From the NCBI GenBank assembly GCA_022729705.1, contig DZAX01000022.1, forward strand, positions 1 to 33,529: 33,529 bases of DNA, written 5' to 3'. Both the position numbers and the translations under genes were made by a program. The notes beneath the pieces were generated by a model. That model did no database searches and was not told the origin of the DNA. It saw nothing but the letters and a program-made list of their open reading frames with translations. Shown here one piece after another: positions 1-33,529 of this stretch (its first letter is position 1; every line of letters begins with the position of its first letter). Origin of the DNA: Helicobacter cetorum (GTDB taxonomy: Bacteria > Campylobacterota > Campylobacteria > Campylobacterales > UBA6016).

Positions 1-51
1 ATCTAAAATTGAGACGATAGTCAATAGGAATAAGGATTTTACGAATATCAT
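1..51 (-). CDS. Partial CDS, first 17 codons of a possible exported or membrane protein
   Basis: Just beyond the HD-GYP gene on the minus strand there is an ATG at 49-51. It opens a frame running off the window edge, reading MIFVKSLFLLTIVSILD. A lysine followed by a hydrophobic run looks like the start of a signal peptide or membrane anchor. It would be the next gene of the same minus-strand cluster, 7 nt after the preceding stop codon. The Shine-Dalgarno sequence is weak and only 17 codons are visible, so the frame could be chance. No function can be assigned. Confidence 0.35.
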   Translation of the reverse strand, partial: MIFVKSLFLLTIVSILD

Positions 52-58
52 TGCCACG

Positions 59-1156
59 CTACGGAGCGCGACGGAGGAATTGCTTGGATTTAGGTGCGAA
101 AGATGAGTTATCAATATTATCTAAAAGCAATTCTGTTATTTTTGGATCAAAATGCTTTCCTTTTTCCTCTTTGAATAACCCTAGTATTCTCTCAAGCTCC
201 CAAGCTTTTTTATAAACCCTATCGCTTCCGAGAGCATCAAACACGTCGGCTATTGCGGTGATGCGTCCGTAAATATGAATATCCTCGCCTTTTTTGCCGT
301 TTGGGTATCCGCTACCATCCCATTTTTCGTGATGCTCATGCGCAACTATAGCGGCCGCCTTTAGAATCGGTCGTTCAGAATATCTCAACAGTTCAAAACC
401 TATCGTGGCATGTGTTTTCATTATCTTCCACTCATCTTCGTCTAGTTTGTCCGGCTTTTTTAACACGCTATCGGGGATACCAACTTTGCCTATATCGTGC
501 ATCGGAGAGGATATTTTTAGTAGCTCCGCTTCACTCTCGGACAATCCGACCAATCTTGCTAGTAGATACGAGTATTCGGCAACTCTTTTGACGTGATTAC
601 CGGTTTCTTTGCTTCTTGTCTCTCCTATCTCGCCCATTTTGTAGACTATCTCTTTTTGGGTATTGATAATCTCCTCTTGAAGTTTTACTAGTTCTGTCGC
701 ATTAAATCCATACGCCAAAATCGAATCTATATCTTTGACGCACTTAAAATGCACCATAAACGTCTCTCCATCAAGTCCGTAGCTTTCAAGTCTGTTGCCA
801 TTTTCGTCGATACAGTTTTTTGGATTTTGCGGCTTTAGCATTGATTTTACATTAATCATCTCTTTTAGTTTACCAATATCGGCTCTATTGGTAAATTTCA
901 AATTGCCGTCTTTATCAAACAAAAATATCGGTTCCGGATTATATTTTGGCAGTTGTGAGAGATAATAATTTTCTAAAGCCTCCGCTTCATTTACCCTAAG
1001 CACCGCATACAAAGGGCAATGGTTGTTTGCGCCCGTATATACAAGCAATAGTGCGATTGGAATCATCCACCAAAAGTTACCGTAAGAGGCAAAGCCCACG
1101 ATAAAGATGCCTATTGTTATTCTGATTATACTTTCGTATCTAAAAAGATTGTTCAT
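59..1156 (-). CDS. DUF2892-PAS-HD-GYP protein, putative cyclic-di-GMP phosphodiesterase
   Basis: 365 aa. Residues about 8-55 form two hydrophobic segments ending in a CPLY motif, as in the DUF2892 (YgaP-like) membrane domain. Residues about 72-155 look like a PAS-type sensor (PIFLFDKDGNLKFTN). Residues about 175-345 are an HD-GYP domain with H188, the HD pair H220-D221 (MHDIGKVGIPD), H249, H273/H275/H276 and the GYP triplet at 283-285. The metal ligands of active HD-GYP enzymes appear present, so hydrolysis of cyclic-di-GMP is likely, at the inner membrane. It starts 22 nt after the chemoreceptor gene and is probably the distal part of the crp-nrtS-mcp cluster. The upstream DUF2892 mini-protein shares the same membrane module. 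The signal sensed is unknown. The family call is firm; activity is inferred. Confidence 0.9.
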   Translation of the reverse strand: MNNLFRYESIIRITIGIFIVGFASYGNFWWMIPIALLLVYTGANNHCPLYAVLRVNEAEALENYYLSQLPKYNPEPIFLFDKDGNLKFTNRADIGKLKEMINVKSMLKPQNPKNCIDENGNRLESYGLDGETFMVHFKCVKDIDSILAYGFNATELVKLQEEIINTQKEIVYKMGEIGETRSKETGNHVKRVAEYSYLLARLVGLSESEAELLKISSPMHDIGKVGIPDSVLKKPDKLDEDEWKIMKTHATIGFELLRYSERPILKAAAIVAHEHHEKWDGSGYPNGKKGEDIHIYGRITAIADVFDALGSDRVYKKAWELERILGLFKEEKGKHFDPKITELLLDNIDNSSFAPKSKQFLRRAP

Positions 1157-1178
1157 TTCTATTTTTTTTGCGCCAATA

Positions 1179-2072
1179 CTAAACCGATAACGATTTAAGC
1201 TTATGCAAAAGATTTTCTCCTAGATTTACGTTGTCGCTAGAGCCGTCTATTGCTTTTGCCGTATCGCCGAGCAGCTCTTTTATTTTGCTCTGGATGCTAT
1301 CTGCGCCGCCAATTTGCTCAAGAACGTTTTGTATAACCGTTTTTGCCCCATTTTGACTATCTTTGGCAATGCTTACAAGTTCTGCAAGGTCATCGCAAGC
1401 TTTTGACGCTATCTCTTTGCTCTCTTGCGCCATAGCGTTTACGTTGCTTGTCTTTTCTTGTACCGATGCGGATATGCCAACTATCATTTTACTCTCAACC
1501 TCTATCTCTTGAGCCGATTTATTTGATTTTTCCGCTAGTTTTCGCACCTCGTCGGCTACAACGGCAAAACCTCTACCGTGCTCTCCAGCCCTTGCCGCTT
1601 CGATGGCGGCGTTGAGCGCTAAAAGGTTTGTTTGATCTGAAATCTCTTTTATTATTGATACAAATTGATAAATATTTTGATTCCTGCTGTTTAACTCGTC
1701 TATTTTGTCGGTAAAATCGCAAACTATTTGTGTAAACTGCTCTATTTTGATTACTAAGTTCTCAATTTTTCGATTGATAGAGATGGAGGTTTCTTTTGTT
1801 TGTTCGGTAGAGCGTTCGCTCGCTTCGGCAATCGCACAAACGACTTTTGACTTACCTATAAACGTATCGACCTCGTTTGCGACCGATTCGATATAGTTTA
1901 AGCGACGCTTTGAGGACTCGTTTACTTTTTGGGCGTTTGATTTTAATGTTGACGCTATGTCTAAAATGGCGGATAAATCTATATTTGATATTTTTGATTT
2001 AATCGCTTTTAGCTCTTCATACTCTTTTTTGTCTATAAGAATTTTATCGTGAGGAATTTTCGAGCCGAACAT
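1179..2072 (-). CDS. Cytoplasmic methyl-accepting chemotaxis protein
   Basis: 297 aa with no hydrophobic segment, so a soluble chemoreceptor. The conserved signalling hairpin tip lies at about residues 143-184 ([21 protein letters not shown], then [18 protein letters not shown]); this is the part that contacts CheA and CheW. The flanking 60-140 and 185-297 form long coiled-coil arms. The short N-terminus (about 60 aa) has no recognisable ligand domain, so it probably senses through a partner or its own coil region. The ATG at 2072 is preceded by AAGGAA. It lies between the NrtS-like gene (64 nt upstream) and the HD-GYP gene (22 nt downstream), suggesting one transcript linking motility and cyclic-di-GMP output to the Crp regulator. 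Family certain; signal unknown. Confidence 0.92.
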
Positions 2073-2136
2073 ACCATTCCTTTAGTTTTATTTGGATTTG
2101 CACTCCGCTTTCGATTCTATCAGATTTTTATTGCTA

Positions 2137-2409
2137 TTACAATACTGAGGCGTCTCTGAAGCTTCTGTTCTTTGGTTTTGTCTCGCGTTTCATCGCAAGC
2201 GTTGCAGCCGTATACAAAGAGACAAAAAAGGGTACTGTATACGTCAATATTAACTTGCCGATATGGATGTTTTCCAGGTGCATGCCAATAATCGCGTCGC
2301 CTTGATTGATGAGATTTAATATCGTACCCACGATTAAAGCTATTTTTAAAGCTTTTTTAATATTTGAGGTGTTGGAAGCTATTTGACAAGCGATTGATAT
2401 TTTCATCAT
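2137..2409 (-). CDS. NrtS-like small membrane protein, possible nitrate/nitrite transporter
   Basis: 90 aa with two membrane segments: residues about 20-42 (ALKIALIVGTILNLINQGDAI) and about 50-72 (KLILTYTVPFFVSLYTAATLA). The pattern KIALIVGTILNLINQGD, then LTYxVPFxVSxY resembles the small NrtS family described as nitrate/nitrite transporters; this is from memory and not searched. The basic tail (KRETKPKNR) would be cytoplasmic. The start overlaps nothing but lies only 5 nt after the crp stop, with an AGGGG Shine-Dalgarno, so it is translated from the crp mRNA. A role in nitrogen-oxide handling would fit a Crp/Fnr-type neighbour, but substrate transport is inferred from the family only. Confidence 0.65.
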   Translation of the reverse strand: MMKISIACQIASNTSNIKKALKIALIVGTILNLINQGDAIIGMHLENIHIGKLILTYTVPFFVSLYTAATLAMKRETKPKNRSFRDASVL

Positions 2410-2414
2410 AGCCC

Positions 2415-3026
2415 CTATTTCATCTTTATTTTGCCACGACCTAGCTCTGCTAGCCCATCTTTTTCCAAAACCTTTAAGATTCTGCTAATTACCACTCTAG
2501 CGCTACCAAGTTCTTCGGCGATATGCTCGTGCGTGACTGATAGCTCTTTTGTGTTTTGAGAGAGGAGCCACCTAATAAGCCTAGCGCAAAGCCTATTAAA
2601 CTTTATGTCTTCGATGATTTCCGCCAAAGAGGCTAGTCTAATCGTAAAAAGCGAAAAGATGTACTCTTGGTACTTTGCGGAGCGCATCATTAGCTCTCTT
2701 ACAGCCTCTTTTGGAAATAGCCATCCGTTTATATCGCAGATCGCCTCCGCCGTAGCGACTGCAGGCGTATTTGTTATGGCGCTTGAGGTGTTGACGATAC
2801 ACTGTTCGTTTGGCATAAGATGATAAAGAGTTATTGTTTCATCGTTGTCGCCGTGCAGATAAAGCCTTACTTTTCCGCTCTCCAAAAGCAAAATACCGCC
2901 ACACCGGTCGCCCCCGAAAAACAGTATATTGGCGGAAGGTAGAGAGACTTTTTTTAGTCTCTCTTGTGCGAATTTTTTTTCTTCCTCGCTAAGTATGGCA
3001 AAAAAATCGAAAGACGAAATTTTCAT
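2415..3026 (-). CDS. Crp/Fnr-family transcriptional regulator
   Basis: 204 aa from the chosen ATG at 3026 (MKISSFDFFAIL), preceded by a G-rich Shine-Dalgarno; an upstream ATG at 3062 would add 12 weakly supported residues. The N-terminal half is a cyclic-nucleotide-binding-type beta barrel (ILFFGGDRCGGILLLESGKVRLYLHG). The C-terminal half is a winged helix with the recognition-helix pattern HIAEELGSARVVISRILKVLEKDGLAELGRGKI. There is no Fnr-type N-terminal cysteine cluster, so it is not a classic oxygen-sensing Fnr. Such regulators in Campylobacterota often answer to nitrosative or electron-acceptor signals. It lies between the DUF2892 mini-gene (42 nt upstream) and the NrtS-like gene (5 nt downstream), and probably controls this cluster. 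The effector is unknown. Confidence 0.9.
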   Translation of the reverse strand: MKISSFDFFAILSEEEKKFAQERLKKVSLPSANILFFGGDRCGGILLLESGKVRLYLHGDNDETITLYHLMPNEQCIVNTSSAITNTPAVATAEAICDINGWLFPKEAVRELMMRSAKYQEYIFSLFTIRLASLAEIIEDIKFNRLCARLIRWLLSQNTKELSVTHEHIAEELGSARVVISRILKVLEKDGLAELGRGKIKMK

Positions 3027-3068
3027 AACCGCCCCCCTATGATTAGAGATGATTATATCCAAAAAAAA

Positions 3069-3257
3069 TTAGCTTCGTTTATACCCTGTATTTAGCCCTA
3101 ATATTGGATAAAACGGACAAAACGAAAAAAGTCCGGTAAGTAAAGGGATAGCGCCTATCGCACCAAGCCAATTTTGGGCGATAAAGCCGTAAACTATAAT
3201 TAAAAGCCCGATAACAACCCTGACAACCCTATCTAGCATACCGACATTGCATTTCAT
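3069..3257 (-). CDS. DUF2892-type small inner-membrane protein
   Basis: 62 aa from the ATG at 3257, which has GGGAGA about 8 nt upstream. A longer frame reaches 3347, but its extra 30 residues look unlike the family, so the short start is preferred. The sequence starts MKCNVGMLDRVVRVVIGLLI and has two membrane helices (RVVRVVIGLLIIVYGFI and LGAIGAIPLLTGLFSFCPFY), ending at the CPFYPILGLNTG motif typical of DUF2892 (the YgaP membrane domain). It is the first gene of the minus-strand cluster. The same module is fused to PAS-HD-GYP at the end of the cluster. Membrane location is clear; the biochemical role of DUF2892 is unknown. Confidence 0.85.
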   Translation of the reverse strand: MKCNVGMLDRVVRVVIGLLIIVYGFIAQNWLGAIGAIPLLTGLFSFCPFYPILGLNTGYKRS

Positions 3258-3511
3258 ACATATTCTCCCAAGTCTAAATTTCAATGGCATTATCTCTGTT
3301 TTTAAAATATTTGTCTGCAACCTATGTTGCAAAGCAAAATTATGCAAACTCTATTGAAAATTTGAACTAATGGTACTCAACTTTCGCACATAAATCCAGC
3401 TCCAAATTCATTCAAACAATCTAGCTAAAAACATCTACGAAAGCCCCATAAATAAGCACTTTAAGGTATAATTACTTCATCACAAACAGTTATACAAGGA
3501 GCTACTTTTTT

Positions 3512-3577
3512 ATGGGTCTTGACAATTATATTGAATTTGCTATGAAAAACCTACTCAAAAATACTCACTCAAAGTAA
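3512..3577 (+). CDS. Orphan 21-codon ORF, possible gene remnant
   Basis: In the 450-bp gap between the DUF2892 gene and the uracil-DNA glycosylase gene, an AAGGAG Shine-Dalgarno at about 3496-3501 precedes an ATG at 3512. The frame reads MGLDNYIEFAMKNLLKNTHSK and stops. In another frame of the same strand reading continues as KVTSSNEVLVTHHFKFFF to a stop near 3640, so a longer ancestral gene with a frameshift is possible. A sigma70-like TTGACA with 16 nt to TATGAA also lies inside (3519-3546), so the stretch could be promoter-like by chance. The rest of 3258-3647 shows nothing recognisable. No function assigned. Confidence 0.2.
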   Translation: MGLDNYIEFAMKNLLKNTHSK

Positions 3578-3647
3578 CTTCATCAAACGAAGTGTTGGTC
3601 ACTCACCATTTCAAATTCTTCTTCACTTTGTATACATGCTAGTAATG

Positions 3648-3671
3648 AACAAACGCCAATCAGCGTTTGTT
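3648..3671 (-). terminator. Hairpin downstream of the uracil-DNA glycosylase gene
   Basis: AACAAACGC (3648-3656), a 6-nt loop and GCGTTTGTT (3663-3671) form a perfect 9-bp stem, about 37 nt past the glycosylase stop on the minus strand. The minus strand leaves it through TTCATTAC, with only a weak T run, so the terminator call is moderate. A second imperfect hairpin (about 3691-3725) overlaps the end of the gene. Confidence 0.45.
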
Positions 3672-3708
3672 AAGCAAAGTGCTAATGCATATTGCAAGGA
3701 GGTGTTTA

Positions 3709-4383
3709 TCACACCCCCTCTTGCAAATACCCCTTAATCATCAACATATCCGCAAAAGCCGCCTTTTTAGCCGTATTTGGGTTTCTAATAATAAAACTAG
3801 GGTGATAAGTCGGCAATAACGGTATTCCGTGATAGTCCAGCTCCATTCCTCGCATTTTCATAATCGAGTAGTTTTGATTTAATAGAGAGTTTAGGGCTGT
3901 GCCGCCTAAGGCTACTATTAGTTTTGGGTTGATTAGTTTTATCTGTTTTTCTAGGTATGGTTTGCAGCTTGCGACCTCTGAGGGGGCGGGGACTCTGTTG
4001 TTTGGGGGGCGGCATTTGACGATGTTTGCGATATACGCCTCTTCTCTTTTTATACCTACCACGTTTTCTATCATTTTGGTTAGCGTCTCTCCGGCGGCTC
4101 CGACAAAAGGTCTTCCACTTTTATCCTCCATCTCTCCGGGTCCCTCTCCTATGAACATCACTTTTGCGTTTTCATCTCCCTCCCCAAATACAACGCTTTT
4201 TCTGCTTTTTGCCAGTTCGCATAGATGACAGCTCATGCAGGCGTTTTTGAGAGTTAGCATATCGTTTGGTAGTTCAAAGCTCTCTTTTATCTCAAAATCT
4301 TTTATCGGTTTTGCGTAGTGAAATCCCATGCTTTTTAGATGGTAGAGATATTTTAGTTTGAGGGCTAGGTTTAGGTTTTTCAT
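3709..4383 (-). CDS. Family-4 uracil-DNA glycosylase (4Fe-4S)
   Basis: 224 aa, the usual size for bacterial and archaeal type-4 (Udg-a-like) enzymes. They excise uracil from DNA arising by cytosine deamination or dUTP incorporation. Cysteines for the iron-sulfur cluster appear at C49/C52 (CMSCHLCELAKSRKSVVFGEG), C124 (VKCRPPNNRVP) and C140 (SEVASCKPYL). Catalytic motif A is FIGEGPGEMED (residues 78-87), and the DNA-binding motif is TYHPS (192-196). The N-terminal 40 residues (MKNLNLALKLKYLYHLKSMG) are a short basic extension common in Campylobacterota homologues. The gene stands alone, flanked by noncoding DNA on both sides, with a weak Shine-Dalgarno. Family assignment is firm. Confidence 0.93.
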   Translation of the reverse strand: MKNLNLALKLKYLYHLKSMGFHYAKPIKDFEIKESFELPNDMLTLKNACMSCHLCELAKSRKSVVFGEGDENAKVMFIGEGPGEMEDKSGRPFVGAAGETLTKMIENVVGIKREEAYIANIVKCRPPNNRVPAPSEVASCKPYLEKQIKLINPKLIVALGGTALNSLLNQNYSIMKMRGMELDYHGIPLLPTYHPSFIIRNPNTAKKAAFADMLMIKGYLQEGV

Positions 4384-4551
4384 CCGATCTTTTCTTGTAG
4401 TATTTTCAAAAATATCAACTCTTTAACTTATCCACTTTAATTGCGGTTGTGTATGAATTGATTAGGTGTCAAGTTTTACAGCGTTGCGCCATTCCCTTTA
4501 AAAGAGCTACATAAAACGCATCGGGTGAAATCTTGAATATTTCAGTCTCCT

Positions 4552-4822
4552 GAGCCCCTTGCAAATCTCCCCCTCAAATCATCCAAAAATCAGCTTAGAC
4601 TTCCAAGCTTGAGTTGACGATTGCATTTTAGGCGTCTTGTTTTGATTATTCTAACCAACAATGCTCTAAAAACCTACTTTTTCTCATTTTTTGAGCGTGC
4701 GAAATGGTTTGTTGTTTCAAAAAGACGCCCTTATCTTTTAAGTTAAGAGTTAGGTAGGCAGTTTAATGCTTTGATGAATGCGCAAAGCTAAAACACCAAA
4801 CGATAAATGACTAGCAACCTTG
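4552..4822. repeat. 271-bp direct repeat, copy 1 (truncated IS/MITE-like remnant)
   Basis: This segment is almost identical (about 4 transitions, no gaps) to 8270-8540 in the same orientation. It begins with GAGCCCCTTGCAAATC, which in the second copy is one half of a terminal inverted repeat. On the minus strand a short open frame reads KVASHLSFGVLALRIHQSIKLPT-stop with no start codon, reminiscent of a transposase end but not identified. Copy 1 diverges after 4822, so its other terminus is missing. The remaining noncoding DNA between 4384 and 4551 shows nothing recognisable. Confidence 0.8.
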
Positions 4823-4861
4823 GCGGCACCTTTGACATAGATGTGTCTACATCCAAAAGTT

Positions 4862-4891
4862 GGAACTTCTAAAAGAGGTTTTAGAAGTTCC
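4862..4891 (-). terminator. Strong hairpin after the P-type ATPase gene
   Basis: GGAACTTCTAAAA (4862-4874), loop GAGG and TTTTAGAAGTTCC (4879-4891) form a perfect 13-bp stem. It lies 6 nt beyond the ATPase stop codon on the minus strand and is followed by AACTTTTGG. Position and symmetry fit a transcription terminator for the arsR-ATPase unit, although the trailing T run is short. Confidence 0.6.
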
Positions 4892-4897
4892 CATTAT

Positions 4898-6832
4898 TCA
4901 ATGCCTTAACACCCTCGTGGCGTTGAGTATCGCTATAATAGCCACCCCCACATCGCCAAAGACCGCCTCCCACATAGTGGCTACGCCAAAAGCTCCCATG
5001 ACGAGGATAGCGCCTTTTACGCCAAGTGCAAACGCTATATTTTGCCACACTATTGTGTTTGTTTTTTTGGCTATTTTGAGGGCGGTTGCGATTTTTGATA
5101 CTTCGTCCGTCATCAGTACCACGTCGGCCGCTTCTATGGCGGCGTCGCTACCCACCCCGCCCATTGCTATGCCTATGTCGGCTCTTGCCAACGATGGAGC
5201 GTCGTTGATTCCGTCTCCTACAAATATTGTTTTGCCGTTTTGTTTTTTGGCAGAGATAATCTCTTCTAGTTTTTCAACCTTTTGATGCGGAAGTAGTCCG
5301 GCGTAAACGGTTTTTATGCCGAGTTTGTCCGCGACTCTTCTAGCCGCACCCTCAGAGTCACCTGTGAGCATGGCGATATTTGTGATTCCAAGACGTTTTA
5401 GCTCTTCTATCCCTTGCTTAGCGTCCTCTTTTATCTCGTCTTCTATCGTGATATATCCGGCAAGTTTACCATCAATCGCGACATATGCGGCTCTTTCAAA
5501 CTCTTTCTTTGGCGTGAGAGCTACACCCTCTTGCTCCATTAGCTTTGCGGTTCCTACTACTACTTTTTTGGAGCCTATGACAGCTTTTACACCATACCCC
5601 GCCAGCTCTTCGTGAGACGCTATATGCGCCTCATCCACCGCCTCTTTGTACGCTTTTTTGATAGAGAGTGCTATTGGGTGATTGGAGTAGCATTCGGCGT
5701 ATGCGGCGTATTTGAGCGTTTCATCCTCGCCAAATCCATCTGCGGCGCTTATGCGACTTATGCCAAACACCCCTTTGGTAAGTGTGCCAGTCTTATCAAA
5801 TACTACGGTATCCGCACTTTTGAGAGCCTCAAGAAAGTTGCCGCCTTTGATTAGTATGCCGTTTCTCGAAGCTCCACCTATGCCGCCAAAAAAACTAAGA
5901 GGTATAGAGACCACAAGGGCGCAAGGGCAAGATACGACGAGAAATACAAGAGCGCGTGAAAAACTCTCTTCAAGCGTAATCGCAGAGCCAAAAAGCGGCG
6001 GCAAAAACGCCAAAGCCGCCGCACAAAAAACCACAAAAGGTGTGTAGTATTTTGCAAATTTGGTTATAAAGTTTTCAGTCGGCGCTTTTTTGGCGCTTGC
6101 GTTTTGAGTGAGTTCTAGGATTTTTGATACTGTTGACTCGCCAAAAACTTTTGACGCTTCTATCTTTAGCGTCCCCGCTTGGTTAAGCGAACCGGATAGG
6201 ACTTCGCATCCATAAAAAGCCTCTTTTGGTAGCGATTCACCTGTTAGTGCTGATACGTCCAGCGTTGATTTGCCCTCTATCACTACACCGTCCAGTGGTA
6301 TTTTTTCGCCGGGCTTGACTAGTATCTTATCGCCGACCGCCACATCTTGCGGGTTTACACGGGTATGTCCTGAGCTTGTTATAAGATTTGCATAATCGGG
6401 TCGGATATTCATAAGAGCTGCGATGGAGCCGTGAGAACGAGCCAAAGCTATATCTTGAAAAAACTATCCTATGCGAAAAAAGAGCATAACCGCCACACCC
6501 TCCGGATACTCTCCGATAGCAAAAGCTCCGATGGTGGCAAGAGACATCAAAAAATTCTCGTCAAACGCCTTACCTTTCGAGATATTTTTGAGAGCTGATA
6601 AAAGTATCTCCCAGCCTATCAAAAAGTACGCCGTAAGATACAAAAGAAGAGCGTAAGCCGCCCCATCTTTGGCAAAAAGAGCTGCGATGAAAAACGCTAC
6701 ACCGACGCCAAACATAGCTATGTCGCGCGGCTTTATGTCTGAGTGTTCGTGATGATGGTCTTCATGTTCGTGTTTATGCTCCTCTTTTGTCTCTACATGG
6801 CAATGGGAGCAACATTTGTGATTTTGGCTCAT
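4898..6832 (-). pseudogene. Zn/Cd/Pb-type P1B-ATPase gene interrupted by an in-frame amber codon
   Basis: Read through, this is a 644-codon heavy-metal exporter of the ZntA/CadA type. The N-terminus is cysteine- and histidine-rich (KCCSHCHVETKEEHKHEHEDHHHEHSD) instead of a full HMA domain. Seen in order: TGES actuator loop, membrane CPC motif (SCPCALVVS), phosphorylation site DKTGT, the SNHPIA nucleotide-binding HP motif and GDGINDAPSLARADIGIAMG. Codon 123 (6464-6466) is TAG, exactly where homologues read RIGE-FFQDIALARSHG. The frame is otherwise intact on both sides, so a single GAG-to-TAG change is the simplest cause. The break falls before the metal-site helices; the two pieces (122 aa and about 515 aa from a TTG at 6445) are unlikely to function unless suppressed. 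A sequencing error is the main alternative. It lies 3 nt after arsR. Confidence 0.88.
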
Positions 6833-6835
6833 AAA

Positions 6836-7189
6836 TTATCCTTCTCTTAAGTGTTCTAAGCCTTGGTCGAAAATATTTTTGATATGTTCGTCGTCTAGCG
6901 AGTAGTAAACTGTCTTACCGTCTTTTCTGTTTTTGACCAGTCTTGTTTGTTTGAGGATACGTAGCTGATGTGAAATCGCCGATTGCGTCATTCCGAGAAG
7001 CTTTGCTATATCGCAAACGCACATTTCACTTACAAAGAGAGCCGAGAGTATTCGCACCCTCGTGGAATCTCCAAATACTTTGAAGAGTTCCGCCAAATCA
7101 TAAAGCATCTCCTCCGGCGGAGTTTGCTCTCTTACTTTAGAGATTATGTCGTCGTGGATTATGTCGCAGTCGCATTTGTATTCGCTCAT
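6836..7189 (-). CDS. ArsR/SmtB-family metal-sensing repressor
   Basis: 117 aa, typical size. The winged helix spans about residues 30-95, with the recognition helix MTQSAISHQLRILKQTRLVKNRKDGKTVYYSL. Possible metal ligands include the N-terminal CDCDIIHDD, the MCVCDIA motif next to the DNA-reading helix (CadC/ArsR-type cysteines), and the alpha-5 stretch DDEHIKNIFDQGLEHLREG, which carries the Asp/His pattern of SmtB/CzrA. This would fit sensing of Zn, Cd or Pb. The gene is directly upstream of the P-type ATPase on the same strand, and a 22-bp palindrome lies in front of it, so metal-relieved autorepression of the unit is expected. The ATG at 7189 has AGGAGAG in front. Family firm; metal inferred. 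Confidence 0.93.
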   Translation of the reverse strand: MSEYKCDCDIIHDDIISKVREQTPPEEMLYDLAELFKVFGDSTRVRILSALFVSEMCVCDIAKLLGMTQSAISHQLRILKQTRLVKNRKDGKTVYYSLDDEHIKNIFDQGLEHLREG

Positions 7190-7217
7190 TTATCTCTCCT
7201 TCGTATGAACATCTGCT

Positions 7218-7239
7218 TATATGAACATATATTCATATA
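7218..7239. promoter_or_regulatory. ArsR/SmtB-type palindromic operator
   Basis: TATATGAA at 7218-7225 and TTCATATA at 7232-7239 form an inverted repeat with a 6-nt centre, about 29 nt upstream of the arsR start codon. ATATGAA-N6-TTCATAT is the recognised operator style of SmtB/CadC-type repressors. A second ATGAACA half-site lies at 7204-7210. The location would let the repressor block its own promoter. Confidence 0.7.
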
Positions 7240-7319
7240 TTATCCCGTAAAGATTTAAAATTGGCTGAATGTTTTTTAAGAGGTTGATTTTTGCGTTGTA
7301 AAAAAGTGTGCAAGAAGCG

Positions 7320-7340
7320 GAGGGCTTGTTGTTTGCCCTC
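7320..7340 (-). terminator. Hairpin at the end of the 284-aa hypothetical gene
   Basis: GAGGGC (7320-7325) pairs with GCCCTC (7335-7340) across a 9-nt loop. It overlaps the TAG stop of the minus-strand gene. A run of six T residues follows on the minus strand about 15 nt further on. A terminator is plausible but the T run is not immediately adjacent. Confidence 0.4.
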
Positions 7341-8194
7341 TAGCTTTGTGGATTAATGGCGACTTTATCTATGTTTTGGTTTTTTTCTTTGAGTGTTTTT
7401 ATCTTATCCGCATCTAGTTTGAGAAGTACTTTTAGTAATGAAATCTCGTCCTCTTCTTCTCCGTCTTTATTTTCATGCTCTTTGTACCATTTGTAGAGGT
7501 TTTGCGAAGCCGCCATGCTAGACATCCAGTCGGCTGAGCTTTTCTCATCAGGATTTACGCTGCTCAAATACTCCATATACGCCTTTGCTCTAGCACTGTC
7601 ATTGCCCGCATAAGGGTCTTTGTAGCTTCCCTCCAAGCTTGTAGGTCCTGTGTAGTATCCCATCGCAAGCCCCTCTTGTTGAACCATAAGCGATTGCGCT
7701 AGACCTTGCTCTTCTTCGCTAAAAAGCTCGCTTTCCTTACTTTTTACGGCATACAGAGCGCGTCTGTCTAGGTTTTTGAAAAGCGAATTTGAGTCTTTGC
7801 CCTCAAAGCTATTGATATCATAAGGCTCACCTGAATTATTCATTACCTCATATTGTGCGTCTAGCTCCGCTCTTGCGTCTTTGGCGGCTTGTCCAAGCGT
7901 TTTGCCTTTAGAGAAGCTTTGTGTTGACAGGCTCATTACCGCCTCCGCCAAAGCGTTTGCCTCTTCTCCTTCTCTTGTGGGAAAAAATTTGGAATACATA
8001 CCCGAGAGAGTTTTTTTAGCGTTTGCCGCTATTTTTGCCGCTTGCGAAATCATAACCGTATCGTTTGGATAAAGAGAGGCGCGTTGTGGCTCCTCTTTTG
8101 GTTCTATATTTGAACTCTGCTCGTTTTTTAGATATGCGTTTGCGGCTGACTTGTGATCTGCGTAAGCCATACTAGCCTTTACATATAGGTTCAT
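7340..8194 (-). CDS. Hypothetical protein, 284 aa, function not recognised
   Basis: The start is taken at ATG 8194 (MNLYVKASMAYADHKSAANAYL); a non-ATG extension to 8224 is less likely. There is no signal peptide or membrane segment. The protein is rich in Ala, Ser, Glu and Lys and largely helical in appearance. The middle has AEAVMSLSTQSFSKGKTLGQAAKDARAELDAQY, followed by an acidic stretch and YYTGPTSLEGSYKDPYAG. The tail is charged (KEHENKDGEEEDEISLLKVLLKL). It is flanked by the arsR operator region and by the second copy of the 271-bp repeat, so it lies inside the segment bounded by the direct repeats. I do not recognise the family and assign no function; homologues would be expected in related Campylobacterota. 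Confidence 0.8.
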   Translation of the reverse strand: MNLYVKASMAYADHKSAANAYLKNEQSSNIEPKEEPQRASLYPNDTVMISQAAKIAANAKKTLSGMYSKFFPTREGEEANALAEAVMSLSTQSFSKGKTLGQAAKDARAELDAQYEVMNNSGEPYDINSFEGKDSNSLFKNLDRRALYAVKSKESELFSEEEQGLAQSLMVQQEGLAMGYYTGPTSLEGSYKDPYAGNDSARAKAYMEYLSSVNPDEKSSADWMSSMAASQNLYKWYKEHENKDGEEEDEISLLKVLLKLDADKIKTLKEKNQNIDKVAINPQS

Positions 8195-8269
8195 GGCGTC
8201 CCGCCTTAAGTTAATTTTCAACACTTAAAGCATATATAGTTCCATTTATCATAGAAATTTTTAATTATT

Positions 8270-8626
8270 GAGCCCCTTGCAAATCTCCCCCTCAAATCAT
8301 CCAAAAATCAGCTTAGACTTCCAAGCTTGAGTTGACGATTGCATTTTAGGCGTCTTGTTTTGATTATTCTAACCAACAATGCTCTAAAAACCTACTTTTT
8401 CTCATTTTTTGAGCGTGCGAAATGGTTTGTTGTTTCAAAAAGACGCCCTTATCTTTTAAGTTAAGAGTTAGGTAAGCAGTTTAATGTTTTGATGAATACG
8501 CAAAGCTAAAACACCAAATGATAAATGACTAGCAACCTTGTCAGAAAACTCTAGCTTTAACGACTCTTTTTTAAACTCCCAAAAACCTTAAACTGGATGG
8601 TTTGTTTGGGGATTTGTAAGAGGCTC
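8270..8626. mobile_element. 357-bp MITE/IS-remnant with imperfect terminal inverted repeats (contains repeat copy 2)
   Basis: The left end is GAGCCCCTTGCAAATCTCCCC (8270-8290, imperfectly matched at the other end); the right end at 8608-8626 reads, on the minus strand, GAGCCTCTTACAAATCCCC. The two differ by two bases and a 2-nt gap, so they look like terminal inverted repeats. The first 271 bp are duplicated at 4552-4822. On the minus strand an open frame of about 38 codons runs from near 8576 to 8463 (FKKESLKLEFSDKVASHLSFGVLALRIHQNIKLLT) without a start codon, perhaps a piece of a transposase. No clear target duplication is visible. The family is not identified. The remaining 8627-8828 is noncoding and contains an eight-G run at 8812-8819. 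Confidence 0.6.
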
Positions 8627-8828
8627 TCTACTTTTCAAAAGAATAGTATACCTGTCTTGGCGGGATTGAGGGATGTTTTAGGAGGTAGGGCTTATATTTT
8701 GTTGGGGTTGGGTGGTGAATGGTTATGACAATTATATCGAATATACAAGCAAAAAAAATCAGATTTAAGCGATAATATAGCAGTTTATAATGTTTAATAA
8801 AGAAGAGAATTGGGGGGGGTTGTTGAAA

Positions 8829-8853
8829 CTAGAGACGCATAAAGCGTCTCTAG
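8829..8853 (-). terminator. Intrinsic terminator hairpin of hpf
   Basis: CTAGAGACGC (8829-8838), loop ATAAA and GCGTCTCTAG (8844-8853) form a perfect 10-bp stem about 10 nt past the hpf stop on the minus strand. It is followed there by TTTCAACAAC. A good stem with a modest T tract. Confidence 0.7.
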
Positions 8854-8863
8854 GGTGGGTATG

Positions 8864-9385
8864 CTAATAAAGTCCGACTTTTCCGTCTTTTCTTCTATAC
8901 ATAACTCTTGTTTTGTTGGATTTGTCTTCAAAAATCATAAACATACAACCTTTGGTTTTGAATATCTCAACCGCTTCGTCTATCTCAACAGGTTTATCAA
9001 TATCAAGTTCAGCCGGAACAACCTCGTCGTCTTCAATCTCTGACTCTACAGACACAAGCGGCACAGACATTTTTATATTTGCTTTGTGGCTAGATACTTT
9101 GTCATGATGCCTTCTAAGAACTTTTTTTGCTCTCTCCTCAGCCAAATCTATAGCCGCGTACAAATCTTTATCTATTTGATTAATAACAACTGTATCTTTA
9201 CCCGCCAACTGAATAATAAACTCTATACCAAAACCTTTTTTACCATTTCTCTCGGAGCTTGAAACGATTGCTTTAACCGCTATAACATCTAAATGAAATT
9301 TTTGAAAAGAGGCTATCTTCTCTTCTATATACGCTTTTATTGCGTCTGTTAACTCTATTTGTTTTGCAACAATACTTAAATTCAT
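8864..9385 (-). CDS. hpf: Long-form ribosome hibernation promoting factor
   Basis: 173 aa. The N-terminal S30AE/YfiA domain spans about residues 1-100 (MNLSIVAKQIELTDAIKAYIEEKI, later INQIDKDLYAAIDLAEERAKKVLRRHHDK). It binds the decoding region of the 30S subunit. An acidic linker at about 105-125 leads to the C-terminal dimerisation domain at about 130-173 (EIFKTKGCMFMIFEDKSNKTRVMYRRKDGKVGLY), which makes this a long HPF able to drive formation of 100S ribosome dimers. A strong AGGAGG Shine-Dalgarno precedes the ATG. The gene stands alone between the accessory segment and the end of the nuo operon, with its own hairpin terminator. Assignment firm. Confidence 0.95.
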   Translation of the reverse strand: MNLSIVAKQIELTDAIKAYIEEKIASFQKFHLDVIAVKAIVSSSERNGKKGFGIEFIIQLAGKDTVVINQIDKDLYAAIDLAEERAKKVLRRHHDKVSSHKANIKMSVPLVSVESEIEDDEVVPAELDIDKPVEIDEAVEIFKTKGCMFMIFEDKSNKTRVMYRRKDGKVGLY

Positions 9386-9453
9386 TGGTTCCTCCTGATT
9401 ATTACGAAAGTGTGACGTATTTTATCTGTGATTTATTAAAAGTGGTTTAAAGA

Positions 9454-9483
9454 AGCGGGAAACCCCGGATTTTATTAAAATCC
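9454..9483 (-). terminator. Candidate terminator at the end of the nuo operon
   Basis: GGATTTT-ATT-AAAATCC (9467-9483) overlaps the nuoN stop codon, and GCGGG-AAA-CCCCG lies just beyond it (about 9455-9467). On the minus strand a T-rich stretch (TTCTTTAAACC) follows. Either hairpin could end the 17-kb nuo transcript before hpf. The stems are short and the call is tentative. Confidence 0.4.
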
Positions 9484-10956
9484 AGAGGTTTTTAGAAGAG
9501 CGCTAAAGCCTGTTAGTAGGTCATTTATCAAAAATATAGAGAAAACAGACAAAAACGCCGTTAAGGCAAGTATAAACTTAAACGGTAGCGTCGTATTATG
9601 CATATAGATAGTTCTATCCGCATATGACGGTTCTCTGAGGAACATAAAAATAATTAACTTGATGTAATAATAAACCGCAATTGCACTATTAAGCACCATA
9701 ATAATAGCAAGACCAATATATCCGGCTGACATCGTGGCGCTAATCAAATAAAATTTACCCCAAAAAAGCGCAAACGGAGGCACGCCGGCAAGACTTAGCA
9801 TAAATATACCCATAATAACAGCCGGAATCGGGGCTATATAGACCATACCGCTGAATTTTGTATATGGGTGGTCAAATCTATTGTGGAAAATTTTACTTTT
9901 GTGTCTTGAAATCCAAAGCATCGTAAAGGCGCCCAAATTGGCAAACATAAAGAGTGTCCAATACATAAACAGAGCCGTGTTTGACTCGTTGGTCGCGACG
10001 AGAATAGCCACAATTCCAAAGCCCGCATGGCTAATGGAGCTAAACGCAAGCATTCTTTTGACGGACTCCTGCACAAGAGCCAAGATGTTTGCGATACTCA
10101 TAGTAGCCACAGCGGCAATCCACAGCATTGTTTTTACCCATTCAAGATCTGAGGCGACAAGAAATTCAAACAATCTTATAGCAATGACAAACGCCGCTAT
10201 TTTTGGAACAATAGACATATATCCCGCCAACGGTGCACTAGCTCCCTCGTAAACGTCCGGCGTCCAGGTATGAAACGGTACGATAGAAAGCTTAAAGCCA
10301 ATAGCCCCCATCAAAAGAGCCAAAGAGATAAGTAGTATCTCATAGTTGTGAGAACCAAGCGCCTCAAGAGCCGCAAATGATTTTTCAAGCTCCACGCTTC
10401 CGGTCGCCAAATAAAATAGAGCCCCGCCAAGCGCAAAAAAGCCTGCGGCCAAAGAACCCATTGTGAAGTATTTAATAGCGGCTTCAATAGATCTATCTCT
10501 ATTATGCATAGCAATAATTGTATACAGTGCCAAAGAAGCGGCTTCAAGGGCGATAAACATTAAGATAAGGTTGTCGGTAGAAACCATAACCTGAAAACTA
10601 CTAATCAAAAATAAAAAGAGCGCAAAAAACTCCGTGTACTCAAACTCGTGAAATCTTTGCGATGTAAGCGAAAGCGGCAAAAATATGGCTGAGGCAAGCA
10701 AAATAATGCCTTGCGCAATAATCGCTACACCATCTATACGGATAACTCCGAAAAAGCCGACTTGGTTTACATTTGTATCAAGTAAAGCAAGCAATGAAAT
10801 CAAGACGACCGCCACTGAAAACATTGTCTTAAACGTTTTTGACGGCGTTTTGATAAGATCTATGACCAATAGTAGCAGTGCGCCTATCGTCGTAATAAAC
10901 ACCGGATAGAGCGTCGGCAGATTTAAATCTGCAAAATTTATAGCGATAGGCGTCAC
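9475..10956 (-). CDS. nuoN: NADH-quinone oxidoreductase subunit N
   Basis: 493 aa, about 14 membrane helices. It is one of three antiporter-like proton channels of complex I in the inner membrane. Recognisable stretches are LMFIALEAASLALYTIIAMHNRDRSIEAAIKYFTMG (glutamate and lysine of the channel), FKLSIVPFHTWTPDVYEGASAPLAGYMSIVPKIAAF and SVKRMLAFSSISHAGFGIVAIL. The start is GTG at 10956, overlapping the nuoM stop (GTGA) by 4 nt, which implies translational coupling. It is the last gene of the operon; candidate terminator hairpins overlap its end. Confidence 0.96.
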   Translation of the reverse strand: MTPIAINFADLNLPTLYPVFITTIGALLLLVIDLIKTPSKTFKTMFSVAVVLISLLALLDTNVNQVGFFGVIRIDGVAIIAQGIILLASAIFLPLSLTSQRFHEFEYTEFFALFLFLISSFQVMVSTDNLILMFIALEAASLALYTIIAMHNRDRSIEAAIKYFTMGSLAAGFFALGGALFYLATGSVELEKSFAALEALGSHNYEILLISLALLMGAIGFKLSIVPFHTWTPDVYEGASAPLAGYMSIVPKIAAFVIAIRLFEFLVASDLEWVKTMLWIAAVATMSIANILALVQESVKRMLAFSSISHAGFGIVAILVATNESNTALFMYWTLFMFANLGAFTMLWISRHKSKIFHNRFDHPYTKFSGMVYIAPIPAVIMGIFMLSLAGVPPFALFWGKFYLISATMSAGYIGLAIIMVLNSAIAVYYYIKLIIFMFLREPSYADRTIYMHNTTLPFKFILALTAFLSVFSIFLINDLLTGFSALLKTSGF

Positions 10957-12482
10957 TTTGCGCCTCCTGAGATAGAGTTATAATCTAAGATACTAAACTT
11001 TGCGTCAAAAGTTTGCGATTTTTTGAACATAAGTTCTACTAGTTTTTTAGCGGTTGTCTCAGCCGGCTCTAAAATCGGTTTTGGATATATACCCAAAATA
11101 ATTACGAGCAACGTCAACGGAATAAGCCCCGCAAGCTCTCTTTTATTTAAATCTTTTAGTTCAAAAACTTTTTCATTTGTCACGGCTCCAAAGAAAGATC
11201 TTCTAAAGACGTTAAGCATATAAATCGCACCAAGTATTATCGTAGTTCCCGCAAGAATAGTCATAATTGGGGAGACTTTGTAAAATCCAAGCAATGATAA
11301 AAATTCGCCGACAAAACCTATGGTAAGCGGCAGACCAACGGAGCCCATTAAGACGATACCAAATACAACGCCGTATTTTGGCATTACGCTTACGATACCG
11401 CCAAACTCACTCATCTCTTTTGTGTGGAGCCTCTCATAAATGACCCCAACGAGCATAAACAGAGCCCCCGACACAATACCGTGGCTAATCATCAAAAACA
11501 CAGAGCCCGCAATACCCTCGACATTAAGCGCAAACATACCAAGCATAATAACGCCCATATGCGAGACGGAGCTATAGGCGATAACTTGTTTCATATCGCT
11601 TTGAGCAAACGCTATCATCGCCGTGTAGATAATCATAATAAGCGAAAGAATAGCTATCGGCATCATAAAATAAAAAGTCGCATCCGGCATAATAGGAAAC
11701 GATAGTCGCAAAAAGCCGTAAGTACCCATCTTCAAAAGCACAGCCGCTAGAATAACAGAACCGACGGTCGGAGCCTGTCCGTGCGCATATGGAAGCCATG
11801 TGTGAAAAGGAAACATCGGCACCTTAACGGCAAGTCCCGCAAAAAACGCCAAGAACACCCATATTTGAACGTCAAACGGCAATATAAGCAGATGCCAGTT
11901 TGGAAGCGCAAAACTCCACACTCCAGTCGCCTCGTGAAAAGCAAACCCTAGGTAGATAACGCCAAGAAGCATAATAAGCGAGCCTGTAAACGTGTAAAGA
12001 AAAAACTTAACAGCCGCATAAACCCTTTTGTGAGAACCCCATGAACCAATAATGTACATCATAGGAACAAGTGAAAGCTCAAAGAATATATAAAAGACAA
12101 TTGCGTCAAGCGCTATAAAAAAGCCCACCATTGTCATTTCCATAAACAAAAGTGTAATGATGAGGTTTTTCATATTTTTAAGCTCTTCTAAGGCCATAAG
12201 AGCTATAAATGATATAAAAGTTGAAAGAGCCAATAGGTATACGGAAAATCCGTCTATACCAACATAATAAAAAATTCCGTAATCCGGAATAAGCGGCAAC
12301 TTCTCCGTAAACTGAAACCCAGGGTTTGCCACATCAAAAGCCATTAAAACCGGAATAGTCAGCAAAAATTCTATTGCGGTAACAGCTATACCGAAAGCTT
12401 TTATATTCTGCTTTGACACAAACACGGCCAATAAAGCTCCAAGAGCCGGAAACAGCAGTAGTAGCGATAAAATATGTTCCAT
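10953..12482 (-). CDS. nuoM: NADH-quinone oxidoreductase subunit M
   Basis: 509 aa with about 14 membrane helices. It is the second antiporter-like proton-pumping subunit. Typical motifs are MMYIIGSWGSHKRVYAAVKFFLYTFTGSLIMLLG, KVPMFPFHTWLPYAHGQAPTVGSVILAAVLLKMGTYGFLR and SDMKQVIAYSSVSHMGVIMLGMF, carrying the conserved channel Glu, Lys and His residues. A leucine-rich C-terminus follows IPLTLLVIILGIYPKP. It starts 9 nt after nuoL and overlaps nuoN by 4 nt. Length and order are normal. Confidence 0.96.
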   Translation of the reverse strand: MEHILSLLLLFPALGALLAVFVSKQNIKAFGIAVTAIEFLLTIPVLMAFDVANPGFQFTEKLPLIPDYGIFYYVGIDGFSVYLLALSTFISFIALMALEELKNMKNLIITLLFMEMTMVGFFIALDAIVFYIFFELSLVPMMYIIGSWGSHKRVYAAVKFFLYTFTGSLIMLLGVIYLGFAFHEATGVWSFALPNWHLLILPFDVQIWVFLAFFAGLAVKVPMFPFHTWLPYAHGQAPTVGSVILAAVLLKMGTYGFLRLSFPIMPDATFYFMMPIAILSLIMIIYTAMIAFAQSDMKQVIAYSSVSHMGVIMLGMFALNVEGIAGSVFLMISHGIVSGALFMLVGVIYERLHTKEMSEFGGIVSVMPKYGVVFGIVLMGSVGLPLTIGFVGEFLSLLGFYKVSPIMTILAGTTIILGAIYMLNVFRRSFFGAVTNEKVFELKDLNKRELAGLIPLTLLVIILGIYPKPILEPAETTAKKLVELMFKKSQTFDAKFSILDYNSISGGAK

Positions 12483-12491
12483 TTAGCTTCC

Positions 12492-14354
12492 TTACTTGAT
12501 TGGGCTATAAAGAGCCGCAAAGATTATTAGCGTCAAAAGCCCAAAAACCATCCATCGAAGCATAGACGAGAGGTTTCCGCTTTGGATGTGTCTTGATTTT
12601 TCACCGCTTTTGTATAGAACAAGAGCGATAGCGTCAACAATAAAGTCAATTATTTTTAGGTCTATCTTTTTCCATGCAAACTCAGAGAGCTTTGCGTACG
12701 GTACAACTAGACATCTATTGTAAAACTCTGGTATATAGTACTGGTTGTAAAAGAGCTTATAGAAAAATCCATTTTCAAGCTCTTTTGAAAAGCCGCCTTT
12801 GGAGTATTTGTACACAGTAAATGCTATTGAGCAAACCACGGCGACGGTCGTAATGGCAACGAGAGCGATAAATGTCTCTTTTGAAACATGCGGCTCAAAT
12901 ACAACCATAGCTTTTTGTAGCATATGAGCCAAGGAGTGCTCAAAAAAGCCAGACACCATAGCAAGCAACGCAAGCGGAGCCATAGCCGCCAGCACATACC
13001 AATACGCTTCATGCGGATGAAGAGATGGGAAATGCTCTTTGTAGCTCTCTTTGCCAAAAAATACAAGCATAATAAGTCTAAAGCTATAAAACGCCGTAAG
13101 CACAGCCGTCATCAAAAGAATTGCCCACAATATGTAGTTGTGCGTTCCAAATGCGACTTCAAGAATCTTGTCTTTTGAGAAAAAGCCCGCAAACGGATAG
13201 ATACCCGCAAGAGCTACAGAGGCGAGTATCATCATAATCGCCGTGCCTCTCATCGGCTTAAACAAACCGCCCATTTTTTTGATGTCAAGCTCGTCGTGCA
13301 TCGCGTGCATAACGTTACCCGCGCCAAGAAACAAAAGAGCTTTGAAGAAAGCGTGCGTCATAAGGTGAAAAAGCGCAACCCAATAAGCCCCAAGACCCGC
13401 CGCAACAAACATATAGCCTAGTTGCGAAAGAGTAGAGTATGCGATAATTCTTTTTAGGTCGCGATTAACAAGACCCATAGTAGCGGCAAACGCCGCGACA
13501 AAAGCGCCAAGACAAGCGACAAAAAAGCTAACGTCAGGCGTCAAAATAAACAGCTCATGACATCTAATCATCAAATATACGCCGGCTGTAACCATCGTAG
13601 CCGCGTGGATAAGAGCGGAAACAGGCGTAGGACCCTCCATCGCATCGGCAAGCCAGGTGTGAAATGGAAACTGAGCCGATTTACCCATAGCTCCGATAAA
13701 TAAAAATATCGCCGCAGTTGAAAGTATTGTTGGATCTACGCTTTTTATAGCCGCAAACACTTCTATATATTTTAGGCTTCCAGTCTGCCAAAAGATGATA
13801 AACAAACCAACAAGCATACCAAGGTCTGCTACGCGGTTCATAATAAACGCTTCATTTGCCGCCCATGTCGCAAACGGTTTTTTATACCAAAAACCAATCA
13901 AAAGCCAAGAGCATAGACCAACGCCCTCCCAACCGATAAATAGCCCCAAAAAGTTGTCGCTCATAACAAGCACAAGCATTGAGAAAACAAATAGCGATAG
14001 ATAGCTAAAGAATCTATTAAATCCCTCGTCGTGACTCATATAGCCTATCGAGTATATATGAACCATTGCTGAGACTATCGTAACAACGCACATCATCACA
14101 ATAGATATTTGATCAACTGTAAAACCAAAATCAACGCTAAAGTTACCGGCGGCTATCCACTCAAACATACTTACACTGATTACCTCGCCGTGCATTACGG
14201 TACCTAGCTGCATAAGCGCCGATATTGTTCCGGCAAGCAAAAGAACGCTTGGCACAACGCCGGCTAAAATATTCTTTTTGCTTCCACCGAAAAAAGCGGC
14301 AAATATAGAACCGACTAGCGGCGCAAAAAGAGTTATATATAGTAAACTTTCCAT
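12492..14354 (-). CDS. nuoL: NADH-quinone oxidoreductase subunit L
   Basis: 620 aa with about 16 membrane segments. It is the distal antiporter-like subunit carrying the long lateral helix. Motifs: FIGWEGVGLCSWLLIGFWYKK, GAMGKSAQFPFHTWLADAMEGPTPVSALIHAATMVTAGVYLMIR and NRDLKRIIAYSTLSQLGYMFVAAGLGAY. The C-terminal part (residues about 530-600, FYKLFYNQYYIPEFYNRCLVVPYAKLSEFAWKKIDLKIIDFIVD) corresponds to the lateral helix and its anchor. Gene spacing is 7 nt from nuoK and 9 nt to nuoM. Nothing unusual. Confidence 0.96.
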   Translation of the reverse strand: MESLLYITLFAPLVGSIFAAFFGGSKKNILAGVVPSVLLLAGTISALMQLGTVMHGEVISVSMFEWIAAGNFSVDFGFTVDQISIVMMCVVTIVSAMVHIYSIGYMSHDEGFNRFFSYLSLFVFSMLVLVMSDNFLGLFIGWEGVGLCSWLLIGFWYKKPFATWAANEAFIMNRVADLGMLVGLFIIFWQTGSLKYIEVFAAIKSVDPTILSTAAIFLFIGAMGKSAQFPFHTWLADAMEGPTPVSALIHAATMVTAGVYLMIRCHELFILTPDVSFFVACLGAFVAAFAATMGLVNRDLKRIIAYSTLSQLGYMFVAAGLGAYWVALFHLMTHAFFKALLFLGAGNVMHAMHDELDIKKMGGLFKPMRGTAIMMILASVALAGIYPFAGFFSKDKILEVAFGTHNYILWAILLMTAVLTAFYSFRLIMLVFFGKESYKEHFPSLHPHEAYWYVLAAMAPLALLAMVSGFFEHSLAHMLQKAMVVFEPHVSKETFIALVAITTVAVVCSIAFTVYKYSKGGFSKELENGFFYKLFYNQYYIPEFYNRCLVVPYAKLSEFAWKKIDLKIIDFIVDAIALVLYKSGEKSRHIQSGNLSSMLRWMVFGLLTLIIFAALYSPIK

Positions 14355-14361
14355 TATCTCC

Positions 14362-14664
14362 CTACCCTTTCATAATCTGTAGATTATCAAGATCAAGAGA
14401 ACCCATTCTCTTATACATAAGTATCAAAAACCCGAGACCCACAGCGACTTCGCTAGCCGCTATAGCTATAATAAAAAACGCAAAAATTTGACCCGTTAAA
14501 TCTTGCATATAGTAGCTTATCGCCGCAAGAGCTATGTTTACAGAGTTGAGCATAATCTCTGTGGCAAAAAAAAGCATTAGTAGATTTTTTCTTCTAATTA
14601 CGCCAAATAAGCCTATCGCAAATAAAATTGCGGTTAAAATTAAGTATTGATTTAGCGTTATCAT
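14362..14664 (-). CDS. nuoK: NADH-quinone oxidoreductase subunit K
   Basis: 100 aa with three membrane helices: residues about 4-22, 29-50 and 59-83. The conserved glutamates of the proton path are visible in FFATEIMLNSVNIALAAISYY and AIAASEVAVGLGFLILMYKR. It overlaps nuoJ by 4 nt (ATGA), a sign of translational coupling, and is the usual length for NuoK. Confidence 0.96.
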   Translation of the reverse strand: MITLNQYLILTAILFAIGLFGVIRRKNLLMLFFATEIMLNSVNIALAAISYYMQDLTGQIFAFFIIAIAASEVAVGLGFLILMYKRMGSLDLDNLQIMKG

Positions 14665-15251
14665 TTATGCTCCTCCGCTGCGCCGTTAAGTTGAAACTCT
14701 TTAAACGTATCCATATTTGCGTTGTCGTCGTTGCTTGTCGTGGCGCTAACATCCATCTTTTTACCAGCCAAAATAATCCCGGCTATCATTGCGACAAGAA
14801 GCATGATAGAGGCTAGCTCAAACGGTATAAGATATTTTGTAAACAAAACTATTCCTATCGCTTGCGGATTTTGCATACCCTGAACGCTCTGCATAATCTC
14901 ATCAGGCTTTCCAAGCATAACCGGAGCGCTAACCATTATGACAAGTATTACCGCTGTAATCATTGAAAATAAAAAAACTTTTTTAGGGCTTTTGATGTTT
15001 TCATTCGCATCTTTGGCACTGTCAAAAAACATCATACCAAACGCATAAAGAGCCATAACAGCTCCGGCATACACGACTATCTGCACAACCCCCAAAAAGT
15101 CCGCATTTAGATTAAAAAAGAGACCCGCTATAAAAATCATCCCCGCCGCCAAAGAACTCATAGCATATAGTATGTTTTTAGTTGTTACCGTAATTAAAAA
15201 CATAGCCGCTGTGAGCGAGGCAAAAGTGTAAAAAGCTATTTGTTCAAACAT
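14661..15251 (-). CDS. nuoJ: NADH-quinone oxidoreductase subunit J
   Basis: 196 aa with about five membrane helices. The characteristic helix-3 pattern is FLGVVQIVVYAGAVMALYAFGMMFFD, including the conserved Tyr-Ala-Gly-Ala bulge. The polar C-terminal tail of about 25 residues (KKMDVSATTSNDDNANMDTFKEFQ) is longer than the minimum. It starts 11 nt after nuoI and overlaps nuoK. It lies in the membrane arm next to the quinone site and links redox chemistry to proton pumping. Confidence 0.95.
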   Translation of the reverse strand: MFEQIAFYTFASLTAAMFLITVTTKNILYAMSSLAAGMIFIAGLFFNLNADFLGVVQIVVYAGAVMALYAFGMMFFDSAKDANENIKSPKKVFLFSMITAVILVIMVSAPVMLGKPDEIMQSVQGMQNPQAIGIVLFTKYLIPFELASIMLLVAMIAGIILAGKKMDVSATTSNDDNANMDTFKEFQLNGAAEEHK

Positions 15252-15262
15252 CTGTATCCTTC

Positions 15263-15841
15263 TTAGTACGCTAGAGGCGTTTGTTTGATATTTTTGTCCG
15301 CATCTTGCGACAACGCTCCAAAACCTTCAAACTCTTTTTGTTTTCCAGCTTTTAAGAAGTCAATCGGAGTAAGCATATCGTCTTTTAAAACAAAGTGGGC
15401 TCTCTGCTCTCCGGCATTCTCATATCTAGATCCGTGAACTATTGCAAGCTCGGGACACACCTCGGCGCAATAACCGCAAAATATACATCTGCCAAGATTT
15501 ATTGTGTACTCGCCAATCGCTTTTCTGCCGTTTTCATCTTGAAAAGTATCCATTCTAATGCACTTAGATATACATATCTTTTCACAAAGTCCGCATCCAA
15601 TACATCTTTCATTACCGCTTTCAAGAAGTCTTAACAGTTCGTGAACGGCTCTATATCTAGGACCTATCGGCAACTTCTCTTTTGGATATTGAACAGTGTG
15701 AATATCAAACTTCACCATCTCTTTAAGCACTATCCAAAGACCTACAAAAAGCTCTACTCGCATAGTTCTTCTTACAAGCCTAGCAAATTTTGCTAACGGC
15801 TTGGTAGGGTATTTTTCTATTTCAATTATTTTGTATCCCAT
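15263..15841 (-). CDS. nuoI: NADH-quinone oxidoreductase subunit I (2 x 4Fe-4S)
   Basis: 192 aa. It carries two ferredoxin-type 4Fe-4S motifs: [20 protein letters not shown] (residues about 80-99) and [23 protein letters not shown] (about 118-140), the N6a/N6b clusters that pass electrons from NuoG to NuoB. An amphipathic N-terminal region ([27 protein letters not shown]) docks onto the membrane arm. The first motif has one extra spacing residue before its last cysteine compared with the classic CxxCxxCxxxCP. It sits between nuoH (9 nt) and nuoJ (11 nt). Confidence 0.95.
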
Positions 15842-15850
15842 AAAAGACCC

Positions 15851-16840
15851 TTAAATCAGTATAAAAATGCCGGTAGCTACGATATTTACAACCGCAAGCG
15901 GCATAAGCACTTTCCAGCAGAGCCACATCAGTTGATCCGGTCTAACGTGCGGCCAAGCGGCTCTCGCCCATAAAAACAAGAATATAAAAAACGCCGCTTT
16001 AAGAATAATAGCAATGCCGCCAGGTATAAACCACATTGGATTAAATCCGCCAAAAAATACGATTGCCGTCACAAACGCTATTGTAAACATATTGGCGTAC
16101 TCGCCTATAAAAAACATACCCCATCTCATACCAGAGTACTCGGTAGCGTAACCAGATACAACCTCCGACTCATGCTCCAAAAGGTCAAACGGCGTTCTAT
16201 TAGTCTCAGCGTAACCCGCTATCGTAAAGAGCACAAAAGCGACAGGTTGACACCAGATAAGCCAATCGCTCACACCGCCGGATTGATAGTTGTTTATGTC
16301 TATCAGCGACAATGAGCCTATCATCATCAGCGGTGCCAAAAGTGCAAAACCTGCGACAACTTCAAAACTAAGCATCTGAATAACGGTTCTAGCTCCGCCA
16401 AGCAAAGCCCACTTACTCCTAGACGACACACCCGCAAAAAGAGGTCCGTACATTCCGGTAGCCATCACCGACAAGACAAACAAAATGCCTATATTAAGGT
16501 CGGAGATAATAGGTCTAACGGTGTACCCAAAAAGCTCAAACTCAGGCAAAAACGGTATTGCCGCCATTGCTATAAAAGCGGTAGCCGCCGTAATTACGGG
16601 AGCTAGAATAAATATAGGCTTAATAGCGTTTTGAGGAATAATATCCTCTTTTGTAAACAACTTTATACCGTCAGCCGCTATTTGTAAAAGTCCATATGGT
16701 CCAACATGCGTAGGTCCAAGCCTTCTTTGCATAAACGCAAGAACTTTTCTCTCTATATATGTCGTAAAACCGCCAAGCGCTGAAAATACTAATACTACGG
16801 TGACTATTTTGACAAGCGTCTCAATTATAATTAATTCCAT
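15851..16840 (-). CDS. nuoH: NADH-quinone oxidoreductase subunit H
   Basis: 329 aa with about eight membrane helices. Conserved loops forming the quinone cavity are visible: ERKVLAFMQRRLGPTHVGPYGLLQIAADGIKLFTKEDIIP near residue 30-70, FAGVSSRSKWALLGGARTVIQMLSFEV, and AETNRTPFDLLEHESEVVSGYATEYSGMRWGMFFIGEY, which holds the charged E-channel residues. The C-terminal RAAWPHVRPDQLMWLCWKVLMPLAVVN is typical. It starts 2 nt after the second nuoG. Confidence 0.97.
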   Translation of the reverse strand: MELIIIETLVKIVTVVLVFSALGGFTTYIERKVLAFMQRRLGPTHVGPYGLLQIAADGIKLFTKEDIIPQNAIKPIFILAPVITAATAFIAMAAIPFLPEFELFGYTVRPIISDLNIGILFVLSVMATGMYGPLFAGVSSRSKWALLGGARTVIQMLSFEVVAGFALLAPLMMIGSLSLIDINNYQSGGVSDWLIWCQPVAFVLFTIAGYAETNRTPFDLLEHESEVVSGYATEYSGMRWGMFFIGEYANMFTIAFVTAIVFFGGFNPMWFIPGGIAIILKAAFFIFLFLWARAAWPHVRPDQLMWLCWKVLMPLAVVNIVATGIFILI

Positions 16841-16842
16841 CT

Positions 16843-19335
16843 CTACCCCTTGATTATCTCGGTGTGTTTAAACTTATAGCCGCCCCTTAAGCTTTCAAAG
16901 CAAGGATTACCGGACATATATCCCCCAGCCAAAAGCGCATTTGAGGAGAGCTTATCGTCTACTTTTACCTTATAGTTTGCGCTATGCCCAACCGTTTTGA
17001 GCGTGACGCTATCTCCGCACGCAAGAGAATAAGCCGTCGCCGCTGTTTTTGGAACATAAAGAGTATCGACCTCTTCTGCAATTTGGCTACACTTCGCCGT
17101 CCACCCATTAAACTGCCCCGTAGGAGCACTAACATAAACCAAAGTTCCGTTCATCTCTTCCAAATCAGCTATCTCTTCTAAGACTCCGTTAGTTTCCATA
17201 TCTTTGGTTTTTAAGATATATCCTCTATCTTCTGTTCCGTCATTTAAAAAACGGTTTGGCAAAGAGTCAAAAGATATATTTTTAAATCCTTTTTCTACTG
17301 GAAGCTCTTTTGTATACTCTATCGTGTACTCTTTTGTTATTCCAAGAGCTTTAGCTAAATCATTTAATTCATACCCTTTAAACTCTAAAGCGGCATTTAT
17401 TGGAACTACTCTTTTGTCTATGTTTACAAAAGTTCCCTCTTGCTGATTTAGAGCGGGCATATCAAGGGCGTTTTCTTTTGACTCAGAACCTAGCGAGGTA
17501 AGCATAAAATCTCCCTCTTCGTTGTAGCCTACCGTAAAGCCCTCAGCTTCTTCGTCTAAATCACATATTAGCGATACGCCTAAAGTGTTTGTTTGGGATG
17601 GAATAATCAACACTTTAAAATCTGACGCTTTTTCAAATATAGCGGCTAGACGCGCTATATTTTGGGCTCTTGGGTGGGCGTATAGGTCGGCGCCTAGGAT
17701 TAGGATCGGTTTTGCTTTTTTTAGAGTTACCATCTTCTCTCTATCCTCAAGAGCTAGTCCTATCTCGGTAAACAAGCTTGATGAGAGTGTCTCAACCTCT
17801 TTTGTAACTGTTTTTTCAACTTCTTTTGTGATAATTTTTTCTACTTCGCTTGTTGTTCCATCTTCGTTTGTAATAGTCTCTTTTATACTCTCTTGCACTT
17901 TTTCTTTTACTTTTTCACTAACCGTTTTTAGGTATGTTGTCTTAAGAGTTTCTAGCTTAGAGGCTATATCTTGCGGCAACTTTTGTGCGTCGCAATAAGC
18001 GTCTATAAGAGCTAGTATCGTCTTTTCTTCAAAAAGCGGTTTATAGTTTAGTTGTAGCATATTTTTTGACAACCCTGAAATTACAGAGTCATTTATAGGG
18101 TGCATATAAACCGCCGCGCCTTTATTCATTGTGACGGCGTTATTTACCGCAAATCGCAAAACCGGATTGTCTGTTTTTATCATAGACCCAAGCGTGATGA
18201 CAAACGAGCTGTTATGCACATCTTTTGAGTCCGCCGAATACAAACTTTTGCCGCTAACGCTCGCGTAAGCGTCCATAAACTTTTTAAACTCGCTTGCGTC
18301 TTTGTTTATTAGTTTTACGCCTATTTTCTCTTTTATTGTTTGAAGAATTTTTGCTTCTTCGTTTGTTATAAATGAGTTAAATTTTATACTTTGAGCTGAT
18401 TTTAAAGCTTTAACAGCTTTACCAAATGCTGTTTCATCTTTTTTGGCTCTGTTTTCGTAGTCATAGCCAAAGCGTCCGGCTGCGCACAAACTTTGAAAAT
18501 TCCACTCATTTCTTACTCTATATATACGCTCCTCGGCGTTGTCTATCGAGGCGTGTTTTACTTCGTAGTATAGATGGCATGCAGACGAGCAGTGAGTACA
18601 CGATGATGGTACCTGGGTAAGCTCCCATGAATTTGACTTATAGGTAAAATCAGAGCTTGTGAGAGCCCCGACAGGACAAACGGCAATACACTCGCCGCAC
18701 ATCGTACAATCCAAAACATCAGGATTACCACTTTTGGTTCCGATGATATTTTTTTGCATTCTTGTCCAAATAGTAAACGCATTTTTAGGAGTCGTCTCTT
18801 TAAACGCTTTGTCTATCTCCGCTCCGCCTCTAGGAGTAGTCCCAAGAGCGGCGTCGCCCACCATGTCTTTGCACACCGTAACACATCTTTCGCACACTAT
18901 ACACAAAGAGGCGTCATATTTTATAGTATTCCATTTTCTTACAGGTCGCACACAATCTGGCACGCTATAAGCTTGATGTCCCACACCCATCTCTAGCGTA
19001 TAGTTTTGCAGTTCGCACTCTCCCGATTTATCACACACGCCGCACTCCAGCGGATGGTTTATGTCGTATACCTGCATGATAGCTTGTCGCTCAGATTTCA
19101 CCTCTTCTGAGTTTGTAACTATCTGCATACCCTCTTTTGGTTTTGCATTGCAGGCAAAAACCTGCTTTCCGTCCGCTTCGACAAGACAGATTCTGCACGC
19201 CAAGGTCGGGGAACATCTGCTTAAATAGCAAATCGCTGGTATAAAAATACCGTTTGCTCTAGCGATATTCAGTACAGTATCAGAGTCATTCCCTTCTAAA
19301 GGAGTTCCGTCAATAAAAAAATTTACTTTTGCCAT
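16843..19335 (-). CDS. nuoG: NADH-quinone oxidoreductase subunit G, second copy (NuoG2)
   Basis: 830 aa. The N-terminus has the 2Fe-2S motif (CYLSRCSPTLACRICLVEAD), the His-Cys segment HPLECGVCDKSGECELQN, and two 4Fe-4S motifs (CIVCERCVTVC and CTMCGECIAVCPVGAL). A molybdopterin-oxidoreductase-like domain follows, with its own cluster motif CTHCSSACHLYYE, then SLCAAGRFGYDYENR. No molybdenum is expected in NuoG. Residues about 469-518 carry a charged insertion with repeats (EVEKIITKEVEKTVTKEVE) absent from NuoG1. Residues 546-745 are nearly identical, also at DNA level, to NuoG1. It starts 2 nt after the first copy. Tandem nuoG genes are known in some Campylobacterota; which copy does what cannot be told here. 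Confidence 0.93.
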   Translation of the reverse strand: MAKVNFFIDGTPLEGNDSDTVLNIARANGIFIPAICYLSRCSPTLACRICLVEADGKQVFACNAKPKEGMQIVTNSEEVKSERQAIMQVYDINHPLECGVCDKSGECELQNYTLEMGVGHQAYSVPDCVRPVRKWNTIKYDASLCIVCERCVTVCKDMVGDAALGTTPRGGAEIDKAFKETTPKNAFTIWTRMQKNIIGTKSGNPDVLDCTMCGECIAVCPVGALTSSDFTYKSNSWELTQVPSSCTHCSSACHLYYEVKHASIDNAEERIYRVRNEWNFQSLCAAGRFGYDYENRAKKDETAFGKAVKALKSAQSIKFNSFITNEEAKILQTIKEKIGVKLINKDASEFKKFMDAYASVSGKSLYSADSKDVHNSSFVITLGSMIKTDNPVLRFAVNNAVTMNKGAAVYMHPINDSVISGLSKNMLQLNYKPLFEEKTILALIDAYCDAQKLPQDIASKLETLKTTYLKTVSEKVKEKVQESIKETITNEDGTTSEVEKIITKEVEKTVTKEVETLSSSLFTEIGLALEDREKMVTLKKAKPILILGADLYAHPRAQNIARLAAIFEKASDFKVLIIPSQTNTLGVSLICDLDEEAEGFTVGYNEEGDFMLTSLGSESKENALDMPALNQQEGTFVNIDKRVVPINAALEFKGYELNDLAKALGITKEYTIEYTKELPVEKGFKNISFDSLPNRFLNDGTEDRGYILKTKDMETNGVLEEIADLEEMNGTLVYVSAPTGQFNGWTAKCSQIAEEVDTLYVPKTAATAYSLACGDSVTLKTVGHSANYKVKVDDKLSSNALLAGGYMSGNPCFESLRGGYKFKHTEIIKG
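17099..17700. repeat. 602-bp near-identical tract, copy in nuoG2
   Basis: Matches 19582-20183 at a constant offset of 2483 with about 3 mismatches and no gap. Both borders are abrupt: sequences outside differ strongly. The tract keeps the reading frame in both genes. A shorter, less perfect match (about 18233-18412 with 20560-20739) lies in the same gene pair. Confidence 0.92.
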
Positions 19336-19337
19336 TC

Positions 19338-21593
19338 TTAATTATTACCTTGCGCGGTTATTTTTGCTCTTTTAAACTTGTATCCAGAAGCTTGAAAATC
19401 TAACTTAGAAACTATAGCGCCAGTTCCTTTTAAATCTTCACAAAATTTAAATTCCCCAAATATGCCATACCCCTCAGAGCTAATGGAAATTTTTTCAGAG
19501 TCCGCTATTTTAGCCGCTTGCATGAATGCTTTTGAGCCTAAAATTTGCCCATTTTGATATTTTAGATTATTACTTTTTTTTGTCCACCCATTAAACTGCC
19601 CCGTAGGAGTGCTAACATAAACCAAAGTTCCGTTCATCTCTTCCAAATCAGCTATCTCTTCTAAGACTCCGTTAGTTTCCATATCTTTGGTTTTTAAGAT
19701 ATATCCTCTATCTTCTGTTCCGTCATTTAAAAAACGGTTTGGCAAAGAGTCAAAAGATATATTTTTAAATCCTTTTTCTACTGGAAGCTCTTTTGTATAC
19801 TCTATCGTGTACTCTTTTGTTATTCCAAGAGCTTTAGCTAAATCATTTAATTCATACCCTTTAAACTCTAAAGCGGCATTTATTGGAACTACTCTTTTGT
19901 CTATGTTTACAAAAGTTCCCTCTTGCTGATTTAGAGCGGGCATATCAAGGGCGTTTTCTTTTGACTCAGAACCTAGCGAGGTAAGCATAAAATCTCCCTC
20001 TTCGTTGTAGCCTACCGTAAAGCCCTCAGCTTCTTCGTCTAAATCACATATTAGCGATACGCCTAAAGTGTTTGTTTGGGATGGAATAATCAACACTTTA
20101 AAATCTGACGCTTTTTCAAATATAGCGGCTAGACGCGCTATGTTTTGGGCTCTTGGGTGGGCGTATAGGTCGGCGCCTAGGATCAGGACTCTATTTTTTG
20201 TTTTTGCAAAAAGCTTCTTTATATCCGCCTGCTCCGCCTCGTCAAAACTAGACTCAGAACTCACATACCCCATATCCAAAGCCTCAAAAAACTCCTCTTC
20301 GCCTACATCCAAACGACTTCTATCTATAAAAATAGACGCTAAAAGAGCTATTACACCCTCTTCGCTTTTTGGTTCATATTTGACAAACTTATTAATATTT
20401 GGCGTCAATAGATAGTCTTCTATCGGATGAAGATAAATAACTTTTGCGTTTTTCTTTTTTGAAGCTTCGTTTAGCGCATATCTTGCCATCGGATTATCAT
20501 AACTTATCCTAGAGCCAAGTGCAATAATACCCTCGGCGTTCTTTACGTCCGCAAGTGTCGCCGAATATAGACTTTTGCCGCTAACGCTCGCATAAGCGTC
20601 CATAAACTTTTTAAACTCGCTTGCGTCTTTATTGACTAGTTTTACGCCTATTTTCTCTTTTATTGTTTGAAGAATTTTTGCCTCTTCGTTTGTTATAAAC
20701 GAGTTGAATTTTATACTTTGAGCTGATTTTAATGCTCCTAGGGCTTTACTAAAGGCTACTTCATCTTTTTTTGCTCTGTTTTCGTAGTCAAAGCCAAAGC
20801 GTCCAGCCTTACACAAAGAGCTAAACTCAAAATCGTTTGTCACTCTGTATATTTTTGACTCCACATCTGTGGTTGCCGTGTGTTTTGACTCGTATGTAAG
20901 ATGGCAAGCAGAAGAGCAGTGTGCGCAAGCGGAGGGCGTTTTGCGAAGCTCCCAAGCGTTTGCGCTATACTTAAAATCACGGCTTATAAGTGCACCGACA
21001 GGGCAAACGGCGATACACTCTCCACAAAATGTACAATCAAGCGTATCTGAATTTTTTGGAACGATAACAGATTTGTATCCGCCAACGCTTATTTCTATCG
21101 CATCATCGCCAATAATCTCGTTGCAAGTGTGAACACATTTTTCGCAAAGTACGCAAAGGCTTGGGTCATACTGAATAAAACCCCAATCTTTTATCACCCG
21201 TTTTTGTTCTTTTGCCATAAAATTTTGAGTCGCAACACCAAATTCCAACGCCTTATTTTGCAAATCACATTCGCCTGATTTATCGCATACGCCGCATTCT
21301 AACGGGTGATTTACGCAGTAAAGTTGTATGATTTTTTGACGCTCTTTTTCTAGCTTATCAGAGTTTGTTTTGATGGTAAGTCCGTCTATAACTTTTGTTT
21401 GACACGCAAGTATTAGACCCTCTTGATTCTCAGCCTCGACCACGCAAAGCCTACAAGACGCTATTGGCTCGCATTTTGGCAGATAACAGAGAGTCGGTAT
21501 ATATACGCCCGCCTTTCTAGCGGCTTGCAGTATTGTGTCGTTTTTTTTGGCGCTTATCTCAACGCCGTTTAAACTTATTTTCACTTCACTCAC
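19338..21593 (-). CDS. nuoG: NADH-quinone oxidoreductase subunit G, first copy (NuoG1)
   Basis: 751 aa. It has the same iron-sulfur layout as NuoG2: 2Fe-2S ligands in CYLPKCEPIASCRLCVVEAE, the N5-type segment HPLECGVCDKSGECDLQN, 4Fe-4S ligands in CVLCEKCVHTC and CTFCGECIAVCPVGAL, then CAHCSSACHLTYE with SLCKAGRFGFDYENR. The molybdopterin-like domain continues to the C-terminus. The long KEVE-repeat insertion of NuoG2 is missing; in its place is a shorter acidic segment (SYVSSESSFDEAEQADIKKLF region). Residues about 471-670 match NuoG2 almost perfectly. It starts 1 nt after the flavoprotein gene, so the pair is coexpressed in the operon. Electrons would pass from the NuoF-like module through this subunit to NuoI. 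Confidence 0.94.
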   Translation of the reverse strand: MSEVKISLNGVEISAKKNDTILQAARKAGVYIPTLCYLPKCEPIASCRLCVVEAENQEGLILACQTKVIDGLTIKTNSDKLEKERQKIIQLYCVNHPLECGVCDKSGECDLQNKALEFGVATQNFMAKEQKRVIKDWGFIQYDPSLCVLCEKCVHTCNEIIGDDAIEISVGGYKSVIVPKNSDTLDCTFCGECIAVCPVGALISRDFKYSANAWELRKTPSACAHCSSACHLTYESKHTATTDVESKIYRVTNDFEFSSLCKAGRFGFDYENRAKKDEVAFSKALGALKSAQSIKFNSFITNEEAKILQTIKEKIGVKLVNKDASEFKKFMDAYASVSGKSLYSATLADVKNAEGIIALGSRISYDNPMARYALNEASKKKNAKVIYLHPIEDYLLTPNINKFVKYEPKSEEGVIALLASIFIDRSRLDVGEEEFFEALDMGYVSSESSFDEAEQADIKKLFAKTKNRVLILGADLYAHPRAQNIARLAAIFEKASDFKVLIIPSQTNTLGVSLICDLDEEAEGFTVGYNEEGDFMLTSLGSESKENALDMPALNQQEGTFVNIDKRVVPINAALEFKGYELNDLAKALGITKEYTIEYTKELPVEKGFKNISFDSLPNRFLNDGTEDRGYILKTKDMETNGVLEEIADLEEMNGTLVYVSTPTGQFNGWTKKSNNLKYQNGQILGSKAFMQAAKIADSEKISISSEGYGIFGEFKFCEDLKGTGAIVSKLDFQASGYKFKRAKITAQGNN
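19582..20183. repeat. 602-bp near-identical tract, copy in nuoG1
   Basis: Partner of 17099-17700. Visible differences are a two-base change that makes Thr in place of Ala near one end, and one silent A/G change near the other. Such identity confined to the middle of otherwise diverged paralogues points to recent gene conversion. Confidence 0.92.
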
Positions 21594-21594
21594 C

Positions 21595-23592
21595 TTAGAC
21601 CGCCGCCATAGCGATATAGTAACATCTCATACAACGATTTGCCTCATCTATCGCCTGTTCGGCGCTAAACCCAAAGTTTACTTCCAAATTATTTGTTTTT
21701 CTCATCTCAACGCCCATTTTTTCACTCTCTTCTCTATGAAGCCCTTTTAGCCATCCCTTAACAACCTCTTTTTTGTCATATACTTTGAGAGCTTTTAGAT
21801 GGTCTTCCATTATTTCATCGTCGCTTCTGTATACCTTGCCCTCAAAGATATATCTCGTCATGACGCTCGCCGCTCTTTTGGCTTGACCTACCGCATTTAC
21901 GATAGTCATCGGTCCATACTCGCAATCGCCTGCGGCAAAAATCTTCTCTCTTGAAGTTTGATACGTCTTACCATCGGTTAGTATCGTATTCCAGCTTGTT
22001 TTTGCTATCTCCCATTCAGGCGGCAAAAGAGATAAATCAGCGTCTTGGCTAACAGCTGGCACCAAAACATCACACTCTAGCTCAAAGCTCTTACCCTCCG
22101 CCTTGAGAAGCTGTGGTCTGCCTCCGTCGGGATCTGGAACCAACTCATACATATCCACAATAAGCTTTTTAATTTTTCCATCTTCAGCAATTATCTCGTC
22201 AATAGCGCTATAAAACACAAACTCAACACCCTCTTCGACAGCTTCATGATACTCTTCGTATGAGGTGTTGTTGATAATAGTACGTTCGTCTCTTCGATAA
22301 AGCATCACAACTTTTTTTGCGTTAGCCCTCACAGAACACCTAACAACGTCCATAGATGTAAAGCCCCCGCCGACGCATACCACGGTTTTGTCTGTTAAGT
22401 CTACTCTCTCGCCCATATCGTATTTTTCGTATAGATTTATCTCATCCAAAAACGGTATAGCAGGCCAATACCCCTCGTCTTTTGGGTTTTCGTTTTTGGC
22501 TCTTATCTTTTTGGAGAGTCTGGCTCCGGTCGCCACGATAACAGCGTCGTAGTTTGCCTCAAACTCTCTCATCATATCGGCGTTTACTTTGGTGTTGACT
22601 ATAAAGTTTGCCCCAACGCTTTTTACAAGCTCTATATCTTTATTGTATTTGCCGATTGGCATTCTGTATTCCGGTACGCCTACCGCCACCTCGCCGCCAA
22701 GCACGGGAAGCTCTTCGTATACGTCGCAATTTACACCCTCTACACATAGATAATACGCCGCTGTAAGTCCGGCGGGTCCCGCTCCGATAACGGCGACCTT
22801 TTTATCTGTTTTTGGTTTTGGCTCTACCGGATGAAACCAACCCATATCCCTATCGCTTTCAAAATCAGCGCCAACTCTTTTTAACTCCATAATCGCTATA
22901 GGCTCGTCAAGATTTGTTCGTCTACAAGCGTTTTCACACGGGTGAGGACACACTCTGCCGCACGTATGTGCAAGAGGCATGGTTTGACGTGTGGCTCTAA
23001 GGCTCTCATCAAATCTAAGATCCCTTACGCCCTCAATATATGCGGGTATATCAACATGCGATGGACATGCGTCCATACAGGGAGCTGTTATTTTGGCTAT
23101 ATAAGAAACATCGTTTTTGTGAAAATCGGGCGATGTTTTTTGCTCCGCAATCAAAGAGATAAAATCCTCTTCAAAATAAGCAAGAAGCATCAAAATCGGA
23201 TTTGGCACACTCTTGCCTATTTCACATTTTGAAGTCTCTTTCATGGAGCCGCAAATCTCTTTTAGGTGTTCTATATCGCTTGTTTTTCCCTCACCTCTGG
23301 CAATTTTGTGCAAAACGTCATAAATTATTCTGCCGCCCCATCTGCCGGGCGCACATCTACCGCACGCCTCTGAATACTCTTGATAAGTTTTTGCATACTC
23401 CAAAGCAAGCTTTACAACGTCGACGCCATGACCGAATATAGCGACTCCCGCCCAGCCGATAAAAGCTTTTGTGTGGGAATTTGCGTCGTATTCAAATGGA
23501 AAATGAAACTTGCTTTTTGTCGCCTCATCTTCACTTTTGCCGCGATTGTCGATAATTTCGCCTTGCCAAAGGCTAAAAAGGATGTTTGCCAT
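21595..23592 (-). CDS. NuoF-replacing flavoprotein: NuoF-like Fe-S end fused to GltD-like FAD/NAD(P) oxidoreductase
   Basis: 665 aa in the nuoF position. Residues about 80-130 contain EACGRCAPGRWGGR, echoing the NuoF 4Fe-4S motif (SCGxCxPCR) but with Gly where the third cysteine would be. From about 170 it follows glutamate-synthase small subunits: CPSHVDIPAYIEGVRDLRFDESL, HTCGRVCPHPCENACRR, an FAD-binding GAGPAGLTAAYYL (residues about 265-280), a second dinucleotide fold (VVCVGGGFTSMDVVR) and FAAGDCEYGP. The C-terminus ends EANRCMRCYY. No FMN/NADH pocket of true NuoF is recognisable. It likely feeds electrons into NuoG from NAD(P)H or another carrier through FAD. Equivalent genes are known in nuo clusters of Sulfurimonas-like bacteria; the donor is not established here. 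Confidence 0.85.
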   Translation of the reverse strand: MANILFSLWQGEIIDNRGKSEDEATKSKFHFPFEYDANSHTKAFIGWAGVAIFGHGVDVVKLALEYAKTYQEYSEACGRCAPGRWGGRIIYDVLHKIARGEGKTSDIEHLKEICGSMKETSKCEIGKSVPNPILMLLAYFEEDFISLIAEQKTSPDFHKNDVSYIAKITAPCMDACPSHVDIPAYIEGVRDLRFDESLRATRQTMPLAHTCGRVCPHPCENACRRTNLDEPIAIMELKRVGADFESDRDMGWFHPVEPKPKTDKKVAVIGAGPAGLTAAYYLCVEGVNCDVYEELPVLGGEVAVGVPEYRMPIGKYNKDIELVKSVGANFIVNTKVNADMMREFEANYDAVIVATGARLSKKIRAKNENPKDEGYWPAIPFLDEINLYEKYDMGERVDLTDKTVVCVGGGFTSMDVVRCSVRANAKKVVMLYRRDERTIINNTSYEEYHEAVEEGVEFVFYSAIDEIIAEDGKIKKLIVDMYELVPDPDGGRPQLLKAEGKSFELECDVLVPAVSQDADLSLLPPEWEIAKTSWNTILTDGKTYQTSREKIFAAGDCEYGPMTIVNAVGQAKRAASVMTRYIFEGKVYRSDDEIMEDHLKALKVYDKKEVVKGWLKGLHREESEKMGVEMRKTNNLEVNFGFSAEQAIDEANRCMRCYYIAMAAV

Positions 23593-23593
23593 A

Positions 23594-23818
23594 TTACTTC
23601 TTTACCACTATAGTCCAGTCAACTTCATTAAACTTTAGGCTATTCATAAGCGTCCAGCCACTATTCTTTACCAAGTCCGCACTTTTTTGCACAGGACTAA
23701 AATCTCCAACTTCAAACAAAAAAATCGCAACTTCGTCTTTTGCAATCTCTTTATTCATAAGTTCGTTCATCCGCCCATAAAAATCGCTTTTTAAGTGTCT
23801 TAAATCAAACCTTTTCAT
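23594..23818 (-). CDS. Small NuoE-position protein of Campylobacterota complex I
   Basis: 74 aa: [20 protein letters not shown] to DWTIVVKK. It occupies the nuoE position but has no cysteine at all, so it cannot carry the 2Fe-2S cluster of classical NuoE and lacks the thioredoxin-like fold length (about 160 aa). Campylobacter and Helicobacter carry comparable small genes in the same place (Cj1575/HP1264 type). It overlaps the nuoD stop by 1 nt and is 1 nt from the flavoprotein gene, so it is probably a structural partner of that module. The role is inferred from position only. Confidence 0.8.
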   Translation of the reverse strand: MKRFDLRHLKSDFYGRMNELMNKEIAKDEVAIFLFEVGDFSPVQKSADLVKNSGWTLMNSLKFNEVDWTIVVKK

Positions 23819-25044
23819 TATCTATCCACCTCGCCAAATACAGTGTTGGAGTTTCCTATCATTGCTACAACGTCGGCTAACTGCACGCCTGGAAGCCACG
23901 CTTGAAGTATTCCTGTATGCCAAAAGCTCGGAGCTCTGATTTTAAGACGGTATGGATACGGCTCGCCGTTTGAGTAGATGTAGTATCCAAGTTCTCCTTT
24001 TGGAGATTCCGTAGCCGCATAAACTTCGCCTACAGGCGGTCTCATGCCTTGCGTTACAAGCACAAAGTGCTGCATAAGCGAGTAGTTTTGAGTCATTATC
24101 TGCTCTTTTGGAGCCGATACATAGTTTGGCGCCTCAGCCATAATTTTTGGCTCGGTGTCATGATAAAGTTTTAGACATTGGTCAATTATCTTTACAGACT
24201 CTCTCATCTCAAGCATATAGCACTTATATCTGCCATAACTGTCGTTTGTCTGCGCAATCGGCACATCAAAATCAAGCTCGTCGTAAAGCTCGTACGGCTC
24301 CTCTTTTCTAATATCCCACTTGATGCCGCTGCCTCTTAGCATAATCCCTGAGCAACCCCAATCAAGAGCCATTTCAGGAGATAAAATACCAACGTCTTCA
24401 AGCCTCATTCTCCAAATTCTATTTGAATCAAGAAGCCCCTCATATATTTGGATATTCTCTTCAAGCGAGTCGATATATTTTTTCATACCAGCAAGCCAAG
24501 CCGGCGTAACGTCAAGAGGCACACCGCCTATTCTGATAGATGAGTGCGTAAGTCTAGCCCCACAATACTCCTCTATCAAGTCCATAGCATGCTCTCTTTC
24601 TCTAAAAGCGTACAAAAACACGCTCATGGCGCCAATGTCAAGCGCATGTGTAGCGACAAAAAACAGGTGTGAACAGAGACGATTAATCTCAAGCAGCATT
24701 GTTCTAATAACTTTTGCGCGTCTAGGGACTTCCAGGCCAACAAGTCTCTCAACCGCAAGCGCAAAACCGTAGTTATTGGAGCTTGCCGCAATATAATCCA
24801 TTCTGTCCGTAGTCGGCAAAAACTCGTTGTATATCATATTTTCAGCCATCTTCTCCATACCTCTATGAAGAAAACCGATGTTTGGATACGCTTTTGCCAC
24901 TTGCTCGCCGTCAAGCTCCAATATAAGATTTAGTAGTCCGTGAGCCGATGGGTGATTTGGACCAAAGTTGATCACCATTCGGTTGTCTTCTCTATCAAAT
25001 GTAATGTTTTCAAAAAAGGGCTGTAGTTTATTTGGTTGTTGCAT
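23818..25044 (-). CDS. nuoD: NADH-quinone oxidoreductase subunit D
   Basis: 408 aa, standard length. It is the 49-kDa-type subunit that forms the quinone site with NuoB. Signature segments: [23 protein letters not shown] (the quinone-site His), [45 protein letters not shown], and the C-terminal [36 protein letters not shown] is conserved too. It starts 14 nt after nuoC. It is not fused to NuoC, as is usual in this phylum. Confidence 0.97.
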
Positions 25045-25058
25045 CTTCTTTTGCCCTC

Positions 25059-25856
25059 CTATCTTTCTCTATCCGCAAGCGTTGTTTTGCTCGGGTCAAA
25101 TTTCTCTATCAGAGGCGGTTTGCTCTCTTCTTGATACGCTATCGGCGTCTCGCTCTCTTTGTACTCTTCGCCAAAACCAACCTCTTTGCCAAGACGTGCA
25201 AATCTAGTCGTATCGTATCTGTCTACATAAGCCGCATCTCTAAGTTCAGGACCTATTATCTCTCTAGCTTCTTTGCCATAGATTTTGTCCACTTCATACC
25301 ATGATGAAAACTCATCACCCTGAAGCGGATATGTTTTGCGTAGCGGATGTCCTACCCAGTCATCAGGAAGCATAATTCTTTTTAACATTGGGTGATTGTT
25401 TACTTTTATGCCAAACATATCATACATCTCTCTCTCCGACCAGTTTGCAGAGGAGTAGACGCTTGATACGCTTTCGATATTTTCGCCGTCTTTGACAAAG
25501 CATTTTACTCTCGCTCTTTTGCGTTTGCTCATTGAAAGCAGTTGATAAAATATCTCAAACCCGCCGCAATCAGCCACAAAATCTATAGCGCTCATCTCGC
25601 TAAGTTGGCAATAATCAAGCTTTTCTTTAAAAAATTTAATCACGTCAACATTTTTTGCCGCGTCTACGATAACTACCAGTTGCCCTCTTTGAATATAGGC
25701 TTCCTTGACTTCAAACGCCGCCTTTAAACTCTCTACGTCTTTTGCAAAAACTTCATCAGTCTCAACAGGCTCTTTAGGAAGTCTATCAGGAGTCCTAAAT
25801 CTATCCGTATAGTATGATTGTTTTTGAACATTCTCTTTTGGACTATATTTTCTCAT
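25059..25856 (-). CDS. nuoC: NADH-quinone oxidoreductase subunit C
   Basis: 265 aa. The 30-kDa signature is present: [45 protein letters not shown]. The first 35 residues ([30 protein letters not shown]) and the last 45 or so are extensions rich in charged residues beyond the core, common in Campylobacterota. It has no cofactor and scaffolds NuoD and NuoI. The start codon directly follows the nuoB stop. Confidence 0.95.
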
Positions 25857-26366
25857 CTACACAAACCTTTTTTGGATTTGCGCGCGCGAGGCTTTATTTT
25901 TTCTGATGTGTTGTTGCAATATCATAACGGCGTATTGGAGAGTCTCAGGCCTGGGAGCGCATCCTGGAAGATAGATGTCAACAGGGATAATTCTATCTAC
26001 GCCCTGAACGGTGCTATATGTATTAAACATACCGCCGGTATTAGCGCAAGAACCCATAGAAATAACCCATCTAGGCTCAGCCATTTGATCGTATAGTCTT
26101 TTTATAAAAGGGGCGTATTTTTTGGTGACCGTGCCGGATACCACCATAACGTCCGATTGCCTTGGAGAGGCTCTAAAGATAGTGCCAAACCTGTCAAAGT
26201 CGTATCTTCCCGCTCCAGCCGCCATCATTTCGATAGCGCAACACGCAAGACCAAACGTAAACGCCCAAAGGCTGTTTGAACGTCCCCAATTTACAAGCTT
26301 GTCAACCGTCGTAAGGGCGATCGGAAGACCACCTGAAGCTGCGTAGTTTACTTTATGTTGTGCCAT
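25857..26366 (-). CDS. nuoB: NADH-quinone oxidoreductase subunit B (cluster N2)
   Basis: 169 aa from the ATG at 26366, chosen because AAGGAGCG lies 5-12 nt upstream. An ATG at 26387 would add 7 residues and lacks a comparable site. The four ligands of cluster N2 are visible: the tandem cysteines of [11 protein letters not shown], the cysteine of [10 protein letters not shown], and the cysteine of [10 protein letters not shown]. It transfers electrons to quinone with NuoD. Overlaps the end of nuoA by 19 nt. Confidence 0.95.
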
Positions 26367-26737
26367 TGAAGCGCTCCTTTTTTCCATGCGTATACAAAAC
26401 CGATAGTAAGAAGAGTAAGAAATATACCCATCTCAACCATACCAAACCATCCGAGGAGTTTAAAGTCAAGCGCCCACGGAAACATAAATATAATCTCTAT
26501 ATCAAATAGAATAAACAGAAGTCCGAATAGGTAAAACTGAGCCGAAATCTTGTTTGGCTGTAGAGTCGTCTCGGGTCCGCACTCATATATTGAAAGCTTT
26601 AGTTTTTCAGTATCTTTTTTCGCTATTAAGCGACCAACAAATCTTGAAAGATTAGTAGTCGCAAAAAAAGCGACAAAAGTAAAAACCATCAGCACAAAAG
26701 CGCCGAAATACGGATGCGCAAAATCCGAATGAGTCAT
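26348..26737 (-). CDS. nuoA: NADH-quinone oxidoreductase subunit A
   Basis: 129 aa with three membrane helices. The conserved loop between helices 1 and 2 reads [43 protein letters not shown], with the Glu-Cys-Gly of the quinone-side loop and the Asp-Ile-Glu pattern in helix 2. It is the first gene of the operon. The promoter should lie in 26738-27024, an A+T-rich stretch with an inverted repeat GTATATT-N6-AATATAC (26917-26936); no convincing -35/-10 pair can be fixed by eye. Confidence 0.95.
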
Positions 26738-26998
26738 TGCAAAGCCTTTTTTTTGGTTTTAAGTCAAGGGCTACTCAATGTAAACGAGAGAACCCCATTC
26801 TAAAATGGCTGTAAATATATCGTCATAATTATTAAAGCAAGGGCAAAACGCCAATGCCGACAACAGCTAAAACAAAGACGCACCCCAAAGCGTAACGACT
26901 GTTTTATTTATATTTTGTATATTTTCATGAATATACTTTAGCCCAAAAAAGCTTAGATAAGTAACATAAAGTTACATAGTGGCTAGCGTTTGGTAGTT

Positions 26999-27023
26999 AT
27001 AGTGTTTAGTTTGGTAACACTAT
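26999..27023 (-). terminator. Hairpin after the AAA+ ATPase gene
   Basis: ATAGTGTT (26999-27006) and AACACTAT (27016-27023) form an 8-bp stem with a 9-nt loop, right after the stop of the minus-strand ATPase gene. There is no strong T run. A second small hairpin GTAAC-ATAAA-GTTAC lies at 26970-26984 and is followed on the minus strand by a six-T run further on. One of these probably separates the ATPase from nuo transcription. Confidence 0.4.
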
Positions 27024-27024
27024 C

Positions 27025-28785
27025 TTAAGATAAAAACCCCATTGACTTCTCGTTGTCAAAACTTCCGCTAAGCTCTTTTTTGATTTCGCTTACAAAATCT
27101 TCCATTGTTAATATTGGTTTCTCTTTTGCCGCGGCGTTGAAAGCCGAATTTTTAATCACCAAAGCGATTTGTCCGCCCGTAAGATTGTAATTTGCAAGCT
27201 CCTCGGCGCTAAATCCGTCTGAATATGGAGCATTTTTAGGCAAACTTTTTTCCCAAATAGAGATTCTTTGTTTTAAATCCGGCTTTTCAAACTTTATCTT
27301 GTAGTTAAAACGTCTTGAAAAAGCCTGATCTAAATTTTCAAGTAGGTTTGTTGTGGCTATTATAACCCCATCAAAACGCTCTATCTGTTCTAAGAAAATA
27401 TTTTGCATTTGATTGTGCATCTTGTCGGCGCTTGAAAAAGCTGACGAACTTCGAGAGGATAGGAATTGGTCAGCTTCGTTTAGAAGTAGCACCGGATCTG
27501 TTTTTGATTTGCTTCTTAGCTCTTTGTATGTGTCAAATATCTTGCGAACGTTTTTTTCACTCTCTCCAATATACATAGAAAGTATCTTGCTGCAATCAAA
27601 ACTTAGCACCTGTTTTTTAAGTGATTTTGAGAGACTAAGAGCCGTCATCGTCTTGCCTGTCCCCGGAGGTCCGTGAAAAATAATTCTAGCTTCTACGCCT
27701 GTTTTTTTATCTTTGATGCCCCAGTCTTTGAGTAAATTTGAAACGTTTTTATCAAGTTGACGCAATACCGTATCCAGCATCTCTCTTGTTTTTGGATTTA
27801 ATACCACGTCATCAAGCGAACTTTTTGGCTCTAGCAGCTCAAAAAGTTCTTGCTCTTTCATCAAAGACTCTAATTTTACTTTGATTTTTTTCTTCTTTTT
27901 TTGCGGATAGACAATATGCTTTAGTATCTCCTCTGAAATATAAAACGAGCGGCTAATCCCGCCAAATGGCGTTAGCACCTCTTCATAATCGATAATCTCC
28001 TGCTCAATCAATTTTGCGCCGTCTTCAAGCAAACTTCTATTTTTGATTCTCTCATAATCATCAGAGCTTACAATATCTATTAGTATATTCATCTCTCTAA
28101 GATTGTCGCCCTCGCCGGAGTACTCCTCTTTTAGTAGAGCCAAAAAGATAATTTTCTCTTTATCGCCAAGATGCTTTTCTTTAAAAAAATGCTCTAGTTC
28201 TAAGTGTATTTTTGTCTGTTTGATTTTTTCGCCTATTCTAGTTTCAAGCTCGCTAAGCTTTGTCTTTAGCCGTGAGATATTTGGCGAGTCGCTAGAAAAA
28301 CTATGCCTAATAGCCGCAATTTTTTTGTACAAATCTATACGATAAAACTGCTCTTGCAGATACTCAAGGTGGTCGGTATAAGGTTTAATATCCGGCAAGC
28401 TAAACTCAAAACTCCCCTCCTCCAAAAGTTTCAAAAAAGAGGAGCTAAGGGAGATAGAAGAGCTGAGAAGCTCCAAAAGCGAAGTGTCTGATATTTTTTG
28501 CAAACCAAAGTTGTCGTTGTTTGTTATCCACCCTAGCTCTATCAGGGTTTTGACAATTATCAGTTTTTCTATATGTTTATAGTTTTTCGCCGTAAACAAC
28601 TCTATCAGCAAATCGGAGCATACAACACTCTCTTGACCCTTTAAAAACTTCTGAGTCATATTTTTCAAAAATAGCGTCGATTCCGCATCACACTTTAGTT
28701 GCGAATGCACAAAAGTTTTTTCTATATTCTGGTTTTCAATAAAATCTACAAGATATTTCAAATATAAAGTCCTAATTCCAATCAT
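27025..28785 (-). CDS. AAA+ ATPase of unknown role
   Basis: 586 aa. The C-terminal AAA module has Walker A IIFHGPPGTGKTMTALSLSKSL (residues about 375-395), Walker B LLLNEADQFLSSR (the first Asp of the usual LLxDEAD is Asn, the catalytic Glu is kept), sensor-1 IIATTN and the arginine finger region LDQAFSRRFNYKIKF. The N-terminal 330 residues are helical and charged, with no recognised domain. No membrane segment. ATG 28785 has no clear Shine-Dalgarno; a TTG at 28761 with AGGA 8 nt upstream is a credible alternative. It is divergent from rsmE. It resembles housekeeping proteins of the FtsH/spastin-type ATPase fold, but the substrate is unknown. There is no sign it belongs to the CRISPR locus. 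Confidence 0.85.
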   Translation of the reverse strand: MIGIRTLYLKYLVDFIENQNIEKTFVHSQLKCDAESTLFLKNMTQKFLKGQESVVCSDLLIELFTAKNYKHIEKLIIVKTLIELGWITNNDNFGLQKISDTSLLELLSSSISLSSSFLKLLEEGSFEFSLPDIKPYTDHLEYLQEQFYRIDLYKKIAAIRHSFSSDSPNISRLKTKLSELETRIGEKIKQTKIHLELEHFFKEKHLGDKEKIIFLALLKEEYSGEGDNLREMNILIDIVSSDDYERIKNRSLLEDGAKLIEQEIIDYEEVLTPFGGISRSFYISEEILKHIVYPQKKKKKIKVKLESLMKEQELFELLEPKSSLDDVVLNPKTREMLDTVLRQLDKNVSNLLKDWGIKDKKTGVEARIIFHGPPGTGKTMTALSLSKSLKKQVLSFDCSKILSMYIGESEKNVRKIFDTYKELRSKSKTDPVLLLNEADQFLSSRSSSAFSSADKMHNQMQNIFLEQIERFDGVIIATTNLLENLDQAFSRRFNYKIKFEKPDLKQRISIWEKSLPKNAPYSDGFSAEELANYNLTGGQIALVIKNSAFNAAAKEKPILTMEDFVSEIKKELSGSFDNEKSMGFLS

Positions 28786-28854
28786 TTTTTTTTGCGCGCC
28801 GTACAGGCAAAAATCTGTATGATTTTACTAGAAAATTCTTTTGGAGCGTTGAAG

Positions 28855-29526
28855 TTGATATTCTCATACGATGAACAAAGCGGTGCAGAGCTTTTAAAAA
28901 TAGACGGCGAAAACTTCAGACATCTATTTTTGGCTAGAAGGTCTGCAGAACATGAAAAGTTTTTGTTTAGAAATCTCAAAGACTCTTTTTTGTACGAATA
29001 TGAAACGTCAAATATTGGAAAAAAAGAGGCGACTTTGAAACTGATAAACTCTTACGAGGAGCCGCAAGAGACAAAAAGGGAGCGTGAAATAGCATGGTGC
29101 GTGGTAGACCCAAAAACAATCGAAAAAACACTTCCGGCTCTAAACGAACTTGGAATTGACAACATATACTTTATATACTCAGCCAGAAGTCAAAAAAACT
29201 TCAAAATAGATATAGAGAGAATAAATAGAATACTCATAAATTCCTGCTGTCAATGCGGCAGAACAAAACTAATGGATGTGCATACGTTCAAAAACATCGA
29301 AGAGTTTTGCAATGAAAAAAAAGAGTTTTTTGTTTTAGATTTTGGCGGAGAGCTTTTTGGCGATATAAAAGAGGGGTTATTTTTGATTGGACCAGAGGGT
29401 GGCTTTACAAACGACGAGAAAGTTTTTTTAAAATCAAAAGCGCAAAAAGTGATCTCATTTTTTGGCGCAAACGTCCTAAAAAGCGAAACCGCCGCCATAG
29501 CAGTTGCGTCGCTGTGCGCGATATAG
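28855..29526 (+). CDS. rsmE: 16S rRNA (uracil1498-N3)-methyltransferase
   Basis: 223 aa from TTG 28855 (IFSYDEQSGAELLKIDGENFRHL), chosen because GGAG lies 8 nt upstream and homologues start at this point; ATG 28819 or further upstream would add residues not typical of the family. The N-terminal PUA-like part ends near HLFLARR. The SPOUT methyltransferase part has the knot motifs LIGPEGGFTNDE and FGANVLKSETAAIAVASL, which bind SAM. The enzyme methylates U1498 of 16S rRNA. cas12a starts 34 nt after its stop on the same strand. Confidence 0.93.
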   Translation: MIFSYDEQSGAELLKIDGENFRHLFLARRSAEHEKFLFRNLKDSFLYEYETSNIGKKEATLKLINSYEEPQETKREREIAWCVVDPKTIEKTLPALNELGIDNIYFIYSARSQKNFKIDIERINRILINSCCQCGRTKLMDVHTFKNIEEFCNEKKEFFVLDFGGELFGDIKEGLFLIGPEGGFTNDEKVFLKSKAQKVISFFGANVLKSETAAIAVASLCAI

Positions 29527-29560
29527 CTTGCGATAAATATTTGAATTAAGCGAGAAATGA

Positions 29561-32500
29561 ATGCTTTTAAAATTCACAAACCGTTACCCGCTTTCAAAAA
29601 CACTCCGATTTGAATTAAAGCCGATAGGTAAGACTAAAGATTATATTGAGCAAAAAGGGCTTTTGAGTCAAGACGAAGAGCGAGCGGAAGATTACAAAAG
29701 GGTCAAAAAAATTATTGACGAATACCATAAAGATTTTATACACAAGTCTTTATCGGGTGTTAGGCTTGAGGCTTTGGATGAATTTGAAAAGATGTATTTG
29801 TTGCCGTCAAAAGACGATAAGGTGCAAAAAGAGTTTGAAAAACTACAAGAGTCTTTGCGCAAGCAAATAGTATCGGCTTTTAGGGCGCATCCAACTTTTA
29901 AAAATCTTTTCGCAAAAGAGCTAATCAAAGACGAACTTGCCTCTTTTGTGACCGACGAGTCGGACAAGACGCTAATAGAAAAATTCAAAAATTTTACGAC
30001 TTATTTTACGGGTTTTCACAAAAATAGAGCCAATATGTACACACACGAGCCAAAACATTCAGCCGTCGTCTATCGCATCGTACACGAAAATTTACCGATA
30101 TTTTTGTCTAACAAAAAAGCTTTTGAGGGTGTAAGGCGAGACTACCCAGAACTTTTGGAGCAGGCACAATCATCGCTGCTTAAGCATTTAGAGGGCGGCA
30201 TTGTCGAAGATATGTTTTCGCTCGAATACCTCTCTTTTGCGCTATCCCAAAAATACATAGATTTGTACAACACCATGCTAGGCGGCAAAACGCTAGAAGA
30301 CGGCACGAAGGTGCAGGGGTTTAACGAAAAAATAAACCTCCATAGGCAAGCAAACGGCATCGATAAAAGAAAACTTCCAAATTTTAAAGCTCTAAACAAA
30401 CAAATTCTAAGCGACCGTGAATCGCTCTCGTGGCTACCCGAGGCTTTCAAAACCAAAGAGGAGCGAACGGAGGCGGTCGGGGTATTTTATGTTGAACATA
30501 TTACAACGTTCCAATGCTGTGACGGCGTTGTTGATTTGCTGGAGCGTATCCCTGAGCTATTTACGCTAAAAAATATATATGAACCGTCAAAGATTTTTGT
30601 CAAAAACGACCTATCTCTTACCGCCATATCTCAAAGCCTATGTAATGACTATCGTACAATCCGTGAAGCTCTATGGCAAAAACACTTGTCGCAAAATCCA
30701 AAAGCCCAAAAATCAAAAGACCTTGCAGGCGATGAGGAGAGATTTTTCAACCGCAAAAATTCGTTTTTTTCCGTTGCCCAAATAGAGGCGGCGCTAAGTG
30801 AATACGCAAGCGAAAAATCTATGTTTGATTATTTTTACAAAGGCGCAGAGCAAGCGGCAAGCGAAATCAAAAACACATATGCTTCATGGGTAAATAATTC
30901 AAGCGACACAAAAACTACAAAAGAACTACTAGATGCGATTTTGTCGATGCAAAGACACCTCAAACCTCTATATGTCAAGACCGATACTGACAAAGATATT
31001 GCTTTTTATGCAATGTTCGACACATATTTTGAGAGTCTAAACGGTATATCAAAACTATACGACAAAGTCCGAAATTTTGAGACCAAAAAGCCGTACTCTC
31101 TCGAAAAATTTAAGCTCAATTTTGAAAATAGCACCCTGCTTGACGGTTGGGATGTAAACAAAGAGCCCGACAATACGGCTATATTATTTCTCAAAGACGG
31201 ACTGTATTATCTGGGTATTATGGACAAAAAACACAATCGTGCACTCAAAAATATTCAGCCGACGACAAAAGAGGGCGGATATAAAAAAGTAGAATACAAG
31301 CTTTTACCAGGGGCAAATAAAATGCTTCCAAAGGTATTTTTTTCCAATTCTCGTATAAATGAGTTTGCACCGAGTACTCAACTGCTAGAAAATTATAAAA
31401 ATGATACGCACAAAAAAGGCGACAAGTTTAGCCTAGCCGACTGCCACACTCTAATTGATTTTTTCAAGGCTTCAATACAAAAGCATGAAGATTGGAAACA
31501 TTTTGGATTTAATTTCTCCCCAACCTCATCATACGAAGACCTTAGCGGATTTTATCGAGAAGTTGAACAGCAAGGCTACAAAATCACATACAAAAATATT
31601 GATGCTGACTATATCGACACCTTGGTTGCAGAAGGCAAACTCTATCTATTTCAAATCTACAACAAAGACTTCTCGCCGTATAGCAATGGTACGCCAAATA
31701 TGCATACGCTGTATTGGAGAGCGCTTTTTGACGAGCGAAATCTCGCCGATGTGGTCTACAAGCTCAACGGTCAAGCGGAGATTTTTTACCGCAAAAAATC
31801 GCTTGACTATTCGGAGGAGAAGCTAAAAGTAGGCCATCATCCAGAGCTAAAGAGTTTTGCCTATCCTATCATCAAAGACCGCCGTTTTGCATTTGATAAA
31901 TTCCAGTTTCATGTACCAATTACTCTCAATTTCAAGGCTACGGGCGGCGACAATATCAATGCGTATGTCAATGGATTTATAGCAAACAACACCGACAATA
32001 TAAAAATCATAGGCATAGACAGGGGTGAGCGCCATCTGCTATATGTCTCGCTAATCGACACAAAAGGTCGCATAGTAGAGCAATACTCGCTAAATCAAAT
32101 CATCAACAGCTACAACGGCAAAGAGCATGTCATCGACTATCGCGACAAGCTCGCCAAAAAAGAGGATGAACGGGCAAAAGCTAGGGTAGAGTGGGGTAGC
32201 GTCGAAAATATCAAAGAGCTAAAAGAGGGATATATGAGCCATGTAATCCACCGTATAGCTACGCTCATGGTGGAACACAACGCTATCGTCGTCCTCGAAG
32301 ACCTTAACTTTGGTTTCAAAAGAGGGCGTTTTAAGGTCGAAAAACAGGTGTACCAAAAGTTTGAAAAAATGCTCATAGATAAGCTAAATTATCTAGTGGA
32401 TAAGCAAAAATCGCCCAGTGAAATCGGCGGCGCACTAAATGCGCTTCAGCTAACAAACAAATTTGAGAGCTTTGAGAAGATGGGCAAACAAAGCGGCTTT

Positions 32501-33145
32501 TTGTACTATGTACCCGCATGGAACACTTCAAAGATAGACCCAGTGACGGGGTTTGTCAATCTCTTTGACGCTCGTTATGCTAGCGTTGAAAAGGCGAAAG
32601 AGTTTTTCGGCAAATTCAAGTCGATAAGATACAACGACGCAAAAGGCTATTTTGAGTTTGAGTTTGACTACAAAGATTTTACCGACAAGGCGACTGATAC
32701 CCGCACGGCGTGGACGCTTTGCACACACGGTGAGAGAATAAAGACATTCAGAAATCCAGACACAAACAATCAATGGGATAGCAAAACCGTCCATCTAGCG
32801 ACCGAGTTCAAAAATCTATTCGGCACTTACGGTGGCGATTTGAAGGACTACATATCGGCACAAACCGAAAAGAGATTTTTTGAGGAGCTACTCTATCTTT
32901 TTAGACTGACGCTGCAAATGCGAAACTCTATGACGGGTACAGATATAGACTATCTCGTCTCGCCTGTAGCAGATGCTAGCGGACAGTTTTTTGATAGTCG
33001 CAATTATGCCAATATAGAAAATCCGTCACTTCCGAAAGATGCGGACGCAAACGGCGCATACAACATAGCGCGCAAAGGTCTTATGTTGGTGCAAAAAATC
33101 AAAAATGCCGACGATATAAAAAAAATAGACTTTAAAATAACGTAA
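29561..33145 (+). CDS. cas12a: Cas12a (Cpf1), type V-A CRISPR effector, C-terminus cut short by an insertion
   Basis: 1194 aa. It is the RNA-guided nuclease of type V-A systems, which processes its own crRNA and cuts DNA with one RuvC site. The N-terminus NRYPLSKTLRFELKPIGKT is typical. The crRNA-processing region shows VGHHPELKSFAYPIIKDRRFAFDKFQFHVPITLNF; the loop between the His and the KDRRF lysine is shorter than in FnCas12a and LbCas12a. RuvC residues are D820 (IIGIDRGERHLLYVSLI), E913 (VVLEDLNFGFKRGR) and D1162 (DADANGAYNIARKG). The Nuc arginine is R1121 (MRNSMTGTDIDYLVSPV). All catalytic residues are present. The stop codon (33143-33145) lies inside a transposon terminal repeat. Without the insertion the frame would run to 33334 and add NKEWLRFAQGLEG after IT (1207 aa). 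The gene lies just after rsmE with no obvious promoter. Confidence 0.97.
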   Translation: MLLKFTNRYPLSKTLRFELKPIGKTKDYIEQKGLLSQDEERAEDYKRVKKIIDEYHKDFIHKSLSGVRLEALDEFEKMYLLPSKDDKVQKEFEKLQESLRKQIVSAFRAHPTFKNLFAKELIKDELASFVTDESDKTLIEKFKNFTTYFTGFHKNRANMYTHEPKHSAVVYRIVHENLPIFLSNKKAFEGVRRDYPELLEQAQSSLLKHLEGGIVEDMFSLEYLSFALSQKYIDLYNTMLGGKTLEDGTKVQGFNEKINLHRQANGIDKRKLPNFKALNKQILSDRESLSWLPEAFKTKEERTEAVGVFYVEHITTFQCCDGVVDLLERIPELFTLKNIYEPSKIFVKNDLSLTAISQSLCNDYRTIREALWQKHLSQNPKAQKSKDLAGDEERFFNRKNSFFSVAQIEAALSEYASEKSMFDYFYKGAEQAASEIKNTYASWVNNSSDTKTTKELLDAILSMQRHLKPLYVKTDTDKDIAFYAMFDTYFESLNGISKLYDKVRNFETKKPYSLEKFKLNFENSTLLDGWDVNKEPDNTAILFLKDGLYYLGIMDKKHNRALKNIQPTTKEGGYKKVEYKLLPGANKMLPKVFFSNSRINEFAPSTQLLENYKNDTHKKGDKFSLADCHTLIDFFKASIQKHEDWKHFGFNFSPTSSYEDLSGFYREVEQQGYKITYKNIDADYIDTLVAEGKLYLFQIYNKDFSPYSNGTPNMHTLYWRALFDERNLADVVYKLNGQAEIFYRKKSLDYSEEKLKVGHHPELKSFAYPIIKDRRFAFDKFQFHVPITLNFKATGGDNINAYVNGFIANNTDNIKIIGIDRGERHLLYVSLIDTKGRIVEQYSLNQIINSYNGKEHVIDYRDKLAKKEDERAKARVEWGSVENIKELKEGYMSHVIHRIATLMVEHNAIVVLEDLNFGFKRGRFKVEKQVYQKFEKMLIDKLNYLVDKQKSPSEIGGALNALQLTNKFESFEKMGKQSGFLYYVPAWNTSKIDPVTGFVNLFDARYASVEKAKEFFGKFKSIRYNDAKGYFEFEFDYKDFTDKATDTRTAWTLCTHGERIKTFRNPDTNNQWDSKTVHLATEFKNLFGTYGGDLKDYISAQTEKRFFEELLYLFRLTLQMRNSMTGTDIDYLVSPVADASGQFFDSRNYANIENPSLPKDADANGAYNIARKGLMLVQKIKNADDIKKIDFKIT
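33134..33141 (+). repeat. Target-site duplication, left copy (AAAATAAC)
   Basis: Eight bases AAAATAAC directly outside the left end of the 142-bp element. They are repeated exactly at 33284-33291 outside its right end. Confidence 0.85.
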
Positions 33146-33283
33146 CCATTCAGCACCCCCTTCTGAAAGCTCAATTTTTGAGATAAAATCCTCAAAAAAG
33201 TCGATATTTTTTCTTTTTTCTTATTGAAATAGCCACTTTTCCATGCTAATTTTCATTTTTTTACAGGGGTGCTGAATGGTTAC
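33142..33283. mobile_element. 142-bp IS66-type MITE inserted in the 3' end of cas12a
   Basis: Ends are perfect 18-bp inverted repeats: GTAACCATTCAGCACCCC at 33142-33159 and its reverse complement at 33266-33283. They are flanked by an exact 8-bp direct repeat. The interior (106 bp) is A+T-rich and has no meaningful ORF. GTAA termini with 8-bp duplications are the signature of IS66-family elements, so this is probably a non-autonomous derivative mobilised by an IS66 transposase elsewhere. A hairpin TTTTTGAG-N8-CTCAAAAA (33175-33198) followed by T-rich sequence could act as a weak terminator. No second copy is visible in the window. Confidence 0.9.
33224..33252 (+). promoter_or_regulatory. Possible outward promoter inside the MITE
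   Basis: TTGAAA (33224-33229), 17 nt, then TAATTT (33247-33252), preceded by TGC. The -35 matches five of six consensus bases, the -10 about three. It points toward cas4 and could restore its transcription after the insertion. Weak, by eye only. Confidence 0.25.
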
Positions 33284-33291
33284 AAAATAAC
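33284..33291 (+). repeat. Target-site duplication, right copy (AAAATAAC)
   Basis: Exact copy of 33134-33141. The sequence that follows, 33292-33334, is the detached final coding part of cas12a: reading from the codon spanning the junction it gives T-NKEWLRFAQGLEG and TGA at 33332-33334. Confidence 0.85.
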
Positions 33292-33335
33292 AAACAAAGA
33301 GTGGCTACGCTTTGCGCAAGGGCTAGAGGGATGAT

Positions 33336-33509
33336 ATGGAGCCATATATTCCAATCTCATTTCTAAACGATTTTATTTTTTGCCCTCGTTCAATATATTT
33401 TCATCAGCTTTACGGGCAAAGCGACGAGAGTCTGTATCATTCGACAGACCAAAGAGACGGCAAAGCCGCACACGCTATAATCCCCCAAGAAAAACAAACA
33501 ATTTCCTAG
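33336..33509 (+). pseudogene. cas4: cas4, N-terminal part only, frame ends after 57 codons
   Basis: ATG at 33336, with GAGGGA 4 nt upstream and one nucleotide after the ancestral cas12a stop. The 57 residues begin MEPYIPISFLNDFIFCPRSIYFHQLYG and include DQRDGKAAH, the standard start of type V-A Cas4 (a RecB-like nuclease with a 4Fe-4S cluster used in spacer acquisition). FCPR carries the first cluster cysteine. Normal Cas4 has about 170-200 aa with RecB motifs further on; here TAG at 33507-33509 follows EKQTIS. Only 20 nt remain after it, so a frameshift, a nonsense change or low-quality sequence at a contig edge cannot be separated. In another frame the last bases read NFLESFIPCE, which may be the continuation. 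Confidence 0.75.
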
Positions 33510-33529
33510 AAAGTTTTATTCCTTGTGAG

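Follow-up and report, generated by a model that had tools for sequence, protein, structure and literature searches.

The nuo operon on contig DZAX01000022.1 of a Helicobacter cetorum assembly (GCA_022729705.1) contains two neighbouring nuoG genes that are nearly identical over some 600 nucleotides and clearly diverged on both sides. The question is what keeps one internal segment alike in two genes that otherwise differ. The window, by which we mean the whole stretch of DNA analysed (33,529 nt), harbours the operon on its minus strand in the order nuoA, nuoB, nuoC, nuoD, a NuoF/GltD-like fusion, nuoG2, nuoG1, nuoH, a nuoI-like gene and nuoJ (Table 1).

Table 1. Features of the nuo operon and of the homogenised tracts in the window. 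All positions are those of the window.
Feature	Positions	Strand	Remarks
nuoJ	14661-15251	-	PF00499
nuoI-like ferredoxin protein	15263-15841	-	Fer4 families
nuoH	15851-16840	-	PF00146
nuoG1 (G1, 830 aa), adjoins nuoH	16843-19335	-	NF006305 NuoG, 1077.5 bits; AlphaFold mean pLDDT 78.7
Main conversion tract in nuoG1, codons ~546-745	17099-17700	-	3/602 differences to the other copy; sister pair in tract trees
Predicted long beta-hairpin, G1 residues 465-519	17779-17943	-	Secondary structure of two models; gap in G1/G2 alignment
Second, weaker tract in nuoG1	18232-18477	-	246 nt at 91.5%
nuoG2 (G2, 751 aa), adjoins NuoF/GltD-like gene	19338-21593	-	NF006305 NuoG, 887.3 bits; AlphaFold mean pLDDT 80.6
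Main conversion tract in nuoG2, codons ~471-670	19582-20183	-	3/602 differences to the other copy; sister pair in tract trees
Second, weaker tract in nuoG2, codons 264-345	20559-20804	-	246 nt at 91.5%
NuoF-type Fe-S domain fused to GltD-like flavoprotein, upstream of nuoG2	21595-23592	-	PF10589, PF14691, PF07992
nuoD, nuoC, nuoB, nuoA	23818-26737	-	NCBIfam matches

Both genes scored above the curated NuoG cut-off of NF006305 (PRK08493; 591 bits), and with the general model TIGR01973 G1 and G2 scored 197.4 and 247.8 bits, both below its cut-off of 470.05. N-terminal cysteines, which we take to be ligands of Fe-S clusters, were invariant in both NuoG alignments of 41 sequences. For the C-terminal MopB fold, the predicted structure of G1 matched 8j83_A (Z 27.0, rmsd 3.6, 715 residues aligned) and 4hea_3 (Z 23.1, rmsd 4.3, 638 aligned); the G2 model matched 8j83_A with Z 22.5 and rmsd 4.8 over 707 aligned residues. 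Both proteins are thus predicted to adopt the molybdopterin-oxidoreductase fold known from formate dehydrogenase and NuoG. By their operon context both copies would be built into complex I, and NuoG1 and NuoG2 are likely to be functionally distinct subunits.

Several features outside the operon were also recorded. A Cas12a gene is located at 29561-33145 on the plus strand (1194 aa; PADLOC Cas12a, 1533.9 bits), past nuoA and separated from it by rsmE and an AAA ATPase gene; the window ends 384 bases after the Cas12a gene. The window was searched for what we take to be the Cas12a-type repeat pattern, without a match. A perfect 18-nt inverted repeat (33142-33159 and 33266-33283, 106 nt between the arms), the first arm of which overlaps the Cas12a stop codon, may be a mobile-element end or a terminator. 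The AAA ATPase with a winged-helix domain (27025-28785, minus strand) is like the IetA/IteA anti-phage ATPases, and its score of 101.8 bits is far below the curated NCBIfam cut-off of 510. An intergenic direct repeat of 272 nt (99% identical) occupies 4551-4822 and 8269-8540 and has partial copies (93-98%) at two places on contig C35; it looks like a dispersed intergenic element.

The two copies of the main tract, for which a sequence-only reading of the window had given about three differences, differ at exactly three of 602 sites (17127, 17128 and 17659). The flanks are clearly diverged, as that reading had also held: identity in 20-nt windows was 0.9-1.0 within the tract and 0.2-0.55 just outside it, with one straddling window per tract end at 0.70-0.75. 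The reading frame is common to both genes and the encoded segments differ by one amino acid, in agreement with the claim that the frame is kept and some 200 residues are alike. Two matches of the segment were found in the whole assembly (75 contigs, 2.19 Mb), both in this nuoG pair. The second, weaker tract is also present and lies 5′ of the main tract in G1 and in G2, but the size of about 180 bp first given to it was too small; it measures 246 nt, or 294 nt at 86% identity with laxer edges. In its region, 73% of the fourfold degenerate sites of the window pair were identical, against 34-43% in three flanks.

A total of 121 loci from other genomes and the window were examined, 101 of which had two nuoG reading frames. 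Thirteen pairs in which one gene was shorter than 700 codons were excluded, leaving 88 pairs (87 distinct, since L018 and L194 are one sequence). One nuoG only was present in 3 of 80 named loci, and in family f11 each of four genomes had a single nuoG locus. The tract stood out in 13 of the 88 pairs, with a nucleotide identity of at least 77.9%; the next pair had 67.7%. These 13 genomes belong to four families: the window (f1), L185-L191, L007, L014 and L005 (f18), L197 (f10) and L192 (f2). The remaining 75 pairs keep both nuoG genes without the tract.

A collapsed assembly or a consensus error could have put the sequence of one copy at both places, as a 600-nt exact repeat disturbs short-read assembly. 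Such disturbance was evident. Among 22 genomes of f18 searched, both genes were whole in 10, broken at contig ends in 9, replaced by a single chimera in 1 (G186) and without a match in 2; the corresponding search of 9 genomes of f10 gave one whole pair, five broken, one chimera (G076), one distant hit only and one without any, and of three f1 genomes the window had its pair whole and two were broken. In f1, f10, f18 and the unplaced MAG G005, 21 of 21 nuoG contig ends fell inside tract or second-tract windows against an expected fraction of 0.42, a count of hand-listed, non-independent ends in windows (G2 residues 246-345 and 464-680) that were set after looking, with one position (305) converted by eye. 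Three ends left out of this count also fall in these windows: one of two ends at residue 625, a position shared by G035 and G050 and entered only once, the end of contig C99 in G244 (G1 704) and that in G153 (G1 314). As a weak control, 3 of 9 cut-short G1 loci outside f18 ended inside the tract as judged by G1 length, where about 24% was expected; these loci were not a random choice (L013, L026, L039, L040, L043, L049, L064, L068 and L082). In G035, G017 and G063 a contig breaks off at G2 residue 510-511, some 126 nt inside the tract, which would be expected from a k-mer of 127.

Collapse is nevertheless contradicted by assemblies in few contigs. Exact repeats of the same segment were present in the f18 genomes G025 (619 nt), G082 (631 nt), G042 (618 nt) and G069 (622 nt) and, with one extra adjoining exact block, in G108 (533 nt, +68) and G056 (486 nt, +130); all six are assemblies of one or two contigs. 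In G095, another f18 tract genome in one contig (1,807,889 bases), the tract copies were 97.2% identical. Moreover, the copies differ at a few sites in the window and at many in L014, L191 and L192. The concern raised from the sequence, that the repeat might be an assembly artefact, is thereby answered: these assemblies of one or two contigs and the differences between copies speak strongly against it, and we leave it a very slight probability.

The chimeras in G186 and G076, which could themselves be collapses, deserve separate mention. In each, a single nuoG that begins as G2 and ends as G1-type immediately precedes nuoH (loci L017, at the same place as G186, and L213 of G076). A search for a second nuoG front gave none in G186, where all three matches were on the contig of the chimera, and none in G076 besides a distant Fe-S protein (32-33% identity). 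They may be collapsed short-read assemblies or the product of a crossover between the two tracts, which, unlike conversion, would remove about 2.5 kb and join G2 to G1 in one gene.

Strong purifying selection on a common function could also keep the segment alike, with no recombination involved, and the encoded segment is indeed identical except for one residue. The silent sites were compared within and between genomes. Fourfold identity between G1 and G2 in the tract was 98-100% in nine of the 13 tract genomes (the window, L185-L190, L007 and L197) and 95%, 88%, 82% and 53% in L191, L014, L192 and L005, respectively. The three flanks of these genomes (N-terminal, middle, C-terminal) had 8-62%, plus one value of 0 (11 sites). 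Between genomes, fourfold identity in the tract was 28-83% (12 orthologue pairs, both copies). Because silent sites are homogenised within and not between genomes, constraint cannot explain the sameness of the tract. The amino-acid identity of the tract between genomes was about that of the N-terminal part, being lower in most comparisons and slightly higher in a few, so no unusual constraint is apparent. Purifying selection alone is ruled out by the silent sites and can be given next to no credence. The same comparison does not bear out the suggestion that conversion holds a shared docking surface constant: the segment changes between species at rates similar to the flanks, and is equal between the two genes but not constant over time. 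L005, with the lowest fourfold identity in the tract, has largely escaped conversion. In L192 (G009), recent conversion was limited to 363 nt of the tract (99.7%), the remainder being older and diverged.

The phylogenetic trees of the tract and of the flanks differed. In the DNA tract tree, the two genes of each genome were sisters in 13 of 13 pairs (nine starred for support; L188, L189, L007 and L005 unstarred), whereas the flanks of the same 26 genes were split by copy, 13 against 13, at 100/100. Protein trees of 60 rows, made from 30 of the 88 pairs hand-picked for their spread over families, gave the same picture: 11 of the 13 pairs were resolved in the tract (L189 and L005 were drawn open) and the flanks were split 30 against 30 by copy at 100. 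A by-copy clade forced on the 13 converted tracts was rejected (p-AU 4.24e-60). The comparison of paralogue trees proposed from the sequence alone thus showed that orthologues of the segment do not cluster by copy. With tract pairs as sisters and flanks split by copy, the best tree needs 13 separate conversion episodes, nine of which are well supported. Sister pairs in the tract are equally expected if the gene or segment was recently and repeatedly re-duplicated in each lineage, but the flanks form two old and fully supported clades, and the order G2 then G1 was kept without exception in the 88 pairs. If re-duplication each time inserted that one internal segment, with unchanged edges, into a gene already present, it would be gene conversion under another name. 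The flank trees rule out re-duplication, which we regard as hardly credible.

That tandem nuoG paralogues undergo repeated gene conversion, as proposed, is thus strongly supported by pairing by genome in the tract and by copy in the flanks, and the pattern is very probably concerted evolution, limited to a segment, by recurrent conversion between old duplicates. On this explanation, nuoG2 and nuoG1 go back to an old tandem duplication within the nuo operon of the Campylobacterales. Non-reciprocal homologous recombination between the copies, which lie about 2.5 kb apart, presumably RecA-dependent, has repeatedly overwritten a piece of about 200 codons in the C-terminal MopB part, and in many genomes also a piece of about 80 codons before the main tract. 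Since the duplication, divergence has affected the Fe-S domains, the stretch that separates the two pieces, and the C-terminal end. Conversion would be tolerated or favoured where it occurs because the segment does the same job in both subunits, and would be removed or blocked elsewhere.

The edges of the tract were similar across families. The left edge was at G2 residue 464-473, that is within 10 codons, in 12 of the 13 genomes (L005 at 479), and the right edge at 668-679 in 11, with L192 and L005 stopping at 588 and 591. In the models, the tract starts near the first strand of the alpha/beta region and ends before the C-terminal strands. Shortly 5′ of the tract start lies the hairpin of G1, not predicted in G2 and with a pLDDT near 50-60 in part. 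We infer that this insertion, found in G1 only, may be a heterology barrier holding the left edge, and that the diverged flanks would limit both edges.

Between the two converted pieces lie about 125 codons in G2 and 178 codons in G1, and this intervening part is not homogenised. By hhalign, the G2 alignment matched E. coli FdhF with a probability of 94.8 over 491 columns; the G1 alignment matched over 52 columns only. On the G2 mapping, the second piece corresponds to FdhF ~45-157, the diverged middle to ~160-290 and the main tract to ~294 to ~590, with the diverged end beyond. The domain limits of FdhF we take to be ~61-135 and 336-447 for domain II, 136-335 for domain III and 541-715 for domain IV. 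The converted pieces would then, tentatively, cover much of the split domain II and adjacent portions of other domains, with the diverged middle in domain III. However, the tract start near FdhF 294 is about 40 residues before that III/II border, inside domain III, which weakens the split-domain reading.

Traces of an older history were sought in genomes without the repeat. For the distance test, 16 unconverted genomes, mostly Sulfurimonas-like, and 6 converted ones were hand-picked for family spread. In the unconverted genomes, the median ratio of the paralogue distance to the between-family orthologue distance was 1.94, 2.51 and 1.78 for the three flanks (N-terminal, middle and C-terminal, respectively), but 0.99 for the tract and 1.03 for the second piece. 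Saturation alone does not explain the ratio of 0.99, since the between-family orthologue distances of the middle (1.06) and C-terminal part (1.51) bracket that of the tract (1.26). The paralogue was nearer than the mean cross-copy distance for the tract in 16 of 16 unconverted genomes (mean difference -0.27); the same was true of the N-terminal part in 11 (-0.05), the second piece in 10, the C-terminal part in 9 and the middle in 6. A by-copy split of the tract was not rejected for 17 genomes of unconverted families (p-AU 0.371), and for this reason we hold with only moderate confidence that conversion was ancestral, continued until about the split of the families and was then lost family by family.

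Whether the sameness has been selected, as a matched docking surface or for paired NuoGs in one complex, or merely tolerated is a nearly even choice. Conversion may be real and bring no benefit, as a neutral recombination ratchet that runs wherever the homology is long enough, the flanks having dropped out as they acquired different functions; this is a question within the gene-conversion explanation and compatible with it. In line with such a ratchet, the rates at which the segment changes between species are ordinary, both genes have been kept without a tract in 75 of the 88 pairs, and the left edge lies close to an insertion in G1 that would be a mechanical obstacle to conversion. The persistence of the tract in four families, where its edges are almost unchanged, and the presence of two separate converted pieces with a diverged part between them point the other way, and to us the ratchet has an even chance of being correct. 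A more specific version of selection would have conversion follow a folded unit, the split domain II of MopB, with NuoG1 and NuoG2 as a pseudo-symmetric pair in one complex I that meet or bind the same partner there, conversion having kept their faces alike from a time before the order's families diverged. This version we consider rather unlikely.

The archaeal genes mtrA-1 and mtrA-2 of Methanococcales and Methanomicrobiales appear to be the closest precedent. According to PMC4632066, they are, like the nuoG pair, paralogues that share an operon for an energy-converting, ion-pumping complex, and one domain has long been homogenised whereas a second domain of that gene has diverged. The nuoG pair likewise has one part homogenised and other parts of operon paralogues diverged, over a clade. 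In mtrA the diverged part was, in the same text, replaced through domain shuffling and a fusion to a different subunit, whereas the remainder of the nuoG genes appears to have diverged mainly by substitution, besides the insertion in G1, and homogenisation affects two separate pieces. A survey of recurrent concerted evolution in prokaryotes lists 26 genes including the complex I subunit nuoL of Aquificales, with homogenisation within genomes that is, as in nuoG, long-lasting and found in many species (PMC6053082). Most of its cases are described as alike over nearly the full gene length, mtrA being limited to a domain, and nuoG is absent from its Tables 1 and 2. For complex I of Campylobacter jejuni, PMC4178425 describes a nuo operon with replaced NADH input subunits, NuoE and NuoF; in the operon of the window, a fused NuoF/GltD-like gene precedes the nuoG pair. 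The available portion of PMC5401914 has nothing on nuo, and among the matches listed for open-access text no title dealt with nuoG gene conversion or paired nuoG in Campylobacterota.

For genomics of these families, the tract means that short-read genomes tend to break, and perhaps collapse, at nuoG. For the biology, the nuoG pair offers a clean natural experiment in the partitioning of a protein by recombination and selection, with escaped lineages for comparison, and it raises the question of an unusual complex I with two NuoG genes.

What the first reader, a model, noticed from the sequence alone, without database searches (positions are those of the whole stretch)
33134..33291. A 142-bp IS66-type MITE with perfect TIRs and 8-bp TSD sits inside the end of cas12a
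Directly seen: 18-bp perfect inverted repeats (33142-33159 and 33266-33283) starting with GTAA, and AAAATAAC on both sides. GTAA termini with 8-bp duplications are known for the IS66 family. Small non-autonomous IS66 derivatives in a CRISPR effector gene are, to my knowledge, not a standard description. The exact duplication and perfect ends suggest a recent event.
Basis: partly seen in the sequence, partly recalled or inferred. Interest (0 to 1): 0.8.

Follow-up and report, generated by a model that had tools for sequence, protein, structure and literature searches.

The report
Tiny IS66-type transposon clips Cas12a
A 142-base non-coding transposon, one of five copies in this genome, has jumped into the last codons of a CRISPR nuclease gene (cas12a) and cut off its final 13 amino acids; it is a clear but ordinary case of mobile DNA damaging a bacterial defence system.

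Summary
A 142-bp element with perfect 18-bp inverted repeats lies at 33142-33283, flanked by AAAATAAC on both sides. It is a mobile element. The same genome holds four other full copies, identical to each other, three of them with their own different 8-bp duplications.

The IS66 assignment is well supported. The genome carries a multi-copy IS whose ends match the element's repeats at 17 of 18 bases (16 of 18 at its right end) and which makes 8-bp duplications. IS66 transposase (PF03050) remnants abut similar ends, and a Sulfurovum contig carries a 1519-bp IS66 with the same 17-bp terminus. Relatives at 66-73% Cas12a identity have the empty site.

The insertion replaces the last 13 codons of cas12a (NKEWLRFAQGLEG) with a TAA from the repeat itself, and leaves a 190-nt gap before cas4. 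cas4 is itself interrupted by a second, unrelated multi-copy element at the contig end. cas1, cas2 and a 16-repeat array survive on another contig.

"Recent" needs tempering: this copy has two private substitutions. MITEs in cas genes have already been reported (PMC10359306), so this is a new member of a known kind. Loss of Cas12a activity is likely but unproven.

The parts
29561..33145 (+). cas12a, now 1194 codons; the stop codon (33143-33145) is supplied by the element's left terminal repeat
   Evidence: ORF list; Pfam RuvC_1, REC1, NUC, PI-like and REC2 domains; 66% identity over 1-1193 to G308 Cas12a
33134..33141 (.). left 8-bp target-site duplication AAAATAAC (cas12a codons)
33142..33283 (.). 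142-bp non-coding IS66-type MITE
   Evidence: five near-identical copies in the genome; no substantial ORF
33142..33159 (+). left terminal inverted repeat GTAACCATTCAGCACCCC
33266..33283 (-). right terminal inverted repeat
33284..33291 (.). right 8-bp target-site duplication AAAATAAC
33292..33334 (+). severed 3' end of cas12a; joined to the left flank it reads NKEWLRFAQGLEG followed by stop
   Evidence: matches the C-termini of G308 (NRDWLRNAQGLDK) and G392 (NKEWLQFAQR), and Cas12a chains in the PDB
33336..33475 (+). 5' part of cas4, interrupted by a second mobile element; the 3' part lies at the start of contig C55 (L071:50-475)
   Evidence: G308 and G392 cas4 continue through this point
33476..33529 (.). 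end of an unrelated multi-copy element (TATAATCCCCCAAGAAAAACAAAC...) that breaks cas4 and ends the contig
   Evidence: 20 matches of this end in the genome, many at contig ends

Best explanation
It is a 142-bp non-autonomous IS66-type element (MITE). Most likely an IS66-family DDE transposase (TnpC) made by the resident multi-copy IS with near-identical ends recognised its 18-bp repeats in trans. It was inserted with an 8-bp staggered cut into the 3' end of cas12a. The element carries TAA at bases 2-4, here in frame, so translation stops at once. Cas12a keeps residues 1-1194 with its three RuvC motifs but loses the conserved C-terminal segment NKEWLRFAQGLEG. The cas12a stop, formerly 1 nt before the cas4 ATG, now lies 190 nt upstream of it. 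Shown: element, copies, duplications, related IS66 ends, empty site in relatives, truncation. Inferred: mobilisation in trans by this IS, and impaired interference. It is a chance or mildly selected insertion in a type V-A locus that is also broken at cas4, not a designed part of the system.
For: Five 142-bp copies, four identical; 8-bp duplications at four of the five. Resident IS ends GTAACCATTCACCACCC[C/A] sit at contig ends, and left and right ends share exact 8-bp flanks in 5 left-right pairings (4 distinct duplications; 0.02 expected). TnpC C-terminal remnants (PF03050) stop right at the related end GTAACCACTCACCTACCCAC. Sulfurovum L119 carries a 1519-bp IS66 with terminus GTAACCATTCAGCACCC and PF03050, zf-IS66 and DUF6444 domains. 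Similar short elements with exact 8-bp duplications occur in two Clostridia-type MAGs (214 bp, 165 bp). Empty site in G308 and G392. Lost C-terminus conserved in solved Cas12a chains.
Against: MITE and resident IS resemble each other only in the terminal ~18 bp, so the MITE is not a plain internal-deletion product of that IS. The copy on contig C62 lacks a duplication. No functional data show that truncated Cas12a is inactive.
Confidence: 0.93

Rival explanations
1. The insertion is functionally near-neutral: truncated Cas12a still works, and only a dispensable tail was lost.
For: Only 13 of about 1207 residues are lost, and all Cas12a domains including the RuvC motifs (IDRGER, EDLNFGF, DADANGAYN) stay in frame. 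The array's 16 repeats are identical.
Against: The lost segment aligns in every Cas12a chain found in the PDB with the C-terminal query, and in four class relatives, with the N-x-x-W/Y-L/F core largely kept. cas4 downstream is also broken, which suggests relaxed selection on the locus.
Confidence: 0.35
2. The insertion was selected because it switched off an autoimmune or costly CRISPR system, as proposed for IS insertions in cas genes (PMC10359306).
For: Two independent mobile elements sit in one operon (cas12a and cas4), and IS inactivation of cas nucleases is selected in the laboratory.
Against: No spacer gives a convincing match elsewhere in this genome; the two weak hits fall in or across repeat sequence. 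The genome is IS-rich, so hits by chance are expected.
Confidence: 0.2
3. A conserved regulatory hairpin between cas12a and cas4 rather than a transposon.
For: Perfect 18-bp stem, fold z = -7.6.
Against: Other copies lie at unrelated sites with their own duplications. The site is empty in relatives, and no T-run follows the stem.
Confidence: 0.02

Closest known systems
MITEs and ISs inserted in cas genes (Nat Commun 2023, PMC10359306)
   Same: Mobile elements, including non-autonomous MITEs, interrupt cas genes and leave target-site duplications
   Different: The main text names neither IS66 nor a natural Cas12a case; here the element clips only the last 13 codons
IS66 family (for example ISPsko1, ISPsy43, ISPa97; PMC12888890; ISPpa5a and ISPpa7, PMC3281130)
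   Same: Ends begin GTAA(C/G); 8-bp direct repeats; DDE transposase TnpC (PF03050)
   Different: The element has no genes; its TIR after GTAACC differs from those of the Pseudomonas members
IS66 element of Sulfurovum MAG (L119:3196-4714)
   Same: Terminus GTAACCATTCAGCACCC identical to the first 17 bases of the MITE
   Different: 1519 bp with TnpC in two ORFs; its other end is GTAACCATTCAGCATAA, and its flanks share no duplication
214-bp and 165-bp elements in L101 and L106 (uncultured Clostridia and Lachnospiraceae)
   Same: GTAAC(C/T)ATTCAGCACCCC ends, exact 8-bp duplications, short
   Different: Unrelated interior, different phylum

Membership tests
MITE (non-autonomous miniature IS) | short (<300 bp), no transposase gene | tested here: met
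   142 bp, too short for a transposase; six-frame translation shows no substantial ORF
MITE (non-autonomous miniature IS) | terminal inverted repeats | tested here: met
   18/18
MITE (non-autonomous miniature IS) | multiple dispersed copies with own target duplications | tested here: met
   5 copies, 4 with distinct 8-bp duplications
MITE (non-autonomous miniature IS) | mobilised in trans by a related autonomous IS | not testable with these tools
   needs a transposition assay; only shared ends are shown
IS66 family | ends beginning GTAA | tested here: met
   GTAACCATTCAGCACCCC; published IS66 ends GTAAGCGTCC.. and GTAACCGTCC.. (PMC12888890)
IS66 family | 8-bp target duplication | tested here: met
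   literature 8 bp for ISPpa5a and ISPpa7 (PMC3281130)
IS66 family | IS66 transposase between matching ends | tested here: met
   not in the MITE itself; found for related ends: L119, and PF03050 remnants at L011 and L012
IS66 family | intact autonomous parent in the same genome | tested here: inconclusive
   ends of many copies at contig breaks, body not assembled; only PF03050 fragments found
Type V-A CRISPR-Cas (Cas12a) | cas12a-cas4-cas1-cas2 and array with V-A repeat | tested here: met
   window end plus contig C55: Cas4 fragment, Cas1, Cas2, 16 repeats ending AATTTCTACTGTTGTAGAT; the join of the two contigs is inferred

The most novel reading that the evidence does not exclude
The MITE is a tolerated, possibly regulatory edit. 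It gives a still-active, C-terminally trimmed Cas12a and, by separating the cas12a stop from the cas4 start by 190 nt, uncouples interference from adaptation.
Probability: 0.08. Interest if true: 0.4.

Novelty: new member of a known kind. Interest (0 to 1): 0.27.

Why it matters
It adds a well-resolved natural example of a non-autonomous element disabling or trimming a class 2 CRISPR effector. Empty sites in relatives and the conserved missing segment make it a ready natural truncation for asking whether Cas12a needs its C-terminal end. It also shows a type V-A locus hit by two different mobile elements while its array stays intact.

Tried and rejected
No plasmid match for the element. BLAST of the element over 397 class genomes gave only short A/T-rich internal matches not reaching the ends, apart from the own genome. 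The left end of the resident IS found no relative with body in the class. The TIR pattern scan of viral contigs gave 5 hits without paired ends. Self-targeting was tested with the whole array: only weak matches in or across repeat sequence. A second Cas12 effector (such as Cas12a2) was sought with PF18516: none. A MITE-borne promoter for cas4 was considered: one 9/12 match spans the right end (33260-33288), and 3 sites against 1.2 expected is not evidence. Same-genus genomes G001 and G002 gave no match for cas12a or the element, so they give no empty allele. No literature on C-terminal truncation of Cas12a was found.

Full report
OBSERVATION. As single strand the 142 nt fold with z = -7.6. The cas12a ORF (29561-33145, 1194 aa) ends in the TAA of GTAA, the first bases of the element.

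MOBILITY. The genome (2.19 Mb, 75 contigs; the window is contig C65) holds four further full-length copies at C62:4157, C40:82987, C33:85 and C20:16216. These four are identical to each other; the cas12a copy differs from them at positions 44 and 57, both G>A. C40, C33 and C20 are flanked by GTGTAGAC, GAAATATC and AGTGTAAC, each an exact 8-bp duplication; C62 has none. The ORF contexts place the four other copies outside or at the edge of genes. A related 99-bp element, with a 42-bp internal gap against the 142-bp form, lies at C42. A 43-bp remnant with AAAATCTG on both sides lies at C35. This is a transposed, dispersed family.

FAMILY. An 18-mer search with up to 3 mismatches finds 35 sites in the genome against 0 for the reversed control; many are GTAACCATTCACCACCC[C/A] about 50-100 nt from a contig end. 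They fall into two classes, a left and a right end, as expected for a repeated IS collapsed by the assembler. Pairing 7 left and 9 right ends by flank gives 5 exact 8-bp pairings (4 distinct duplications), with 0.02 expected. The left end opens an ORF MTEQEARDIYHQGEEA and the right end closes one, GLRDALGGRAYIPVGVGW-stop. Elsewhere two PF03050 (DDE_Tnp_IS66) C-terminal remnants stop right before GTAACCACTCACCTACCCAC, read inward from the end. In a public Sulfurovum contig (L119) the terminus GTAACCATTCAGCACCC, identical to the first 17 bases of the MITE, bounds a 1519-bp element with PF03050, zf-IS66 and DUF6444 hits. GTAA-type ends and 8-bp repeats fit published IS66 members (PMC12888890, PMC3281130). 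Hence an IS66-type MITE. Its interior does not match the resident IS beyond the ends, so it is not a simple deletion of that copy. Short elements with nearly the same ends and exact 8-bp duplications also occur in Clostridia-type MAGs (L101, 214 bp; L106, 165 bp), so IS66-end MITEs are not peculiar to this genome.

EFFECT ON THE LOCUS. Reading left flank to right flank gives ...DFKITNKEWLRFAQGLEG-stop, followed 1 nt later by the cas4 ATG. G308 (66% identical) ends ISNRDWLRNAQGLDK and G392 (73%) ends ITNKEWLQFAQR, both running into cas4 without an insert. The segment is conserved in Cas12a chains of the PDB. So 13 residues are lost and cas4 is moved 190 nt away from the new stop. The RuvC motifs IDRGER, EDLNFGF and DADANGAYN are kept. 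cas4 is itself broken after 33475: a different multi-copy element (TATAATCCCCCAAG..., 20 ends in the genome) begins there and ends the contig. Contig C55 starts with what reads as the other end of such an element, then the rest of cas4, then cas1, cas2 and 16 identical 36-nt repeats. Comparison with G308 cas4 suggests a clean insertion with a 3-bp CGC duplication (inference). The joining of C65 to C55 is inferred, not assembled.

MECHANISM AND LIMITS. Transposition by an IS66 TnpC in trans is the best explanation, but an intact transposase gene was not assembled. Whether the truncated Cas12a still works is unknown; I put impaired function ahead of neutrality. No self-targeting spacer was found that would explain selection for loss.

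COMPARISON AND NOVELTY. PMC10359306 screened cas genes and reported 163 IS insertions from 20 families, and also MITE insertions. The present case is therefore a new member of a known kind. What it adds is a Cas12a effector clipped by an IS66-type MITE, documented with empty sites and related IS66 ends.

Noticed in passing
window 33476-33529; L071:1-52: A second multi-copy element with ends TATAATCCCCCAAG / ...TTGGGGGATTGTA interrupts cas4, apparently with a 3-bp CGC duplication; its family was not identified.
   Followed up: partly
window 28792-29526 and L071:4230-4487: The 3' part of an RsmE-type RNA methyltransferase gene (PF04452) occurs both upstream of cas12a and again after the CRISPR array, as if the V-A module had entered at the end of rsmE and duplicated or brought along its 3' end.
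   Followed up: partly
L009:1486-1544 (G000:C35): A 43-bp relic with IS66-type ends (left end reduced to GTAACCAT) still shows an exact 8-bp duplication AAAATCTG, so a larger element there probably lost nearly all its interior.
   Followed up: partly
L002:1501-1642 (G000:C62): One identical full-length MITE copy has no target duplication (CATTTAAC / GAATAAAA) next to what looks like a cytosine-5 DNA methyltransferase gene, which may reflect recombination between copies.
   Followed up: no
window 16843-19335 and 19338-21593: Two adjacent NADH-dehydrogenase G-like genes share long near-identical stretches (for example ILGADLYAHPRAQNIARLAAIFEKASDFKVL... through VLEEIADLEEMNGTLVYVS), suggesting recent gene conversion.
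   Followed up: no
L101:3552-3781 and L106:3539-3719: IS66-end MITEs of 214 and 165 bp with exact 8-bp duplications in uncultured Clostridia and Lachnospiraceae MAGs.
   Followed up: partly
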